From positions 1 to 64,000 of the forward strand of contig NZ_BLAD01000062.1 of NCBI RefSeq assembly GCF_009687845.1: DNA of 64,000 nt, given 5' to 3'. The position numbers were made by a program, and so were the translations under genes. Origin of the DNA: Acrocarpospora corrugata. GTDB taxonomy: Bacteria; Actinomycetota; Actinomycetes; Streptosporangiales; Streptosporangiaceae. The notes beneath the pieces are model-generated. The model was not told the origin of the DNA and did not search any database. It saw nothing but the letters and a program-made list of their open reading frames with translations. Positions 1 to 64,000 of the stretch are shown piece by piece; position 1 is the first letter of the stretch; every line of letters starts with the position of its first letter.

Positions 1-936
1 GTTTTGGAGTTTTTGGGCCAGCGTGAGGGTGGCGGCGGCCAGGGTTCGGGTGGTTTCGGGGGTGGTCATGAGGAGGGGGTGGGCTTCGACGGTGATGTCG
101 GGGTGGGACGTTTGGGAGTCCTGTTCGGCTACCAGCCAGCCGTTGAGGAGGGGTGAGCCGTACAGGTCGAGGACTGCCTGGGCGGTGGTTTCGCGGCCGA
201 TGGCGGTGAGGCAGGCGTCGGCCATGCCGCGGACGGGGGAGCCGTCGATGATGGGGGAGACGCCGACGACGGTTTTGGCTTCCAGGGCGGGGCGGATGCC
301 GGGGATCTGGAGGATTGTGCCGATGCTGACGACGGGGTTGGAGGGCGGGAGGATGACGACGTCGGCGGCTTGGATGGCGTCCAGGACGCCGGGGGCGGGT
401 TTGGCGTCGTCGGCGCCGACGAGGATGATCTCCTGGGCGGGGGTCGAGGCGCGGAGGCGGACCCACCACTCCTGGAAGTGCACCGCGTGGCGGCCCTTGT
501 CGTCGGTGATGACGACGTGGGTCTCGGTGCGGTCGTCGGACATCGGGATTAGCCTGACCCCCGGCTGCCAGCGGGCGCAGAGGGCCTCGGTGACCTGGGA
601 GAGCGGGAAGCCGGCGCCGAGCAGCTGGGTGCGGATGATGTGGGTGGCGAAGTCGCGGTCGCCGAGGCCGAACCACTGGGGTTCCATGCCGTAGGCGGCC
701 AACTCCTCCTTGACCGTGAATTTTTCATCGGCCCGGCCCCAGCCCTGCTCCTCGTTGATCCCGCCCCCGAGTGTGTACATGACCGTGTCGAGGTCGGGGC
801 AGACCCGGAGGCCGAACAGGGTGATGTCGTCACCAGTGTTGCCGATCACAGTGATGTCGGCGTCGGGGGCCGCCGCCTGGAGACCGCGCAGGAATCGGGC
901 CCCGCCGATCCCGCCCGCCAAGGACACGATTCGCAT
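1..936 (-). CDS. cofD: 2-phospho-L-lactate transferase CofD/FbiA (C-terminal end cut by window edge)
   Basis: This enzyme joins a (phospho)lactate-type moiety to the deazaflavin Fo, a late step of coenzyme F420 synthesis in the cytoplasm. The minus-strand frame is open from ATG at 936 to the window edge (312 codons) and begins MRIVSLAGGIGGARF. The glycine-rich AGGIGGARF (residues 7-15) and GNTGDD (32-37) are the nucleotide/Fo-binding signatures of the CofD family. The family is about 320-330 residues long, so only a few C-terminal residues are likely missing. In actinomycetes fbiB usually follows, and it would lie outside the window to the left. Placement next to whiB, manB and ahcY matches the conserved actinobacterial order. 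Confidence 0.93.
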   Translation of the reverse strand, partial: MRIVSLAGGIGGARFLRGLQAAAPDADITVIGNTGDDITLFGLRVCPDLDTVMYTLGGGINEEQGWGRADEKFTVKEELAAYGMEPQWFGLGDRDFATHIIRTQLLGAGFPLSQVTEALCARWQPGVRLIPMSDDRTETHVVITDDKGRHAVHFQEWWVRLRASTPAQEIILVGADDAKPAPGVLDAIQAADVVILPPSNPVVSIGTILQIPGIRPALEAKTVVGVSPIIDGSPVRGMADACLTAIGRETTAQAVLDLYGSPLLNGWLVAEQDSQTSHPDITVEAHPLLMTTPETTRTLAAATLTLAQKLQN

Positions 937-1114
937 GCCGTCATCCTCGCACCGAGCACTGACATCTCTGCGGCACGCCTCCCGCCCACACCGCGACAGC
1001 CCTCCGACCTGCAGTGATATGAAGGGATTTGTGAGGCATAGGGCACTCGGGGGATTCAGGAGCTTGGTGGGTCAGCCGACGGCAAAGTCAGGCATGTGCG
1101 AAACTCGTCTTGGT

Positions 1115-1133
1115 ATGCCGTTTGCATGCCGTT
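1115..1133. promoter_or_regulatory. direct repeat ATGCCGTT with 11-bp period upstream of the gene at 1153
   Basis: Two exact copies of ATGCCGTT (1115-1122 and 1126-1133) are 11 bp apart, about one helical turn, and lie 20 bp upstream of the GTG start at 1153. The spacing suits a protein binding one DNA face or a promoter-proximal operator. No regulator can be named. The rest of the 937-1152 interval, between the divergent cofD and the 1153 gene, shows no gene. Confidence 0.3.
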
Positions 1134-1152
1134 CGAATAACAGGGGGTCACT

Positions 1153-2721
1153 GTGATCAAGGTTGAACCGGCGAGGCTGCGTGAGCCCGCCGCTTGGATC
1201 ATGCTCGCGGTGGTGTGTCCGGGCGTGCTGATCGGGGTGTGGTACTTCGTCGAGGCGCTGTTCGGAGGGACGCTCGGGGGGCTTGTCTCGACCGCGTTCC
1301 AGACGCAGGCGTCGGCCACCAGGGTGGCGTTGGCCGTGGGCGCGGTGGTGTTGACGACCCGGTTCGGCGCGCCGACTCCGCAGAGCCGGCTGATCGCTCT
1401 CATCAGCGTGGGGGCGCTGGCGCTGAGCGTGGTGTTCGGGCTGCTGAGCGGGCTGTTGATGCTGTTCGCCTCGTTCGACTTCGGCGACAAGATCATCATC
1501 CTGCTGAACTCGCTGCCCGAGCTGGCGCTGGCGGCGATCGCAGGGGTCTACATTCTCAGCACGATCGCTCCCGCGGCGGCGAAGCCGGCCAGGCAGGGCA
1601 GGCCGCAGGAGCGGAACGAGGAGCCGTTCTTCGGCGGTTACCAGAACGACGGATTCCAGGGTTACGGCTCGTACCCGTCCCCGGAGCCCGCTGGTGCTCC
1701 CGTTCCGACTGCTCAGGTGCCCTCCGTCTCGACCGCGCCGTCCGCCGTGCCACCACAACCACAACCATCCGCGCAGCCCGCCCTTCCGTACGGATCGGCT
1801 GAGCGCCCTGCCGATCGCACTCAGGACGCTTACGCGGCCCCGGTATACGACCAGGGATACGCCGCCCAGCCCGGTTTCGTTCAGTCCCCGGAGCAAGTGA
1901 ACGGGAACGGCTACCAGCCGCCGGTGTACGCCGCCGCGCCGCAGGCGTTTCCGCAGCAGCAGCCGCCGCAGGGACCGGTGTTCGACCAGCACGGGTACGC
2001 GGGGGACTCGCCGTCCTTCCCGCCGGTGGCCTATAACGAGCCGACATATGCGGAGCCGGTCTACTCCGAGCCGGTTTATAAGGAACCGACCTATTCGGAG
2101 CAGCCCGCGTACCAGGAGCCTGCCTATCAGGAACCCGCGTACCAGGAGCCTGCTTATCAGGAGCCGACGTACCAGCCGAATCAGAGCAATTACGGCGGGT
2201 CTCCGTTCTCCGGGTATTCGGGGCAGCAGTTCGCGCAGCAGGCGTACGAGCCGTCCTACGAGGGCGACCTGAGGGAGCAGCAGCTCGCGCAGGCCTACCA
2301 GCAGGCGCAGTCCTACCAGCAGACGCCGACGGCGCCTCAGCAAGCGCCTCAGCAAGCGCCTCAGCCGGTCTACAACAACCCGCTCGGGCACCCGCAGACG
2401 CGCGAGCCGTACCAGCAGGATCGGTTCCAGGGGGATCCGCTGAGCGGGCCCGAGCAGACCGTGCGGTATCAGGGTGATCCGCTCAGCAGCCCTGACCAGG
2501 GGCGGTATCTGGGCGATCCGCTCAGTGGCCCCGAGCGGACCCGCTTCCAGGGCGATCCGCTCACCGATCCGCTGCGCGGCGACGAGCTGCTCGACCCCAC
2601 CGCGATCTACAAGCCGGAGCGCCAGCAGGCAAAGCCCGAGGAAGGGACGAGTAGAGAACAGGCAGCTCAGGGGGCCGATGGCAACCCGCATTGGTACGGT
2701 TCCGACCGCCGAGACCACTGA
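1153..2721 (+). CDS. membrane protein with long Pro/Gln/Tyr-rich repetitive cytoplasmic tail
   Basis: The function is not recognised. The 522-residue product has about four hydrophobic segments in its first 140 residues (roughly 14-37, 55-69, 79-109, 116-137). A disordered tail of some 380 residues rich in Pro, Gln, Tyr and Glu follows. The tail holds two repeat blocks: YxEP units around residues 296-340 and four (F/Y)xGDPL units around 424-475. The start is GTG at 1153 behind a G-rich stretch. Such four-helix proteins with disordered tails occur next to whiB in actinomycetes, and polar scaffolding is one possible role, but that is inference. It is transcribed divergently from cofD and followed by a hairpin. 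Confidence 0.75.
   Translation: MIKVEPARLREPAAWIMLAVVCPGVLIGVWYFVEALFGGTLGGLVSTAFQTQASATRVALAVGAVVLTTRFGAPTPQSRLIALISVGALALSVVFGLLSGLLMLFASFDFGDKIIILLNSLPELALAAIAGVYILSTIAPAAAKPARQGRPQERNEEPFFGGYQNDGFQGYGSYPSPEPAGAPVPTAQVPSVSTAPSAVPPQPQPSAQPALPYGSAERPADRTQDAYAAPVYDQGYAAQPGFVQSPEQVNGNGYQPPVYAAAPQAFPQQQPPQGPVFDQHGYAGDSPSFPPVAYNEPTYAEPVYSEPVYKEPTYSEQPAYQEPAYQEPAYQEPAYQEPTYQPNQSNYGGSPFSGYSGQQFAQQAYEPSYEGDLREQQLAQAYQQAQSYQQTPTAPQQAPQQAPQPVYNNPLGHPQTREPYQQDRFQGDPLSGPEQTVRYQGDPLSSPDQGRYLGDPLSGPERTRFQGDPLTDPLRGDELLDPTAIYKPERQQAKPEEGTSREQAAQGADGNPHWYGSDRRDH
2035..2572 (+). repeat. two in-frame coding repeat blocks (YxEP units and GDPL units)
   Basis: Within the gene at 1153, positions about 2035-2175 encode a run of YxEP units (EPTY, EPVY, EPAY variants), with near-identical 15-nt units in the middle. 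Positions about 2419-2572 encode four (F/Y)xGDPL units spaced roughly 40 nt apart. Both are in frame and preserve tyrosine and proline spacing. Confidence 0.8.
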
Positions 2722-2733
2722 TCTAGAGCACCA

Positions 2734-2767
2734 GATACCGGGGCAAGCATGTCTTTCCCCGGGTATC
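2734..2767 (+). terminator. hairpin downstream of the 1153 gene
   Basis: GATACC-GGGG (2734-2743) pairs with CCCCGGGTATC (2757-2767) with one bulged base and a 13-nt loop, 12 bp after the TGA stop at 2721. No long T-tract follows, so it would be an actinobacterial hairpin-only type terminator. Confidence 0.55.
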
Positions 2768-2794
2768 GGTATGCCGCTTGACGCCACACCTGAG

Positions 2795-2804
2795 ACACGC
2801 GTGT
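2795..2804. promoter_or_regulatory. palindrome ACACGCGTGT in the whiB upstream region
   Basis: A perfect 10-bp palindrome sits 107 bp upstream of the whiB GTG, inside a locally AT-richer stretch. whiB of other actinomycetes is controlled by developmental regulators such as BldD, and a short inverted repeat here would fit a regulator site. The match to any specific consensus was not established. Confidence 0.3.
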
Positions 2805-2910
2805 AATTACAGCTGTGTTGTTACGCCTTCCTCGAGGTGGGTATGAGGACGGCGTCCATAGGGGGGCACCATTTGCTGTTGGTGACGGGCGGGCGACAGG
2901 GAGGTGTGCA

Positions 2911-3168
2911 GTGACCGAGCCGGTCATGGCACAGGCGCTCGACGGTGAAGATCTGGGTTGGCAGGAGCGTGCGTTGTGCGCTCAGACCGACCCGGAGGCG
3001 TTCTTTCCAGAGAAGGGCGGCTCCACCCGAGAGGCTAAGAAGGTATGCCGGGCGTGCGAAGTGCGCGCGGAGTGCCTTGAATACGCATTGGAACACGACG
3101 AGCGATTCGGTATCTGGGGCGGGCTGTCGGAGCGGGAGCGACGGCGCATCAAGCGTCAGGCCGTGTGA
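2911..3168 (+). CDS. whiB: WhiB-family iron-sulfur transcription factor (WhiB/WhmD type)
   Basis: A small [4Fe-4S] regulator that partners sigma factor HrdB/SigA and, in sporulating actinomycetes, works with WhiA at the start of septation of aerial hyphae. The 85-residue protein has the four cluster cysteines at 23, 46, 49 and 55 (C-x22-C-x2-C-x5-C), the GIWGG turn at 67-71 and a basic C-terminal tail ERERRRIKRQ. The start is GTG 2911, preceded by GGGAGG with good spacing. An upstream in-frame extension exists but lacks conserved sequence. It closely resembles canonical WhiB rather than the Wbl paralogues. A strong terminator follows. Confidence 0.95.
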   Translation: MTEPVMAQALDGEDLGWQERALCAQTDPEAFFPEKGGSTREAKKVCRACEVRAECLEYALEHDERFGIWGGLSERERRRIKRQAV

Positions 3169-3173
3169 ACAAC

Positions 3174-3210
3174 GCGGGGGTCACGTTTGTGGCCCCCGCA
3201 CTCTTTTTTC
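3174..3210 (+). terminator. intrinsic terminator of whiB
   Basis: GCGGGGGTCAC (3174-3184) pairs with GTGGCCCCCGC (3189-3199), one G-U pair and a 4-nt loop, followed by ACTCTTTTTT. This is the clearest U-tract terminator on the plus strand. Confidence 0.93.
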
Positions 3211-3270
3211 GGCCCTAGGCTAACCCCAGGACAGACCCCCAGGTCCCCCGGCCGAACCTCAAGGACCCCC

Positions 3271-6063
3271 GTGCAGACCCCGGTGCATTCCGTCACCGCG
3301 ATCGTTGTCGCCCATGACGGCGCTCGATGGCTCAGCGAGACGCTCGCGGCGGTGCTCGGCCAGACCTACCGCCTCGACCGCGTGGTCGGCGTCGACAACG
3401 GCAGCCGCGACGACAGCGGCAAACTCCTGACCCAGGCCTTCGGCCCGCAGGCCGTGGTCAGCATGCCCCGCTCGACCGGTTTCGCGCAGGCGGTGCACGA
3501 CGTGATGCGCCGCCTGCCGCCCGCCACCCAGGGCCGGGAGTGGATCTGGCTGATCCACGACGACTGCGCCCCGGACCCGCGCGCCCTGGAGACCCTGCTG
3601 TGGGTGGCCGACCAGGACGAGAAGGCCGCCATCCTGGGACCGAAACTCCGCGACTGGCTGGACCGCAAACTCCTGCTGGAGATCGGCGTCACGGTGGCCA
3701 GGTCGGGCCGCCGGGAGACCGGCCTGGAGCCCCGGGAGTACGACCAGGGCCAGCACGACCACGACTTCGGCGGGATCAGGGACGTGCTCTCGGTGTCCAC
3801 CGCCGGCATGCTCATCCGCCGCGACGTCTGGGATGAACTGTCCGGCCTGGACCCGAAGCTTCCGCTGTTCCGCGACGACCTGGACTTCTGCTGGCGGGCC
3901 CGCGCGGCCGGGCACCGGGTGCTGGCGGTGACCAGCGCGATGGCCTACCACGCGGAGGCGTCCAGCCGCCGCAGGCGCAGGATCGCGGCCAGCGACGACC
4001 ACCCGCGCCGGCTGGCCCGCCGGTACGCGCTGTTCGTGATCATGATCAACCTGCCGTTCGCGGCGATGCTCTGGTCGATGGTCAGGAACACCTTCGGCTC
4101 GCTGATCAGGACCTTCCTGTTCCTGCTGGCCAAGCAGCCCGCGCACGCGCTGGACGAGGTCGTCGCGCTGGGCTCGGTGCTCTTCCATCCCGGCAAGCTG
4201 CGCCGGGCCAGGAAGACCCGCAGACGCAACCGGAAACAGGGCTATCAGCTCGTCAAACCGTTGTTCACTCCGCCTATCGCAGCGCTCCGCCGCATTATGG
4301 ACATGGTCCGGGGCCAGCTGGCCGGCGCGGGCCCGATGGATTCGGCCGGGCGTCACCACGCCGTCGCCTCCTCGCCGGAGGAGGAGGGCGAGGAGCTGCT
4401 CAACGACGACGGCAGTGTGCTGCGCCGGTTCTTCGGCAATCCGGGGGTGCTGCTGTGCCTGCTGCTGATCGCCGTCACGGTGGCCGCGCACTGGCGGCTG
4501 GCCACGGGCGGCCTGCTCGGCGGCGGGGCGCTGGTGCCGGTGGTGGGCGGCGCGTCGGATCTGTGGGATCTGTACTTGCAGGGCGATCAGGCGCCTTATG
4601 TGGCGGTGCTGGCGGGGCTGTCCACGCTGTTCTTCGGCAAGATCTGGCTGGCCGTCGCGGTGCTGCTGCTGGGATGCGTGCCGTTGGCTGGGTTCTCGGC
4701 CTATGTGGCGACGCGGCGGATCATCCCGTATGCCCCGGCGCGGGTCTGGTTGGCCGTTTCCTATGCGTTGCTCCCGGTTGCTACCGGAGTGGTGGCCGCT
4801 GGGCGGATCGGTTCGGCCGTCGTGATCGTGTTGCTGCCCGCCTACGCCTCGCTGGCCACCCGCGTCCTCTCCGATCAGGGCCGCTCGGCCCGGAGAGCCG
4901 CCTGGGGGCTCGGCCTGCTGCTCGCGGTCGGTACAGCCTTCGTTCCCCTCCTTTATGGCTTCGTGTTCGTTCTGGGCGCGCTCGCGGCCCTCTCCTTCGG
5001 CGGCGTACGGCGCGGCGTCGGGATCTCGCTGGCGATCAGCCTGGCCGTCCCCATCGTGCTGCTGTTCCCGTGGCTGGCCACCTTCGCCGCCGACCCGGCC
5101 AGAATCCTGCGGGAGGCCGGCCTGCCGTTCCCCGCCGACCCCCGGCTGCCCGCCGAGGCCCTGCTCACCCTGAACCCCGGCGGCCCCGGCACGCCACCCC
5201 TCTGGACGACGGCCGGGCTGCTCGCCGTCGCCCTGGGCGCGCTGCTGCTCCGGCGGCACCAGATGATCGTCGCCGTCGGCTGGGGCGTCGCCATCTTCGG
5301 CGTGCTCGTGGCCACCGTGGTCAGCCGCCTGTCCGTCTGGCCGGGCGTGCCGCTGGCGTTCGCGGCCACCGGCCTGCTGGTGGCCACCGCGCTCGCCGCG
5401 CACCGGGTCGCCGAGTTCCGCAAAGCGGGCGGCTGGCGCAAGTTCGGCGCGCTGCTGATCTCGCTGGTCGCCTTCGCGACCCCGCTGGCCGCCGCCGGGC
5501 TGTGGTTCTGGGAGGGCGCGCGCGGCCCGCTGACCTGGAACGTCCGGGATCCGCTGCCGCCGCTGGCCGCCGCCAAGACCGCCAAGGGCGAGGGCACCCT
5601 GGTGCTGCGCTCGAACGGCGGCGCGCTCGCGTACACGGTCCTGCACGGGCGCAGCCCGCTCGTCGGCGAATCCGACGGCGCGGTCACCGACCCGGGCGTC
5701 ACGGCCGCCGTGGCCGGGCTGGCCTCCGGCCGGGGCGGGCAGGACGCCAGGACGCTCGCCGCCAGGGGCGTCATGTTCGTCGCGGTGCCCGCGCCGATCG
5801 ACCCGCTGCTGCGCCGCGCGCTCGACTCGGAACCGGCGCTGACCCGGCTCAGCCTGTCCAAGTCGTCCGGCCTGTGGCGGATGGTGGTCCCGGTCGCCCC
5901 GCCCGCGCCGCCCCCGCCGCTGGACACCTGGCAGCGCGGCTGGCTGTGGGCGCAGGGCGGCCTGGTGCTGGTGATGCTCATCCTGGCCGCCCCCGGCGCG
6001 CGCCCGGTCGAGCCGGAGGCCCAGGTCGAGGAGCGGGTCCAGGAAGAGCGGGTGCTGGTGTGA
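3271..6063 (+). CDS. family 2 glycosyltransferase with large multi-span membrane domain
   Basis: Probably transfers a sugar to a cell-envelope acceptor at the membrane. The N-terminal ~250 residues form a GT-A fold: TAIVVAHDG at the start, GVDNGS near 41-46, the metal-binding HDDC near 97, and FRDDLDFCWRARAAGH further on. About ten hydrophobic segments follow from residue ~250, dense at 390-750. The frame is open back to a TTG at 3187, but that lies inside the whiB terminator. GTG 3271 has AAGGA just upstream and places the GT-A core at the N-terminus (930 residues). The stop overlaps the DUF5719 start by 4 bp, so the two are translationally coupled. The acceptor is unknown. Confidence 0.88.
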   Translation: MQTPVHSVTAIVVAHDGARWLSETLAAVLGQTYRLDRVVGVDNGSRDDSGKLLTQAFGPQAVVSMPRSTGFAQAVHDVMRRLPPATQGREWIWLIHDDCAPDPRALETLLWVADQDEKAAILGPKLRDWLDRKLLLEIGVTVARSGRRETGLEPREYDQGQHDHDFGGIRDVLSVSTAGMLIRRDVWDELSGLDPKLPLFRDDLDFCWRARAAGHRVLAVTSAMAYHAEASSRRRRRIAASDDHPRRLARRYALFVIMINLPFAAMLWSMVRNTFGSLIRTFLFLLAKQPAHALDEVVALGSVLFHPGKLRRARKTRRRNRKQGYQLVKPLFTPPIAALRRIMDMVRGQLAGAGPMDSAGRHHAVASSPEEEGEELLNDDGSVLRRFFGNPGVLLCLLLIAVTVAAHWRLATGGLLGGGALVPVVGGASDLWDLYLQGDQAPYVAVLAGLSTLFFGKIWLAVAVLLLGCVPLAGFSAYVATRRIIPYAPARVWLAVSYALLPVATGVVAAGRIGSAVVIVLLPAYASLATRVLSDQGRSARRAAWGLGLLLAVGTAFVPLLYGFVFVLGALAALSFGGVRRGVGISLAISLAVPIVLLFPWLATFAADPARILREAGLPFPADPRLPAEALLTLNPGGPGTPPLWTTAGLLAVALGALLLRRHQMIVAVGWGVAIFGVLVATVVSRLSVWPGVPLAFAATGLLVATALAAHRVAEFRKAGGWRKFGALLISLVAFATPLAAAGLWFWEGARGPLTWNVRDPLPPLAAAKTAKGEGTLVLRSNGGALAYTVLHGRSPLVGESDGAVTDPGVTAAVAGLASGRGGQDARTLAARGVMFVAVPAPIDPLLRRALDSEPALTRLSLSKSSGLWRMVVPVAPPAPPPPLDTWQRGWLWAQGGLVLVMLILAAPGARPVEPEAQVEERVQEERVLV

Positions 6064-7472
6064 GACGCCTGATCGAGAACCGCTTCGGCCTGCTCGCCCT
6101 GGTCCTGATCGCGCTGGCCGCCGTGTACGGCGGCGCGTTCGTCAGCCGCCCCGCCCCCGTCAAGGTCACCCCGGTCAAGCCGGTGCAGGCCGCGATCGAG
6201 TCGGTCTCCACCGTCTGCCCCGACCCCGGCGGCGCCACGATCAGCGCGGTCGCCCCGCCGGGCCCGCGCGGCTCCGGCCAGGCCGAGGTCCTGGACGGTG
6301 ACAAGCCGGTCACCCTCTCCGAGGCCGGCACGCTCTGGCAGAAGACCGCAGCCAAGGACGCCGACCCGATCCGGGTGATCGCCACCGGCGCGATGGCGTC
6401 GGGCCTGGAGGCCGCCAGGATCAGCAGGACGCTGACCGGCGACGCCCGCGGCCTGTCCGGCGTGCGCTGCGTCGAACCGAGCGCGAGCGCCTGGTTCGTC
6501 GGCCCTGGCCCGGCCGCCGCCGACCTCACCCTGCACCTGTCCAACGTGGAGGCCGCCCCCGCCGACGTCTCCTTCGTCGTGTACGCCGGCGAGGGCCTGG
6601 TCGTCACAGAACGCTCCACCGGCATGGTCCTGGACCCCGGCGAGCACCGCACCGTCAAGATCCGCGACGCCACCACCTCACCCCTGGTCATGGGCCTGCA
6701 CGTGATCGCAGGCCGGGGCCGGGTGACCGCCGCCGTGGAAGCAGAACTCGGCCGCGGCAACGGCGCCGACTGGCTGCCGCCCGCCGGTGAACCCGCCACC
6801 CGGGTGGTCGTCCCCGGCGTGCCCGGCAGCGCGGGCCAGCGCAAGCTCTACATCACCGCCCCCGGCGACCAGGACACCGTCGTCCAGGTGAAAGCCGTGC
6901 TCAAGGACGGTTCGTACGCCCTGAAGAACCGCGAGGAGGTCACCGTCCCCGCAGGCTCCACCACCACCATGGACCTGTCCACGGGCATCGGCGGACAGCC
7001 GGCCGCGCTCCTGCTCACCGCGCGGAACCCGATCGTGGCCGGGCTGGAGATCACCGGCACCGGCACCCTCCAGGACGTCGCGTACACGGCCGGAGCGCCC
7101 TCCATCGACCTCGGCAGCGTGGTCGCCGACGGAAGGGCCGGCAAGACGCAGACCTCGCGCCTGATCCTGTCCGCGCCCTTCGGGGCCGCCAGCGTGCGGG
7201 TCCAGATCCTGCTCAAGGAGGGCGCGCCCCCGCCGCCGACCCAGGTGGAGATCCCGGCGGGCCGGACCCGCGAGGTCAAGCTGACCGGCGACGGCAAGGG
7301 CTTCAGCGTCGTGATCACCCCGCAGCCAGGCTCAGGACCGGTGTGGGGCGGCCGGGTGATCGAGGAGAAGACCTCCTCCGGTCAGCTGGTCACCGCCCAG
7401 CCGCTGCAGGTGGCCAGAACCTGGGCGCTGGCGCCGCCCACGGTCGACTCGCCGCGCGCGGTGCTGCCCTGA
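6060..7472 (+). CDS. DUF5719 family membrane-anchored exported protein
   Basis: A 470-residue protein with one N-terminal hydrophobic anchor (about residues 9-28) and a long extracytoplasmic part of beta-rich character, matching the actinobacterial DUF5719 family that follows the WhiB-linked glycosyltransferase. The start is GTG 6060, overlapping the glycosyltransferase stop as GTGA, which supports coupled translation. The molecular function is not known. The coupling suggests it assists or is modified by the upstream glycosyltransferase at the envelope; this is inference. Confidence 0.8.
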   Translation: MRRLIENRFGLLALVLIALAAVYGGAFVSRPAPVKVTPVKPVQAAIESVSTVCPDPGGATISAVAPPGPRGSGQAEVLDGDKPVTLSEAGTLWQKTAAKDADPIRVIATGAMASGLEAARISRTLTGDARGLSGVRCVEPSASAWFVGPGPAAADLTLHLSNVEAAPADVSFVVYAGEGLVVTERSTGMVLDPGEHRTVKIRDATTSPLVMGLHVIAGRGRVTAAVEAELGRGNGADWLPPAGEPATRVVVPGVPGSAGQRKLYITAPGDQDTVVQVKAVLKDGSYALKNREEVTVPAGSTTTMDLSTGIGGQPAALLLTARNPIVAGLEITGTGTLQDVAYTAGAPSIDLGSVVADGRAGKTQTSRLILSAPFGAASVRVQILLKEGAPPPPTQVEIPAGRTREVKLTGDGKGFSVVITPQPGSGPVWGGRVIEEKTSSGQLVTAQPLQVARTWALAPPTVDSPRAVLP

Positions 7473-7473
7473 G

Positions 7474-7902
7474 TCAGTCCCCGTCGTATCCGGGATCCAC
7501 CGCCTCCGGGGTGAGCCCCAGCAGGCTGGCGACCTGTTCCACCACCACCGAGTGCACCAGCCCGGCCAGATGCTCGCGGTCCCTGGCGCGCGCCTCCATC
7601 GGCCGCCGGTAGACCACCACCAGCGCGGGTTCGCCGCCGGCCGCCGGTTCCGCCCGCCCGAACGGGATCGGGTCGGAGGCCAGCCGGCCAGGACCGTCGA
7701 TCAGCTCGCTGGCCCGGGGCACCTCCTCCACCCCGAACTCGACCGAGGCCAGTTCCTTGGACCAGCGCACCCGGAGCCGGTCCACCGCGTCCAGCACCAG
7801 GTCGTCGAAGCGCTCGCCGCGGGATCTGGCGATCGGCACGTGCGAGGGCGCCAGCGGGCCGCGCATGCCCCGGCCGTGGCGGTCGCGTCGTCGAGGACTC
7901 AT
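7474..7902 (-). CDS. metallopeptidase-like (zincin superfamily, DUF1025-related) protein lacking HExxH
   Basis: A 142-residue protein with an Arg-rich N-terminus and a conserved actinobacterial core (RFDDLVLDAVDRL; VVVYRRPMEARARDREHLAGLVH). It belongs to the short metallopeptidase-like family found between DUF5719 and DUF3499 genes. In active relatives the C-terminal helix carries HExxH. Here the corresponding segment reads VHSVVVEQVASLLGL, so the second metal-binding His and the catalytic Glu in their usual positions are absent. It may therefore be non-catalytic or use different ligands. It is convergent with the DUF5719 gene, stop to stop with 1 bp between them. The start is ATG 7902. Confidence 0.7.
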   Translation of the reverse strand: MSPRRRDRHGRGMRGPLAPSHVPIARSRGERFDDLVLDAVDRLRVRWSKELASVEFGVEEVPRASELIDGPGRLASDPIPFGRAEPAAGGEPALVVVYRRPMEARARDREHLAGLVHSVVVEQVASLLGLTPEAVDPGYDGD

Positions 7903-8018
7903 CCGGCCAGCTTAGGGGAGGCACGGAAGGCCGCCACGGGTGTCCGGATTGTGGCGACACGCTCGTTAAGAGGGGCCGGGTGGTGGCAATGTGCACGCGG
8001 ACCGGATACGGTCCCTCC

Positions 8019-8384
8019 GTGAGCCCCGTCCGCAGCTGTTCCCGTACCGCCTGCAGGCAGCCTGCCGTCTTCACACTCACGTACGTGTACGCCGACTCGA
8101 CCGCTGTTCTGGGCCCGCTGGCTACGTACGTCGAGCCGCACTGCTATGACCTGTGCGCGGAGCACGCAGAGCGGCTTACCGCGCCCCGAGGGTGGGAGGT
8201 GGTGCGCCTGCCGTACGAGCCGGGTGCGCCGAGCGGAGACGACTTGGAGGCGCTCGCCAACGCCGTGCGCGAAGCGGCCCGACCGGCCCCCGCGGCCGGT
8301 GAGCCGACCGGGCAGGCGGTCGAGGTGGGCCGCCGAGGCCACCTGCGCGTGCTGAAGTCCGCCCAGCCCAACCGCGAACGCTGA
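8019..8384 (+). CDS. DUF3499 family small Cys/His protein
   Basis: A 121-residue conserved actinobacterial protein of unknown function, starting with GTG 8019 (VSPVRSCSRTACRQPAVFTL). This matches the usual N-terminus of the family better than upstream ATG/GTG codons. Cysteines in CSRTAC near the N-terminus and PHCYDLCAEH in the middle look like a zinc-ribbon-type site. The C-terminal third is low-complexity and Ala/Arg-rich. It sits between the divergent zincin-like gene and manB in the conserved order. Confidence 0.8.
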   Translation: MSPVRSCSRTACRQPAVFTLTYVYADSTAVLGPLATYVEPHCYDLCAEHAERLTAPRGWEVVRLPYEPGAPSGDDLEALANAVREAARPAPAAGEPTGQAVEVGRRGHLRVLKSAQPNRER

Positions 8385-8438
8385 CCGGTTCGGCCCGATA
8401 GGCTCGAACCGAAGCATTCGCGAATCTTAGGGGCTGGA

Positions 8439-9791
8439 GTGGGCGACTTCGCCACGATCTTCAAGGCGTACGATGTGCGCGGCGTGGTTCCCGGCGAACT
8501 GGACGAAGAGATCGCCGAAGCCGTCGGAGCCGCATTCGTCGAGGTGGTCGAGGCGACCTCGCTGGTGATCGCGCATGACATGCGGGACTCCTCCGGGCCG
8601 CTGGCCGCCGCCTTCGCCCGCGGCGCGACCGCCCGCGGCGCGGACGTGATCAACGCCGGGCTCGGCTCCACCGACCTGCTCTACTACGCCAGCGGCAGCC
8701 TGGACCTGCCGGGCGTGATGTTCACCGCCAGCCACAACCCGGCCCGCTACAACGGCATGAAGATGTGCCGCGCGGGCGCGGTCCCGATCGGCCGCGAGAC
8801 CGGGCTGACCGAGATCAGGGACCGGGCCGCGACGCTGCTGGGCGTCCCGCTCGGCCGCCGGACCGGGAGCGTCACCGAGAAGAACCTGCTGGCCGGTTAC
8901 GCCGGCCATCTCCGGTCGCTGGTGGACCTGTCCGGCAGCCGGCCGCTCAAGGTGGTCGCGGACGCGGGCAACGGCATGGGCGGACTGACCGTCCCCGAGG
9001 TGTTCGCCGGGCTGCCGATCACGCTGATCCCGCTCTACTTCGAGCTCGACGGCGACTTCCCGAACCACGAGGCGAACCCGCTCCAGCCGGAGAACCTGAT
9101 CGACCTGCAGCGGGCCGTGCTGGCCGAGGGCGCCGACGTCGGTCTCGCCTTCGACGGCGACGCGGACCGCTGCTGGGTGATCGACGAGCGCGGCGCGTCG
9201 GTCTCGCCGTCCACGATCACCGCCCTGGTCGCCGCCAGGGAGCTGGCCAAGCACCCCGGTTCGACGATCATCCACAATCTGATCACCTCACTCGGGGTGC
9301 CGGAGATCGTCCGCGAGCACGGCGGGGTGCCGGTCCGCACCCGGGTCGGGCACTCCTACATCAAGGCCGACATGGCCAGGACCGGCGCGGTGTTCGGCGG
9401 CGAGCACTCGGCGCACTACTACTTCAAGGATTTCTGGTTCGCCGACTCCGGCCTGCTGGCGGCGCTGCACGTGCTGGCCGCGCTCGGCGAGCAGGATCGC
9501 CCGCTGTCGGAGGTGCTGTCGGGCTATGCCCGGTACGCCGCCTCCGGCGAGATCAACAGCACGGTCGCGGACCAGGCCGCCGCGATCACCCAGGTGCGCG
9601 CGGCGTACGCGTCCCGCGACGGTGTTACGTTCGACGAGCTGGACGGACTCACCGTGACCGGCCCCGACTGGTGGTTCAACTTGCGCGCGTCCAACACCGA
9701 GCCGCTGCTCCGGCTGAACGCCGAGGGCGCGGACGCGGCGCGGATGGCTGCGGTGCGCGACGAGGTTCTGAGAGAGGTACAAGGGATTTGA
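8439..9791 (+). CDS. manB: phosphomannomutase/phosphoglucomutase (alpha-D-phosphohexomutase)
   Basis: Interconverts hexose 6- and 1-phosphates, feeding GDP-mannose and other sugar nucleotides for envelope glycans. At 450 residues it has normal family length. It carries the active-site phosphoserine loop TASHNP near residues 95-100, the metal loop DGDADR near 239-244, the sugar loop GGEHSAHYYF and the C-terminal phosphate-binding NTEP. The start is GTG 8439 after GGGGCTGGA. The stop overlaps the TTG of the Trm112-like gene by 4 bp, so manB, Trm112 and the SIS gene form one coupled operon. Mannose versus glucose preference cannot be read from the sequence. Confidence 0.92.
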   Translation: MGDFATIFKAYDVRGVVPGELDEEIAEAVGAAFVEVVEATSLVIAHDMRDSSGPLAAAFARGATARGADVINAGLGSTDLLYYASGSLDLPGVMFTASHNPARYNGMKMCRAGAVPIGRETGLTEIRDRAATLLGVPLGRRTGSVTEKNLLAGYAGHLRSLVDLSGSRPLKVVADAGNGMGGLTVPEVFAGLPITLIPLYFELDGDFPNHEANPLQPENLIDLQRAVLAEGADVGLAFDGDADRCWVIDERGASVSPSTITALVAARELAKHPGSTIIHNLITSLGVPEIVREHGGVPVRTRVGHSYIKADMARTGAVFGGEHSAHYYFKDFWFADSGLLAALHVLAALGEQDRPLSEVLSGYARYAASGEINSTVADQAAAITQVRAAYASRDGVTFDELDGLTVTGPDWWFNLRASNTEPLLRLNAEGADAARMAAVRDEVLREVQGI

Positions 9792-9961
9792 AGATCGACG
9801 ACTGGCTGCTGGACATCCTGGCCTGCCCCTCGTGCAAGTCCCCGCTCCGGGCGTCCGCCGACAGCGACGAGCTGGCGTGCACCGCCGAGTCGTGCGGGCT
9901 GGTCTATCCGGTGCGCGACGACATTCCGGTGCTCCTCGTCGACGAGGCCCGGAAGGCATGA
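9788..9961 (+). CDS. Trm112-family zinc-binding peptide
   Basis: A 57-residue protein beginning (TTG) MKIDDWLLDILACPSCK with CPSC and a second Cys pair (residues ~33 and 38) forming a zinc ribbon, then the family ending YPVRDDIPVLL. Trm112-like proteins in eukaryotes and archaea activate methyltransferases. In Actinobacteria the partner is not settled, and the gene is fixed between manB and the isomerase-like gene. The unusual TTG start is decided by overlap with the manB stop (TTGA) and by the conserved MKID start. It ends in an ATGA overlap with the next gene. Confidence 0.88.
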   Translation: MKIDDWLLDILACPSCKSPLRASADSDELACTAESCGLVYPVRDDIPVLLVDEARKA

Positions 9962-11058
9962 ACTGGGAGCCTGAGCAGCTCGACGACCAGGCTTATCTGG
10001 CCGCCGGGGATCCCTCGGGCCTGCTGGTCTCGGTCGCCTCCTCGGCCGCCCAGATCCGCACCGCGCACCGCGCCGCCGCCGAGGCCGCCGTGGACGCGAT
10101 CGCGTCCGAGGGGCGGCCACGGGCGATCGTGGTGGCCGGGACGGGCGTCGCGGGCGTGGCCGGGGACGTGCTGGACGCCGTCTGCGGGCACGGCTCCTCC
10201 GTGCCGGTGTCGATCGTCCGCGGCTACCGGCTGCCCGGCTGGGTGGGCGCGGCCGACCTGGTGATGGCGGTGTCCGGCACCGGGGACACCGAGGAGACCC
10301 TGACGGTGGCCGCCGAGGCGGCCAGGCGCGGCTGCCGGCTCCTGGCCGTGGGCGGCAAGGGGTCGCCGTTGCAGGCGCTGGCCACCCAGCGGAGCGCGCC
10401 GTTCGTCCCGGTCGATCCGGCCGCGAGGACGGCGCTGTGGCCGCTGGTGGTGCCGCTGATCGCCGCCGCCGGCTCGCTCGGCCTGGTGGAGGCGGGCGTG
10501 GACCTGTTCGAGTCGGTGGCCAAACGGCTGGAGGACGTGGCGCACCGCTGCCGGCCGTCCAGCGAGTCGTTCATCAACCCGGGCAAGACGCTCGCCGATG
10601 AGATCGCGGAGACGATCCCGGTGATCTGGGGTTCGTCCCGGTTGATGGCGGTCGCCGCGGCCCGGCTGGCCGGCCAGCTGAACGAGAACGCCCGCTACCC
10701 CGCCATCTGGGGCGAGCTACCGGAGGCCGGGCACAACCAGCTCGCCGCCCTGGACGGCCCGCTGGCCCAGCGCGACATCTTCGCCGACGGGCCGACCCGC
10801 TCGCTGCGCCTGTTCATCTTCCGCGACGCCGAGGAGCATCCGCAGGTCGCCAAGGCCCGCCAGCTGTCGGTCCGGCTGGCCCAGGACCGCGGCGTCCCGG
10901 TGTCCGAGATCGCCGCCGAGGCCGGGCATCCGCTGGAACGGCTGGCCACGGTGATCGGCCTGGGCGACTACGCCGGCGTCTATCTGTCGCTCGGTTACGG
11001 CGGCGATCCGGCCCCCGTCTCGGCCGTTGCCGAGCTGAGGGCAAGAATTGGCCAATAG
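9958..11058 (+). CDS. SIS-domain phosphoglucose/phosphomannose isomerase-like protein
   Basis: A 366-residue protein of the bifunctional PGI/PMI family. It has an N-terminal SIS fold (AIVVAGTGVAGVAGDVL; MAVSGTGDTEETL for the phosphosugar loop) and a C-terminal domain with the conserved NENARYPAIWGELPEAGHN, whose Glu and His act in isomerisation in characterised relatives. It probably supplies mannose 6-phosphate or fructose 6-phosphate for manB, with which it is translationally coupled through the Trm112 gene. The start is ATG 9958 (ATGA overlap). Confidence 0.82.
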   Translation: MNWEPEQLDDQAYLAAGDPSGLLVSVASSAAQIRTAHRAAAEAAVDAIASEGRPRAIVVAGTGVAGVAGDVLDAVCGHGSSVPVSIVRGYRLPGWVGAADLVMAVSGTGDTEETLTVAAEAARRGCRLLAVGGKGSPLQALATQRSAPFVPVDPAARTALWPLVVPLIAAAGSLGLVEAGVDLFESVAKRLEDVAHRCRPSSESFINPGKTLADEIAETIPVIWGSSRLMAVAAARLAGQLNENARYPAIWGELPEAGHNQLAALDGPLAQRDIFADGPTRSLRLFIFRDAEEHPQVAKARQLSVRLAQDRGVPVSEIAAEAGHPLERLATVIGLGDYAGVYLSLGYGGDPAPVSAVAELRARIGQ

Positions 11059-11091
11059 GATCTCCTTGGTCGAGTACTGGAGGAGTCTTCT

Positions 11092-12024
11092 GTGAGCGCG
11101 GGTGGCGGTACCAAGGCGATCATCGCGGCGTTGGTCGCGAATATGGCTATCGCGGTGGCGAAGTTCGTGGCGTTCCTGTTCACGGGGTCGTCGTCCATGC
11201 TCGCGGAATCGGTGCACTCGGTGGCCGACTCGGGCAACCAGGCGTTGCTGCTGGTCGGTGGCAAGCGGGCGGCCCGGGGCCGTACTCCGGAACATCCGTT
11301 CGGGTATGGCCGGGAGCGCTATTTCTACGCGTTCGTGGTGGCGGTCGTGCTGTTCACCATCGGCGCGGTCTTCTCGCTGTACGAGGGCTATCACAAGATC
11401 TCGCACCCGGAGGAGCTGACCTCGCCTCAGTGGGCGTTCGGGGTGTTGATCTTCGCGATCATCGCGGAGCTGTTCTCGTTCCGTACCGCCATCGTGGAGT
11501 CCAACCTGGTGCGCGGGTCGCAGTCGTGGGTGTCGTTCATCCGCCGCTCCAAGTCGCCCGAGCTGCCGGTGGTGCTGCTGGAGGACCTGGGCGCGCTGGT
11601 CGGCCTGATCTTCGCGCTGTTCGGCGTGACGATGGCGGTCGTCACCGGGGAGCCGGTCTGGGACGGCATCGGCACCGTCATGATCGGCGTGCTGCTGGCG
11701 ATCATCGCGGTGATCCTGGCGATCGAGACCAAGTCGCTGCTGATCGGTGAGGGCGCCGGCCCCGAGGTGGAGCGGCAGATCCGTACCGCCCTGGAGAGCG
11801 CGCCCGAAGTGACCAGGATCATCCACATGCGCACCCTGCACCTCGGGCCCGAGGAGCTGCTGGTGGCGGCCAAGATCGCGGTGGATCACGACGACACCGC
11901 GGCCGAGGTGGCGCGCGGCATCGACGAGGCCGAGCAGCGGATCAGGGCGCAGGTCCCGATCGCCCGGGTGATCTACCTGGAGCCCGACCTGGACCGGTCG
12001 AGCTCCCCGAACGGCAACCCCTAA
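11092..12024 (+). CDS. cation diffusion facilitator (CDF) family metal efflux transporter
   Basis: Exports divalent metal (Zn, Fe, Mn or Co) across the cytoplasmic membrane by proton antiport. The 310-residue protein has about six hydrophobic segments. The first contains SSMLAESVHSVADSGNQ, holding the metal-site Asp/His pattern typical of CDF helix II. HPFGYGRERYFYAF follows, and a soluble C-terminal domain ends the protein. The start is GTG 11092 with GGAGGAG 6 nt upstream. It is convergent with the MerR gene, and the two stops overlap by 3 bp. The metal cannot be assigned. MerR proximity hints at metal control, but that regulator looks atypical. Confidence 0.88.
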   Translation: MSAGGGTKAIIAALVANMAIAVAKFVAFLFTGSSSMLAESVHSVADSGNQALLLVGGKRAARGRTPEHPFGYGRERYFYAFVVAVVLFTIGAVFSLYEGYHKISHPEELTSPQWAFGVLIFAIIAELFSFRTAIVESNLVRGSQSWVSFIRRSKSPELPVVLLEDLGALVGLIFALFGVTMAVVTGEPVWDGIGTVMIGVLLAIIAVILAIETKSLLIGEGAGPEVERQIRTALESAPEVTRIIHMRTLHLGPEELLVAAKIAVDHDDTAAEVARGIDEAEQRIRAQVPIARVIYLEPDLDRSSSPNGNP

Positions 12025-12353
12025 CGCCCGCGTAGCAGGCGCAGCGCCTTCTCCTTCTCGAAGTCCAGGGCCCGCCGGGGCGCCTGGATCCGCCCGATCC
12101 GGATGCCCAGGTCGCGCACGGCCTGGGCGACCGCGGGCTCGGACAGGGTCCGCAGCGCGAAGGCCAGCTCCGCGGGGGACACGTCGAAGCGGCGTTCCAG
12201 TTCCAGTGCCTGGGTGACCGCCGCCAGTTCCTCGGTGCCGAACCGGCGATGCGACCCCTTGTCGCGCACCGGCGGCAGCAGTCCGAGCGCTTCTCGGTAG
12301 CGGAGCATGCGCGGGGACATGCCCAGCCGCGCCGCCGCTTCGGTGATCCGCAT
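12021..12353 (-). CDS. short MerR-family transcriptional regulator
   Basis: A 110-residue protein with the MerR winged HTH at the N-terminus ([39 protein letters not shown]) and a short helical C-terminus. There are no obvious metal-binding Cys residues, so it is unlikely to be a classical metal sensor. It is divergent from ahcY and convergent with the CDF gene (overlapping stops). An AGAAT-AGCG-ATTCT palindrome lies 6 bp upstream of its start and could be its operator. Control of itself and of ahcY is a reasonable inference. Confidence 0.85.
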
Positions 12354-12359
12354 ACCCCC

Positions 12360-12418
12360 AGAATAGCGATTCTTACATTCTTGTGTGAGGTTCAGCCCTC
12401 CAGGCGTGCGCGGAGGGC
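12360..12418. promoter_or_regulatory. operator-like palindrome and leader hairpin between merR-like gene and ahcY
   Basis: AGAAT-AGCG-ATTCT (12360-12373) is a perfect inverted repeat next to the AT-rich TCTTACATTCTTGTGTG stretch in an otherwise GC-rich gap. GCCCTCC (12395-12401) can pair with GGAGGGC (12412-12418) in what would be the ahcY leader. I do not see the conserved core expected of a SAH riboswitch. Confidence 0.4.
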
Positions 12419-12467
12419 GATTCGGCCCCTAAACTCGCAGACGTCGTTACGAGAGGGGACACCCCAG

Positions 12468-13895
12468 ATGGACTTCAAGGTCGCCGACCTTTCGCTTGCG
12501 GACTTCGGCCGCAAGGAGATCCGACTCGCTGAGCACGAGATGCCGGGCCTGATGGCGACCCGCAGCGAGTTCGCCGCCAGCCAGCCGCTGCGCGGCGCGA
12601 AGATCATGGGCTCGCTGCACATGACCATCCAGACCGCCGTCCTGATCGAGACGCTGGTCGCGCTCGGCGCCGACGTGCGCTGGGTCTCGTGCAACATCTT
12701 CTCCACCCAGGACCACGCCGCCGCCGCGGTCGCCGTCGGCCCCGAGGGCACCGTCGAGGCGCCCAAGGGCGTGCCCGTCTTCGCCTGGAAGGGCGAGACG
12801 CTGGAAGAGTACTGGTGGTGCACCGATCAGGCGCTCCGCTGGCCGGACGGCTCCGGCCCGAACATGATCCTGGATGACGGCGGGGACGCCACCCTGCTGG
12901 TGCACAAGGGCGCCGAGTTCGAGAAGTCCGGCGTGGTGCCGACCGCCACCGAGGACGACCCCGAGGAGTGGGGCATCATCCTCGACCTGCTCCGCCGTAC
13001 CGTCGACGACTCCAAGCGGTGGAGCGCGGTCGCCGCCGAGATCAAGGGCGTCACCGAGGAGACCACCACCGGCGTGCACCGGCTGTACGAGATGTTCAAC
13101 AACGGCCAGCTGCTCTTCCCGGCCATCAACGTGAACGACTCGGTCACCAAGTCCAAGTTCGACAACAAGTACGGCTGCCGCCACTCCGTGCTGGACGGCC
13201 TGAACCGGGCCACCGACGTGCTGATCGGCGGCAAGGTGGCCGTGATCTGCGGCTACGGCGACGTCGGCAAGGGCTGCGCGGACGCGCTCCGCGGCCAGGG
13301 CGCCCGGGTCATCGTCACCGAGATCGACCCGATCTGCGCGCTCCAGGCGGCCATGGACGGGTTCCAGGTCACCACCCTGGAGGACGTGGTCGGCATCGCC
13401 GACATCTTCGTCACCACGACCGGCAACTTCGGCATCATCACCGCCGACCACATGGCGCAGATGAAGCACAACGCGATCGTCTCCAACATCGGCCACTTCG
13501 ACAACGAGATCGACATGGCCGGGCTGGCCCGCATCCCCGGCATCGTGAAGGAGGAGGTCAAGCCCCAGGTGCACACCTGGACCTTCCCCGACGGCCACCA
13601 GATCATCCTGCTGGCCGAGGGCCGCCTGATGAACCTGGGCTGCGCGACCGGCCACCCGTCGTTCGTGATGTCCAACTCCTTCACCAACCAGGTGATCGCC
13701 CAGATGGAGCTGTTCACCAAGACCGACCAGTACCCCATCGGGGTGTACGTGCTGCCCAAGCACCTGGACGAGAAGGTCGCCCGGCTGCACCTGGACGCGC
13801 TCGGGGTGAAGCTGACCAAGCTCACCAAGAAGCAGGCCGAGTACATCGGGGTGGACGTCGAGGGTCCGTACAAGCCGGACCACTACCGCTACTAG
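12468..13895 (+). CDS. ahcY: adenosylhomocysteinase, long bacterial form
   Basis: Hydrolyses S-adenosylhomocysteine to adenosine and homocysteine with bound NAD, relieving product inhibition of methyltransferases. The 475-residue protein has the family length and landmarks: [25 protein letters not shown], the NAD loop GYGDVGKG near residues 262-269, and the C-terminal KPDHYRY that completes the neighbouring subunit's NAD site. The start is ATG 12468 behind GAGAGGGGA. An in-frame upstream extension to 12249 overlaps the MerR gene and is not conserved. A perfect hairpin separates it from a second, shorter paralogue. Confidence 0.97.
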
Positions 13896-13904
13896 CAGGT
13901 CGCT

Positions 13905-13930
13905 GAAGGGCCCCCGCCTGGGGGCCCTTC
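13905..13930 (+). terminator. hairpin between the two SAH-hydrolase genes
   Basis: GAAGGGCCCCC (13905-13915) and GGGGGCCCTTC (13920-13930) form a perfect 11-bp stem with loop GCCT, 10 bp after the ahcY stop. There is no T-tract. It ends 20 bp before the next GTG, so it may attenuate rather than fully stop transcription. Confidence 0.7.
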
Positions 13931-13950
13931 GAACGGGGGAGTCTTCGAAC

Positions 13951-15192
13951 GTGGGAGTCGTGGACGGATCGCTGGCCGAGGCCGGGGAGCGGCGGATCGG
14001 CTGGGCCTCGCGGTCCATGCCGGTGCTGACGGCCATCGGGGCGCGGTTCGCCGAGGAGCTCCCCTTCGCCGGGATACGGATCGCGGCCTGCCTGCACGTC
14101 ACCGCCGAGACCGCGGTTCTGATGGGCGCGCTCAGGGCGGGCGGCGCGGAGATCGCCCTGGCGGCGTCCAACCCGCTCTCCACCCAGGACGACGTCGCGG
14201 TCGCCCTCGCCGAGTACGGCATCGCCGTGCACGCGCGGGCGGGCGTGGACCGGGACACCTACTACCGGCACATCCACCGCGCCCTGGACATCGCCCCGGA
14301 TCTGGTCCTCGACGACGGCTGCGACCTGGTCAACATCCTGCACACCGAGCGGACCGAGATCGCGGTCCTGGGCGGCTGCGAGGAGACCACGACCGGGATC
14401 ATCCGGCTCCGGCAGATGGCCGCCGAGAACGCGCTCAAGTTCCCGATGGTCGCCGTCAACGACACCCGTACGAAGCGCATGTTCGACAACCGCTACGGAA
14501 CCGGGCAGTCGACTTTCGACGGCATCATGCGGGCGACGAACGTGCTGCTGGCCGGGCGTACGGTGGTGGTCGCCGGGTTCGGCTACTGCGGCCGCGGCGT
14601 GGCCGAACGCGCCAAGGGCCTGGGCGCGCGGGTCATCGTCACCGAGATCGACCCGGTGAAGGCGCTGGACGCCTCGATGCAGGGCTACGAGGTGCGGTCG
14701 ATGGCCGAGGCGGCCGTGGTCGGGGACGTCTTCATCACGGTCACCGGCAACCGCGACGTGATCCGCGCCGAACATCTGGTCCTGATGAAGGACGGCGCGA
14801 TCCTCGCCAACGCGGGCCATTTCGATGTCGAGGTCGACGTCCGCGCCCTCGCCGACCTGGCCGACGCCGTCCACCCGGGAATCCGCCCCAACATGGACGA
14901 ATACCTCCTGAACGGCCGCCGTCTCCTCCTCCTCGCCGAAGGCCGCCTCGTCAACCTGGCCGCCGCCGAGGGCCACCCCGCCGCCGTCATGGACATGTCC
15001 TTCTCAGCCCAGGCCCTCGCCGCCGCCTGGCTGGCCGGCGAGCACGCCAACCTCGCTCCCGGCGTGTATGACGTGCCCACCCAGATCGACACCCAGGTGG
15101 CGAGCCTGAAACTGGCCGCCACCGGGATCACCATCGACTCCCTCACCCCCGACCAGGAGTCCTACCTGCACTCCTGGCGCCTGGGCAGCTGA
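13951..15192 (+). CDS. second adenosylhomocysteinase-like protein, short form
   Basis: A 413-residue paralogue of the upstream ahcY product. It keeps the substrate and NAD motifs (NPLSTQDDVAVA, DDGCDLVN, CEETTTGIIRLRQM, NAD loop GFGYCGRG near 210-217, GHFDVEVDV, MDMSFSAQALAAAWL). It lacks the ~40-residue insertion and the C-terminal HYRY of the long bacterial form, ending at SWRLGS. It resembles the short archaeal/Thermotoga-type enzymes, which tolerate other cofactors or handle S-inosylhomocysteine in some archaea. The start is GTG 13951. Retention of catalytic-looking residues argues for an enzyme rather than a relic. The substrate is uncertain. Confidence 0.85.
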   Translation: MGVVDGSLAEAGERRIGWASRSMPVLTAIGARFAEELPFAGIRIAACLHVTAETAVLMGALRAGGAEIALAASNPLSTQDDVAVALAEYGIAVHARAGVDRDTYYRHIHRALDIAPDLVLDDGCDLVNILHTERTEIAVLGGCEETTTGIIRLRQMAAENALKFPMVAVNDTRTKRMFDNRYGTGQSTFDGIMRATNVLLAGRTVVVAGFGYCGRGVAERAKGLGARVIVTEIDPVKALDASMQGYEVRSMAEAAVVGDVFITVTGNRDVIRAEHLVLMKDGAILANAGHFDVEVDVRALADLADAVHPGIRPNMDEYLLNGRRLLLLAEGRLVNLAAAEGHPAAVMDMSFSAQALAAAWLAGEHANLAPGVYDVPTQIDTQVASLKLAATGITIDSLTPDQESYLHSWRLGS

Positions 15193-16533
15193 TTATCGAG
15201 CCCTCTGCAGGAGCGGGAGGGCGACGTATGGGAAGGCCGGGCCGGTGGGTGTGCCGGGACCGGTGACGGGGCTCTCGCCGAGCTGCGGCGCGCCCGGACC
15301 GGCCGGCTCTCCCATCAGCATGCGGACGGTGATGGCGCCGACGTCGTCGCCCAGCCGGCGGCCGTTGGGAAAGCCCTGCTCGTCCCCGCCCAGGAGGCCG
15401 AACCGGTTCGGTCGCGGGGTGACGGGCGTGGCCATGTTGAGCCGCAGCTCGTCCGCCGGCGCGAACGCGCGCGGATCGGCGTCCTGGTTGAGCAGCTGCG
15501 AGTTCAGATCGACGCGGATGGGCCCGTTCGCCTTGGTGGTCAGCCCGGTGAGGAAGATCTCCTCCAGGTCGGTACGGGGTTCGGCCGGGGCCTTCGCGCC
15601 GGAACTGATCGCGATGGTGTGCGGAAGGCGGGGTTTGCGCACGGCGTCGATCAGGCCGCGGGCCCGGTTGTCCTCGGCGGGCGTGATCGTGTTGTAGTGG
15701 GGCGCGAGCTCGGGAATGATCGCGTCACAGAAGTTGGGGTTGCCCATCCGGGAGACCTGCCGGTAGCGCCCGCCGCCGGACCCGAACAGGTTGAGCGAGG
15801 CGCGGCCCGCCGCCGTGGTCACTCCGATCACCGGGTTGCGCCGCGGGTCGCCGTTGAGCGCGAGGGCCTTCTTGGGGACCTGGATGGCGAGCGTCTGGAT
15901 GTTCTCCTGCAGACCCAGGTCGGTCTTGGGGAGCAGGGCGGCGAAACCGAGCCGGAGCATGCCGGCGATCTTGAAGTCGAAGAAGAAGGGATCGGTCGCC
16001 TGCCCCGCGTAGGTCTGCCCGCCACCGGGGAGCGGGACGACCGCCTTGTCACGGAGGGACGCGAAGTCGCCGAACGGCCCCGCGGACGCCCGGGGTGCGA
16101 TCCCGTCGCTCACCAGGGTTCGCGGTGGCTGCCCAGGCCGCAGCTCCTGCAGCGTGTACGCCTGGGTGGTGTCGAGGCCGAACACACCGGTGTTCTTGAA
16201 CGTCCAGCGGTAGGTCAGGCTGGGCCGGCCGGTGCCGTCGGAGTCGATGTTGAGGTCGTAGTAGGCGTTCGTCGCGAACCTGTACGTCGGCGACGGCAGC
16301 GGAGCCTGGAGCGGGAAGTAGTTCGCGATGAACGTCACCGTGTCCGGCTTGTCGGGACTGGTGAACGCGTAGAGGTCGGTCGTGTCCATGGCCGGATCGG
16401 CCGCCAGCAGCAGGGTGTCGAGATGACTCGACGCCTGGACTGTCGAGGGCCCGGAACCGGCGATCGTCGCCAGCAGGATCGCCCCGCCCGCGCCGACGGC
16501 CAGCGTCGTCCGGCTTCCATGTGAGATTTCCAT
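15193..16533 (-). CDS. exported DUF4331 family protein
   Basis: A 446-residue protein with an N-terminal basic stretch and hydrophobic signal sequence (about residues 8-33), then the DUF4331 hallmark SSHLDTLLLAADPAMDTTDLYAF. In relatives this domain is exported and has an Asp-rich N-terminal motif. The biochemical role is unknown. It ends directly against the SAH-hydrolase stop (adjacent positions, convergent). A small secreted protein and a divergent TPR protein lie upstream, a combination seen with DUF4331 genes, and joint work at the cell surface is inferred. Confidence 0.85.
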   Translation of the reverse strand: MEISHGSRTTLAVGAGGAILLATIAGSGPSTVQASSHLDTLLLAADPAMDTTDLYAFTSPDKPDTVTFIANYFPLQAPLPSPTYRFATNAYYDLNIDSDGTGRPSLTYRWTFKNTGVFGLDTTQAYTLQELRPGQPPRTLVSDGIAPRASAGPFGDFASLRDKAVVPLPGGGQTYAGQATDPFFFDFKIAGMLRLGFAALLPKTDLGLQENIQTLAIQVPKKALALNGDPRRNPVIGVTTAAGRASLNLFGSGGGRYRQVSRMGNPNFCDAIIPELAPHYNTITPAEDNRARGLIDAVRKPRLPHTIAISSGAKAPAEPRTDLEEIFLTGLTTKANGPIRVDLNSQLLNQDADPRAFAPADELRLNMATPVTPRPNRFGLLGGDEQGFPNGRRLGDDVGAITVRMLMGEPAGPGAPQLGESPVTGPGTPTGPAFPYVALPLLQRAR

Positions 16534-16567
16534 GCTGCACCTATCGGCTCAAGAAGTTGATATTGAG

Positions 16568-16608
16568 CGCCCGCGCAGCCGCCATACCCTCTGGCGGCTG
16601 CGCGGGCG
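16568..16608 (-). terminator. 17-bp perfect hairpin between the two minus-strand secreted-protein genes
   Basis: Positions 16568-16584 pair perfectly with 16592-16608 across a 7-nt loop. It lies 30 bp downstream of the small secreted-protein stop (minus strand) and 35 bp upstream of the DUF4331 start, so it probably separates their transcripts. Confidence 0.8.
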
Positions 16609-16637
16609 GCATCGTCGGCGATCGCGGCGGGGCTAGC

Positions 16638-17270
16638 TCACGCGGCCGTGCGGGTCGGCACGAACTTGAGGTCCACGGTGAGCTCACCGAAGGGGTCGCC
16701 CGCGGCGAGTTCGGTGCCGAAGAGCCGGTTGAGGTCCTTGGCCCACTTGTCGGTCAGCTTCATCGGGAATCTGTCGATCTTGTAGCCGAGGATCTTCGGC
16801 CGCAGGAGGGCCAGAACGTCGGTGGAGGTGAAGCTGGCCAGCTTGTAGTTCCCATCGGCCGGCTCGCCGTTGATCTTCACCTTGCCGTTGGTGCCGCCCT
16901 GCAGGATGTTGAGCCAGAACGGATCCACATCGAACCGGGTGCCGCGTTCGGCGTTGGTGATCGACCAGCCGCCCGGGTAGAAGATCTGCAGCCCGAAGTT
17001 GATGTTGTTCTGCTGCATGCCGACCTTCATCGTCAGCGTCCTCCCGTCGGGGACGCTGACCGGGGCGAGGCCGGAGAGCTTGGAGCCCGTCCGCCGCAAC
17101 TCGTTGTAGAGCTTCTCTCCGAACTGGAAGCGGGCGGCTCCCCACGGGGCGATGTACAGGCCGGGCCCCGGCCGGGGCGGCGGCGGATCGGCGGCGACCG
17201 CGGCCGTGGCCGACAGCGTCAGCGAGGCCAGCGTGGCCGCCACCATGACGGCGATTCGCTTGATGCGCAT
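16638..17270 (-). CDS. small secreted protein, possible HtaA-like fold
   Basis: A 210-residue protein with a clear signal peptide (basic MRIKR, hydrophobic core, AAVAAD cleavage region near residue 27), then a proline stretch and a Trp/Gly-containing domain ending GDPFGELTVDLKF. The start is ATG 17270, preceded by GGGGAG. The longer frame upstream of it has no conserved features. The overall layout faintly recalls HtaA surface domains of actinobacterial haem uptake, but I see no decisive motif, so the function is unassigned. It is the upstream neighbour of DUF4331 and divergent from the TPR gene. Confidence 0.65.
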   Translation of the reverse strand: MRIKRIAVMVAATLASLTLSATAAVAADPPPPRPGPGLYIAPWGAARFQFGEKLYNELRRTGSKLSGLAPVSVPDGRTLTMKVGMQQNNINFGLQIFYPGGWSITNAERGTRFDVDPFWLNILQGGTNGKVKINGEPADGNYKLASFTSTDVLALLRPKILGYKIDRFPMKLTDKWAKDLNRLFGTELAAGDPFGELTVDLKFVPTRTAA

Positions 17271-17354
17271 ATATGGGACTCCCCTAGATGTTCCTGTCGG
17301 CGAACGTGTGCGGCGACAGACTCCGCACGGCTCCCCGTGATCACTCCGTAGCAC

Positions 17355-17365
17355 ATGGTTACCAT
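17355..17365. promoter_or_regulatory. ATGGT-T-ACCAT inverted repeat in the divergent promoter region
   Basis: An 11-bp palindrome (17355-17365) in an AT-richer patch within the 164-bp gap between the divergent secreted-protein (17270) and TPR (17435) genes. It is well placed to control one or both, but no regulator is identifiable. Confidence 0.3.
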
Positions 17366-17434
17366 TGACTACTCTCCGCAAACGGCAAGCTCGCTGCGAG
17401 CGGGTTCATTCGCGAAAATGGGGGAAGCCCGGCC

Positions 17435-18667
17435 ATGTGGAAGGCGTTCGGCATCCTGCTGACGATCGCGGCGGGGCTCGCCGTGATCGGCCTGATCGGA
17501 TCGCCCCACCCCGGCTCGCCGACCATGCCAACGACCTCGGCGGGTTTCGTGGCGGCCGCGCAGAGCTACCTCCGCGGCCACCCCGGCCACGCGCAGACCT
17601 GGGCCGACCTGGGAAATGCCTACCTGGAGCGCGCCCGCCAGAGCGGCGACGCCTCCTACCAGGACAAGGCGGACGGTGCATTGCGGCGGGCCCTGGCGAT
17701 CGAGCCCGCCAATGTGGACGCGCTGACCGGCCTCGGAGCCCTGGCCAACGCCCGGCACGACTTCGCCGGGGCACGGCAGTGGGCGGAGCGGGTGACAAGC
17801 CTCGATCCGCGGCGCTGGGCCGCCCAGGGCGTCCTGACCGACACGCTGGTCGAACTCGGACAGTACGCAGCCGCGCGGCGGGCGCTACAGCGAATGCTGG
17901 ATCTGCGGCCGGGAGTCGCCTCCTTCACCCGGGCAGCACACCTGCTCTGGCTGCGGGGAGACGCCGCCCAAGCCCGATCGGTTCTTGAGCGGGCGCTCGC
18001 CATGGCCGTCCTCCCGGGCGACATCGCGTACTGCCGGCACCGGCTCGGCGAGCTGGCATCCGAAACGGGCCGGCTGTCCGAAGCCCGCGCCTTCTACGAC
18101 CAGGCGGCGCGTGCGGGTTTCGCCCCCGCCCTGGCCGGCCGAGCGAGAACGGACGCGGCCTCCGGGCGGCCTGAAGACGCGCTACGCGACTACACGTCCG
18201 CGGGCCCACTCCATGCCGTCGAACTGGGCGAACTATACGAATCACTGGGCCGCCACAAGGAAGCCCAAGCCCAGTTCACCCTGTTCGCCGCTCAGCAGCG
18301 CCTACAGCCCGACCTCCTCGCCCTGGGCCGCTTCGAGACCGACCACGGCGACCCCGCACAGGCCGTTCGCCACCTGCGAACCGAGTGGGCTCGCCGGAAA
18401 AGCGTGGACGTCGCCGACGCCCTCGGCTGGGCGCTCCATCGGTCCGGCCGCAGCGCCGAGGGCCTGCCCTTCGTCCAGCGAGCCGACTCCCTGGGCGGGC
18501 AAAACGCACGCTTCGCCTATCACCGAGGCGAGATCGCCCATGCGCTCGGTGCGGTCGACGAGGCTCGGAAACATCTGACGCGCGCACTCGCCATCAACCC
18601 TCACCTGGCCGATGCGCAAAGGGCTCTGAAGGCGCGAGGGCGGGGTTCACGGGGACATCATTACTAG
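17435..18667 (+). CDS. membrane-anchored tetratricopeptide-repeat protein
   Basis: A 410-residue protein with one N-terminal hydrophobic segment (about residues 4-22) and at least eight TPR-like helical pairs, for example WADLGNAYLERARQSG and LTRALAINPHLADAQRALKA. TPR proteins serve as protein-interaction scaffolds. Given the single anchor, most of it is probably outside the membrane or a lipid-facing scaffold. The divergent secreted protein and DUF4331 gene suggest they are clients; this is inference. The start is ATG 17435 behind GGGGGAAG. Confidence 0.8.
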   Translation: MWKAFGILLTIAAGLAVIGLIGSPHPGSPTMPTTSAGFVAAAQSYLRGHPGHAQTWADLGNAYLERARQSGDASYQDKADGALRRALAIEPANVDALTGLGALANARHDFAGARQWAERVTSLDPRRWAAQGVLTDTLVELGQYAAARRALQRMLDLRPGVASFTRAAHLLWLRGDAAQARSVLERALAMAVLPGDIAYCRHRLGELASETGRLSEARAFYDQAARAGFAPALAGRARTDAASGRPEDALRDYTSAGPLHAVELGELYESLGRHKEAQAQFTLFAAQQRLQPDLLALGRFETDHGDPAQAVRHLRTEWARRKSVDVADALGWALHRSGRSAEGLPFVQRADSLGGQNARFAYHRGEIAHALGAVDEARKHLTRALAINPHLADAQRALKARGRGSRGHHY

Positions 18668-18678
18668 ACTCTGCGCAC

Positions 18679-19218
18679 ATGACGGACATAGATGGGCAGG
18701 GGCGTACAGAGCCGCCGGTTGCGGGTGGTGAGGTTGAAACGTTGCTGGGGTTTCTGGATTTTCATCGGGAGACGCTGGCGTGGAAGTGTTCGGGGCTGGG
18801 CGCGGAGCAGTTGGGGGTGAGCGTCGGGGTCTCGTCGATGACGTTGGGTGGGATGCTGAAGCATCTGGCTTATGTCGAGGATGCGTGGGTCTCTCAGCGG
18901 GTGTACGGGCGGGAGAGGCAGGCTCCGTGGAACGGGGTGGACTGGGCCGCTGATCCGGACTGGGATTGGCATTCGGCGGCTGAGGATTCGCCGGAGGAGC
19001 TGCGGGTGCTGTGGGAGGAGTCCGTGGCGCGGTCGCGGGTGGTGATGGCGGAGGCGCTGGCTGAGGGTGGGCTGGAGCAGGTGGCGCGGTGGAGCTGGGC
19101 CGATGGGCGGTCGCCTAGTCTGCGGTGGATTCTGGTTCACCTGATCGAGGAGTACGCGCGGCACAACGGGCACGCGGATCTCATCCGGGAGTCGCTGGAC
19201 GGGATGACCGGGGAGTGA
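18679..19218 (+). CDS. DinB/DUF664-like four-helix-bundle protein
   Basis: A 179-residue protein of the DinB superfamily, many of which are thiol-dependent transferases or metal-binding helical proteins. Visible signatures are SSMTLGGMLKHLAYVEDAWV with a His near 62, a Trp-rich centre, and HLIEEYARHNGHADLIRE near the C-terminus with the remaining His ligands. The start is ATG 18679, 11 bp after the TPR stop, so it may be co-transcribed. It uses fewer C-ending codons than the core genes here. The substrate is unknown. Confidence 0.82.
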   Translation: MTDIDGQGRTEPPVAGGEVETLLGFLDFHRETLAWKCSGLGAEQLGVSVGVSSMTLGGMLKHLAYVEDAWVSQRVYGRERQAPWNGVDWAADPDWDWHSAAEDSPEELRVLWEESVARSRVVMAEALAEGGLEQVARWSWADGRSPSLRWILVHLIEEYARHNGHADLIRESLDGMTGE

Positions 19219-19222
19219 GCCG

Positions 19223-19843
19223 CTAGCCGAACAGGCGTTCCATGCGGCCGATTTCGGCGCTCTGTTCGGCGATGACGTCGGTGGCCCAGGTGATCACGCG
19301 CTCGTGTGAGCCGTCGCGGATCGTGGTTTCCGCCATGGTGATCGCGCCCTTGTGGTGGGCGATCATCAGCTTGACAAAGAGGCTGTCGAAGGCTTCGCCG
19401 GTGGCGTTGCGGAGTTCGGTGAGCTGGGCGGGGGTGGCCATGCCGGGCATGGTGGCGTGGTCGGTGTGGTGGTCGGGTTCGCGGAGGCCCTCTTCCTGGA
19501 GCCAGGTGGTCATCACCTTGATCTCGGGGCCCTGCGCGTCGTAGATGCGGTCGGCCAGCGACTTCAGGCGGGTGGACTGGGCGCGCTCGGGGGCGAGCGC
19601 GGCCATCTCCAGGGCCTGGCGGTGGTGGACGATCATGTCCTGGACGTACCGGACGTCGGTGGCGTTGACCGTGGGGGAGGGGATGGGGGCGACGGTCTGG
19701 CCGGGGGTGAGGGTGGCCGCGACCTCGCCGGGTTTGCCGGGGACGATGACGGGGGCGTCGCTGATCACGGTGGGCTCTGGGGGTGACGAGCAGGCCGTCA
19801 GCAGCAGGGCGGCGCTCACCAAGACCAGCAAGACTCTGCGCAT
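19223..19843 (-). CDS. DUF305 family lipoprotein
   Basis: A 206-residue lipoprotein: signal sequence with lipobox LLTAC (Cys 18), then two ferritin-like DUF305 helical halves marked by MIVHHRQALEMA and LMIAHHKGAITMAE. The paired HH/Met-rich motifs suggest metal binding, and some DUF305 proteins are linked to copper. The start is ATG 19843 (MRRVLL); the upstream 16 codons of the frame have no signal-peptide logic. It is divergent from the LVIVD protein, with an AT-rich palindrome between them. It is convergent with the DinB-like gene. Confidence 0.87.
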   Translation of the reverse strand: MRRVLLVLVSAALLLTACSSPPEPTVISDAPVIVPGKPGEVAATLTPGQTVAPIPSPTVNATDVRYVQDMIVHHRQALEMAALAPERAQSTRLKSLADRIYDAQGPEIKVMTTWLQEEGLREPDHHTDHATMPGMATPAQLTELRNATGEAFDSLFVKLMIAHHKGAITMAETTIRDGSHERVITWATDVIAEQSAEIGRMERLFG

Positions 19844-19965
19844 TTCGGTCCCATGATTGTGCCTGGTCGCGACAGGGAGAGCTGTGCCCACCCGTCCCCC
19901 TTTCGGTTGTTCTTGAGGAACCTACGGCCAACGGCTTGTGACAGTAAAGGAGACAGATCGTCAGA

Positions 19966-19980
19966 AATATGTGACATATT
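19966..19980. promoter_or_regulatory. AT-rich palindrome AATATGT-G-ACATATT between divergent DUF305 and LVIVD genes
   Basis: A perfect 7-bp-arm palindrome (19966-19980) in a locally AT-rich 60-bp stretch, 75 bp upstream of the LVIVD start. TTGACG overlaps its right edge (19979-19984) and could serve as a -35 element. The symmetry suggests a dimeric repressor or activator controlling the divergent pair. Confidence 0.5.
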
Positions 19981-20054
19981 GACGGCTTGCCTGACAGCCT
20001 CGGTAAAGAAACGATCAGGATGGTTTGCATCCTCTTTACCCGGAGGTTCCCTTA

Positions 20055-21467
20055 ATGTCCCCCCTCCGCAGGGCGGGGCGTCTGCTCGCCGTGCTCGGCG
20101 CCGCTGGAGCTTTGGTGCTCTCGGCGACGCCCGCTCAGGCCGCTGATGTCCTACCCCCCGGCGCGATCGACATGAGCGACAACGTCCAACACGTCGCCAA
20201 CCTGCCGCGACCCGACCAATTGCTCACCACTATCAACAGCGACATCGCCTTCCAGGGCGACTACGCGTACGTCGGCAACTACGGCGGATTCACCGTCTAC
20301 GACATCAAGAACCCGAAGAAGCCGAAGCTGGTCAGCTCGGTGCTCTGCCCGGGGTCGCAGATGGACCTCTCCGTCTACGGCAACCTCCTGTTCGGCTCCG
20401 TCGACTCCTCCCGCAGCGACGACTCCTGCACCAGCGTGGCCCAGTCGGCCGCGAACAAGGCGTCGTGGGAGGGAATCAGGGTCTTCGACATCAGCGACAA
20501 GCGCAACCCGCGCTACGTCAAGTCGATCGAGACCAACTGCGGTTCGCACACGCACACGCTCGTCCCCGGCAAGGACCGCAGGAACGTCTACCTGTACATC
20601 TCCTCCTACAGCCCGTCCGCGTCGTTCCCGGACTGCCAGCCGCCGCATGACCTGATCTCGATCGTGAAGGTCCCGCTGCGCGACCCGCAGAACGCGAGCG
20701 TCATCGCCACGCCGAACCTGTTCCCCGACGGCGGCAACCCCGGCGACGGCCAGCCGTACCCGAACGGGACCTCGGCGACGAGTGGCTGCCACGACATCAC
20801 CGCGTACCCGGAGAAGGATCTCGCGGCCGGTGCGTGCATGGGTGAGGGCATCCTGATGGACATCCGCAACCCGGAGGCCCCGAAGGTGCTCGACACCGTA
20901 CGGGACGACGAGAACTTCGCGTTCTGGCACTCGGCCACCTTCAACAACCGTGGCGACAAGGTCATCTTCACCGACGAGCTCGGCGGCGGCGGCGCGGCGA
21001 CCTGCAACGAGGCCATCGGTCCTAACCGCGGCGCGAACGCCATCTTCGACATCTCGCGGCGCAACAAGATGACCTTCAAGAGCTACTACAAGATCCCCCG
21101 TCACCAGGCGGACACTGAGAACTGTGTGGCGCACAACGGTTCGCTGATCCCGGTGGACGGGCGCGACATCATGGTCCAGGCCTGGTACCAGGGCGGCGTC
21201 TCGATCTGGGACTTCAGCGACTCGAGCCACCCGCACGAGATCGGCTACTTCGAGCGCGGCCCGGGTGCCGACCTGTTCGACGGCTATTGGTCGGCGTACT
21301 ACTACAACGGGTACATCTTCGGATCCGAGTTCTCGCGCGGATTCGACGTTCTGAAGATCGACGACCGCCGTACCAAGGGTGCGAAGGACGTGAAGTACGA
21401 CATCTTCAACGTTCAGACGCAGCCCGAGTACAAGGAGCGTGGCCACGGCCACGGGCACTGGTGGTAG
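20055..21467 (+). CDS. secreted LVIVD-repeat (beta-propeller-like) protein
   Basis: A 470-residue exported protein: basic N-terminus, hydrophobic core and AQA-AD cleavage site near residue 30, followed by repeats of the GDYAYVGNYGGFTVYDIKNPKKP type that match LVIVD/propeller blades. It ends in a His/Gly-rich tail RGHGHGHWW that could bind metal. The start is ATG 20055 with GGAGG 9 nt upstream; the longer frame from 20025 puts residues before the signal peptide. It shares a promoter region with the DUF305 lipoprotein, a recurring actinobacterial pair of unknown function. A strong terminator follows. Confidence 0.88.
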   Translation: MSPLRRAGRLLAVLGAAGALVLSATPAQAADVLPPGAIDMSDNVQHVANLPRPDQLLTTINSDIAFQGDYAYVGNYGGFTVYDIKNPKKPKLVSSVLCPGSQMDLSVYGNLLFGSVDSSRSDDSCTSVAQSAANKASWEGIRVFDISDKRNPRYVKSIETNCGSHTHTLVPGKDRRNVYLYISSYSPSASFPDCQPPHDLISIVKVPLRDPQNASVIATPNLFPDGGNPGDGQPYPNGTSATSGCHDITAYPEKDLAAGACMGEGILMDIRNPEAPKVLDTVRDDENFAFWHSATFNNRGDKVIFTDELGGGGAATCNEAIGPNRGANAIFDISRRNKMTFKSYYKIPRHQADTENCVAHNGSLIPVDGRDIMVQAWYQGGVSIWDFSDSSHPHEIGYFERGPGADLFDGYWSAYYYNGYIFGSEFSRGFDVLKIDDRRTKGAKDVKYDIFNVQTQPEYKERGHGHGHWW

Positions 21468-21482
21468 ATCGGCGCTAGTCGG

Positions 21483-21512
21483 ACGGCCCTCGCCCGCAAG
21501 GGCGGGGGCCGT
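21483..21512 (+). terminator. hairpin terminator after the LVIVD gene
   Basis: A 13-bp stem (21483-21495 with 21500-21512, one G-T position, loop GCAA) begins 15 bp after the stop at 21467. There is no T-tract. Confidence 0.75.
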
Positions 21513-21598
21513 TCCGCGCGGCGCGTGCGCGGGTACGACTCCCGAGGACTCGCGCCTCGCTCGTTTTCGGCCAGTCACCTGAGCGTGGCGTGAAAAAG

Positions 21599-21650
21599 GG
21601 GCGGGTACGTCCGGCGCGTCTCTCCCTCTGCGCGCCGGACGTACCCGCCC
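21599..21650 (-). terminator. 20-bp perfect-stem terminator of the RDD gene
   Basis: 21599-21618 pairs perfectly with 21631-21650 across a 12-nt pyrimidine-rich loop. Read on the minus strand it is followed by CCCTTTTTCA, giving a U-tract, and lies 72 bp past the RDD stop. It is the longest uninterrupted stem in the window. Confidence 0.88.
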
Positions 21651-21722
21651 AACCCCACTGCAGGCGCCCCTTGCCTGCGTCGTCACAGCTGCCCGTGAGA
21701 AATGGGGCTAAACATCCCGTTC

Positions 21723-22607
21723 TCAGACAGGGGGTGCGAATCCCCCCGGAGTCGTCGGTGGCGGCGGAACCGGCTGCTGATAAACAGGCTGATAGGCGGG
21801 CGGCGGCTGGTAACTGACGGCCGGTTCCGAATGCGAGGTCGGGGCGGTCGCCTGTCTGGCCCGCTCCAGCCGTACCGACTCGCGGCGGCGGCGCTCGGCC
21901 AGGACGGCGGCCAGGTACGCGTGCGGCGGCACGCCCGGCGGCGGCGGGGGCGAGACCACGGCGGCCACCTGGGCGGCGATCCGCTGCCCCATCTCGTACT
22001 GGGCGACCGGGTTGAGCTGGTGCCAGCGCGCCAGGTACTGCCGCGCCATCGCGGCCGGCTCCTCGGTCAGCTGGGAGAGCTCCAGGGTGGCCGCCCACCC
22101 GGCCAGCCGGGGATGCATCATCGGCGGCGGCCCGTCCTGCCGGGGTCCGCGCTCCGTGATCACGACGGTGCCGGCGAAGAGGTCGCCGAGCCGCTTCCCG
22201 CGCGGATGCGCCAGCGAGCAGATCACGGCGGGGGCTCCGCTCAGCGCGAAGATCTCCACCGTCCCGGCCAGCGCCCGGAACATGGCCTGCCGGAACCGCT
22301 GCGGGCTGCCGTCGTCGGACACCACCCGCAGCCCCAGGGCCATCTTCCCCGGCGTCCGGCCCAGCGTCAGCGACTCGAAGATCAGCGGATAGCCGACCAG
22401 CAGCAACACCAGGAACAGGATGGTGATCGCCTGCAGGATGGAGTCGTCCAGCCCGAGGTCACTCCAGAGCAGGGTGAGCAGGAAGACCGCCCCCAGCGCC
22501 AGCCCCACCTGGATGGCCAGGTCGATGAGACGCGCGCCGGCCCGGATCGGCAGCTGGGCGATCTGAACGTCGACGACGACGGCATCACCGGTCACAACAT
22601 CGGACAC
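21723..22607 (-). CDS. RDD-domain membrane protein with proline-rich tail
   Basis: A 294-residue protein: short N-terminus, two or three hydrophobic segments, and the RDD signature (ARLIDLAIQ; TLGRTPGKMALGLRVV; RPRGKRLGDLFAGTVVI-like ending). About 130 cytoplasmic residues follow, ending in a Pro/Tyr/Gln-rich tail. RDD proteins are small transport-like membrane proteins, and some are Na+/H+ antiporters. The start is GTG 22607 (VSDVVTGDA); GTG 22595 is the alternative. It is divergent from the SpoIIM gene with only 27 bp between the starts, so leaderless transcripts are likely for one or both. Confidence 0.85.
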   Translation of the reverse strand: MSDVVTGDAVVVDVQIAQLPIRAGARLIDLAIQVGLALGAVFLLTLLWSDLGLDDSILQAITILFLVLLLVGYPLIFESLTLGRTPGKMALGLRVVSDDGSPQRFRQAMFRALAGTVEIFALSGAPAVICSLAHPRGKRLGDLFAGTVVITERGPRQDGPPPMMHPRLAGWAATLELSQLTEEPAAMARQYLARWHQLNPVAQYEMGQRIAAQVAAVVSPPPPPGVPPHAYLAAVLAERRRRESVRLERARQATAPTSHSEPAVSYQPPPAYQPVYQQPVPPPPTTPGGFAPPV

Positions 22608-22634
22608 ATCCCGAACCCTACTAGGCTCCACATC

Positions 22635-23627
22635 GTGGACATCGACGCATTCGTGACCGCTCATCAGCCCACCTGGAACCGGCTGGAGCGCCTGGTGCGG
22701 CGGCGGCGTGAGCTGAACGGCGCCGAGATCGACGAACTGGTCGATCTGTACCAGCGGGTCGCCACCCATCTGTCCATCGTGCGGTCGGCGTCCCGCGACC
22801 CGATGCTGATCGGCCGGCTGTCGGCGCTGGTGGCCCGGGCCCGCGCCACGGTGACCGGCGCGCACGCGCCCGCCTGGCGGGAGTTCGTCAAGTTCTGGAC
22901 GGTGTCGTTCCCCGTCGTGGTGTACCAGACCAGGCGCTGGTGGCTGTGGACGGCGGTGGCCTTCGCCGTGGTGTCGGTGCTGTTCGGCGCCTGGGTGGCC
23001 GGGAATCCTGAGGTACGCGCCGCGATCGGCACCCCGGAGGAGATCAGGCAGCTGGTCGAGCACGACTTCGCGGACTACTACCGCGAGAACCCGGCCGGCT
23101 CGTTCGCCACCCACGTCTGGCTGAACAACGCCTGGGTGGCCGCGCAGTGCATCGCCTCGGCCGTGCTGATGGGCCTGCCCATCCCGTGGATTCTGTACTC
23201 CAACGCCGCCAACGTGGGCGTGTCAGGCGGCCTGATGATCGACGCCGGGCGCGGAGACGTGTTCTTCGGCCTGATCACCCCGCACGGGCTGCTGGAGCTC
23301 ACCGCCGTGCTGCTGGCGGCGGCGGCCGGCATGCGGGTCGGCTGGGCCGTGGTCGCCCCGGGGCACCGCCCGCGCGGCCAGGTCCTGGCCGAGCAGGGCC
23401 GCGCGGTGATGACCGTGGTCGTCGGCCTGATCGTGGTGCTGCTGGTGGCCGGCCTGATCGAGGGCCTGGTGACCCCGTCCCCGCTGCCCACCTGGGCCAG
23501 GATCGGCATCGGCGTGCTCGCCGAGGCCGCCTTCCTGGGCTACGTGCTCGTCTTCGGCCGCCGCGCGGCGCTCGCGGGCGAGACCGGCGACATCGAGAAC
23601 GCCCCGGACTACGCCCCCGCGAGCTGA
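22635..23627 (+). CDS. SpoIIM-family (stage II sporulation protein M-like) membrane protein
   Basis: A 330-residue protein with a soluble N-terminal helical region (residues 1-100) and about five hydrophobic segments, carrying the SpoIIM-type features FWTVSFPVVVYQTRRWW, WLNNAWVAAQCIASAVLMGLPI and GLITPHGLLELTAVLLAAAAG. In Bacillus SpoIIM is part of the septal peptidoglycan-remodelling complex; the actinobacterial homologues are mostly unstudied. GTG 22635 gives the conserved start MDIDAFV. It is adjacent to the RDD gene and to the DUF58/MoxR operon, a common actinobacterial arrangement. It is convergent with DUF58, 2 bp apart. Confidence 0.85.
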   Translation: MDIDAFVTAHQPTWNRLERLVRRRRELNGAEIDELVDLYQRVATHLSIVRSASRDPMLIGRLSALVARARATVTGAHAPAWREFVKFWTVSFPVVVYQTRRWWLWTAVAFAVVSVLFGAWVAGNPEVRAAIGTPEEIRQLVEHDFADYYRENPAGSFATHVWLNNAWVAAQCIASAVLMGLPIPWILYSNAANVGVSGGLMIDAGRGDVFFGLITPHGLLELTAVLLAAAAGMRVGWAVVAPGHRPRGQVLAEQGRAVMTVVVGLIVVLLVAGLIEGLVTPSPLPTWARIGIGVLAEAAFLGYVLVFGRRAALAGETGDIENAPDYAPAS

Positions 23628-23629
23628 AC

Positions 23630-24952
23630 TCAGAGCCTCCCGGCGGCCTTCAGCGCCAGATAGGCGTCGGCGAGTGCGGGTGCGGCGTCCTCGGGCAGCG
23701 CGTCGACCACCTCCACGCCGTGGCGGCGCAGCAGCGCGGTGATCCGCCGCCGTTCGCCGCGCAGCTTCTCGGCCGCCGCCGCGTCGTACACTCGCTCCGC
23801 GCTGTCCCGCCCGGCCGCCAGTTCGGCCACCCGGGGGTCGGCCACGGCCGCCACCAGCACCTGGTGCCGCGCCGACAGCCGGGGCAGCACCGGCAGCAGT
23901 CCCTCCTCCAGGGCGGCCGCGTTCAGGTCGGTGAGCAGCACCACCAGGCAGCGCCGCCGGGCCCTGGTCAGCACCGCCGCGACCATGGCCGGCGCGTCCG
24001 CCTCGACCAGTTCGGCCTCCAGCGGCGCCATCGCGTTCACCACCGAAGGGAGCATCTCGGTCCTGGACGCCCCGGACACCCAGGCCCGGACCGTCCGGTC
24101 GTGGGCCAGGAAGTCCACCCGGTCCCCGGCCTTGGCGGCCAGCGCGGCCAGCAGCAGCGCCGCGTCCATCGACCAGTCCAGCCGCGGCCACCCGGTCGGG
24201 TCCCCGGAGGTCGGGTCCACCCCGACCCGGCCGGCCGAGGTGCGGCCGGTGTCCAGCACGATCAGCACCCGCCGGTCCCGCTCGGGCCGCCAGGTGCGCA
24301 CCACCACGTCGTGCCGCCGCGCGGTGGCCCGCCAGTCGATCGAGCGCACGTCGTCGCCGACCACGTACTCCCGCAGCGAGTCGAACTCGGTGCCCTGGCC
24401 GCGGACCAGCGCCGGATGCCGGCCGTCCAGCTCGCGCAGGCGGGCCAGCCGGGACGGCAGGTGGCGGCGGCTCAGGAACGGCGGCAGCACCCGGATCGAC
24501 CACGGCACGTGGTGCGAGCCCTGCCGGGCGGCGATGCCGAGCGGGCCGAGCGCCCGCACGGTGACCGTCACCGCCTGGTGGTCGCCGCGCCGCAGCGGGC
24601 TCAGCCGGGACACGATCCGCTGGCGCCGGCCGGGCCGCACGTCCACCGGCTGCTCCCGGGGAGCGGCCCGGACGCTGGGCGCCCAGGCGTCCCGCAGCCG
24701 CCCGCGCACCCGCCGCGCCCCCGGGTTCTCCACCAGCAGGGTCACCTCGATCGAGTCGCCGAGCCGGAGCGCGGTCTCGCCCTGGCGCTGGAAGCGCAGC
24801 GCGCGCACGCTCCCGGCCAGCGCCAGGTCCACGCCGATCAGCACGGCCAGCAGGCCGAGCAGCAGCGCGAAGACCAGGCCCGGCCGGGGGGCCAGCACCA
24901 CCAGGACCGCCCCGACGAGGGCGATCAGCCCGGCTCTGCGGGTCAGTGCCAC
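23630..24952 (-). CDS. DUF58 domain protein (vWA-like partner of MoxR)
   Basis: A 440-residue protein: two N-terminal hydrophobic segments (about 7-44), a beta-rich middle, then the DUF58 core with EFDSLREYVVGDDVRSIDWRATAR and a vWA-type fold after it (VLIVLDTGRTS). DUF58 proteins work with MoxR ATPases, which are thought to load metal or remodel clients. It is the last gene of a five-gene minus-strand operon, 7 bp after MoxR. The start is 24952. The client is unknown. Confidence 0.88.
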   Translation of the reverse strand: MALTRRAGLIALVGAVLVVLAPRPGLVFALLLGLLAVLIGVDLALAGSVRALRFQRQGETALRLGDSIEVTLLVENPGARRVRGRLRDAWAPSVRAAPREQPVDVRPGRRQRIVSRLSPLRRGDHQAVTVTVRALGPLGIAARQGSHHVPWSIRVLPPFLSRRHLPSRLARLRELDGRHPALVRGQGTEFDSLREYVVGDDVRSIDWRATARRHDVVVRTWRPERDRRVLIVLDTGRTSAGRVGVDPTSGDPTGWPRLDWSMDAALLLAALAAKAGDRVDFLAHDRTVRAWVSGASRTEMLPSVVNAMAPLEAELVEADAPAMVAAVLTRARRRCLVVLLTDLNAAALEEGLLPVLPRLSARHQVLVAAVADPRVAELAAGRDSAERVYDAAAAEKLRGERRRITALLRRHGVEVVDALPEDAAPALADAYLALKAAGRL

Positions 24953-24959
24953 GCGGGGC

Positions 24960-25913
24960 TCACCTCGGCACGGGGACGGCGGCCAGCACGCCGTCCAGCA
25001 GGCCGTCCGGCGTCGCGCCCTCCAGCTCCGCCTCGGGCCGCAGCTGGATCCGGTGCCGCAGCGCCGGCCTGGCCAGCGCCTTCACGTCGTCCGGCGTCAC
25101 GTAGGTACGGCCGGACAGCCACCCCCAGGCGCGGGCCGCCGCCAGCAGCGCGGTCGCGCCACGCGGCGAGACGCCCAGCTGGAGCGAGGGCGACTGCCGG
25201 GTGGCCCTGGCGATGTCCACGATGTAGCCGAGCACCTCGGGGGAGACGTGCACCTGCCGGACCGCGTCCCGCCCGGCCGCCAGGTCCGCGGCCGAAGCCA
25301 CCGGCTTGATCTCGGTCAGGTCGCGCGGGTCGAAGCCGCGGGCGTGCCGGTCCAGCACCGCGATCTCCTGGTCCCTGGGCGGCAGCGGCACGGTCAGCTT
25401 GAGCAGGAACCGGTCCAGCTGGGCCTCGGGCAGCTGGTAGGTGCCCTCGTACTCGATCGGGTTCTGGGTGGCGGCCACGATGAAGGGGTCGGGCAGCGAA
25501 CGGGCCGAACCCTCGACGCTGACCTGCCGCTCCTCCATCGCCTCCAGCAGCGCGGCCTGCGTCTTCGGCGGCGTCCTGTTGATCTCGTCGGCCAGCAGCA
25601 GGTTGGTGAAGACCGGGCCCTCGTGGAACGCGAACGCGGTCGTCTTGGCGTCGTAGACCAGCGAGCCGGTGATGTCGCCCGGCATCAGGTCCGGGGTGAA
25701 CTGGACCCGCTTGAAGTCGAGCGAGAGGGCCGCGCCCAGGGTGCGCACCAGGAGGGTCTTGGCCACGCCGGGCACGCCCTCCAGGAGCACGTGGCCCCGG
25801 CAGAGCAGCGCGATCACCAGGCCGGTGACGACGGCGTCCTGGCCGACCACCGCCTTGGCGACCTCCGCGCGGAGCGCGGCCAGCGCCTCCCTGGAGGCGT
25901 CGGGTGTCGTCAC
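24960..25913 (-). CDS. MoxR-type AAA+ ATPase
   Basis: A 317-residue AAA+ protein with Walker A GVPGVAKT at 46-53, Walker B LLLADE at 105-110, sensor-1 ATQNP and an arginine-finger region GVSPRG. MoxR ATPases act as chaperones for a partner with a vWA domain, here the DUF58 product encoded 7 bp downstream. The start codon (25913) overlaps the DUF4350 stop by 4 bp, so translation is coupled. The whole cluster sits upstream of mtrA in many actinomycetes, which hints at an envelope role. Confidence 0.93.
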   Translation of the reverse strand: MTTPDASREALAALRAEVAKAVVGQDAVVTGLVIALLCRGHVLLEGVPGVAKTLLVRTLGAALSLDFKRVQFTPDLMPGDITGSLVYDAKTTAFAFHEGPVFTNLLLADEINRTPPKTQAALLEAMEERQVSVEGSARSLPDPFIVAATQNPIEYEGTYQLPEAQLDRFLLKLTVPLPPRDQEIAVLDRHARGFDPRDLTEIKPVASAADLAAGRDAVRQVHVSPEVLGYIVDIARATRQSPSLQLGVSPRGATALLAAARAWGWLSGRTYVTPDDVKALARPALRHRIQLRPEAELEGATPDGLLDGVLAAVPVPR

Positions 25914-27034
25914 GAGTCTCTAACCTGCCTTTCGAGTGTGTCGAGATGCCGGGCCAGCGCGACCAGCTGGGTGTCGTCGGCGGGTGCGGGGCCGTACAGG
26001 GCGTGCCGGATCTGTCCGGCATCCTGCCCGATCCGTACGGCTATCGCGGCCACGATCGCGTCCGGCGTGCTGGCCGGGGTGAGCCCCAGCCGGGGAACGA
26101 TGCGGTCCAGGGTGGCGGCGCGCAGCGCGTGCCCGGCCCGGTCGCGGGCGCGGCGCGCCCGGTAGAGACGGCCCCGGCCCTCCGCGGTCTCGGCGGCGCG
26201 GACCACCACCGGGAGTTTCTCGGTCACCACCGGGCCGAGCCGACGGCCCTGCGCGATCGCGATCAGGCCGACCGCCACGATCAGGCTCCAGACCAGCCAG
26301 CCGACCTGGTCGGGGACGAGCTCCTCCAGGGTCGCCGTGGGCTGGTCGCCCTGCGGCAGCCGGGGCGCGAACCAGGTCACCCGGGGGTGGGCGCCGACCA
26401 GGTTGACGGCCAGGGCGGCGTTGCCGTCCTCGATCAGCCTGCCGTTGGTCATGAAGTCGCCGGAGCCGACGATGGTGGTGGTCCTGCCGTTCGGCCGGTA
26501 TCGGATCAGCGAGCCTTCGTAGCAGCGCGCGTCCGGGCCGGTGACCTGGTAGGCGGTGCCGCCCATGCGGGCGCTGCCGGCCTGGACGGCCTCGCGCAGG
26601 CCGCAGGTGGGTTCGCGGCTTCTGGCCGGGTCGTAGTCGCCTTCGCTGACGCCGGGAGCCAGCTCGTCCAGGACCAGGTCCATCGGGCCGATCAGCAGCA
26701 GGTCACCGGGCAGCTCGGAGATCCGGTCCAGCAGGTCCTCGCCCATCAGGTATTCGGGCCGGGTCAGCACCACCAGCGAATCGGGCGTCGCGATCTCCCT
26801 GGCCTCCTGCACTGTGCGCACCTGCTCGACCCGCACGCCCTGGTCGGCCAGGAGCGCGGCCAGCGCGTGCGCGCCGCCGGGGCCGGTGCCCTCGGCGTCC
26901 AGGTAGCCGCCGGGGCGGGGGGTGGACACGGTGACCATGAGCATGGCGACCACGACGATCACCAGCAGCAGGCCGAGCGCGCCGCGCCAGGTGCGCCACC
27001 GATCGCGGATCCGCGGTGAGGTGGGCCGGCTCAT
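25910..27034 (-). CDS. DUF4350 domain membrane protein
   Basis: A 374-residue protein with an N-terminal TM (about 18-38), an extracytoplasmic DUF4350 domain (GGAHALAALLADQGVRVEQV; DSLVVLTRPEYL; GSGDFMTNGRLIEDGNAALAVNL), a second TM near 250-265 and a cytoplasmic helical tail. The fold resembles glutamine-amidotransferase-like domains without catalysis. It overlaps the flanking genes by 4 bp on both sides, so it is a tightly coupled subunit of the MoxR/DUF58 system. The exact role is unknown. Confidence 0.85.
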   Translation of the reverse strand: MSRPTSPRIRDRWRTWRGALGLLLVIVVVAMLMVTVSTPRPGGYLDAEGTGPGGAHALAALLADQGVRVEQVRTVQEAREIATPDSLVVLTRPEYLMGEDLLDRISELPGDLLLIGPMDLVLDELAPGVSEGDYDPARSREPTCGLREAVQAGSARMGGTAYQVTGPDARCYEGSLIRYRPNGRTTTIVGSGDFMTNGRLIEDGNAALAVNLVGAHPRVTWFAPRLPQGDQPTATLEELVPDQVGWLVWSLIVAVGLIAIAQGRRLGPVVTEKLPVVVRAAETAEGRGRLYRARRARDRAGHALRAATLDRIVPRLGLTPASTPDAIVAAIAVRIGQDAGQIRHALYGPAPADDTQLVALARHLDTLERQVRDS

Positions 27035-27654
27035 CCGGCCACCAGGATCGGCCGGGCCTGCCGCAGGCTCTCGTCCAGCGCGGCCAGCCTGGCGTAACCG
27101 TCAGGCGTGCCGGGCGTCTCCCCGTAGGTCACGTCGTCGAAGTGCCGGGCGGCGGCGGCCAGTTCGGCCGCGAACGCGGGCAGCGCGCGCCCGGCCTCGG
27201 TGGCGAACTCGGCGGCGGTGCGGCCGGGCTGGCCGTCCACGATGGCGCGTTCCTCCAGGTCACGGGCGATGGCGCGGAGCCGTTCCCGGACCGCGGCGGC
27301 CCACTCCTGCCGCTGCGCGTGCGCCTCCGCGGCGGCCCGGTGCTCGGCGGCCGACCGGATCTGCTCGTCGTACAGTTCGGCCGCGCCGGAGGCGGCCCTG
27401 GTCGCCCTGGTGGCGGCGCGCAGCAGCAGGACGGCCAGCCCGGCCACGACCAGGACCAGCACGAACAGCGCGGCCCAGCCGCCGGGCACGCCCTCGGCCG
27501 CCCGAAACAGCTCGTCCAGCCGCTCGAAGGCCCACTCGACCAGCCGGTCCCACCACGATTGCCTCGGATACATCGGCTTGGCCAGTTCGCGGATCGCCGC
27601 GTCCCTGGCGGCCTCCCGGCCGAGATCGACCGGGACGTCCAGCAGGGTGGTCAC
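27031..27654 (-). CDS. DUF4129 domain membrane protein
   Basis: A 207-residue protein with one TM (about 62-80) preceded by a short external part (PMYPRQSWWDRLVEWAFERL) and followed by a cytoplasmic helical region with the DUF4129 pattern (AAEFATEAGRALP; AAARHFDDVTYG). The start is GTG 27654, overlapping the upstream stop. It is an obligate neighbour of MoxR/DUF58/DUF4350 in actinobacteria and is probably a structural subunit of that membrane-associated assembly. No enzymatic motif is visible. Confidence 0.83.
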   Translation of the reverse strand: MTTLLDVPVDLGREAARDAAIRELAKPMYPRQSWWDRLVEWAFERLDELFRAAEGVPGGWAALFVLVLVVAGLAVLLLRAATRATRAASGAAELYDEQIRSAAEHRAAAEAHAQRQEWAAAVRERLRAIARDLEERAIVDGQPGRTAAEFATEAGRALPAFAAELAAAARHFDDVTYGETPGTPDGYARLAALDESLRQARPILVAG

Positions 27655-28898
27655 TGCGGCCAGTACCCCGGCGGGCGGTGGCCGGAGCCGTACGCCGGAT
27701 GCCAGAGGTCCTGCGGCCCGGTGGGCATGCCGCCGCGCTGCCGTTCCAGCGCCTCGGTCTGCAGGACCAGGTCGAACGCTTCGGCCCGCATCCGCCGGTC
27801 GGCGTAGAGCAGGGCGTTCACGGCGGCCGAGAACGGGCTGGAGAGGGTCGCGCCGATGATGGCCCCGATGGTGGCCAGCCCCGTCGACAGGTACAGGCCG
27901 GAGGTGAACTCCTCCAGGCTGGTGGCGTCCCCGCCGGGGAGCGCGCTGCCCGCGATCTGGAAGGGCGCGGCGACCGCGAGCTGGATCAGGAAGACGATGA
28001 GCCCGGTCAGCAGCAGGATGCCGAACACCCGCCAGAAGTCCCCGCGGACCAGCCGGAACGACCGGGAGATGGCGGCGAACACGCCGATCCGCTCCAGCAC
28101 GACCGCCGGTCCTGCCAGGCTCATCTTGGTGTAGAAGAAGACCGCGCCGACCACGCCGCCGACGAAGAGCAGGAAGCCGACCAGCACGATCGCGCCGGTC
28201 GGCGCCCCGATCCCGGCCAGCACGACGATCACCAGGAACGGGAACAGGAAGATGCCGAACACCACCAGGGTCTGCAGCAGGCCGAGCCCCAGCAGCGGCA
28301 GCACCCGCCCGGCGGTCTGCCGCCAGGCCTCCCCGATGGTGATCGACTCACCGAACACCGACCGCCCGACCACGCTGGTCAGCATGCCGGTCAGCACCAC
28401 CATGGCGATCACGGACACGATCACGCTGAGCAGCGTCCCGCCGAGGAATCCCGCGATCGGGCCCAGGATCTGCCCCGGGTCGTCTTCCAGCGTCCGCTCG
28501 TCGATCGAGGCCAGGTCGGTCAGCGGGACGATGGTGACCATCTGGATCCCGAACGCGACCAGCTGGCTGATGGTCACCACGACCGCGGAGAGCCCGAGCG
28601 TCGCCTTCGGATCGGTCCGGATGGCCGCCATCGCGCCATTGAACATGTCGCCCATGGTCAGCGGGCGCAGCGGAATGATGCCCGGCTTCAGTACCGGCGC
28701 GCCATATGGGTTGTATGGCAGCTGCGGATAGGGCTGCTGGGGCGGGTAGGGCTGATACGGCATTTGCCCCGGTGGCGGGGGCGGCGGCGGAGGCTGCTGA
28801 CCGGGGGCCGCCCAGGAACCCGGGTCGGGCACGCCGTACGCGGGGGGCTGCTGAGCCGCCCATCCGGGCGGCGGGTTCTCAGGGGGACCGTCTGTCAT
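27651..28898 (-). CDS. multi-span membrane protein with GPDPase-type membrane domain and Pro-rich N-terminus
   Basis: A 415-residue protein: a ~75-residue Pro/Gln/Tyr-rich disordered N-terminus, then six or more hydrophobic segments. Motifs such as TMGDMFNGAMAAIRTDP and VLERIGVFAAISRSFRLV are typical of the glycerophosphodiester phosphodiesterase membrane domain (without the catalytic domain). First gene of the minus-strand operon, with ATG 28898 after AGGA. It probably forms part of, or localises, the MoxR-linked complex; this is inference. Confidence 0.8.
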   Translation of the reverse strand: MTDGPPENPPPGWAAQQPPAYGVPDPGSWAAPGQQPPPPPPPPGQMPYQPYPPQQPYPQLPYNPYGAPVLKPGIIPLRPLTMGDMFNGAMAAIRTDPKATLGLSAVVVTISQLVAFGIQMVTIVPLTDLASIDERTLEDDPGQILGPIAGFLGGTLLSVIVSVIAMVVLTGMLTSVVGRSVFGESITIGEAWRQTAGRVLPLLGLGLLQTLVVFGIFLFPFLVIVVLAGIGAPTGAIVLVGFLLFVGGVVGAVFFYTKMSLAGPAVVLERIGVFAAISRSFRLVRGDFWRVFGILLLTGLIVFLIQLAVAAPFQIAGSALPGGDATSLEEFTSGLYLSTGLATIGAIIGATLSSPFSAAVNALLYADRRMRAEAFDLVLQTEALERQRGGMPTGPQDLWHPAYGSGHRPPGYWPQ

Positions 28899-29193
28899 GT
28901 CCCAATCCTGGCATGATGTACGGCTACCCGGAGTCCTCCGTATGGGGAAACCATGAACCCGGGATGGCAGAAACGCGCTGTCGAAGCGCAGACTTGGAAC
29001 GTGACCACACCATGGAGTTCCCGCGAACTCGGCCTTATACGGTCAGATCATCGCGCGTTCCCCCACAAGCCCCTAAACTCCATCCTTTGTCATGGTCGTG
29101 TATCACCCAGGTGGTGGTCGCGGGTAACCTTCCCATAAACCCGGAAAATCCACCCCATACCTCCCAAACTGCGCTAAGAACGAATGAGGGGCC
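28899..29193. other. 295-bp divergent intergenic region upstream of mtrA
   Basis: No gene is visible here. It must carry promoters for the minus-strand operon (start 28898) and for mtrA (start 29194, RBS GAGGGG). AT-richer stretches lie at about 29040-29115 and 29120-29180. I could not assign -35/-10 boxes or MtrA sites with confidence. Confidence 0.6.
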
Positions 29194-29871
29194 ATGAAAG
29201 GACGCGTGCTGGTCGTCGACGACGACGCCGCTCTCGCCGAGATGCTCGGCATCGTGTTGCGCGGAGAAGGGTTTGAGCCGTCGTTCGTGTCCGACGGCGA
29301 CAAGGCGCTCGACGCGTTCCGCGACACCCGCCCGGATCTGGTCCTGCTCGACCTGATGCTGCCCGGCGCGGACGGCATCGACGTCTGCCGCCGGATCAGG
29401 GCCGAATCCGGGGTGCCGATCGTCATGCTCACCGCCAAGAGCGACACCATCGACGTGGTGCTCGGGCTGGAGTCGGGCGCGGACGATTACATCGTCAAGC
29501 CGTTCAAGCCGAAGGAACTGGTGGCGCGGGTGCGGGCGCGGCTGCGCCGGACCGACGAGCCGACGCCGGAAATACTGCAGATAGGGGACATCACCATTGA
29601 TGTCGCCGGGCACTCGGTGAAGCGGCTCGACGAGACCATCAACCTCACGCCGCTGGAGTTCGACCTGCTGGTCGCGCTGGCGCGCAAGCCGCGGCAGGTG
29701 TTCACCCGGGAGGTCCTGCTGGAGCAGGTCTGGGGCTACCGGCACGCGGCCGACACCCGGCTGGTCAACGTGCACGTGCAGCGGCTGCGGGCGAAGATAG
29801 AGAAGGACCCGGAGCATCCGGAGATCGTGGTGACCGTGCGGGGCGTCGGGTACAAGGCCGGCCCCGCGTAG
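29194..29871 (+). CDS. mtrA: response regulator MtrA (OmpR/PhoB type)
   Basis: An essential or near-essential actinobacterial regulator linking cell cycle, envelope homeostasis and development. The 225-residue protein has the receiver acidic pair at 9-11, phosphoacceptor Asp 53 (LVLLDLMLPG), Thr 80 and Lys 102 (KPF). A winged-helix domain ending RGVGYKAGPA follows. It is followed 12 bp later by its sensor kinase mtrB and then lpqB, the invariant actinobacterial trio. The start is ATG 29194 with GAGGGG upstream. Confidence 0.97.
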   Translation: MKGRVLVVDDDAALAEMLGIVLRGEGFEPSFVSDGDKALDAFRDTRPDLVLLDLMLPGADGIDVCRRIRAESGVPIVMLTAKSDTIDVVLGLESGADDYIVKPFKPKELVARVRARLRRTDEPTPEILQIGDITIDVAGHSVKRLDETINLTPLEFDLLVALARKPRQVFTREVLLEQVWGYRHAADTRLVNVHVQRLRAKIEKDPEHPEIVVTVRGVGYKAGPA

Positions 29872-29883
29872 CCGTACCAGCGC

Positions 29884-31650
29884 ATGCCTCCCCCCTCGGC
29901 GTCGGCTTCAGGGCGGAACCTGTCGGGTTCCGCCCTTAAAGCGCGCGGCAAGAAGCCGAGGCGCACGTTCCGGCAGATCGCGCGCGGGGTGCGGCGGCGG
30001 GCGCGGCGGTGGGCCGGGCGGGTGCGGAGCGCCTACCGGCGCTCCCTGCAGCTGCGGGTGGTGACCAGCACGATGGTCATCTCGATGGTCGTGGTGGCCG
30101 TGCTGGGCGTGTTCCTGTTCCAGTCGATCACCGAGACGATGATCGACGGGCGGACCCGGGCGGCGACGGCGGAGGCGAAGGCCAACGTGGCCAGCGTCGC
30201 CGGATACTTCACCGTTTCGCAGAACGATGTGCCGCCGAAGGGCGGCGACGAGGCGGCCGCCCCCATCAGCCCGGTCGAACTCGCCGCCCGCGACCTGGCC
30301 GAACGGGCCGGCTCCCGGTACGACGTGATCATCCTCAACCAGGGCCAGGTCGGCCAGGACCGCGCCACCGGCAGCATCGACGCGGCCAGCGTGCCCGACC
30401 GGCTCCGCCGCGACCTCAAGAAGAACGGCTCCACGCTCAACTGGCGGCAGCCCGCCACCCTGCGCTACCTGGACAACGCCAAACCCAACCAGATCGGCTT
30501 CGTGGTCGGCTCGCTGGTCTACGGCTCCGAGGGCGTCTACGAGATCTACCACCTGTTCCCGCTCCAGGAAGAGGAGGAGACCCTCTCCTCGGTCCTGCAG
30601 CTGCTGGTCATCGTGGGCGCCGGCCTGGTGCTGCTGCTCGCCGCCATCGCCTCCCTGGTCACCCGCCAGGTCGTCACCCCGGTCCGGCTGGCCCGCCAGG
30701 CCGCGGAACGGCTGGCCTCCGGCCGCCTGGAGGAACGCCTCAAGGTCCGCGGCGAGGACGACCTGGCCCGGCTGGCCACCTCCTTCAACGAGATGGCCAG
30801 CAACCTGGCCCTCAAGATCCACCAGCTGGAGGAGCTCTCCCAGGTGCAGCGCCAGTTCGTGTCCGACGTCTCGCACGAGCTGCGCACCCCGCTGACCACC
30901 GTCCGGATGGCCGCCGACCTGCTGTATGAGGCCCGCGAGGACTTCGACCCGATGGCCAGCCGCTCGGCCGAGCTGATGCAGGCCCAGCTCAACCGCTTCG
31001 AGTCGATGCTGGCCGACCTGCTGGAGATCAGCAGGTACGACGCCGGCGCGGCCACCCTCGACCTGGAGTCGGTGGACATGCGCGACGTGGTGCTGCGCGC
31101 CGTCGGCGACTCCGAGGCGCTGGCCGAGCGGCACGTCACCCGGTTCGAGCTGCGGCTGCCCAACGAGCCGTGCATGGCCGAGTGCGACAGCCGCCGGGTC
31201 GAGCGCATCCTGCGCAACCTGCTGTTCAACGCGATCGAGCACGGCGAGGGCAAGGACATCGTGGTCGCGCTCGGCGCCGATCGGGACGCGGTGGCGGTCG
31301 CCGTCCGCGACCACGGGGTGGGGCTGCGGCACGGCGAGGAGAACATGGTCTTCGACCGGTTCTGGCGGGCCGACCCGTCCCGGGCCAGGACCATCGGCGG
31401 CACCGGCCTCGGGCTCGCCATCTCCCGCGAGGACGCGATCCTGCACGGCGGCTGGCTGCAGGCCTGGGGCTCGCCCGGGGAAGGCACCCAGTTCCGGCTG
31501 TCGCTGCCCCGGCTCGCCGGGACCGAACTGAAGGGCTCGCCGTTGCCGCTCGTCCCGCCCGAGGTGGAGATGCGGCGGACCTGGCGCGGGCACGCGACGC
31601 CCGCGCTGTCGGCCGCGACGGGCGAGTCTGGGGTGTTCGATGTCGACTAA
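29884..31650 (+). CDS. mtrB: sensor histidine kinase MtrB
   Basis: The membrane kinase that phosphorylates MtrA. The 588-residue protein has a basic N-terminus, TM1 near 60-82, an extracytoplasmic sensor of ~125 residues, TM2 near 238-260, a HAMP domain (TPVRLARQAAERLASG), an H-box with His ~331 (SDVSHELRTPLT), an N-box (RNLLFNAIEHG), and G-boxes DHGVGL and GGTGLGLA. The last ~50 residues are a Pro/Leu-rich tail. The end overlaps the lpqB start by 11 bp, so translation is coupled and LpqB likely modulates MtrB directly, as known in mycobacteria. Confidence 0.96.
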   Translation: MPPPSASASGRNLSGSALKARGKKPRRTFRQIARGVRRRARRWAGRVRSAYRRSLQLRVVTSTMVISMVVVAVLGVFLFQSITETMIDGRTRAATAEAKANVASVAGYFTVSQNDVPPKGGDEAAAPISPVELAARDLAERAGSRYDVIILNQGQVGQDRATGSIDAASVPDRLRRDLKKNGSTLNWRQPATLRYLDNAKPNQIGFVVGSLVYGSEGVYEIYHLFPLQEEEETLSSVLQLLVIVGAGLVLLLAAIASLVTRQVVTPVRLARQAAERLASGRLEERLKVRGEDDLARLATSFNEMASNLALKIHQLEELSQVQRQFVSDVSHELRTPLTTVRMAADLLYEAREDFDPMASRSAELMQAQLNRFESMLADLLEISRYDAGAATLDLESVDMRDVVLRAVGDSEALAERHVTRFELRLPNEPCMAECDSRRVERILRNLLFNAIEHGEGKDIVVALGADRDAVAVAVRDHGVGLRHGEENMVFDRFWRADPSRARTIGGTGLGLAISREDAILHGGWLQAWGSPGEGTQFRLSLPRLAGTELKGSPLPLVPPEVEMRRTWRGHATPALSAATGESGVFDVD

Positions 31651-33397
31651 ACGCCGCTATCTGGCCGGGCTGGTCGCGCTGGGGGCGATATCGGCGTGCA
31701 CCATCGTGCCGTCCAGCGGCAACCCCACCACCGTGGACAAGGAGGATGGCGGCAGCGATCCGCTGAGCCAGCCCTACGTCCGCGTCATCGCCACCGAGCC
31801 CAAGCCGGACGCCACCCCGGTGGAGATCGTGCAGGGTTTCCAGGCGGCCATGGCCGGGTTCGACGACACCAGCCGGGTGATCGCCAGGAAGTACCTTACC
31901 CCCGAGGCGCAGGCGAAGTGGAATCCGGCCGAGGCCGACGCCGTCATCTGCGACTGCAAGTTCACCGCCTCCGAGCTGCCGGAGCCGGACGCCACCGAGT
32001 ACACCCTGCCGATCAAGGGCAAGAAGATCGCCACCATCGATCCGCAGGGCCGCTACCACGCCATCGGGACCGACGTGGAGAGCAGCGAGCGCATCGCGCT
32101 GGTCAAGCTGAACGGCCAGTGGCGGATCTCGGCCGCGCCGCCAGGACTGCTGCTGCGGCCGGACGACCTGTCCCGGGCTTACCGTTCGGTGACTCTCTAC
32201 TACCCCGACGTCGGCAGCGTCGGGCTGGTCGCCGACCGGGTCCGGCTGCCCATCGACCCCGTACGCGGCTTCCCCGAGTCGCTGATCGAACGCCTGCTGC
32301 GCGGGCCCAGCAAACCGCTCGCCGACGGCGTGCAGAACACCTTCCCGCGTGGCACGGAACTGCACGACATCCGGGTCGAGGACGACGCCGTGGTGATGGA
32401 CTTCAGCGGCCAATTGGCCGAACTGGCCGCCTTCCCCGAGCGGCTGCAGGTGATGAAGGCCCAGCTGGCCTGGACCTTCAGCGCGGTCGCCAACCAGCCG
32501 ATCGTGGTGACCGTCAACGGTGAGCCGTTCCCCGGCGGCGGCCTGCGCTTCCAGCGCGGCGAGTACGTCGGCTACGACCCGGCCGGGCTCCCCAACGACG
32601 CCCTCGGCTACTACGTGCACGACGGCAGGCTGATGAAGCAGCCGCGCACCGGCACCGAGGAGCCGCAGCCGGTGCCGGGCGTGGCCGGCCAGCCCAACCA
32701 GGCCTTCAGCAACCCCGCCCTGGCCGAGACCCCCTACACCCGGGTGGCCGCGCTCCGCCCGGAACCCGGCATCTGGGTCGCCGACCTGGTCGACGGCAGC
32801 CAGTGGCAGCGCTGGATCACCGCCGAGGGCAGACTCACCCCGCCGTCCTGGGACCGGTACGGCGAGGTCTGGTCGGTCGAGAGCACCGGCACCCTGGTCA
32901 ACCCCGGCGCCCGGGTCTGGCGGGCCAGGGACGGCCAGGCCATCCCGGTCAGCGCGCCCGACCTGGAGTCGGTGGACGTGAAGGCGTTCCGGGTGGCCAG
33001 GGACGGAGTCAGGACCGCGATCATCTCCGACGGCGGGGCCGGCGAGAGCGTGCAGATCGGCGTGATCGTCCGGCTCGGCGACTACCGCGTCGGCGGCCTG
33101 GAGACCCTGGTCCCGCCGGAGGAGGGCCGGACCATCGTCGACATCGCCTGGCAGGACGACGGGACGCTGGTGGTCCTCAGCGAGAAGGCCAAGCAGCAGT
33201 CGCTGGCGGTCTACTCGATCGCGGGCGGCGGCGACCCGGAGACGCCGACCGTGGACAAGCGGGTCAGCTCGATCACGGCCGCGCCCGGCCACATGCTCGC
33301 GGTTGACGAGGACGGCGCGCTCCGCACCTGGGGCGACACGAAGTGGGCGACCACCATCAAGTCGGGCGTGACGTACGTGCTCTACCCGCTGGGCTGA
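31640..33397 (+). CDS. lpqB: lipoprotein LpqB
   Basis: An extracytoplasmic lipoprotein that binds the MtrB sensor and tunes MtrAB output. The 585-residue protein has a lipobox ending ISAC at Cys 20, a GerMN-like domain in the first half (SVTLYYPDVGSVGLVADRVRL; RGTELHDIRVEDDAVVMDF), and a C-terminal beta-propeller-like region. ATG 31640 lies inside the mtrB 3' end. It has the normal length for the family. Confidence 0.95.
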   Translation: MSTKRRYLAGLVALGAISACTIVPSSGNPTTVDKEDGGSDPLSQPYVRVIATEPKPDATPVEIVQGFQAAMAGFDDTSRVIARKYLTPEAQAKWNPAEADAVICDCKFTASELPEPDATEYTLPIKGKKIATIDPQGRYHAIGTDVESSERIALVKLNGQWRISAAPPGLLLRPDDLSRAYRSVTLYYPDVGSVGLVADRVRLPIDPVRGFPESLIERLLRGPSKPLADGVQNTFPRGTELHDIRVEDDAVVMDFSGQLAELAAFPERLQVMKAQLAWTFSAVANQPIVVTVNGEPFPGGGLRFQRGEYVGYDPAGLPNDALGYYVHDGRLMKQPRTGTEEPQPVPGVAGQPNQAFSNPALAETPYTRVAALRPEPGIWVADLVDGSQWQRWITAEGRLTPPSWDRYGEVWSVESTGTLVNPGARVWRARDGQAIPVSAPDLESVDVKAFRVARDGVRTAIISDGGAGESVQIGVIVRLGDYRVGGLETLVPPEEGRTIVDIAWQDDGTLVVLSEKAKQQSLAVYSIAGGGDPETPTVDKRVSSITAAPGHMLAVDEDGALRTWGDTKWATTIKSGVTYVLYPLG

Positions 33398-33431
33398 GCT
33401 TTCTGTCGGTGCCGACCGGCAGGGTGGGCGG

Positions 33432-34154
33432 GTGCTCGCCGCCCTGCTCGATCTGATCCTGCCGGCACGCTGCGCCGGGTGTGGAGTCCCTGGTGAGCCG
33501 GTCTGCCCGGTGTGCACGGCGCTGATGTGCGCCGAGCCGAGGCCGCGACCGCCGGAGAATCCGCCGCCCGGGTTGCCGGAGTGCTGGGCGGCGGCCGAGT
33601 ACGCGGGGGCGGTGCGGCGGGTGCTGCTGGCTCACAAGGAACGCGGAAGGGTGACCCTCGCGCCCGCGTTGGGTGCCGCTCTGGCCGGGACTCTGGCGGT
33701 GGCGATGGGCCGGTCGCGGCGGGAGGCGCAATTGGTGCCCGTGCCGAGCGCCCGCGCCGCGACCCGCCGCCGGGGACACGATCCGGTGCGCTGGATGGCG
33801 GCCCTGGCCGTACCCGAGCTGCGGGCCGCCGGCTGGCCGGTCACGCTCGCGCCGGTGCTGCGGCCACGGCGGCGGGTGGCCGATCAGGCGGGGCTGAGCG
33901 CGCCCGAGCGGGCCGCGAACCTGGCCGGTGGGTTTGTGGCTCGGCCCGGTCCGACAGGCCCCCCAGGGCGCCCGCTGGCCGTCCTGATCGACGATGTGGT
34001 GACCACCGGCGCGACCCTGGCCGCCGCGGCGGCGGCGTTGCGCGCGGCGGGCCTGGAAACGCCGCTCGCGGTGACGGTCGCGGCCACCAGGAAGCGGGCG
34101 ACCGCAACGCGACACGCCCGGGATGATCGAAATTTGGGACGTGACCGTAGGTAA
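33432..34154 (+). CDS. comF: ComF-family phosphoribosyltransferase-like protein
   Basis: A 240-residue protein with an N-terminal zinc ribbon (CAGC at 14-17, CPVC at 25-28) and a C-terminal PRTase fold with the PRPP-binding loop VLIDDVVTTGATL near 185-197 and VPVPSARAATRRRGHDP in the middle. In naturally competent bacteria ComF aids DNA uptake; in actinomycetes its role is unproven. It starts at GTG 33432, 34 bp after lpqB. It lies just upstream of the hpf leader, which parallels the comF-hpf order of Firmicutes. Confidence 0.9.
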   Translation: MLAALLDLILPARCAGCGVPGEPVCPVCTALMCAEPRPRPPENPPPGLPECWAAAEYAGAVRRVLLAHKERGRVTLAPALGAALAGTLAVAMGRSRREAQLVPVPSARAATRRRGHDPVRWMAALAVPELRAAGWPVTLAPVLRPRRRVADQAGLSAPERAANLAGGFVARPGPTGPPGRPLAVLIDDVVTTGATLAAAAAALRAAGLETPLAVTVAATRKRATATRHARDDRNLGRDRR

Positions 34155-34340
34155 AGAAACAGTTAAATAACGGTCTGGCCGAATGGCTACACCTCCATGG
34201 CCAAACCACGCCAGCCCCCCTGGTCAGACGGGTTGACTGACGTTCGCATAGAGGAGGCAACCTCACCAAACACTGGCGAGTCCTACCCACGCCACCGCCA
34301 CGGAAAATCACCGAACGTGATCTTCCAGGAGAGGCTACGG

Positions 34341-34369
34341 CTGACATTCGGGCCGGTAGCGACTAGCGT
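34341..34369 (+). promoter_or_regulatory. housekeeping-type promoter for the hpf leader
   Basis: CTGACA (34341-34346) and TAGCGT (34364-34369) with exactly 17 bp between them match the actinobacterial SigA/HrdB consensus. Transcription would begin near 34376, leaving a leader of about 320 nt before the hpf start at 34699. Confidence 0.65.
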
Positions 34370-34375
34370 TCAGGA

Positions 34376-34690
34376 CATGGCACCCGTCCGGGTCCGTGGT
34401 TGCGCCGGACCGACTCCGACCCTCCCCGCTCGCGTGCGGGCGGAGCGGGTCTCGGTCTGGCTAGCCGATGCCAGCCGCAGGCTAAACGGTCCACGTAAGG
34501 CGACTCTTGGTCGACCGATCACGGTGCGGCTTAGAGGTAAGTCCTGCCTTCCCGGGGGTCCAGATGTCCCCCGCCAGAAGAGAAGGGCAGTAGTGGCAAA
34601 GGCCGCGAACCCCTCAGCAGGCGGATGTGGGGACGAAGACCAGGTCGGCCGGGCGGGTGTTCCTTCATGTCAGTCGAGAGGCGAAGGGGG
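34376..34690 (+). ncRNA. structured hpf leader, candidate raiA-motif RNA
   Basis: Lies in the 544-bp gap (34155-34698) between comF and hpf. Two extended helices can be drawn by eye. GACCGA (34408-34413) pairs with TCGGTC (34452-34457) and encloses CCCGCTC/GAGCGGG (34425-34431 with 34443-34449). Around 34544-34590, CTGCCTTC pairs with GAAGGGCAG (one bulge) and encloses GGGGG/CCCCC. The raiA motif is a published large structured RNA found upstream of raiA/hpf in Firmicutes and Actinobacteria, so position and size fit. Family membership was not tested. The first part of the gap (34155-34340) contains AT-rich sequence after comF and no gene. Confidence 0.5.
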
Positions 34691-34698
34691 GCTTTTGC

Positions 34699-35367
34699 GT
34701 GGACATCATCGTCAAGGGACGGCACACCGGAGTGAGTGACCGATTCCGTGATCACGTGACGACCAAGCTGGCCAGAATCGAGCGTCTGGACAACAAACTC
34801 ATCCGCGTGGACGTGGAAGTGTCCAAGGAGCGGAATCCGCGGATGGCGGATCAGCGAGAGCGAGTGGAACTCACCATCCACTGCAAGGGCCCGGCGATCC
34901 GAGCCGAGGCGGCGGCCGACGACCGGTTCGCGGCCCTCGACATCGCCCTCGGCAAACTCGAGTCACGGCTGCGCCGGCTCAGTGACCGGCGCAAGATCCA
35001 TCACGGGAAGAACGCCCCGCCCTCGGTGGCCGAGCTCACCGCGGCCCTGGCCGACGTGAACCAGGAGGCCGACTCGACGCGGTCCTCCGCAGCCGAGCCA
35101 GAACGCAAGTACGAGTACGTCCCACCGCAGAAGCGCAACGGCTATTCCGAGCCCATCATCCCGATCGAGCAGGACGGCGACGGTCCGCTGGTCGTCCGGG
35201 AGAAGTTCCACCAGGCCGACCCGATCACCATCGACCAGGCGCTCCTGGAGATGGAACTCGTCGGCCACGACTTCTTCCTGTTCCGCGACAAGGAGGGCGG
35301 GCAGCCCAGCGTCGTGTACCGGCGCCATGGCTACGACTACGGCGTGCTCCGGCTCGTCGAAAGCTGA
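34699..35367 (+). CDS. hpf: ribosome hibernation-promoting factor, long form
   Basis: Binds the 30S decoding channel and dimerises 70S ribosomes into inactive 100S particles in stationary phase or stress. The 222-residue protein has an N-terminal RaiA/YfiA domain (DIIVKGRHTGVSDRFRDHV; residues 1-100), a linker and the C-terminal dimerisation domain (ITIDQALLEMELVGHDFFLF; ~165-222). The start is GTG 34699 with GGGGGG upstream; an in-frame upstream extension to 34627 lies in the structured leader. It probably has its own promoter at 34341. A good terminator follows. Confidence 0.94.
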   Translation: MDIIVKGRHTGVSDRFRDHVTTKLARIERLDNKLIRVDVEVSKERNPRMADQRERVELTIHCKGPAIRAEAAADDRFAALDIALGKLESRLRRLSDRRKIHHGKNAPPSVAELTAALADVNQEADSTRSSAAEPERKYEYVPPQKRNGYSEPIIPIEQDGDGPLVVREKFHQADPITIDQALLEMELVGHDFFLFRDKEGGQPSVVYRRHGYDYGVLRLVES

Positions 35368-35400
35368 CCTGTTCTCCGCCTACCCTTCATCGAAGTAACC

Positions 35401-35433
35401 GGCGCCCCACACCAGCTGATGGTGCGGGGCGCC
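35401..35433 (+). terminator. hairpin terminator after hpf
   Basis: GGCGCCCCACACCA (35401-35414) pairs with TGGTGCGGGGCGCC (35420-35433) with one mismatch and a 5-nt loop, 33 bp past the stop. It is GC-rich and has no T-tract. Confidence 0.75.
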
Positions 35434-35540
35434 CGGGGCTGTGCCGCACTATGTAGATCGGAACATGAAGATCCTCGCCAGGCCTGGACGCCGTGTCATG
35501 ATGGCGATCCAGCGACCTTGGCCCCCCACGAGGAGGAGCT

Positions 35541-36269
35541 GTGAGTGAGCGCAGCGAGCGAGACGAGGTGGCCCGCTCTGCTGGTCGTAACGAAGCTGGT
35601 CGTGCCGAGCCGATCCGGGTCCTGATCGTCGACGACCATTCGCTGATCCGGCGCAGCCTGGAGCTGGCGCTGGCGGCGGAGGAGGACATCGAGGTGGTGG
35701 GGGAGGCGAGCGACGGCCAGGAGGCCATCGAGCTCGCTGAACGCCTGCTCCCCGACGTGGTGCTGATGGACGTGCGCATGCCCCGCAGGGACGGCATCCA
35801 GGCGACCCGGGGCATCAAGGAGAGCATGCCGACCACGCGGATCATCATGCTCACCGCGAGCGACGAGGAAGAGGACCTGTTCGAGGCCTTCAAGGCCGGC
35901 GCCACCGGCTACCTGCTCAAGGACGTCCAGATCGACGAGGTCCCCGACGCCGTCCGCGGCGTGCACGGCGGCCAGTCCTTCATCAATCCCGCCATGGCGA
36001 CCAAACTGATCACCGAATTCGCCAGCATCAGCCGCAAGGAAGCCGAGCGGCCGCCCCAGCTCCCGGTCCCCCGCCTCACCGAGCGGGAGATGGAAGTCCT
36101 CCGCCTGGTCGCCAAGGGCATGAACAACCGCGAAATCGCGAAGGAACTCTTCATCTCAGAGAACACCGTCAAGAACCACGTCCGCAACATCCTGGAGAAG
36201 CTCCAGCTGCACTCCCGGATGGAAGCGGTCGTCTACGCGGTCAGGGAACGCCTCCTGGAGATCACCTGA
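35541..36269 (+). CDS. orphan NarL/FixJ-type response regulator
   Basis: A 242-residue protein. The receiver domain (residues 25-145) has acidic pocket DDH at 31-33, phospho-Asp 77 (VVLMDVRMP) and Lys in YLLKD. A LuxR-type HTH follows (~180-215, [36 protein letters not shown] in outline). No kinase is adjacent. The first ~23 residues ([15 protein letters not shown]...) are outside the domain and come from a GAGTGAGCGCAGCGAGCGA-type repetitive sequence. The start is GTG 35541 with AGGAGG. The orphan regulator between hpf and secA is conserved in actinomycetes. Its stop overlaps the convergent YcaQ-like gene. Confidence 0.92.
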
Positions 36270-37467
36270 CCCGGTCGATCCGGACGTCGGTGCAGTTGAC
36301 CCAGGTGGCGGCCTCGGCCAGGGCCGCATGCACGGCGTCCAGGGACTTGGTCCCGGGTTCGAGCGTGACCTGGCGGGCGATGAGGGTGTTCCCTTCGCGC
36401 GCCGGGTCGACCCGGGCGACGAGCCTGCCGCCGGAGAGGACCGGCATGGCGAAGTAGCCGTGCACGCGCTTGTCCTTCGGCACATACGCCTCCAGGCGGT
36501 GGGTCATGCCGAAGACGCGTTCGGTCCGGGCGCGGTCCCAGACGAGGGAGTCGAACGGGGAGAGCAAGGTCGTGCGGTGCCGGCCCCTGGGCTCCCCGCC
36601 GGCCAGCGCGGCCGGGTCGGCCCAGGCGTTCGGGGTGGTGCTGCGGGCGGCCGGGAGGCCGGTCATGGTGACGCCGGTGGTGCGGTCGGAGGCGCGCCGG
36701 GTCCTGGCCGGCGGCCAGCCGGCCACGTGCACGGGGACCAGGCCGGTGGCGCCGCTGTGCAGGGCCTCGTCCAGCAGCGCCGCGTGCTGCCCTTTGACGC
36801 GGGTGTAGTCGACCAGGTCGGCGCGGGTGGCGACGGCCAGGGACTCGCCGGCGATCCGGGTGAGCCGGGCGACGGCCTCGGCGTCGGTGAGCTCGGTCTC
36901 GCGCAGGTGCCCGGGGACGGTGCGTTCTGCCAGGTCGTAGACGCGGCGCCAGCCGACTCGCTTGACGCAGACGACCTCGCCGATGTCGAGCAGGAACTCG
37001 ATGGCGATCTTGGAGTCGGACCAGTCCCACCAGGGGCCGCCGTTCTTGGCGCCGCCGATGTCGGTGGTGGTCACCGGGCCGTCGGCGCGGACCCGGTCCA
37101 GGACCTTGTCGATGGTGGGGGGCACCTCGTGCCAGCGGAAGCGGCGGTCCCGGAAGGCCTGGCGGCGGAAGCCGTAGAGCGGCCAGTGTTCGAGGGGGAG
37201 GACGCAGGCGGCGTGGCACCAGTACTCGAAGGCGTCGCCGCTCCAGTAGGCCCGTTCGACCGTGGCGCGGCCGACGGCGCCCAGCCGGGCGTAGGCCACC
37301 AGTTCGTGCGAGCGGGCCAGCACCGAGATGGTGTCCAGCTGGACGGCGCCGAGGCGGCGCAGCATCGCGGGGGCGCCGCCGCGCCGGCCTTCCGCGCCCA
37401 GGAAGCCCTGGGCGCGCAGGATCAGCCGCCGGGCCTCGTCGGCTGTCAGATCACGCACCGAGTCCAT
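36262..37467 (-). CDS. winged-helix YcaQ/AlkX-like protein (HTH_42 superfamily DNA glycosylase candidate)
   Basis: A 401-residue member of the superfamily that includes bacterial interstrand-crosslink DNA glycosylases. It carries the Q-L-D motif ([17 protein letters not shown], near residues 40-56) that is catalytic in YcaQ/AlkX-type enzymes, several winged-helix segments and the family phrases [12 protein letters not shown] and YFAMPVL. Probably removes alkylated or cross-linked bases. ATG 37467 begins [15 protein letters not shown]; an in-frame longer form from 37500 is possible. It is convergent with the response regulator, overlapping by 8 bp. Confidence 0.8.
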
Positions 37468-37550
37468 CACAGACCCGATGCTAGGACCCGCGACCGACAA
37501 AACGACTACACCGGTTTCGGACCGGCCCGATTAGCCCTGATATTTCGGGA

Positions 37551-37850
37551 CTAATTCAATTCGTTGAGGGCCTTCTGCTCAAGTTTGTGCTCGTGCGGGG
37601 AGTGGTGCTCCTGCGCCGCCAGCGCCCGGGGCGCGTCCACGATCACGTCCGAGAAGATGTCGAAGACCAGCGCGAGCAGGCCGCCGACCGCGCAGATGCC
37701 CACGCCGACCCAGACGAACAGCCAGTTGGGGCTGCCGCCGAGCCCGGTCAGCGCCACCCCGCCGACGGTGAAGCCGATGAGGATGACGGAGACGGCGAGC
37801 CACGATTTGGCGCTGCCCCCGTGACTGCCCTGGTGCGCAGTTTCTGCCAT
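37551..37850 (-). CDS. small two-TM protein, HGxxPAAW-like
   Basis: A 99-residue protein with a His/Gly-containing N-terminus ([14 protein letters not shown]), two hydrophobic segments (about 17-37 and 42-65) and a short His-rich C-terminus. It resembles the small actinobacterial HGxxPAAW membrane protein family, of unknown function, although the motif is degenerate here. It is followed by the YcaQ-like gene on the same strand, 83 bp away. Divergent from secA. Confidence 0.6.
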
Positions 37851-38053
37851 ATCCGCTACCTACCTGACCCGCCCCGCCGGAACACGGAGCCTCGTTCGTA
37901 CGTTTGTCAGGGTTGAGCCTATCGACATGCCCCGTCGGTATGCCCCTGGGTCCTCCGCTCCGCCCGCACCCGGCGTCAGACAGCTGTGTCGGGTGGCTGT
38001 GTCCGGTGGTGGAACGGCCTACGATGGCAGCGGGGAAGTATGTCTTGTCCTCA

Positions 38054-38075
38054 ACCCCGGTGGATGCGCCGGGGT
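38054..38075 (+). promoter_or_regulatory. hairpin in the secA leader
   Basis: ACCCCGG (38054-38060) pairs with CCGGGGT (38069-38075), 8-nt loop, ending 8 bp before the secA ribosome-binding GAGGAG. It could modulate access to the start. The rest of 37851-38100 holds the divergent promoters and no gene. An in-frame open extension of secA runs back to 37927 but has no SecA-like sequence. Confidence 0.4.
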
Positions 38076-38100
38076 AGACCTGCGAGGAGCTTTACTAACA

Positions 38101-40908
<2,808 letters not shown>

Positions 40909-40919
40909 CACGTGGTGCC

Positions 40920-40952
40920 GAAGCCCGCGCCGGTTCGCCCGGCGCGGGCTTC
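40920..40952. terminator. bidirectional terminator between secA and the Rv3235-family gene
   Basis: GAAGCCCGCGCCGG (40920-40933) and CCGGCGCGGGCTTC (40939-40952) form a perfect 14-bp stem, loop TTCGC. It lies 12 bp after the secA stop and 6 bp before the stop of the convergent gene. Confidence 0.85.
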
Positions 40953-40957
40953 GCCGT

Positions 40958-41425
40958 TCAGGCGGTTTCGAAGTCGGTGACCAGCCACTGCGTGCCGTAC
41001 CGCTCCAGGCGGACGGCGAGGGCGCGGCTGCGGGTGCCGCAGTGCACGAGCAGGCACATCTCCACCGCGCCCGGGTGGGGGGACTGCACGTGCGGGACGC
41101 CGACCATCGGCGGGCGCTGGGTGTCGATCATCTTGCCGGCCCGGATCAGTTCGGCGTAGGCGCGGTCGGCCATCCGGTCCTGGATGGTCTCGGGTGGTCT
41201 CCGACCGGCGAGGATCTCGGCGAGCGCCTGGCCGAGGCCGCGCAGGCGCCGTTCGTCGGGGATGCCGCCGGAGGCGCCGAGGATGAGTGGCCGCCGGTCC
41301 CGTGCCGGGTCGGGGGCAGCACGGTAGGCCAGCGCGAGCGAGCCGCTGGTCTGGGGCTCGTCGTCGTACGGCGGGTCGGCCGGGGGGACGGGCACGAGCC
41401 GGGGGAGGGGGAACGGCTTGGGCAT
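40958..41425 (-). CDS. Rv3235-family protein
   Basis: A 155-residue conserved actinobacterial protein of unknown function. It has a Pro-rich N-terminus (about 45 residues) and a compact C-terminal domain ending MCLLVHCGTRSRALAVRLERYGTQWLVTDFETA. It regularly neighbours secA in Actinobacteria, which supports the assignment. There is no signal peptide or membrane segment. ATG 41425 is preceded by a GGGGGG-rich site. A role related to translocation or cell division is only inferred from location. Confidence 0.8.
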   Translation of the reverse strand: MPKPFPLPRLVPVPPADPPYDDEPQTSGSLALAYRAAPDPARDRRPLILGASGGIPDERRLRGLGQALAEILAGRRPPETIQDRMADRAYAELIRAGKMIDTQRPPMVGVPHVQSPHPGAVEMCLLVHCGTRSRALAVRLERYGTQWLVTDFETA

Positions 41426-41570
41426 CGAGTCTCCGAGGGGGGCCGGACATTCGGTCCCCTACAAGAGATTCCGGCCCTCGCCCCCGGATACCTCCATGCC
41501 AACTTTCCCGGGATCTCCAGCCTTGTACGGCGATTCGCCCCGAAGATCCACCGTTCCGGCCCGTCCGCAA

Positions 41571-43364
41571 CTAGGCGAACAGCTCTTCCAGCGCCGGATT
41601 GTCGATGGTCGCGCCGAGCCGCCGGGCACTCCCCAGGGCCGCGCCGTCCCCGAGCCGCCAACGGTGCAGATGCGCGCGCACTACGAACTCCCGCATGTCG
41701 CAGTGGGCGGCCAGCTGCGCCAGCGTGTCCAGCAGCGGCACGGCCCGGTCCCGGTCCCCCTGCCGCACGGCGGTCGCGATCGCCGCGTCCAGCGCGTACG
41801 CGTGCACCCACTGGTAGCGGTCCGGCACCCGGACGCAGCGGAAGCCCGCCTCGTCCTGCCATTTCGTCGCCGTCCGGTAGTCGGCCCTGGTCGCGTTGAG
41901 CAGGCCGAGGCCGCGCGCGGCCATGCCCTCCCAGCACGGGTCGCCGAGCTGGCAGGCCAGCTCCCAGGCGTGTTCGAGCGCGTCGCCCGCCTCGTCCAGT
42001 TTCCCGGCGATGAGGTCGAGTTCGGCGAGCAGCGTCTGCGGCCAGGGCAGGAACGCCATCCAGCGCTGCTTGAGTATCAGGTCCAGCGAGCGCTGCAAGG
42101 CGGCGGCGGCCTGGTCGCGTTCGGCCCTGAGCAGGTGGGCGCGGGCCAGGATGGACAGCGACCAGGCCTGCTGGCGGTGGTCCTCGCAGCGCACGGCCCG
42201 CTCGACGGAGTCGTTGAGATAGCCGAACGCGGCCGGGTAGTCGCCGTGGTCGGAGGCGTTCATGCCGCGCAGTCCGAGCAGCGCGGCGAACTCGGCGTCG
42301 GTCTCGGCCGTGTCCTGGGCCTTGCTCAGCCACGCCCCGGCCGTGTCCCGCCGCCCGGCCTGCACCTCGACGAAGCCGAGCTCCCGGTAGGCCCGCGCCG
42401 CCGTGGCCCGGTCGCCGGTGCGGATGCTCAGCGTGATCGCCTCGTGCAGCGCGATCGACCCTTCCGCGTCCCGGCCCCGTACGGCGTGGACCAGCGCGCC
42501 CCCCAGCGCGGCCAGCGCCCGGCCCTGCAACCCGGCGTCGCCGCAACGGGCCGCCTCGGCGACGGCCCGGCGCAGGCACTGCAGGCCCGCGTCCACGGCC
42601 CCGGCCACGATGGCGGCCCGGCCGGCGTCGAGCTGGCTGGAGCCGGCCGCCCGCCCGCTCAGTGCCGGGGCCACCGGGTTGCCGGTGCTGACGGCGGCCG
42701 CCTCGCGGAGCGCGGCGGAGGCGTCCAGGCCGAGTTCCCGCCGCAGCAGGTCCTCGCAGACGGCGATCTGCCGGAGCGCGGCGGTCCGGTCGCCGGTCGC
42801 GGCCAGGCTCCGGACCAGCAGTTCGTGGTTGCCCTCTTCGAGCGGGTTGCGGGCGACGGCGCGCGCCGCGTACCCGACCGCCTCCTTGGCCTGTCCGGCG
42901 GCGAGGAGGGCGACCGCGACCTGTCGGCAGCGCGCCTCGATCCTGGCCGACACCCGATGCCGCTCCACCAGCAGCCAGGACTCGAACGCCGGGCTGGCCG
43001 ACAGGTTCATATCGGCCAGCAGGTCGCCGCCCGCGGCCAGCAGCGGGGCGGGGTCGGCGTCGTCGCGGACGACCTGGTGCACGTCGACGGTCACCCGGTC
43101 GCCGAACGCCAGGCGCACCGGGTCGCCGGTCAGGACGTCGGGGAGGTCGAGGGCCCTGCGCAGTTCGGCCAGCGCCCAGCGGAGCGCGCCCAGCGGGTCC
43201 TCGGCGTCGCCGAACAGCAGCTCGGCCAGATGGCGGCGGCCCTGCGGGCGTTCGGCCAGCAGCAGGTAGCTGAGCAGGGCCCAGGCTTTGCGGCCGCGCG
43301 GCGGCCGGATCGCCACTCCGTCGCGTTCGACGTACGGCGGACCGAGCAACTGGATCGTCAACAT
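41571..43364 (-). CDS. SARP/BTAD-domain regulator with TPR-like C-terminus
   Basis: A 597-residue transcription factor: OmpR-like winged helix at the N-terminus (LTIQLLGPPYVERDGVAIRPPRGRKAWALLSYLLL), a BTAD helical domain (~95-245), then ~350 residues of degenerate TPR helices. No P-loop is present, unlike the two larger regulators at 53 and 60 kb. ATG 43364 gives the standard SARP start and has GGGGGG upstream; the frame extends 13 codons further without conservation. No biosynthetic cluster is adjacent, so targets are unknown. Confidence 0.82.
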   Translation of the reverse strand: MLTIQLLGPPYVERDGVAIRPPRGRKAWALLSYLLLAERPQGRRHLAELLFGDAEDPLGALRWALAELRRALDLPDVLTGDPVRLAFGDRVTVDVHQVVRDDADPAPLLAAGGDLLADMNLSASPAFESWLLVERHRVSARIEARCRQVAVALLAAGQAKEAVGYAARAVARNPLEEGNHELLVRSLAATGDRTAALRQIAVCEDLLRRELGLDASAALREAAAVSTGNPVAPALSGRAAGSSQLDAGRAAIVAGAVDAGLQCLRRAVAEAARCGDAGLQGRALAALGGALVHAVRGRDAEGSIALHEAITLSIRTGDRATAARAYRELGFVEVQAGRRDTAGAWLSKAQDTAETDAEFAALLGLRGMNASDHGDYPAAFGYLNDSVERAVRCEDHRQQAWSLSILARAHLLRAERDQAAAALQRSLDLILKQRWMAFLPWPQTLLAELDLIAGKLDEAGDALEHAWELACQLGDPCWEGMAARGLGLLNATRADYRTATKWQDEAGFRCVRVPDRYQWVHAYALDAAIATAVRQGDRDRAVPLLDTLAQLAAHCDMREFVVRAHLHRWRLGDGAALGSARRLGATIDNPALEELFA

Positions 43365-43442
43365 GAAGCCCCCCGTGACAGGTCGGGAAATCGCTTTGCC
43401 CACTGTACGGGAGGAAGGTCGTAGGAGGTCGTACCTTTAGGG

Positions 43443-44771
43443 TTAGGTCGTTGATTGCGTAGTTTCGACGCTTTCGCCGGAATCCACGTCCGGTTCCGGC
43501 TCGCGGCCCGGGGTCATGATGTTCAGCCGCCTGATCAGGAAGCTGAAGACCAGGTAGTAGACCGCCGCGTAGATCACGCCGATCAGCATGACCAGCCAGA
43601 AGTTGTGCGTGTTCGCCTTCCCGATGTTCAGCAGCGCGTCCGAGGCCCCCGCCGAGAAGCCGAAGCCCAGCCGCCCGTCCAGAGCCGTCGTCAGCGCCAT
43701 CGAGAGGCCGGTCAGCAGCGCGTGCACCACGAACAGCACCGGGGCCACGAAGATGAAGGCGAACTCGATCGGCTCGGTGATGCCGGTGACGAACGAGACC
43801 AGCGCCGCGGAGATCATGATGCCGCCGACCGTGGTCCTGCGGTGCGCCGGGGCGGCCCGCCAGATCGCGATCGCGGCGGCCGGCAGGCCGAACATCATCA
43901 CCGGGAAGAAGCCGGTCATGAACGAGCCCGCGCCGTCCGCGCCCTGCAGGTAGCAGGTCAGGTCGCCGGTGAACTGGGCGCCGCCGACCACGCAGCCCGG
44001 CACCTGGAACCAGACGATCGAGTTGATGATGTGGTGCAGGCCGAGCGGGATGAGCAGGCGGTTGGCGGTGCCGTACACACCCGCGCCGACCACGTTGTTG
44101 TCGGCCAGCCAGGAGCCGAAGTTGTTCATCACCTCGCCGATCGGCGGCCAGATCAGCCCGAACACCACGCCCAGCAGCACCCCCGCCAGCGCGGTGACGA
44201 TCGGCACGAACCGCCGCCCGCCGAAGAACGCCAGCCAGGTCGGGAGCTTGATCCGGTAGTAGCGCTGCCAGAGCAGCGCCGCCACGATGCCGATCATGAT
44301 GCCGCCCAGCACCCCGGTCGGGTTCCCTGCCGCCCAGTTGACCACCTCGACCGGCTTGCCGTCCGCGCCCACCACCTGCTGCGCCACCCGCTGGTGGACC
44401 ACATCAGAGGCGGGCGCGTCGAAGAACAGGCCCTTGGAGACCCGGTCGAAGATGAGATACCCCACCAGTGCCGCCACCGCCGTCGACCCGTCCGCCTTCC
44501 GGGCGAAGCCGATCGCGACCCCGATCGCGAACAGCAGCGGCAGCGCGCCGAACAGCACGTCACCGGCGTTCGCGAAGACCTTGGCCACGTTCGCCATCCA
44601 CCCGAAACCGGCCACGTCGGCCAAGCCGCCCGGCTCGGCGCCGTTCGAGCCCAGCATGTCGGGCTGGCCGAAGCGCAGCAGCAGCGCGGCGGCGGGCAGG
44701 ACGGCGATCGGCAGCATCAGCGAGCGCCCCAGGCGCTGGAGCACGCCCATCACGGCGGAGCTGGAACTCAT
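43443..44771 (-). CDS. PTS EIIC, N-acetylglucosamine-type (NagE2-like)
   Basis: The membrane channel of a GlcNAc/glucose phosphotransferase. At 442 residues it has ~10 TM helices and the glucose-family signatures NGAEPGGLADVAGFGWMANVAKVF, GVAIGFARK, the substrate region TANRLLIPLGLHHIINSIVWF and the TEPIEFAFIF motif with the conserved Glu. It carries no fused EIIB; that subunit is encoded separately at 46710. The gene follows dasR on the minus strand, 25 bp away. GlcNAc specificity is inferred from sequence type and the DasR-like neighbour. Confidence 0.9.
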   Translation of the reverse strand: MSSSSAVMGVLQRLGRSLMLPIAVLPAAALLLRFGQPDMLGSNGAEPGGLADVAGFGWMANVAKVFANAGDVLFGALPLLFAIGVAIGFARKADGSTAVAALVGYLIFDRVSKGLFFDAPASDVVHQRVAQQVVGADGKPVEVVNWAAGNPTGVLGGIMIGIVAALLWQRYYRIKLPTWLAFFGGRRFVPIVTALAGVLLGVVFGLIWPPIGEVMNNFGSWLADNNVVGAGVYGTANRLLIPLGLHHIINSIVWFQVPGCVVGGAQFTGDLTCYLQGADGAGSFMTGFFPVMMFGLPAAAIAIWRAAPAHRRTTVGGIMISAALVSFVTGITEPIEFAFIFVAPVLFVVHALLTGLSMALTTALDGRLGFGFSAGASDALLNIGKANTHNFWLVMLIGVIYAAVYYLVFSFLIRRLNIMTPGREPEPDVDSGESVETTQSTT

Positions 44772-44796
44772 CGTGATCCTCCAAGGTGAGGGGAGG

Positions 44797-45531
44797 TTAG
44801 AGCCGCCGCGGCTCCAGGAGGGTGCGGAGCTGGTAGCGGTCCGCGCGGTAGGTGGAGACCCCGAGTTCGGCGCAGACCCCGCCGGTGTAGGAGCGGCGCT
44901 GCAGCAGCAGCACCGCGCCGCCGCGCGGCAGTTTGAGCAGGTCTGCGTCGCTCGGATCGGCGATCCCGCCGTCGATGGTCAGCTCACCGGCGTCCAGCAC
45001 CAGCCCGTACCGGGATTCCAGTAAGGCATACAGGGAGCGGCCGGACAGGTCGAAGGCGTCCAGGTCGGGGGCGAGCGCCACCGGGATGTGGGCGCGCTCG
45101 ATGCTCAGCGGCTCCCCGTCCGCCGTGCGCAGCCGCTCGATGAAGTGCACCGCGTCGCCGGGCTGGATGCCGAGCTCGCGGGCGAGGTGGGCACTGGCCC
45201 GGACCACCCGGCGATCGAGGTCGCGGGAGCCCGGCTCCAGGCCCCTGGCGCGCATGTCGTCGCTGAAGGAGGTCAGCTGGAGAGCCAGCTCTATCTTCGG
45301 CCGGGCCACGAACGTGCCCTTGCCGGGGACGCGGTGCAGCCGCCCCTCGGAGACCAGATGGTCCACCGCCTGCCGGACGGTCATCCTGGAGAGGCCGAAA
45401 CGCTGGCACAGCTCGCGTTCCGAAGGGATCGCCGCGCCGATCGAGAGCTCGTTGCTCTCGATCAGGTCCAGCAGGATCTCGCGCAGCTGGAAGTACTTGG
45501 GCACCGGGCTGTCCGGATCGATCTGGGCCAC
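44797..45531 (-). CDS. dasR: GntR-family regulator, DasR-type
   Basis: The global GlcNAc-responsive repressor of sporulating actinomycetes, relieved by glucosamine-6-phosphate. The 244-residue protein has an N-terminal GntR winged helix (PSERELCQRFGLSRMTVRQAVDHLVSEGRLHRVPGKGTFV region, ~38-80 in outline) and a C-terminal UTRA effector domain. The start is GTG 45531 with GGGGAGG. Its dre-like palindrome lies 37 bp upstream (45568-45589), implying autoregulation. It is co-oriented with EIIC and divergent from the rest of the PTS operon. Confidence 0.9.
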   Translation of the reverse strand: MAQIDPDSPVPKYFQLREILLDLIESNELSIGAAIPSERELCQRFGLSRMTVRQAVDHLVSEGRLHRVPGKGTFVARPKIELALQLTSFSDDMRARGLEPGSRDLDRRVVRASAHLARELGIQPGDAVHFIERLRTADGEPLSIERAHIPVALAPDLDAFDLSGRSLYALLESRYGLVLDAGELTIDGGIADPSDADLLKLPRGGAVLLLQRRSYTGGVCAELGVSTYRADRYQLRTLLEPRRL

Positions 45532-45567
45532 TGTTGCCTCCCCTCTCGTATTAGATAAGGTTCCTAC

Positions 45568-45589
45568 TGGTCTAGTCCGGACTAGACCA
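45568..45589. promoter_or_regulatory. 22-bp perfect dre-like palindrome (DasR operator)
   Basis: TGGTCTAGTCC and GGACTAGACCA are exact inverted repeats without spacer. The canonical dre core is TGGTCTAGACCA, and each half here shares TGGTCTAG or its complement with it. The site can be seen as one long palindrome or two overlapping dre elements. It lies between divergent dasR and the SIS-led PTS operon. A TATAAC (45621-45626) 15 bp upstream of ATG 45641 could be the operon's -10 element. Confidence 0.85.
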
Positions 45590-45640
45590 CAGGCCCGATT
45601 TCCCTGTCAACGTACGGACCTATAACAGGATGAGCACCAG

Positions 45641-46675
45641 ATGACGACGAAGATGCGTAGCGAGATCGCCGAACAGCCCGCCGCGCTCCGGGCCACACTG
45701 GACGCCCTGCTGCCCCAGGTCGAGGAGGTACGGCGACTGGGGGACCAGACACGTCAGCTGCTGTTCATCGCCCGGGGCACATCTGACAATGCCGCAGTCT
45801 ACGGCCGGTACCTGGTGGAGGCCCACGCCGGACGCCTGTCGGCGCTGGCCGCGCCGTCGATCGCGACCACCTACAAGCGGCGGCTGGACCTGGACGGCGT
45901 GCTCGCGGTGGCGGTGTCCCAGTCGGGGCGTACCGAGGAGATCGTGGAGACGCTGGACTGGGCCAGGGACTGCGGGGCGCGGACGGTGGCGATCACCAAC
46001 GGCGGCCCGGAGAGCCCGCTCGCGCTCGCCGCCGACCTGGCGCTGTGCACGGTCGCGGGGGAGGAGAAGGCGGTCCCGGCCACCAAGACCTACACCACGC
46101 AGCTGGCGGCGATGGCCGTGCTCGCGCTCGGGCTGGGGGCGGACGTGAACGCGGCCGACCTGGACCGGGTGCCGGACGCGGTGCAGAAGCTCATCGACGA
46201 CCCGGGCGACCTCGACGCGCTGGTGGAAGGGCTGGCCGACAAGCCGGGAGTGGTGGTCTCCGGGCGGGGGCTGGCGTTCTCCACCGCGCTCGAACTGGCG
46301 CTGAAGCTCAAGGAGGCGTGCTACCTGCACGCCATGGGGCTGTCCTACGCCGACCTGCTGCACGGGCCGATCGCCGTGGTGGACGAGGACACGCCCGCCA
46401 TCCTGGTCGCGGCCGGGGACGGGCCGACGCTGGCCGGGACGATCGCGCTGGCCGAGCGGGTGACCGGAGCGGGGGCTTCGGCGTTCGGGGTGGGGGGCGG
46501 GAACCGGTTGGCGGCCGTCTCGACCGCGTCGCTGCACGGGCCCGACCTGCCGGAGTGGGCCGCGCCGATGGGTCTCATCGTGCCAGGGCAGTTGCTCACC
46601 GAGGCGCTGGCGCGCAGGCTCGGGATCGACCCGGACGCGCCCCGTGGTCTGAACAAGGTCACCCAGACCGATTAG
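45641..46675 (+). CDS. SIS-domain aminosugar isomerase/deaminase (GlmS C-domain-like)
   Basis: A 344-residue protein with two SIS domains as in the isomerase half of GlmS (FIARGTSDNAAVYGRYL; AVAVSQSGRTEEIVETL; TYTTQLAAMAVLAL; LKLKEACYLHAMGLSYADLLHGPIAVV) but no glutaminase domain. Such proteins interconvert glucosamine-6-P and fructose-6-P or remove ammonia. Here it probably channels GlcNAc-derived GlcN6P to glycolysis. ATG 45641 is the first plus-strand gene after the dre site, so it is likely DasR-controlled. Confidence 0.87.
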   Translation: MTTKMRSEIAEQPAALRATLDALLPQVEEVRRLGDQTRQLLFIARGTSDNAAVYGRYLVEAHAGRLSALAAPSIATTYKRRLDLDGVLAVAVSQSGRTEEIVETLDWARDCGARTVAITNGGPESPLALAADLALCTVAGEEKAVPATKTYTTQLAAMAVLALGLGADVNAADLDRVPDAVQKLIDDPGDLDALVEGLADKPGVVVSGRGLAFSTALELALKLKEACYLHAMGLSYADLLHGPIAVVDEDTPAILVAAGDGPTLAGTIALAERVTGAGASAFGVGGGNRLAAVSTASLHGPDLPEWAAPMGLIVPGQLLTEALARRLGIDPDAPRGLNKVTQTD

Positions 46676-46709
46676 GGTGAATCACAGATCCATAACGAGG
46701 AGGCTGACC

Positions 46710-46946
46710 ATGGCGGCAGACGCTCAGGCGATCATCTCCGGCCTCGGTGGGGTGGACAACATCATCGAGATCGAGCCGTGCATCACCCGGTTGCGCACCG
46801 AGGTGCGGGACGCCGCCAAGGTGGATCAGGCCGCGCTGAAGGCCGCGGGCGCGCACGGGGTGATGGCCGCGGGCAACATCGTCCAGGTCGTGGTGGGCCC
46901 GGAGGCCGACACGATCGCCAGCGACATCGAGGACATCATCGGCTGA
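46710..46946 (+). CDS. PTS EIIB, glucose/GlcNAc family
   Basis: A 78-residue phosphocarrier with the active-site Cys 24 in IEPCITRLR, as in glucose-family EIIB. It carries phosphate from EIIA to the sugar. ATG 46710 is preceded by GAGGAGG. The frame also opens at 46677 with no conserved residues. Separate EIIB and EIIC genes are typical of actinomycete GlcNAc PTS. Confidence 0.93.
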   Translation: MAADAQAIISGLGGVDNIIEIEPCITRLRTEVRDAAKVDQAALKAAGAHGVMAAGNIVQVVVGPEADTIASDIEDIIG

Positions 46947-46955
46947 GGGGGATTG

Positions 46956-47402
46956 TTGACACCTGTGCTGGCTCCGATGGCAGGCGCGGCGATCAGCCTC
47001 TCCGCCGTGCCGGATCCGGTGTTCTCCCAAGCCATGGTGGGTCCGGGCGCGGCCGTCGACCCGGCCAGGGAGCCGGGTGTCGCGGTCGCCCCCATCTCCG
47101 GAAGGATCGTGAAACTGCACCCGCACGCGTACGTGATCGTGGGCCCCGACGGCCGCGGCGTCCTGGTCCACCTGGGCATCGACACCGTCCAGCTCAAGGG
47201 CGTGGGCTTCGACCTGCTGGCCGCCGAGGGCGACCTGGTGCCGGCGGGTCAGCCCGTGGTGTCCTGGAACCCCGCCGACGTCGAGGCGGGCGGGCGCTCA
47301 CCGATCTGCCCGGTGGTGGCGCTGGACGCGCCCGCCTCCTCGGTGCTGCGGGTGGCGGCCGGGCCCGTACACGCCGGAGACGAGTTGTTCCAATGGGGCT
47401 GA
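46956..47402 (+). CDS. PTS EIIA, glucose family (Crr-like)
   Basis: Phosphoryl transfer subunit between HPr and EIIB, and in some bacteria a regulatory hub. The 148-residue protein has the glucose EIIA fold with VLVHLGIDTVQLKG, whose His (~72) matches the phosphorylated residue, plus LAPMAG and GVAVAPISGRI at the N-terminus. There are two TTG candidates: 46953 and 46956. GAGGGGG upstream gives better spacing to 46956. The 3' end overlaps the HAD gene by 10 bp, so translation is coupled. Confidence 0.92.
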   Translation: MTPVLAPMAGAAISLSAVPDPVFSQAMVGPGAAVDPAREPGVAVAPISGRIVKLHPHAYVIVGPDGRGVLVHLGIDTVQLKGVGFDLLAAEGDLVPAGQPVVSWNPADVEAGGRSPICPVVALDAPASSVLRVAAGPVHAGDELFQWG

Positions 47403-48040
47403 CCGCGGCACTCTTCGACCTGGACGGCACACTGATCAACTCCGAGGCGCGGAGTCTGGCCATGTGGGCGCTGCTGCTGGACAACCACGGGGTCGAGCAC
47501 GACGAGAACGTGCTGCGCGGCTTCATGGGGCGGCGGGTCCTCGACGTGCTGGGCGGGCTGCTGCCGGGAGCCGACGCGCAGGCGCTGCTGGCCGAGATCG
47601 GCGACTACGCGCTGCGGCCGGGGCTGCCGGAGATCGAGATCGTGCCCGGCGCGGTGGACTTCGTCCGTTCCGTCGCCGCCGCCGGCGCGCCCGCCGCGCT
47701 GGTCACCTCGGCGCGGCGGTGGTGGGCCGAGGACCGGCTGGGCTGGCTGGGCGTGCGCGACGCGGTCCAGACCATCGTGTCCGGCGAGGACGTGACCGCC
47801 GGCAAACCGGACCCGGAGGCGTACCTGACGGCCGCCGCGCGGCTGGGCGTCGAGCCCGCCGACTGCGTGGTCTTCGAGGACTCGCTGGCCGGGATTGCCG
47901 CCGCGCGCGCGGCGGGTATGACGTGCGTGGGACTGGCGACAACCCACCATCCCGGCGAATTGGCGCATGCTGACCTTGTCGTCGCCGATCTCACCGGTGT
48001 CGAATGGCCGATAACCGGGTGGTCTGGACCGCCCGCGTAG
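47393..48040 (+). CDS. HAD hydrolase inside the PTS operon (beta-phosphoglucomutase-like)
   Basis: A 215-residue HAD subfamily I protein with all classical motifs: DLDGT (residues ~9-13), Ser/Thr of motif II in LVTSARRWW, Lys in AGKPDP and VFEDSLAG. Its cap domain places it with small phosphosugar phosphatases or phosphoglucomutases. It sits between EIIA (10-bp overlap) and HPr (15 bp), which suggests an aminosugar-phosphate or related substrate, although HAD phosphatases are broad. The start is ATG 47393. Confidence 0.87.
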   Translation: MGLTAALFDLDGTLINSEARSLAMWALLLDNHGVEHDENVLRGFMGRRVLDVLGGLLPGADAQALLAEIGDYALRPGLPEIEIVPGAVDFVRSVAAAGAPAALVTSARRWWAEDRLGWLGVRDAVQTIVSGEDVTAGKPDPEAYLTAAARLGVEPADCVVFEDSLAGIAAARAAGMTCVGLATTHHPGELAHADLVVADLTGVEWPITGWSGPPA

Positions 48041-48054
48041 GTAGAGGAGTATCC

Positions 48055-48318
48055 GTGGCCGAGCGAAAGATAACCGTCGAGTCCGAGGTGGGCCTGCACG
48101 CGCGTCCCGCCGCGACCTTCGTGCAGACCGCGACGAAGGCGTCCATCGACGTCACCGTCGCCAAACTGGGCGGTAGCGGCGCCCCCGTCAACGCCAAGAG
48201 CATCCTGTCGGTGCTCTCGCTGGACGTCCGGCGCGGCGACACCATCGTCATCAACGCCGAAGGGGAGGGGGCCGACGAGCTCCTGGACCAGCTCGCCGCG
48301 ATCGCGTCGGCGACCTGA
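48055..48318 (+). CDS. ptsH: phosphocarrier HPr
   Basis: A general PTS phosphocarrier of 87 residues. His 15 in VGLHARPAATF is phosphorylated by EI, and a Ser near 48 (AKSILSVLSL) lies at the regulatory site. The start is GTG 48055 with GAGGAG 5 nt upstream. It is followed by EI after 1 bp, so the two are translated together. Confidence 0.96.
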   Translation: MAERKITVESEVGLHARPAATFVQTATKASIDVTVAKLGGSGAPVNAKSILSVLSLDVRRGDTIVINAEGEGADELLDQLAAIASAT

Positions 48319-48319
48319 C

Positions 48320-50011
48320 ATGGACACCGCTGCGGTGTTGCGTGGTTCGGGAGTCAGTCCGGGCGCCGGATACGGGCCCGTACACCTGCTGGTCGGGTCG
48401 ATCCCCGAACCCGCGCCTGGTTCGCGGTATCAGGGCGAGGCGGCGGCCGAGCGGAAACGGGCCGCGGACGCGCTGGAGCGGGTCGCCGACGATCTGGAGG
48501 CGCGCGGCGCGAAGGCCGGCGGCGCGGCTCAGGACGTTCTCGGCGCGCAGGCCATGATGGCGCGCGACCCCGGCCTTGAGGTCGGGGTCGCGGAGCGCAT
48601 CGACGAGGGTGTCGCCGCGCCGCGCGCGGTGTTCGAGGCGTTCGGGAAGTACCGGGACCTGCTCGCGGCGGCCGGGGGCTACCTGGCCGAGCGGGTGGCC
48701 GACCTGGACGACATCCGGGATCGGACCATCGCGCTGCTGACCGGGCTGCCGATGCCCGGGGTGCCGGACTCGGCGGCCGAGCCGTACGTGCTGGTCGCCA
48801 AGGATCTGGCCCCGGCCGACACGGCGCTGCTCAACCGGGACCTGGTGGCCGCCTTCGTGACCGAGGACGGCGGCCCGACCAGCCACACCGCGATCCTGGC
48901 CCGCGCGATGGGCGTGCCAGCCGTGGTCGGCTGCGCCGGCGCCACCTCGATCGGCCAGGGCACCTGGGCGCTGGTGGACGGCGCCTCCGGTTCGGTACGG
49001 CTTTCGCCGCCGCGGGCCGACGTGGACGCGCTGCTCGGCGCGGCCGCGGCCCGGGAGGCGGCGCTGTCCGCCAGCACCGGTCCGGGGACGACCTCGGACG
49101 GGCACGCGGTGCCGCTGCTGGCCAACATCGGCGGGCCGAAGGATCTGGAGTCGGCGCTGGCGCACGGCGCGGAGGGCGTCGGGCTGTTCCGCACCGAGTT
49201 CCTGTTCCTCGATCGGGCGGACGCGCCGTCGGAGGAGGAGCAGGAGGCGGCCTACCGGGCCGTGTTCGACGCGTTCCCCGGCGGGCGGGTCGTGGTGCGG
49301 ACCCTGGACGCCGGGGCGGACAAGCCGCTGGCGTTCCTGCCGCCGTCCGGCGAGGAGCCCAACCCGGCGCTCGGCGAACGCGGCCTCCGCATGTTCCGGA
49401 AATATCCGGAAATGATGGAAAGTCAGTTGGGGGCGTTGGCGCGGGCCGCCGCCGGTACGGCGGCCCTTCCCTACGTCATGGCGCCGATGGTCGCCACCGT
49501 CGAGGAGGCCTCCTGGTTCGTCTCCGCCTGCCACGACGCCGGCCTGGACACCGCCGGAATCATGATCGAGATCCCCTCGGCCGCGCTCCGCGCCCACCAG
49601 CTCGCCACCGTCGTCGACTTCTTCTCGATCGGCACCAACGACCTCACCCAGTACGCGCTGGCGGCCGATCGCCAGGTCAGCGGGGTCGCCGACCTGCAGG
49701 ATCCGTGGCATCCCGCCGTACTCGACCTGATCGCGCTGGCCGCCGACGGCGCCGCCGGTGCCGGGAAGAGCTGCGGCGTGTGCGGTGAGGCCGGCGCCGA
49801 CCCGGTGCTCGCGTGCGTCCTGGTGGGTCTCGGCGTCACCTCACTTTCGATGGGATCCCCCGCGCTGCCCTGGGTCCGCGCCGCCCTCGGCCGTCATACC
49901 CTGGAGCAGTGCCGTACGGCCGCCGTCGCGGCGCGTGGCGCGCTCTCCGCGAGCACCGCGAAGGACGCCGCCCGAGCCGAGCTCCCCGGCCTCGCCGACC
50001 TGGGTCTCTGA
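48320..50011 (+). CDS. ptsI: PTS enzyme I (phosphoenolpyruvate-protein phosphotransferase)
   Basis: Autophosphorylates from PEP and feeds HPr. The 563-residue protein has an N-terminal PEP/HPr-binding domain with GGPTSHTAILAR (His ~189) and a C-terminal barrel with GLFRTEFLF, RTLDAGADK, EIPSAAL and SIGTNDLTQY, with Cys in CGVCGE. Length and motif order are normal. It follows HPr with a 1-bp gap, and the GH3 lipoprotein begins 110 bp later. Confidence 0.96.
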   Translation: MDTAAVLRGSGVSPGAGYGPVHLLVGSIPEPAPGSRYQGEAAAERKRAADALERVADDLEARGAKAGGAAQDVLGAQAMMARDPGLEVGVAERIDEGVAAPRAVFEAFGKYRDLLAAAGGYLAERVADLDDIRDRTIALLTGLPMPGVPDSAAEPYVLVAKDLAPADTALLNRDLVAAFVTEDGGPTSHTAILARAMGVPAVVGCAGATSIGQGTWALVDGASGSVRLSPPRADVDALLGAAAAREAALSASTGPGTTSDGHAVPLLANIGGPKDLESALAHGAEGVGLFRTEFLFLDRADAPSEEEQEAAYRAVFDAFPGGRVVVRTLDAGADKPLAFLPPSGEEPNPALGERGLRMFRKYPEMMESQLGALARAAAGTAALPYVMAPMVATVEEASWFVSACHDAGLDTAGIMIEIPSAALRAHQLATVVDFFSIGTNDLTQYALAADRQVSGVADLQDPWHPAVLDLIALAADGAAGAGKSCGVCGEAGADPVLACVLVGLGVTSLSMGSPALPWVRAALGRHTLEQCRTAAVAARGALSASTAKDAARAELPGLADLGL

Positions 50012-50121
50012 CCCGCGCCGACTCGCGTGCGGCTCCTCCTCCGGGTGGAACAGGGCCCGGGGGAGGAGCCGTACGCACCATCCCCGAGCAGGATGTCGGT
50101 CGCTCCGGCTACGGTGTGAAC

Positions 50122-51456
50122 ATGGTTGGGCACGGCACGGTAAGAAGGCATGGACGCTCCGGTTTAGTGCGCCTGCGCGCACTCGTCTGCGTGATGTTAG
50201 CGATGGTCACGGCTTGCTCCGCGACGAGGAACACCCCGGTCGGCAGCACCCCGCAGCCGTCCGCGTCGGCACCGTCCTCCGCCGTGCCGTCGAAATCCCC
50301 TGCTGTGTCCCGCGTGACGGCCCAACTCCAGCGGATGAGTGTCGAGGAGAAGGTCGGCCAGCTCTTCATGCCGGTGCTGTACGGCTCGCGCGCCGACGCC
50401 CCCCATCAGGAGAACCAGGCCCGCTTCGGCGTCGGCAGCCCCGCCGAGGTGATCGAGAAATATCACCTCGGTGGCATGATCCTCTTCCCTGGCACCGGCA
50501 ACATCGTCGACGCGAAACAGCTGGCGCAGTTCACCGCCGGGCTCCGCGCCGCCGCCCCCGACGTTCCCCTGCTCATCGGCGTCGACCAGGAGAACGGCCT
50601 GGTCTCCCGCCTCGGTGACCTGGTCACCAAACTGCCCGGGGCGCAGACCATCGGCGACACCGGCAAACCCGCGAACGCCCGCGCTGCCGCGAAGATCACC
50701 GGCACCGAGCTCAGGGCCCTCGGCATCTCGATGGACTTCGCCCCCGTCGCCGACGTGAACGTCAATCCCCGGAACCCCGTCATCGGCCCCCGCGCCTACG
50801 GCTCCGACCCTGGCCTCGTCGCCGACATGGTCAGCGCCGCCATCAAGGGCTTCCACGACAGCGGCATCGCCGCCACCGCCAAACACTTCCCCGGCCACGG
50901 CGACACCGCCACCGACAGCCACACCGCCCTGCCCGTGATCCACCACACCCGCGCAGAATGGGACCGCCTGGACGCCCCGCCCTTCCGCGCCGCCATCGCC
51001 TCCGGCGTCGACGCCATCATGAGCGCCCACATTGTGATGCCCCGCCTCGACTCCTCCGGCGACCCCGCCACCCTCTCCAAGAAGATCCTCACCGGCCTGC
51101 TCCGCCAGGAACTCGGCTTCAAGGGCGTCATCTCCACCGACGCCCTCAACATGGACGGCGTCCGCAAAAAATACGGCGACTCCGAAGTGGCCGTCCGCGC
51201 CATCCTGGCCGGCGCCGACATCCTCCTCATGCCCCCCGACCTCTCCAAGGCGTACCAGGCCGTCCTCGCCGCCGTCGACTCCGGCCGCATCACCAAAACC
51301 CGCCTCGACCAGTCCGTCCGCCGAATCCTCAAACTAAAATCCGACCGCTCCCTCCACACCAAAAACTTCTACCCCCCACCCACAAAAGCCCCTTCCCTCC
51401 TCAAAACCCCCACCCACCTCCGCACCGCCACCCGCCTCACCTCCACAAACAGCTGA
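50122..51456 (+). CDS. glycoside hydrolase family 3 lipoprotein (NagZ-type beta-N-acetylhexosaminidase)
   Basis: A 444-residue exported hydrolase: basic N-terminus, hydrophobic core and lipobox-like MVTAC, then the GH3 barrel with KHFPGHGDTATDSHTALP (~254-271), a His/Asp signature of the NagZ class, where a loop His assists catalysis. Expected to release GlcNAc from chitin or peptidoglycan fragments outside the membrane, feeding the adjacent PTS. The start is uncertain: ATG 50122 is chosen (MVGHGTVRRHGRSG), and GTG 50167 is an alternative giving a shorter signal peptide. Codon use in the last 200 bp drifts to runs of C. Confidence 0.85.
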   Translation: MVGHGTVRRHGRSGLVRLRALVCVMLAMVTACSATRNTPVGSTPQPSASAPSSAVPSKSPAVSRVTAQLQRMSVEEKVGQLFMPVLYGSRADAPHQENQARFGVGSPAEVIEKYHLGGMILFPGTGNIVDAKQLAQFTAGLRAAAPDVPLLIGVDQENGLVSRLGDLVTKLPGAQTIGDTGKPANARAAAKITGTELRALGISMDFAPVADVNVNPRNPVIGPRAYGSDPGLVADMVSAAIKGFHDSGIAATAKHFPGHGDTATDSHTALPVIHHTRAEWDRLDAPPFRAAIASGVDAIMSAHIVMPRLDSSGDPATLSKKILTGLLRQELGFKGVISTDALNMDGVRKKYGDSEVAVRAILAGADILLMPPDLSKAYQAVLAAVDSGRITKTRLDQSVRRILKLKSDRSLHTKNFYPPPTKAPSLLKTPTHLRTATRLTSTNS

Positions 51457-51467
51457 CCTCCGCAGGG

Positions 51468-51607
51468 TGGCTGACCTTCCGGCGTTGTGCCGGAGTCTGG
51501 TGTTCCACGCTGGACTCGGTTTGCCTTGCTTCCGCGGGCGGCTGGCCCTCCCGCTTGGCGCCGAGTCCGGTGTTTTACGCTGGAGCCGGTCTGCTTTGGG
51601 AGGGTTT
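51468..51607 (+). repeat. 70-bp imperfect tandem duplication upstream of a HAD gene
   Basis: 51468-51537 and 51538-51607 align without gaps over much of their length at period 70, for example TGTTCCACGCTGGACTCGGT (51501-51520) versus TGTTTTACGCTGGAGCCGGT (51571-51590). The second copy ends in the GGGAGGG ribosome site of the gene at 51608. Together they fill the gap after the GH3 gene. Confidence 0.8.
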
Positions 51608-52261
51608 GTGGTCAAGGGTGTGATCATCGACTGGGGTGGGGTTCTCACCACCGGGTTGGCTGAGGCGATCGAGGAGTGGCTTGCGGCTGATCGCATCGAT
51701 GGGTCGCGGTATCGCGATGTGATGCGGGAGCTGATCCTGCACGCCTACGAGGGGGCGGCCGATGGCGAGAACACGATTCACGCGCTGGAGCGCGGCGAGA
51801 TCTCGGCCGCGGATTTCGAGCTTGATCTGGCGGCGCGGCTGCTCACCCTGGACGGGGTGCCGCCGGTCGCCGAAGGTCTGCTGACCCGGATGTTCGCGGG
51901 CTTCCGCCCGGTCGAATCGATGAACGACATGCTCCGCCACGCCCGCGCCGCGGGGGTACGAACCTGCCTGCTCTCCAACTCCTGGGCCAACGACTACCCC
52001 CGCGACAACTGGCCCGACCTCTTCGACAAGATCGTCATCTCCGGCGAAGTCGGCATGCGCAAACCCGAACCCCGGATCTTCCACCACGCCCTGGACCTGC
52101 TCGCCCTCACCCCCGCCGACTGCGTCTTCATCGACGACATCCAGGCCAACATCACCGCCGCCCAATCCCTGGGCATCCACGGCCTCCACCACACCACCCC
52201 CACCACCACGATCACCCACCTGGAATCCCTCATCGGAGTCCCTCTCCGCAGCGCATCCTGA
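51608..52261 (+). CDS. HAD-like hydrolase
   Basis: A 217-residue HAD protein beginning (GTG 51608) MVKGVIIDWGGVLT. The nucleophile Asp is present; the second Asp of motif I is Gly (DWGGV), as is common in epoxide-hydrolase-type HADs. Motif II Ser is in CLLSNSWAN, Lys in MRKPEP and the metal motif in FIDDIQAN. GGGAGGG precedes the start. The substrate is unknown. It is preceded by the 70-bp tandem repeat. Confidence 0.85.
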   Translation: MVKGVIIDWGGVLTTGLAEAIEEWLAADRIDGSRYRDVMRELILHAYEGAADGENTIHALERGEISAADFELDLAARLLTLDGVPPVAEGLLTRMFAGFRPVESMNDMLRHARAAGVRTCLLSNSWANDYPRDNWPDLFDKIVISGEVGMRKPEPRIFHHALDLLALTPADCVFIDDIQANITAAQSLGIHGLHHTTPTTTITHLESLIGVPLRSAS

Positions 52262-52589
52262 AGTCCGCACGGCCTTGTCGTAGTTGTTGCGCGGCTGGGT
52301 GACCTTGTCGCCATCCGGAAGACGCGCCCGTCGTTGCGGCGTTCCGGCATGCCGTCCCTGGCCGGGACGGGCTTCGGAGCCGGGGAGCTGAATAGCTCTC
52401 GGGAGGGTTGGCGGAGCTGTGGATCGGCGCTTCGGGTCCAGGGGTTCTCGCCGGAAGTGGTGTGGTGCTGGCACACTCATGGGGTGATCGGCTGCGTCCG
52501 GGGTTCGGGGCGCCCCGGAATCCGTGCGGAGCTCTTCGTAATTCGGGCGGCCGTGGCAAAGCTTCAGCGTCGAACATCTTGGGGAACGC
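52262..52589. other. 328-bp gap with no convincing gene
   Basis: No start with ribosome site and family-like protein is visible on the plus strand. On the minus strand a run near 52262-52335 reads LPDGDKVTQPRNNYDKAVR, which looks protein-like for about 20 codons but continues as antisense of the HAD gene. It could be a decayed gene end. Palindromes are short and ordinary. Confidence 0.4.
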
Positions 52590-53096
52590 ATGCGTGTCTA
52601 TCTGCCGTGCACGCTTCCGGGCCTGGCCCGCGCCCTCGCGGCCGGCGAACTGGGACCGGGACCGATGGCGGGTTTCGCGGTGACGCCCGCGCTCGTCGAG
52701 TGGTACGTCTCCGGAGACACCGAGGAACTGGAGTACGTCGCCCTGATGGAGGCGGCCCGCGGATCGTTGCGCATGCTCGCGGCGGACAAAGCCGACGGTT
52801 TCGACGCCCCGGCCCGCCGGGTCGTAGTCGCCGCCGAAGTCCCCGACACCGCCGTCCTGGTGAGCCCCGACCTGAACGATCGCGGCCGCGTCCGAGTCCT
52901 GGAATCCGTGCCGATGGCGAACCTGGCCGCCGTCCACATCGACGACCTCCCCGCCCAGGAGGACGTCTCCGCAGCCCTCTCCGCCCTCTCCTCAGCCGAC
53001 GACGGCGACGACGACGCCCAGTTCATCGTGGACGGCGCCGACGCCCACGAACTCCTCTGGTACGCCACCCAGGAGATCCCCGATCTCCTGACCTGA
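52590..53096 (+). CDS. DUF6912 family protein
   Basis: A 168-residue conserved actinobacterial protein of unknown function beginning MRVYLPCTLPGLARAL, with an Asp-rich stretch near 135-150 (SSADDGDDDAQF) and the ending ELLWYATQEIPDLL. There is no membrane segment or signal peptide. ATG 52590 has GGGG 5-8 nt upstream. It is followed by the large SARP-type regulator after 22 bp. Confidence 0.8.
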   Translation: MRVYLPCTLPGLARALAAGELGPGPMAGFAVTPALVEWYVSGDTEELEYVALMEAARGSLRMLAADKADGFDAPARRVVVAAEVPDTAVLVSPDLNDRGRVRVLESVPMANLAAVHIDDLPAQEDVSAALSALSSADDGDDDAQFIVDGADAHELLWYATQEIPDLLT

Positions 53097-53118
53097 CTCG
53101 TCGTGGCACAATCCCCCC

Positions 53119-56100
53119 ATGCGGGCGATGTTCCATGTTCTTGGGCCCTTTTCGGTGCGCGTCGACGGACGCTCGATAGATGTCGGTGGGCCGCGCCCGC
53201 GGCTGCTGCTGGCGCGCCTGCTCGTCGCGCGCGGGGCCACCGTCTCCGTTGACGCGCTCCTCGACGGCCTCTACGACGGCGAGCCTCCGCCGCGTGCGCT
53301 GGGAACGCTCCACAGCTACATCTCCAACCTGCGCCGCCTGCTCGAACCCGGGCGCGCGCCGCGCACCCCCTCGGCGATGCTGATCAACAGGCCACCGGGG
53401 TACGCGCTCGGGCCGCACTGGCTGGACGCGGAGGAGTTCGTCCGGCTGTCAGGTCAGGGCAAGCACGACGACGCCCTGAAGTTGTGGCGCGGCACGCCGT
53501 ACGAGGAGTTCGCGGACGTGTCCTGGTTGCGGCCGGAGATCGAACGCCTGGAGCAGGCCCAGCTGACCGTTCGCGAGCAACGGCTGGCCGCGCTGGAGCC
53601 GGCGCCGGACATGGTCGCCGAGCTGGAAGGGCTGGCCAGGGCGCACCCGCTGCGGGAGAGCCTGTGGCAGACCCTGGCCCGGGCACTCTACCGGCTCGGA
53701 CGGCAGGCCGACGCACTCGATGCCCTGCGGGCGGCCCGGCGTCATCTGGCCGAGGAACTCGGGCTGGACCCGGGGCCGGGAATCCAGCGGCTCGAAGCGA
53801 TGATCCTGGAGCAGGATCCCGCGCTGGGGGACGCGGTTTTCGTGGGCGGCCCGGAACCAGAACCGGCGGCGCGACTGACGGTGGGGCGGGCCGCGCACCT
53901 CGATCGGCTCGCCGAGGTGGCCGCCGACGTCAGCGCCGGTCAAACCCGCATGGTGGTGGTCTCCGGCGAACCGGGCATCGGGAAGACCTGGCTCGCGGCG
54001 GAGTTCGCGCGCGGGCGGCAGGCCCAGGGGTGGCTGGTGGCGTGGGGCCACTGTCACGAGATGTCAGGCGCGCCGCCGCTGTGGCCATGGCGGCAGATCG
54101 TCGGGGAACTGGCTGAGCACGCCCCTCCGAACCATGCGGACGCGCTCGGCCTGCTCACCGACGATCAGGACGAGCGTAACCGTACCGGCCATCGCGATGG
54201 TGAGGCGGGGGAGGCCAGGTTCAGGCTCCACCGGGCGGTGGCCGATTACTTCGCGTCGGTGTCGGCCGCCCGGCCGCTGCTGTTGCTCCTCGACGACCTG
54301 CAGTGGGCGGACGCCGCCTCCCTCGGGCTCCTCGCCGACCTGGCCAAACTGCAGCGGGGGCGGGTCGCCGTCGTCATCACCGTACGTTCGGGCGAGGGCA
54401 CACCCGCCATGTACGACGCGCTCGGCATGGTGGGGCGCAGCCAGGCGCTGCGACTGCCGCTGGCCGGGCTCGACGCCGCCTCGGTCGGCGAACTGTCGGG
54501 TCTCGATCCCGAACGGGCCTCCGCGCTGGCCGAGCGCACGGGCGGCAACCCGCTGTTCATTCGCGAGACCCTGCGGCTGGCCGAGGACCAGGGGCTGGCC
54601 CGGGCGCTCGGCACGGTGCCCGAAGGGCTGGCGGACGTGCTGCGGCAGCGGATCAGGCGACTGCCCGAGGCGTACCGCACCGTTCTGGAGGCGGCGGCAG
54701 TGGCGGGCGACGCGACTGACCCGCTACTGCTGGCCGAAGTCCTCGCAGAGACGAATCCGTCGGCCGAAGAGGCCACGGAGATGCTGGTGGGGGAGGCGGT
54801 GGCGGCGGCTCAGGGCGCCCGGTTGCTCGGCGACGACCACGCGTTCGCCCATGGTCTGATCCGGGAGACCTGCTACGCCGACCTGTCGGCCCGGCGCCGG
54901 ACCGCGCTGCACCTGGCCGTGCTGCACGGGCTGGAGCGCCGTCCGGCGGCCGACCTGACCGCTATGGCCGCGCATGCCCTGGCCGCCGGACCCATCGGAG
55001 CGGCACCGGCCGTGGAGCTGTGCGCCGCGGCGGCAGGGCAGGCAGCGGGCCGGCACGCCTACGAGGACGCGGTCATGTGGTGGCGGCGGGCGGCGGACAC
55101 GCACGGCCGGCTGCCCGGCGCCGATCCGGCGCGGCACGTGGAGCTGCTGCTCGGCCTCGTCCGCGCTCAGCTCGACGCCGGCGACGGTTTCGCCGCGCGG
55201 GCCACTCGCAACGAGGCGGTGTTCGCCGCCGACAGGACCGGCGGCGACGCTCTGGCCGCGCGGGCGCTGACCAGTCTCGACGCGCCGGGCCTGTGGAAGT
55301 TCTACACCTACGGGGACATGGAAGTGCACTCGGTCGAGCGGATCGAGAGCGTGCTCGACCGGTTGCCCGGAGACGACTCTGAACTGCGCTGCCGCCTGCT
55401 CGGCTGCCTCGGCATGGAGCGGTACGACGGCTCGGCGGACCCGCGGTGCGACCTCGCCACGGCGGAGGCGCTGGCGATGGCCCGTCGCCTGGTCGCCGGG
55501 GGAGCGGACAAGCGGCTGCTGGCCATCACGCTCAACGCCCGCTACCTGGGCGTCCAGCTGCCCGAGCGAATGCGCGAGCTCGACTCGATCGGCGACGAGC
55601 TGGTGGAACTGGGACTGCCCGGCTTCGAGCTGCTCGGCCGGCTGATCCAGGAGCGGACCCGGCTGGAACTGTACGACGTGCGCGGCGCGGACGAGGCCGC
55701 CCACCGGGCCGGCCGGCTGGTCGAGCGGCTCGACCTGCCCTGGCCCCGCTTCCAGCACCTCATCTACTCGGGTGCCCGGCGGCTCATGGAGGGCGACCGG
55801 GCGGGTGCGGAGGAGGCGTACACGGCCGCGGCCGAGGCGGGGGAGCGGCTCAACCTATGGCACACGGAGGCGACGCTGGCCGCGGGTCTCATCTGCGCCC
55901 AGCTGCACAACGGCGAGCCCGTCGAAGACGAGGAGCTGATCGCGCGATTCTCGCCGTTCCCGGCGCATCGGCAGGTCATCCGCGCCGTGTCGGCGTCCTA
56001 CAGAGGCGACACGGAGACGCTGGCGGCGATCCGCCGGGAGGGCTGGCGCCCGCTGCCGCGTGATTTCACCGAGCTGGCCACGACCTGCCTGAGCGGGCTG

Positions 56101-56337
56101 GCCATGCAGGCGGCCGGGGACGTGGCGGGGAGCCGGCACGTGTACCAGCGGCTGCTGCCCTACGAGGACCGCCTGGCGTTCGGGGCGGGGACGTTCCCCG
56201 CCGGGCCGGTCGGCTACTACCTCGGCCTGCTCGCCGCGGATCCCGGGGCCCGCCGCGCCCACCTCGACGCGGCGGCGGAGCGCTGCGAGCGGGCCGGTCT
56301 GACCTGGTGGGCCAGGCGCATCACAAGTGTTCGTTGA
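53119..56337 (+). CDS. giant SARP/BTAD transcriptional regulator with P-loop ATPase and TPR-like region (copy 1)
   Basis: A 1072-residue regulator: OmpR-type winged helix (1-95: FHVLGPFSVRVDGRSIDVGGPRPR), BTAD (~95-240, ending LGLDPGPGIQRLE), a STAND/AAA-like NTPase with Walker A GEPGIGKTW near 283 and Walker B LLLLLDDLQWAD near 385-396, then ~500 residues of TPR-like helices. There is no C-terminal LuxR HTH. The start is ATG 53119; ATG 53128 is an alternative. It is paralogous to the regulator at 59841 along its whole length. A hemerythrin gene begins 34 bp later. Its trigger and targets are unknown. Confidence 0.85.
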   Translation: MRAMFHVLGPFSVRVDGRSIDVGGPRPRLLLARLLVARGATVSVDALLDGLYDGEPPPRALGTLHSYISNLRRLLEPGRAPRTPSAMLINRPPGYALGPHWLDAEEFVRLSGQGKHDDALKLWRGTPYEEFADVSWLRPEIERLEQAQLTVREQRLAALEPAPDMVAELEGLARAHPLRESLWQTLARALYRLGRQADALDALRAARRHLAEELGLDPGPGIQRLEAMILEQDPALGDAVFVGGPEPEPAARLTVGRAAHLDRLAEVAADVSAGQTRMVVVSGEPGIGKTWLAAEFARGRQAQGWLVAWGHCHEMSGAPPLWPWRQIVGELAEHAPPNHADALGLLTDDQDERNRTGHRDGEAGEARFRLHRAVADYFASVSAARPLLLLLDDLQWADAASLGLLADLAKLQRGRVAVVITVRSGEGTPAMYDALGMVGRSQALRLPLAGLDAASVGELSGLDPERASALAERTGGNPLFIRETLRLAEDQGLARALGTVPEGLADVLRQRIRRLPEAYRTVLEAAAVAGDATDPLLLAEVLAETNPSAEEATEMLVGEAVAAAQGARLLGDDHAFAHGLIRETCYADLSARRRTALHLAVLHGLERRPAADLTAMAAHALAAGPIGAAPAVELCAAAAGQAAGRHAYEDAVMWWRRAADTHGRLPGADPARHVELLLGLVRAQLDAGDGFAARATRNEAVFAADRTGGDALAARALTSLDAPGLWKFYTYGDMEVHSVERIESVLDRLPGDDSELRCRLLGCLGMERYDGSADPRCDLATAEALAMARRLVAGGADKRLLAITLNARYLGVQLPERMRELDSIGDELVELGLPGFELLGRLIQERTRLELYDVRGADEAAHRAGRLVERLDLPWPRFQHLIYSGARRLMEGDRAGAEEAYTAAAEAGERLNLWHTEATLAAGLICAQLHNGEPVEDEELIARFSPFPAHRQVIRAVSASYRGDTETLAAIRREGWRPLPRDFTELATTCLSGLAMQAAGDVAGSRHVYQRLLPYEDRLAFGAGTFPAGPVGYYLGLLAADPGARRAHLDAAAERCERAGLTWWARRITSVR

Positions 56338-56371
56338 GTCGCGCCGTAGTGGGCGCGGCCATCGTGGTCGC

Positions 56372-57004
56372 ATGACGACGAACATCGAACGGGGCACGGG
56401 CCCCGACCTCACGCTCTTCCTGGCTTTCCACCGTGGGCTCCGCCGCGATTTCGGCCGCCTCGCCGAGGCGCTGGACCGCTGCCCGGCCGGGGACGAGCGC
56501 CGCCGCGCCCTCATCGACGAGCACACCGCCATGCAGCTGCGGGCCCTGCACCACCACCACTCGGACGAGGACGCCAACATCTGGCCGCTGCTCCGCTCCC
56601 TGGTGCCCGAGTCCACCGAGGTGCTGGACCGGCTGGAGGCCGAGCACCAGGAGATGGACGACGTGATCGCGCGCCTCACCGGGCGTCCACGCCCGGCGCC
56701 GGAGCAGGCCCGCGACCTGCGCCGGCTGCACGAGCTGCTGAACACGCATCTCGACCTGGAGGAGTCCCAGGTGGTCCCGCTGATCCGAGCGCACATCACA
56801 CCCGAGTGGTGGGAGGAGTCGGGCAAGGCGGTCGTCAAGAGCCACGGGCGGGAGCTGCCCATGGTGGCCGCGTGGACCCTGGACGCCGCGTCCGAGGAAC
56901 AGCGGGCCCACATCCTCGCCACCGTGCCGCTGATCATGCGGGTGCTCTACCGGCTGGCCTGGCGTCGGGCGTACGAGCGACGTGTCGCGCAGGTGTTCGG
57001 CTGA
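56372..57004 (+). CDS. hemerythrin HHE-domain protein (copy 1)
   Basis: A 210-residue helical protein with an HHE-type non-haem iron site: HHHHSDEDANIWPLL (~65-80), EHQEMDD and LLNTHLDLEESQVVPLI supply His and Glu ligands. It binds oxygen or NO-type ligands or iron in known relatives. It lies 34 bp after the SARP regulator on the same strand, so the two are probably co-expressed. ATG 56372 begins MTTNIERGTG. A hairpin terminator follows. The second hemerythrin at 63160 has a different C-terminal half. Confidence 0.88.
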   Translation: MTTNIERGTGPDLTLFLAFHRGLRRDFGRLAEALDRCPAGDERRRALIDEHTAMQLRALHHHHSDEDANIWPLLRSLVPESTEVLDRLEAEHQEMDDVIARLTGRPRPAPEQARDLRRLHELLNTHLDLEESQVVPLIRAHITPEWWEESGKAVVKSHGRELPMVAAWTLDAASEEQRAHILATVPLIMRVLYRLAWRRAYERRVAQVFG

Positions 57005-57009
57005 CGCTG

Positions 57010-57036
57010 GAGCCCGGGCGAAGTGCACCCGGGCTC
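57010..57036 (+). terminator. hairpin terminator after hemerythrin copy 1
   Basis: GAGCCCGGG (57010-57018) and CCCGGGCTC (57028-57036) form a perfect 9-bp stem with a 9-nt loop, 6 bp past the stop. Confidence 0.75.
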
Positions 57037-57065
57037 ACCCCTGCTCCAGCTAAAGCGTTGACGGA

Positions 57066-57092
57066 CGATAAGTCGAGATATATCTTGAATCC
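57066..57092. promoter_or_regulatory. AT-rich palindromic operator upstream of the SIP gene
   Basis: AGATATATCT (57076-57085) is a perfect palindrome within a longer imperfect one (GATAAG...CTTGAATC), in a 25-bp AT-rich patch in GC-rich DNA, 75 bp upstream of ATG 57160. PadR-family regulators bind ATATCT-type palindromes, and siderophore-interacting-protein genes often have such sites nearby. No PadR gene is in this window. Confidence 0.55.
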
Positions 57093-57159
57093 GCTTTGGT
57101 CGGTCCGGTGGAGGAGAGGGGTCAGGGGCAAAGTCGGTGGTGGCTTTGTTCCGTGGGAT

Positions 57160-57888
57160 ATGGGTGCTTCTACTGGGTTGGGGCGGCGGGTTCGGGATCT
57201 GATTCTGGTTACCGGGGTGGTGACCGAGGTTCGGATGGTGGCGGGGAGGATGCGGGGGATTCGGGTTGAAGGGGATGGGGTTGGGGGGTTGGCGTGGGCT
57301 GCGGGGCAGCAGGTTCGGGTTCTGGTGACGGATCCGTTGGCGTTTCGGAACTGGCGGCGGCCTGGGGACTTTCTGCGGACCTATTCGGTTTGGGATCTTG
57401 ATGGGGGGTTGGAGTTGCGTGTTCTCGATCATGGGGAAGGGCCGGGGGCGCGGTGGGCTCGGCGGGTGGCTGTCGGGGATGAGGTGACGTTCAACAAGCC
57501 TGAGGGGGCGTTCGTCGTGCAGGAGGGGGCGTACCACCTGTTCGTGGGGGAGGAGACGGCGGCGGTCGCGTTCGGGCCGATGATCCGGGGGCTGGGGGAC
57601 GCCTCCGTGTTCGGGGTTGTCGAGGTCGCGGGGAAAGACGATCTGCTTGAGCTGGGGGACGCGGTTCGGTGGATTTTCCGGGGGGAGCGGAGCGCGGCGG
57701 AGTCGGGGGAGTTGGTCGAGGCCGTTCGAGGGTTGAGCCTGCCGGCGGAGGCCGGGGTCGCGTATGTGGCGGGGGAGGCGAAGACCATCCAGATGGTGCG
57801 TGATCACCTCGTGCGGGAGCGGGGGTGGCCTCGGCGGGCGGTGCTGACCAAGCCGTTCTGGACACCGGGAAGAGTGGGCCTTGAGTAA
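57160..57888 (+). CDS. siderophore-interacting-type FAD oxidoreductase
   Basis: A 242-residue protein with an FAD-binding half (RMRGIRVEGDG; FLRTYSVWDLDGGLELRVLDHGEGPGARWARRVAVGDEV) and a C-terminal NAD(P)H-like half (HLFVGEETAAVAFGPMIR; AGEAKTIQMVRDHLVRERGW). The AGEAKTIQMVR motif is typical of the SIP family, which reduces Fe(III)-siderophores in the cytoplasm. ATG 57160 lacks a strong ribosome site (GTGGG only). Unlike its neighbours it uses many G-ending codons. The 3' end overlaps a short direct repeat. Confidence 0.8.
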   Translation: MGASTGLGRRVRDLILVTGVVTEVRMVAGRMRGIRVEGDGVGGLAWAAGQQVRVLVTDPLAFRNWRRPGDFLRTYSVWDLDGGLELRVLDHGEGPGARWARRVAVGDEVTFNKPEGAFVVQEGAYHLFVGEETAAVAFGPMIRGLGDASVFGVVEVAGKDDLLELGDAVRWIFRGERSAAESGELVEAVRGLSLPAEAGVAYVAGEAKTIQMVRDHLVRERGWPRRAVLTKPFWTPGRVGLE

Positions 57889-57948
57889 GACCGAGATTCA
57901 CCGCAAGCAGGGCAAACCGGCTCATCGCGAGAGTGGGCCTTGGGTAAG
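57871..57948 (+). repeat. 19-bp direct repeat spanning the SIP stop, 59-bp spacing
   Basis: AGAGTGGGCCTTGAGTAAG (57871-57889), which codes for the last residues and stop of the SIP protein, recurs at 57930-57948 with one substitution. The rest of 57949-58076 shows no gene. Confidence 0.8.
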
Positions 57949-58076
57949 GGCGTTCGGTGGGAGATTTCCGGTGGTGTGGCCGGGCGAGCACTGGTGAGTG
58001 AGGTAGCCGCCTGGGTTGGAGCCTATGAGGTGGGTGACCAGGGGGTTGTCGGTGGGGTCTATTAAACTGGCGGACG

Positions 58077-58745
58077 ATGACACACATTGTTTGGGACTGG
58101 AACGGGACGCTCTTTCACGACACGGATGCGGTCGTTGGAGCTACGAATGAGATCTTCCGGCCGTATGGGGTGGGGCCGTTTGATCTTGAGGGGTTTCGGG
58201 AGGTTTATACGCGGCCGATCTGGGTGGCGTATGAGCGGATCATCGGGCGGCCGCTCGCGGAAGGCGAGTGGGAGCAGCTCGATCACGGGTTTCATCTCCA
58301 CTACCACGAGCTGATGCTGGCGTGTCAGCTCGCGGAGGGTGCGACGGCGAGTCTGCGGGCCTGGGGCGACTCGGGGCGGACGCAGTCGCTGCTGTCGATG
58401 TGGGGACACGATCGGCTGGTGCCGAAGGTGGGCGAGTTCGGGCTCGACCATCACTTCGCCCGGGTGGACGGGCTCCGGGCCGCTTCCGGCGGGCCCAAGG
58501 CGGAGCACATGGTCCTGCACCTCAAGGCCCTCGATCTCGATCCTGGTCAGGTCGTGGTGATCGGGGACAGCGTGGATGACGCGCATGCCGCGCAGCACGT
58601 CGGGGCCAGGGCGATCCTCTACACCGGAGGCATGACCCGCCGGTCGGAGCTGGAGCGGGTCGGCGTCCCCGTCGTGGACTCGTTGCAGCAGGCACTGAAC
58701 CTCGCTGACACAGGTTCGGCGGAAAGCAGACGATCCATCCACTAG
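58077..58745 (+). CDS. HAD-like hydrolase
   Basis: A 222-residue HAD protein beginning MTHIVWDWNGTLFHD: the nucleophile Asp is present and the second Asp of motif I is Asn, a common natural variant in actinobacterial HADs. Motif III/IV are in GGPKAEHM and VVIGDSVDDAHA. The start is ATG 58077. Substrate unknown; phosphoglycolate-type phosphatase is one possibility. It is followed by a hairpin and another HAD gene. Confidence 0.85.
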   Translation: MTHIVWDWNGTLFHDTDAVVGATNEIFRPYGVGPFDLEGFREVYTRPIWVAYERIIGRPLAEGEWEQLDHGFHLHYHELMLACQLAEGATASLRAWGDSGRTQSLLSMWGHDRLVPKVGEFGLDHHFARVDGLRAASGGPKAEHMVLHLKALDLDPGQVVVIGDSVDDAHAAQHVGARAILYTGGMTRRSELERVGVPVVDSLQQALNLADTGSAESRRSIH

Positions 58746-58750
58746 CGGGC

Positions 58751-58774
58751 AATCCATCCGGCATTGGATGGGTT
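58751..58774 (+). terminator. hairpin between the two HAD genes
   Basis: AATCCATCC (58751-58759) pairs with GGATGGGTT (58766-58774) through nine positions including one G-T pair, loop GGCATT, 6 bp past the stop. A weak terminator. Confidence 0.5.
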
Positions 58775-58835
58775 AACTGGGGTGGGTTGGTCGTACGCTG
58801 AGCGGAGTTGAGGTTTTCCCCCCTCGGAGGTCGCG

Positions 58836-59555
58836 ATTAACCGGCTCGTGCTCTGGAATGTCGATCTGACGTTGGTCGACGTCACGATCGTTGCTCGCGA
58901 CGCGTATGCCGACGCGTTCCGGATGGTGACCGGGCGGCCGTTGGTGAAGCTGGCCGTGGCCATGGGGAGGCCGGACTCGGAGATCATCTTCGAGACATTG
59001 GCGATCAACGGGATTCAGGTGGAGGACTATCACCTGCCCCGGTTCATCGACGCGCTGGCCGTGGCGTTCACCGACAAGCGGCGGCGACTGGACAAAGAGG
59101 GCAGGGCGATGCCGGGCGCCAAGGACGCGCTGAAGGCGATCTCCCGCCTCGACGGGGTCGTCCAGTCCGTGCTGACCGGCACGATCAAAACCAACGCCGT
59201 GCACAAATTAGCCGCCTTCGGCCTGAACAAGTGGGTGGACTTCGAGGTCGGCGGGTACGGCGAAGAGGTCTACCCCAAAGCCACCCTGCTCCAGGTCGCC
59301 CAAGGCCGCGCCAAGGACAAGTACGGCTTCCGCTTCGACGCCGGGAACACCGTCCTGATCGGCGACTCCACCCGCGACGTCCAGGCCGCCCAGATCGGCG
59401 GCGCCGCCATGATCGCCGTAGCCTCGGGCCGCTCCACCGAGGCCGAACTACGCGAAGCTGGCGCGGACATCATCCTCCCCGACCTCGCCAACGCCTCCGA
59501 AGTCGTCGCCGCCATCGCCCGCCTCACCAGCCCGGTCAACCGCAAAGCCAGCTGA
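58836..59555 (+). CDS. HAD-like protein with ATT start and Asp-to-Asn nucleophile
   Basis: A 239-residue HAD-fold protein. CGGAGG (58825-58830) is 5 nt before ATT 58836, giving the natural start (M)NRLVLWNVDLTLVD. No ATG, GTG or TTG occurs in frame between the upstream stop at 58809 and GTG 58848, which would be 17 nt from that ribosome site and would delete the first beta strand. Motif I reads N-V-D instead of D-x-D, so the catalytic Asp is Asn (codon AAT). The remaining motifs (SVLTGTIKTN; YPKAT; VLIGDSTRDVQA) are intact. Possibly a binding or regulatory protein. Confidence 0.7.
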   Translation: MNRLVLWNVDLTLVDVTIVARDAYADAFRMVTGRPLVKLAVAMGRPDSEIIFETLAINGIQVEDYHLPRFIDALAVAFTDKRRRLDKEGRAMPGAKDALKAISRLDGVVQSVLTGTIKTNAVHKLAAFGLNKWVDFEVGGYGEEVYPKATLLQVAQGRAKDKYGFRFDAGNTVLIGDSTRDVQAAQIGGAAMIAVASGRSTEAELREAGADIILPDLANASEVVAAIARLTSPVNRKAS

Positions 59556-59646
59556 CCCGCCCTCGATCGCGTCGGTCCCTGGTGCGGGACGCCGCATGCC
59601 CAAGCATGCTGCGATTCTCCACTCGGGCGACGAGCCGGCCGCAGTG

Positions 59647-59763
59647 ACGGAATGGGCGGGCAATCGCGACCGGTCAGGACCGAAGGCAGGGCTGGGCGGT
59701 CCGTCACGGAATGGTGGGCAACCGCGAGCGGCCGGGCATGAGGGCATGGCTCGGCGGTCCGCT
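59647..59763 (+). repeat. 59-bp imperfect tandem duplication upstream of the second giant regulator
   Basis: ACGGAATGGGCGGGCAATCG (from 59647) and ACGGAATGGTGGGCAACCGC (from 59706) begin two adjacent units of 59 and 58 bp, each ending in a GGCGGTCCG-type segment. The surrounding gap 59556-59840 otherwise has only a GCATGC-CCAA-GCATGC hairpin (59594-59609) and no gene. Confidence 0.8.
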
Positions 59764-59806
59764 AATCCCCGTTTGCTTCGTTCCAACCTGTCGCCCCACT
59801 ATTAGG

Positions 59807-59818
59807 GCGATAAATCGC
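59807..59818. promoter_or_regulatory. GCGAT-AA-ATCGC palindrome 22 bp upstream of the second giant regulator
   Basis: A perfect 5-bp-arm inverted repeat in an AT-richer patch just before the gene at 59841. It is well placed for an operator overlapping the promoter, perhaps autoregulatory. Confidence 0.4.
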
Positions 59819-59840
59819 TACAAGTCCCGGGTGGGTACGG

Positions 59841-62800
59841 ATGCGTTTCCAGGTGCTTGGGCCGCTTGAAGCGTTTGACGTGGACGGCCGGTCGATCGCG
59901 CTCGGCCCCCGGCGTCAGCGGGCCGTGGTGGCGCGGCTGCTCATCGCCAGCGGCCGGGTGGTCCCCGCGGATCGCCTGATCGAGGACCTCTGGGGGGATT
60001 CGGTCTCCACCGGCGCCTCCGGACTGCTCCAGTCGAACATCTCACTGCTCAGGCGCGTCCTCGAACCGGATCGCCCCCCGCGCACTCCCGCGAAAATCCT
60101 GGTCAGCGCCGCCCCCGGCTACGCCCTCCGGTTCCAGCCCGACGACCTGGACGCCTGGCTCTTCGAGCAGGAAGTCCGCCAGGCCGAGGAGTCGGATCTG
60201 TTCCGCGCGCCCGCCCAGGCCGTCAGCCTGCTGGATCGCGCGCTCGCCCGCTGGCAGGGCCCCGCGTACTCGGAGGTCGCGGGAGACGACTGGGCGGGAC
60301 CGGAGGTCGTACGCCTGGACGAGCTGCGGGCGCACGCCCGGCAGCTGCGCGCGATGGGCCTGCTGGGTTCCGGCCGGGCGGCCGCGGCGGCGGCCGAGCT
60401 GGAGGTGCTGGTCGCCGAGTCGCCGCTGCGGGAGGAGTCGTGGCGGCTGCTGGCGCTGGCGCTCTACCGGTCGGGACGCCAGGGCGACGCGCTGTCGGTC
60501 CTGCGCCGCGCCCGGGATGTCCTGATCGCCGAACTCGGCGTGGATCCGGGCCCGCGCCTGCGCGAGATCGAGGTCGCCGTCCTGGCCCAGGACCCGGCCC
60601 TCGACCAGACGACCATGCTGCACGGCGTCGGCGGCGGCGAATCCATAACGGCGATCGAGCAGCCCCCGCCGCTCGAAAGGGCGGAACCGAATGATCGCCT
60701 GATCGGACGCGAAGCCGAACTCAAGACGCTGCGCGACCGGGCCCAGTCGATCCTGGCCACCGGCCGGCGCGGCGCGGCCCTGATCTCCGGGGAGCCGGGC
60801 ATCGGGAAGAGCGCCCTGGTCGGCGCGCTGGCGGCGGAACTGGAGGCCCAGGGCTGGGCGGTCTCCTGGGGACGCTGCCCCGAGGCGGAGGGTTCGCCCG
60901 CGCTCTGGCCGTGGGCGCAGGTCATGACCACGTTCGACCAGGCCGTCCCGCGCACCCGCGAGGAGTGGGAGGTGCTCCGGCTGGGCGCCTCCACCACCCG
61001 CTTCCACGTTCATCGTGCTTTGTCCGGATATCTCGCCCGAGTGGCCGCCGTCCGGCCCCTGCTGGTCGTCCTGGACGATCTCAACCGCGCGGACGAGGCG
61101 ACCCTGGGCGCGCTCCGCGACCTCGCCGCCGACCCGGAACCCGCCGCGGTCTTCGTGGTCGGCACCTACCGCTCCGCCGAGGTGAGCGAGGAACTCGCGG
61201 AAACCTGTTCAGCCCTGGCCAGGCAGGAGGCGGCCAGGATCGACCTGACCGGCCTCGCCGCCGCCGACGTGGCCGCCCTGGTCCGGCTGACCTGCGCCGA
61301 GGTCGACGCACAGGACCGCGCCGACGAGTACGCGGTGGCCGCCATCGCGGCCCGCAGCGACGGCAACCCGTTCTACGCCAGGGAGACCGCCCGCCTGCTG
61401 GCGAGCGAGGGCGTGCTGGTCGCCACCAGCGAGGTCCCGGCCGGCGCCGCCGACGTGATCAGGCGGCGGGTGGCCCGGCTCCCCGCGGTGGCCAAGAACG
61501 TGCTGCGCACCTTCGCCGCCGTCGGCCGCGAGGCCGAGGTCTCCGTGCTGGTACGGGCCGAGCCCCACCACACCGACGAGGTCTACGACGCACTGGAGAT
61601 CGCCATCGTGGCCGGCCTGCTGGAGGAACCCGCCCCCGGCAAGGTCCGCTTCGCGCACGCCCTGGTCATGGACACCATCTACCGCGACCTGCCCAAACTA
61701 CGCAGGGCCCGGCTGCACTTCCGGATCGCCGAGGCGATGGAGGAGCTCCGCCCTGCCGACGTCGGCGCGCTCGCGCACCACTTCGCGGAGGCCGCCACGC
61801 TGGGCTGCGCCGACAAGGCGGTCCGGTACTGCCGGGCGGCAGCCGTACAGGCCGAGCAGCGGTTCGCGTACCGGTCGGCGGTGGCGCTGTGGGCGCGGGC
61901 GCTGACCGTGCATCTCGTGGATCCACGCGCGGACCTGCGGGTACGCGCCGAGTTGCTGCGCGAGCGGGCCAGGGCCGAGCAGCTGGCCGGGCTGGCGCAG
62001 TCGGCGCGCGAGTCACGCGCGGAGGCGATCAGGAGCGCGGAGGTGACCGGCGACCGGGCGCTCACCGCCGCGGCGATCACGGCCATCGACACGCCGATGA
62101 TGTGGAACAACCGCAATCACGGTCAGACCGACGTGGCCCACGTCGAGCTGATCAGCCGTACCCTGGCCGGGCTGCCGGACGGTGAGACCGAGCTGCGGGC
62201 CCGGCTGCTGGCGACGTTCGCGCTGGAGGCCGCCATCTGGCACGACCCGGCAGGGGCGTCCGCCGCGGCCGAGGAGTCGGTGGCGCTGGCCAGGACGCTG
62301 GGGAACGCTTCCGTGCTGGTGGTCGCGCTGAACGCGTACTACATCGTCAATCGCGTACCCGGAAAATACGATCTGGTGCTGGAGATCGGGGCGGAGCTCG
62401 TCGAGCTGGGCCGGCGGGAACGCCTGCCGGGGGTGGAGGCGCTCGGCCTGCTGTCCCGCAGTTCCGCGCTGCTGGCCCGGGGCGCGGTGGAGGAGGCGTC
62501 GGTGCTGATCGAGGCCGCCCGCGAGCTCGCGGAACGGTATGAGCTGCGCGAAGCCGCCGCGCTGGCCGGCCTGGCCGTGGCCGCGATCGAGCGCCTCCAG
62601 GGCCGCGAGAGCGAGGCGGAACGGATGTTCGCCGAGGTCGCGGCGAAGGCCGTGGAAGCTGAAATGTGGGACATCTACGGCTCGATGATGCTGGTCCGCG
62701 TGTGCCGCCTGCACGAAACCGGACGGCTGCCCGAGGCGGAACCGGATATCCAGCAGCTGAGCGCGGCCTACCCCGAGGCCGCCCGCCCGCTGGTCGCCCT

Positions 62801-63152
62801 GCAGGCCGCGATCGAGGGCCGCCCGGACGCCGCGGGGCTGCTCCGCCACGAACCGCCCTTCGACTACCTCTGGCTGCTCATGCAGGCGTTCCGCGCCGAC
62901 GCCGCGATCCTGCTCGCGGACCGCGCGATCGCTGAAGAGCTCTACGGGACGCTGGCGCCGTACCGCGACTGCGTGAGCGGGGGCGAGACCATGGCCATGG
63001 TGCTGGCGCCGGTCGCGGAGCGGCTGGCCGGGCTGGCCGCCCTGCTCGGCCGGGATCCGAGCGAGGACTGGCGGCAGGCGCTCAAGGTCGCGCAGCGGGC
63101 CGGAGCCCCCCACTGGGAGGCTCGGGCCCGCGCCGCGCTGCCGGGCGGCTGA
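59841..63152 (+). CDS. giant SARP/BTAD transcriptional regulator with P-loop ATPase and TPR-like region (copy 2)
   Basis: A 1103-residue paralogue of the gene at 53119 with the same order: winged helix (1-95: RFQVLGPLEAFDVDGRSIALGPRRQR), BTAD ending LGVDPGPRLREIE, NTPase with Walker A GEPGIGKSA near 317 and Walker B LLVVLDDLNRAD near 406, then TPR-like helices. Shared phrases such as RPPRTPAKIL/RAPRTPSAML and LWPW in the NTPase support common descent. The start is ATG 59841. It is convergent with the second hemerythrin gene, whose stop lies 8 bp away. No LuxR HTH at the end. Confidence 0.85.
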   Translation: MRFQVLGPLEAFDVDGRSIALGPRRQRAVVARLLIASGRVVPADRLIEDLWGDSVSTGASGLLQSNISLLRRVLEPDRPPRTPAKILVSAAPGYALRFQPDDLDAWLFEQEVRQAEESDLFRAPAQAVSLLDRALARWQGPAYSEVAGDDWAGPEVVRLDELRAHARQLRAMGLLGSGRAAAAAAELEVLVAESPLREESWRLLALALYRSGRQGDALSVLRRARDVLIAELGVDPGPRLREIEVAVLAQDPALDQTTMLHGVGGGESITAIEQPPPLERAEPNDRLIGREAELKTLRDRAQSILATGRRGAALISGEPGIGKSALVGALAAELEAQGWAVSWGRCPEAEGSPALWPWAQVMTTFDQAVPRTREEWEVLRLGASTTRFHVHRALSGYLARVAAVRPLLVVLDDLNRADEATLGALRDLAADPEPAAVFVVGTYRSAEVSEELAETCSALARQEAARIDLTGLAAADVAALVRLTCAEVDAQDRADEYAVAAIAARSDGNPFYARETARLLASEGVLVATSEVPAGAADVIRRRVARLPAVAKNVLRTFAAVGREAEVSVLVRAEPHHTDEVYDALEIAIVAGLLEEPAPGKVRFAHALVMDTIYRDLPKLRRARLHFRIAEAMEELRPADVGALAHHFAEAATLGCADKAVRYCRAAAVQAEQRFAYRSAVALWARALTVHLVDPRADLRVRAELLRERARAEQLAGLAQSARESRAEAIRSAEVTGDRALTAAAITAIDTPMMWNNRNHGQTDVAHVELISRTLAGLPDGETELRARLLATFALEAAIWHDPAGASAAAEESVALARTLGNASVLVVALNAYYIVNRVPGKYDLVLEIGAELVELGRRERLPGVEALGLLSRSSALLARGAVEEASVLIEAARELAERYELREAAALAGLAVAAIERLQGRESEAERMFAEVAAKAVEAEMWDIYGSMMLVRVCRLHETGRLPEAEPDIQQLSAAYPEAARPLVALQAAIEGRPDAAGLLRHEPPFDYLWLLMQAFRADAAILLADRAIAEELYGTLAPYRDCVSGGETMAMVLAPVAERLAGLAALLGRDPSEDWRQALKVAQRAGAPHWEARARAALPGG

Positions 63153-63159
63153 TCGGGGC

Positions 63160-63852
63160 TCACCCGAAGATGAGCTGGTGGAACCGGCGGTACTTGCCGC
63201 TGAACAGGCGGTTGGCGATCCGGAAGGCCAGCGGGGTGAGCGCGAGCGCGGCCGGGACCTCGGCGGCCGGGATGGCCGAGACCGACCAGGGGATGAGGAA
63301 CCAGAGGTTCTTCTTCGGGTAGTTCGTCATCATCTGGTGCTCCCAGGACTGGAAGTCGGCCACGGAGACGTAGGTCCGGATGATCGGGAAGATGTCGCGC
63401 TCCTCCTCGTCGATGTGCTCGTCGAGCAGGTCGCGCAGCACGGTCGAGTCGGTGGCGAGGGTCTCGCGGGCGGTCAGGTCGCCGGGGTGGGTGACCAGCA
63501 GGGTGGAGGCGCGGCGCAGCCGGTCCAGGATGGGGTCGAGCTGGTCGTGGTCGGCGGTGAACGGCTCCAGGTCGACGGCGTGGCCGGCGGACGCCTGGAT
63601 GATCGGCCAGCCGACGGTGTCCTCGCCGTGGTGGTGGAGGTGGATCTCCTCGGTCATCAGGCGGACGTACTCGGCGAGGGCTTTGGCTCGGGCGGGGGTG
63701 AGCGGGACCGTGCCATCGCGCAGGGTGTGCGCGAGGGCGGCGAGTTCGCGGGCGCCCTGGCGCATCGCCCGGTGCGCGACGCCGTAGATCGTCAGGTTCA
63801 CTTCGGGGTCGCCGGGGCGGCGCGGCCGGATGGTGGTCGTGGCGGGGGCCAT
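63160..63852 (-). CDS. hemerythrin HHE-domain protein (copy 2)
   Basis: A 230-residue protein with HLHHHGEDTVGWPII (~72-86), DHDQLDP and LLDEHIDEEERDIFPII supplying HHE iron ligands, then a C-terminal extension of ~70 residues (WFLIPWSVSAIPAAEVPAALALTPLAF) with a hydrophobic stretch that could touch the membrane. The start is ATG 63852. It faces the second giant regulator tail to tail with 7 bp between. It is related to the 56372 protein in the iron-site region but differs elsewhere. Confidence 0.87.
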   Translation of the reverse strand: MAPATTTIRPRRPGDPEVNLTIYGVAHRAMRQGARELAALAHTLRDGTVPLTPARAKALAEYVRLMTEEIHLHHHGEDTVGWPIIQASAGHAVDLEPFTADHDQLDPILDRLRRASTLLVTHPGDLTARETLATDSTVLRDLLDEHIDEEERDIFPIIRTYVSVADFQSWEHQMMTNYPKKNLWFLIPWSVSAIPAAEVPAALALTPLAFRIANRLFSGKYRRFHQLIFG

Positions 63853-63947
63853 GATGCTCCTTCGTGGTGGGCTGTCCCTCTGAGGGTGCGACCTCGCACT
63901 TTGAGCTTTCTTGGATCCCGCTCCGAGGGGAGGGCAGGATGGGGGCC

Positions 63948-64000
63948 ATGGTTGACGAAGGCGCTGTGCTCTGGGACCCCACCCCGGAGGTTCTCCGGTC
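63948..64000 (+). CDS. start of an acetoacetyl-CoA synthetase-like gene (partial)
   Basis: Only 17 codons are inside the window, beginning ATG 63948 MVDEGAVLWDPTPEVLRS. The phrase VLW-x-P-x-PE matches the N-terminal start of acetoacetate-CoA ligases. A G-rich site precedes it. The rest lies beyond the right edge, so the call rests on this short similarity. Confidence 0.4.
   Translation, partial: MVDEGAVLWDPTPEVLR

Follow-up and report, generated by a model that had tools for sequence, protein, structure and literature searches.

The large SARP/BTAD-NTPase regulators studied here are likely activators of the AfsR/SARP-LAL type that would directly switch on the neighbouring gene of a long-tailed hemerythrin (HHE-T) through CAAG repeats, the hemerythrin being the effector and both genes forming a unit inherited over a long time. 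Two such modules lie in the window, i.e., the whole 64,000-nucleotide stretch of Acrocarpospora corrugata DNA that was analysed (Table 1). The linkage and co-divergence of both genes, the position and spacing of the operators and the intact iron ligands were read from the sequences themselves. No published link between SARPs and hemerythrins was found among the open-licence PMC papers listed by the searches.

Table 1. Genes and predicted operators of the two modules of the window.
Feature	Position	Strand	Description
Regulator A (large SARP/BTAD-NTPase activator)	53119..56337	+	1072 aa; ORF and Pfam
Predicted operator A	56310..56349	+	Degenerate 11-bp direct repeats CAAG / TGAG / GTAG; extends over the regulator A stop codon
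HHE A (long-tailed hemerythrin, HHE-T)	56372..57004	+	210 aa; starts 34 bp past regulator A
Regulator B (second large SARP/BTAD-NTPase activator)	59841..63152	+	1103 aa; ORF and Pfam
HHE B (long-tailed hemerythrin)	63160..63852	-	230 aa; converges on regulator B, the two genes being 7 bp apart
Predicted operator B	63899..63927	-	Degenerate 11-bp repeats CGGAG / CCAAG / CAAAG upstream of HHE B

The two regulators and their hemerythrins

The sequence-only reading had reported that two large SARP/BTAD-NTPase regulators each adjoin an HHE gene, and this was confirmed. In both regulators, the matches to BTAD (PF03704) and AAA_16 (PF13191) exceeded the Pfam cut-off; that to the winged-helix family PF00486 did so in regulator B only. 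The domain order of regulator A is winged helix (wHTH), BTAD, AAA_16 NTPase and an alpha-solenoid C-terminus, the last being taken from its structure model (m699b1cde9ae9; mean pLDDT 83). In addition, this regulator gave AfsR/EmbR matches (by fold, at the N-terminal wHTH-BTAD) as well as STAND-TPR matches. Neither a LuxR-type HTH nor a cyclase catalytic domain was detected in regulators A and B with Pfam at E <= 0.001, and the partial similarity of the regulators to the TOMM kinase/cyclase model TIGR03903 was under its cut-off. Both proteins share 36% identity in an alignment spanning almost their full length.

The two hemerythrins of the window, 26% identical to each other, belong to the HHE family (PF01814), as they scored 57.9 and 61.8 bits (curated cut-off 25.3) and have the di-iron ligands. 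All six are retained in HHE A (H20, H62, E66, H92, H126, and E130) and they are also conserved in HHE B, as well as in 35/35 paired HHE proteins and in 47 of the 49 unpaired HHE-T. The helical-bundle di-iron fold and the H..HxxxE..H..HxxxE ligands are common to YtfE/RIC, the FBXL5 domain, NMB1532 and 6q09, but HHE-T differs from all of these in having about 65 additional residues at the C-terminus, modelled in HHE A as helices 144–172, 175–183, and 187–209 (model m40f053f94bc7; mean pLDDT 93.7). HHE profile matches to solved chains stop by position 159 of 213; the fold search with HHE A yielded nothing at E <= 0.001 and no relative of its tail was seen in it. The nearest solved structures include the hemerythrin domain of FBXL5. 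The two window hemerythrins are not assigned to the RIC/YtfE iron-sulfur repair family (TIGR03652; cut-off 204.7), with whose model they scored 26.1 and 20.4 bits.

Linkage and co-divergence

Linkage was studied in 148 genomes of the class, an HHE gene being considered paired when a BTAD-NTPase regulator was at most 500 bp away. This was the case for 35 of 84 HHE-T genes, distributed over 19 genomes of 6 families, with 16 convergent, 15 codirectional and 4 divergent pairs. A divergent pair (L205) is present in Streptomyces humi. The other 49 genes had no regulator within 500 bp and, for 44 of the 84, a BTAD regulator was absent from the whole stretch read. By comparison, 0/21 tail-less HHE genes of relatives were next to such a regulator; this control consisted of 21 of the 26 matches scoring under 80 bits, the omitted ones being G007:C268, G007:C284, G015:C5 and, from A. 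corrugata itself, C60 and C41, which had no BTAD match in their stretches. Under the nearest-regulator rule, the first regulator of locus L157 (3185) did not enter the lists of pairs. In the A. corrugata genome (9.27 Mb, with 51 BTAD and 10 HHE matches), 6 of the 10 PF01814 matches directly adjoin a BTAD gene, the chance expectation being about 1% per HHE gene if a total of about 8,400 genes is assumed. A short SARP is next to C50, which is one of this genome's four tail-less HHE genes. No alternative partner common to the unpaired HHE-T genes was found among the 76 of 97 listed neighbours that were scanned, the remaining 21 having been skipped as short or doubtful ORFs. Domains seen near unpaired HHE-T were TetR_N in four cases, MarR in three and MMPL in two.

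The regulator tree and the HHE tree agreed with r = 0.82 over 33 pairs, L103 being excluded since its regulator is split by a frame break, and 0/1000 within-genome re-pairings were as high (mean 0.31, maximum 0.74). Deep nodes of both trees conflict in places. Linkage above chance and co-divergence of the trees, both of which the sequence-only reading had named as checks, indicate that the pairing is not coincidental and, judging from these comparisons, the regulator-HHE pair is inherited as a unit over a long time. Modules A and B fall into different old lineages, which together with the identities of 36 and 26% ruled out a recent local duplication. The earlier proposal of a duplicated module that was copied with its partner is thus retained as an old event and abandoned as a local duplication.

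CAAG repeats upstream of hemerythrin and other genes

CAAG repeats at 11-bp spacing were identified upstream of paired HHE genes in the convergent, codirectional and divergent layouts. When scored with a leave-kin-out matrix, 33 of the 47 promoters of paired HHE genes exceeded the 99% shuffle level, as did 2 of 49 promoters of unpaired ones and none of the 37 non-divergent regulator promoters, so that no operator indicative of autoregulation was found by this matrix outside divergent pairs. After merging near-alike upstream regions into representatives, two exact CAAG motifs 11 bp apart were present in 9/25 paired HHE promoters, 0/48 unpaired and 0/26 non-divergent regulator promoters; in a second sample, the exact pair was found in four of eight promoters. 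In 103 loci, 99 of them with HHE-T, 26 exact triples had the 11-bp spacing and only 0 to 2 were found at each of the other spacings (8–10 and 12–15 bp), while 20 control loci had none. A search of 29 genomes for exact triples gave one triple per genome, at the HHE promoter, in six of them (G019, G155, G101, G111, G078, and G139), in which the reversed pattern occurs 0 to 3 times. Of the six exact triples in A. corrugata, three are not near a module of this kind; the reversed pattern likewise occurs three times in that genome. Fourteen of the 47 paired HHE promoters, including that of module B, were under the 99% level; for only two of them, L126 and L128, does an MMPL gene located upstream and preceded by an operator account for this. 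Moreover, 9 of the 25 searched genomes with the pair (G009, G030, G156, G064, G125, G055, G096, G157, and G050) have no exact triple before the HHE gene or its MMPL partner.

Predicted operator A of the window scored 8.7 bits with the PWM (p = 0.009 against shuffles), and its CAAG and TGAG units are conserved in the orthologues L282, L154, L155, and L157. Predicted operator B scored 5.8 bits (p = 0.027), not reaching the 99% shuffle level of 8.5; its block GGGATCCAAGAAAGCTCAAAG is conserved in the same-genus HHE B loci L275 and L278, which lie at contig edges and are outside the count of 12 paired and 6 unpaired. Two of 86 control promoters scored as high as operator A and two as high as operator B, both times those of L112 and L165, which may be real sites. 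Another SARP of this genome, among its 51 BTAD matches, could bind the predicted site.

Operators were also found at other genes. In L126, L128, L208, and L158, MMPL and HHE genes are in line and the operator precedes the MMPL gene, and in L116, counted as unpaired, exact operators precede both genes. Regulators without HHE had operators before an MMPL, ODP or flavin-oxidase-like gene, an HHE-less sister regulator being the case of an operator preceding an ODP-family gene. ODP-family proteins of beta-lactamase fold (PF19583), ODP standing for oxygen-binding di-iron protein, take the position of HHE in that their genes immediately follow a regulator of this kind and are preceded by a CAAG-repeat operator, although their fold is unrelated to HHE and they were found in two genomes only (C59 of A. 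corrugata and G004:C89).

Proposed mode of action and relation to known systems

In the proposed mechanism, the N-terminal winged helix and BTAD would bind DNA, and the NTPase and helical-repeat half would keep the regulator off until a signal comes. The bound site would consist of at least two heptamer repeats with a terminal CAAG or something very similar to it, 11 bp apart and mostly about 45–120 bp before the target gene. The direct target would be the adjoining gene of the long-tailed di-iron hemerythrin, with an MMPL-type transporter gene as co-target in some lineages, and the hemerythrin, as effector, would probably handle O2, NO, peroxide or iron. We infer that the site is bound by the neighbouring regulator and that this binding activates, and the signal and the hemerythrin chemistry are proposed on the same footing. 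Since SARP-type operators precede paired HHE genes and not the non-divergent regulators, the hemerythrin looks like the output of the regulator.

SARP-LAL activators (PimR, FilR, PteR, ScnRI, SanG, and PolR) have in common with these regulators a SARP domain and an AAA/LAL-like half, an architecture described in a review (PMC10972967). As in that class, the window regulators have an N-terminal OmpR-type winged helix and BTAD (PF00486 of regulator A being under its cut-off) and a C-terminal half whose ATP/GTP-binding domain is related to that of LAL and cyclase proteins, and neither the LuxR-type HTH nor the cyclase domain was matched in them with Pfam. The PimR operator, as reported from footprinting, contains three CGGCAAG heptamers that are separated by 4 bp (PMC3367932; PMC5930380), and the repeats described above likewise comprise CAAG-ending heptamers, 4-bp spacers and three copies, the window modules having only degenerate sites. 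This likeness to PimR is one of architecture and operator. The SARP-LAL members named in those sources control antibiotic genes (PimR acting on pimM), whereas here the operator precedes hemerythrin, MMPL and ODP genes. AfsR-type large SARPs share the N-terminal wHTH-BTAD by sequence and fold (8k60, 8hvr), an NTPase followed by helical repeats and, according to an AfsR study (PMC10936776), an operator of 11-bp repeats. However, the AfsR box has two repeats, which differ in sequence from the CAAG sites (PMC10972967), the NTPase of the window regulators is AAA_16 in Pfam, and their scores of 109 and 138 bits with the AfsR equivalog NF053617 (NCBIfam; cut-off 1430) leave them outside this equivalog.

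The sequence-only reading had suggested that the hemerythrin may supply the signal. In such a sensor-regulator pair, HHE would bind O2, NO or peroxide and relay its state to the NTPase/helical half by contact, and the pair would for this reason be inherited together. The co-divergence of both trees, the codirectional layout of 15 of the 35 pairs, which could co-express both genes, the retention of all six ligands in every paired HHE and the presence among the nearest solved structures of the FBXL5 hemerythrin domain, an iron/oxygen sensor, all agree with it. Nevertheless, a linked activator and target inherited vertically would co-diverge equally, paired HHE genes, whether convergent, codirectional or divergent, have a SARP-type operator to themselves, and the 16 convergent pairs are not co-transcribed. 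Unpaired HHE-T are common and nearly all retain the ligands, which suggests a protein able to function in the absence of the regulator. Likewise, 24 of 32 regulators in a regulator-first sample, drawn from the best 80 of 166 matches, were without HHE-T in the stretch read, and HHE-less regulators have operators elsewhere. HHE and BTAD matches never shared one open frame, by match coordinates, and neither within 500 bp nor in the stretch read did both genes show the obligatory co-occurrence of a dedicated sensor-regulator pair. With operators before HHE genes and many HHE-T and regulators unpaired, an obligate sensor is disfavoured, and we consider the contact-relay explanation improbable.

A regulator that turns HHE on while the hemerythrin consumes or reports the signal and so tunes the regulator would explain the operator plus adjacency in every orientation; as no operator was found in the 37 non-divergent regulator promoters, nothing points to feedback at the level of transcription, and we give this explanation little credence. 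That two gene families as abundant as these in A. corrugata are coincidental or hitch-hiking neighbours is very hard to reconcile with the contrast between long-tailed and tail-less HHE, the co-divergence of the trees and an operator largely confined to paired genes. Beyond direct activation of HHE-T, it is conceivable, albeit speculative and rather unlikely, that the giant SARP-LAL/STAND lineage is an O2/NO/peroxide/iron response system, whose helical-repeat half would sense an oxidant or gas and induce di-iron proteins (HHE-T, elsewhere ODP) and MMPL transporters, HHE closing a feedback loop.

To our knowledge, the role of hemerythrins in actinomycetes is mostly unknown, and these proteins would gain a testable regulatory context. 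SARP regulators are usually taken as flags for antibiotic clusters in genomes. They are also treated in this way in the review mentioned above (PMC10972967). In the present case, the large SARPs of one lineage appear to have a target of the housekeeping or stress type, namely the di-iron hemerythrin paired with them in at least six families. One activator and one promoter would be a simple system for finding what large STAND-type SARPs sense, a point that the AfsR study leaves open (PMC10936776). Finally, caution is advisable in genome analysis, as a large SARP may not always be an antibiotic-cluster marker.

Regulator and hemerythrin genes in the window and its genome

Two large SARP/BTAD-NTPase regulators (A and B) and two adjoining hemerythrin genes (HHE A and HHE B, PF01814) were confirmed by ORF and domain matches at the positions where a sequence-only reading had placed them. 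The regulators shared 36% identity over nearly their full length in pairwise alignment, and the HHE proteins 26%. Two HAD hydrolases were encoded between both regulator-HHE modules, and three in all within 51467-59555.

Features of the window and ODP-family genes of other loci
Feature	Locus	Position	Strand	Remarks
Regulator A	window	53119-56337	+	winged-helix match, BTAD, AAA_16
HHE A	window	56372-57004	+	34 bp downstream of regulator A
Siderophore-interacting protein	window	57148-57888		FAD_binding_9 + SIP; downstream of HHE A, between modules
Regulator B	window	59841-63152	+	winged-helix match, BTAD, AAA_16
HHE B	window	63160-63852	-	convergent with regulator B, 7 bp between
ODP-family (PF19583) gene	L325	5363-6061		directly after HHE-less regulator, behind exact CAAG-repeat operator
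ODP-family (PF19583) gene	L330	~6897-7589		directly after HHE-less regulator, behind exact CAAG-repeat operator

The structural model of HHE A (mean pLDDT 93.7) displayed a helical bundle plus extra C-terminal helices. Its nearest solved relatives were YtfE, NMB1532, FBXL5, ScdA and 6q09 by sequence, and NMB1532 and the FBXL5 domain by fold, with weak E-values. The model of regulator A (mean pLDDT 83, pTM 0.57) had an alpha-solenoid at its C-terminal end and matched AfsR, EmbR and a STAND-TPR protein in fold comparison.

The A. corrugata genome (9.27 Mb, 170 contigs) contained 10 PF01814 and 51 BTAD matches. Six of the 10 HHE genes, the window pair and those of contigs C78, C117, C53 and C50, directly adjoined a BTAD gene. 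The C50 case was an exception, its BTAD neighbour being a short SARP and its HHE tail-less. The other five, plus that of C110, carried an extra C-terminal stretch of about 65 residues, and this type is named HHE-T. The C110 protein (L039, 9032-9709), the sole HHE-T of this genome without an adjoining regulator, has lost the last glutamate ligand. All six di-iron ligands were present in 35/35 HHE-T paired with a regulator (500 bp or less apart) and in 47/49 unpaired ones.

Linkage and co-divergence across the class

Of the 148 class genomes scanned with a profile (A1) built from the six HHE-T of A. corrugata, 51 encoded this type at E <= 1e-25, A. corrugata itself among them. The DNA flanking all 84 HHE-T genes was read to at most ~6 kb either way, or to the contig end where this came sooner. 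A BTAD-NTPase regulator was located within 500 bp of 35 of them (16 convergent, one of these, L103, with the regulator broken in frame; 15 codirectional; 4 divergent), in 5 it was 1.4-3.2 kb off and in 44 there was none in the stretch read. The 35 pairs were spread over 19 genomes, 10 genera and 6 families. As control, 21 tail-less HHE genes from 20 loci of relatives were considered (21 of the 26 matches below 80 bits); none of the 21 adjoined a BTAD gene, some stretches being short, and one had a BTAD gene ~4.8 kb away. No common family was found beside unpaired HHE-T in the 76 of 97 listed neighbours scanned, the top match being TetR_N in 4.

Starting from the regulator, an alignment was searched against named GTDB genomes. 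Among the best 80 of 166 loci, 32 had a BTAD score >200, and 8 of these 32 had an HHE-T in the stretch. It directly adjoined the regulator in seven (Pseudonocardia oroxyli, two Nocardioides, Streptomyces humi, Streptomyces sp. H27-H5, Dactylosporangium sucinum and Nocardia harenae) and was ~1.1 kb from it in Streptomyces sp. NBC_01214.

In 20 further loci of relatives, HHE-T was paired in 12, unpaired in 6 and at a contig edge in 2. Pair lineages being named after their A. corrugata representatives, the orientation in that genome was kept in C53-type (5), C78-type (5) and A-type (1) pairs, and codirectional C78-type pairs occurred too in the related genus that includes G030 and G090. The B pair is likely present in G001 and G002, since regulator B and HHE B both end at contig edges, on different contigs. 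These same-genus assemblies break where both genes would meet (G001:C41/C111, G002:C130/C111), a junction that may be hard to assemble. A conserved 69-aa gene lay divergent from C78-type HHE (L031 10078-10287, L101, L103, L172, L173), and its L031 copy gave no Pfam match. In L124 (1607-2800; similar match in L121) an extra HHE domain, behind a deazaflavin-dependent nitroreductase-like part (by eye) in one open frame, was directly upstream of the regulator, which therefore stands between two HHE genes.

On a quick-method tree of the HHE-T, 11 changes of the paired label sufficed, versus 27 in shuffles. In the regulator tree, the 34 paired regulators grouped with strong support with 4 near-by ones and with 7 unpaired ones of A. 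corrugata, to the exclusion of 16 further BTAD regulators of this genome. The tree comparison proposed in the sequence-only reading revealed that regulators and hemerythrins co-diverge: patristic distances of 33 pairs correlated with r = 0.82 (0.79 on adding four pairs 1.4-2.4 kb apart), free re-pairing did not exceed 0.20, and within-genome re-pairing gave a mean of 0.31 and a maximum of 0.74, with 0/1000 reaching the observed value. At some deep nodes the trees disagreed, C53-type and C78-type HHE being far apart whereas their regulators were close. Modules A and B were not nearest kin in either tree; therefore, the duplicated module of that reading is not a recent copy within the window. 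A-type and C78-type modules were in tandem in G030 and G090.

A predicted CAAG-repeat operator before hemerythrin genes

Alignment of C53-type divergent intergenic regions revealed CAAG-type units every 11 bp, a predicted operator. In the 200-bp upstream regions of 47 paired HHE genes, a 6-of-7 repeat was found in 38 at 11 bp and in 35 at 22 bp, versus 6 to 26 at other spacings of 8-25 bp; triples were present in 20/47 at 11 bp versus 0-4 at other spacings. The repeat at 11 bp was found before 18/49 unpaired HHE and 13/46 regulators, 8 of these 13 in divergent pairs. Among representatives, two exact CAAG 11 bp apart were detected in 9/25 paired HHE promoters, 0/48 unpaired and 0/26 non-divergent regulator ones. 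In the named loci, outside the discovery set, the exact pair was present in 4/8 at 11 bp and in 0-2 at each other spacing of 8-33 bp.

Across 103 loci totalling 1.33 Mb (99 with HHE-T and 4 A. corrugata loci with tail-less HHE), 26 exact triples had 11-bp spacing, against 0-2 for each of the spacings 8, 9, 10, 12, 13, 14 and 15 bp; 20 control loci (226 kb) contained none. When a matrix was used, each sequence's near kin being left out, 33/47 paired HHE promoters, 2/49 unpaired and 0/37 regulator promoters exceeded the 99% shuffle level. Of the two unpaired exceptions, L165 had a regulator at a distance of 2.4 kb, and L112 was located on a contig of 3.8 kb. The window sites were weak: site A (8.7 bits, p = 0.009) was partly conserved in four orthologues, and site B (5.8 bits, p = 0.027) was inside a block conserved in two relatives.

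A scan of 29 genomes for exact triples gave a single match, at an HHE promoter, in each of G019, G155, G101, G111, G078 and G139, and 0 to 9 matches in the remaining genomes (reversed pattern, 0-4 per genome). At least one triple preceded HHE or its MMPL partner in 16 of the 25 scanned genomes with the pair (including G154, where the regulator is 2.3 kb distant), and none did in 9. Exact triples away from BTAD-HHE modules were also observed (G000:C57:110049, G000:C103:17614, G000:C138:1091), and similar sites recur in same-genus genomes.

At C50 (L038, 8259-9723) the short SARP, a 289-aa frame with no NTPase match, was just upstream of the tail-less HHE. HHE may there be controlled by another kind of SARP as well, because the region upstream of this HHE holds CCCCAAG-4-bp-CCCCAAC, with 11-bp spacing.

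Candidate targets and relation to known regulators

On the side away from its HHE gene, the C53 regulator was flanked by an MMPL gene preceded by another exact operator, as also in G001-G004. MMPL was present in 8/51 paired loci (5 of 8 C53-type) versus 1/44 unpaired. MMPL and HHE were in line, with the operator before MMPL, in L126, L128, L208 (one mismatch) and L158, and L116, counted as unpaired, had exact operators before both genes. MMPL-type transporter genes recur in modules, either in line with HHE or behind an operator of their own (L036 13059-15225, L126, L128, L158, L165, L208). Among HHE-less regulators, the operator was before MMPL in Actinomadura kijaniata (L194), before a divergent gene resembling flavin oxidases (assigned by eye) in Geodermatophilus sabuli (L201), and before the ODP-family gene at A. 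corrugata C59 and G004:C89. The C59 regulator, the only one of these in the tree, was placed within the paired-regulator group. No CAAG triple was detected at other HHE-less regulators examined (e.g., L197, L198, L206).

Both the regulator family and the operator type are already known. PimR, termed the SARP-LAL archetype, is described as protecting three CGGCAAG heptamers with 4-bp spacers (PMC3367932; PMC5930380), and SanG and PolR have that heptamer in common with it; the repeats before HHE match it in spacing and in their CAAG end. In the open-licence literature searched, no description of hemerythrin as target of such regulators was found. For AfsR, the NOD and TPR domains are reported to inhibit the SARP domain, an inhibition relieved by ATP (PMC10936776). 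By analogy, a regulator linked to HHE would act on it as an activator gated by a signal; DNA binding, activation and signal are all inferred. The pairing suggested by the sequence-only reading is real and conserved; however, its proposal that hemerythrin feeds a gas or redox signal to the neighbouring regulator is not supported, and the evidence favours HHE as a regulated target over HHE as the sensor.
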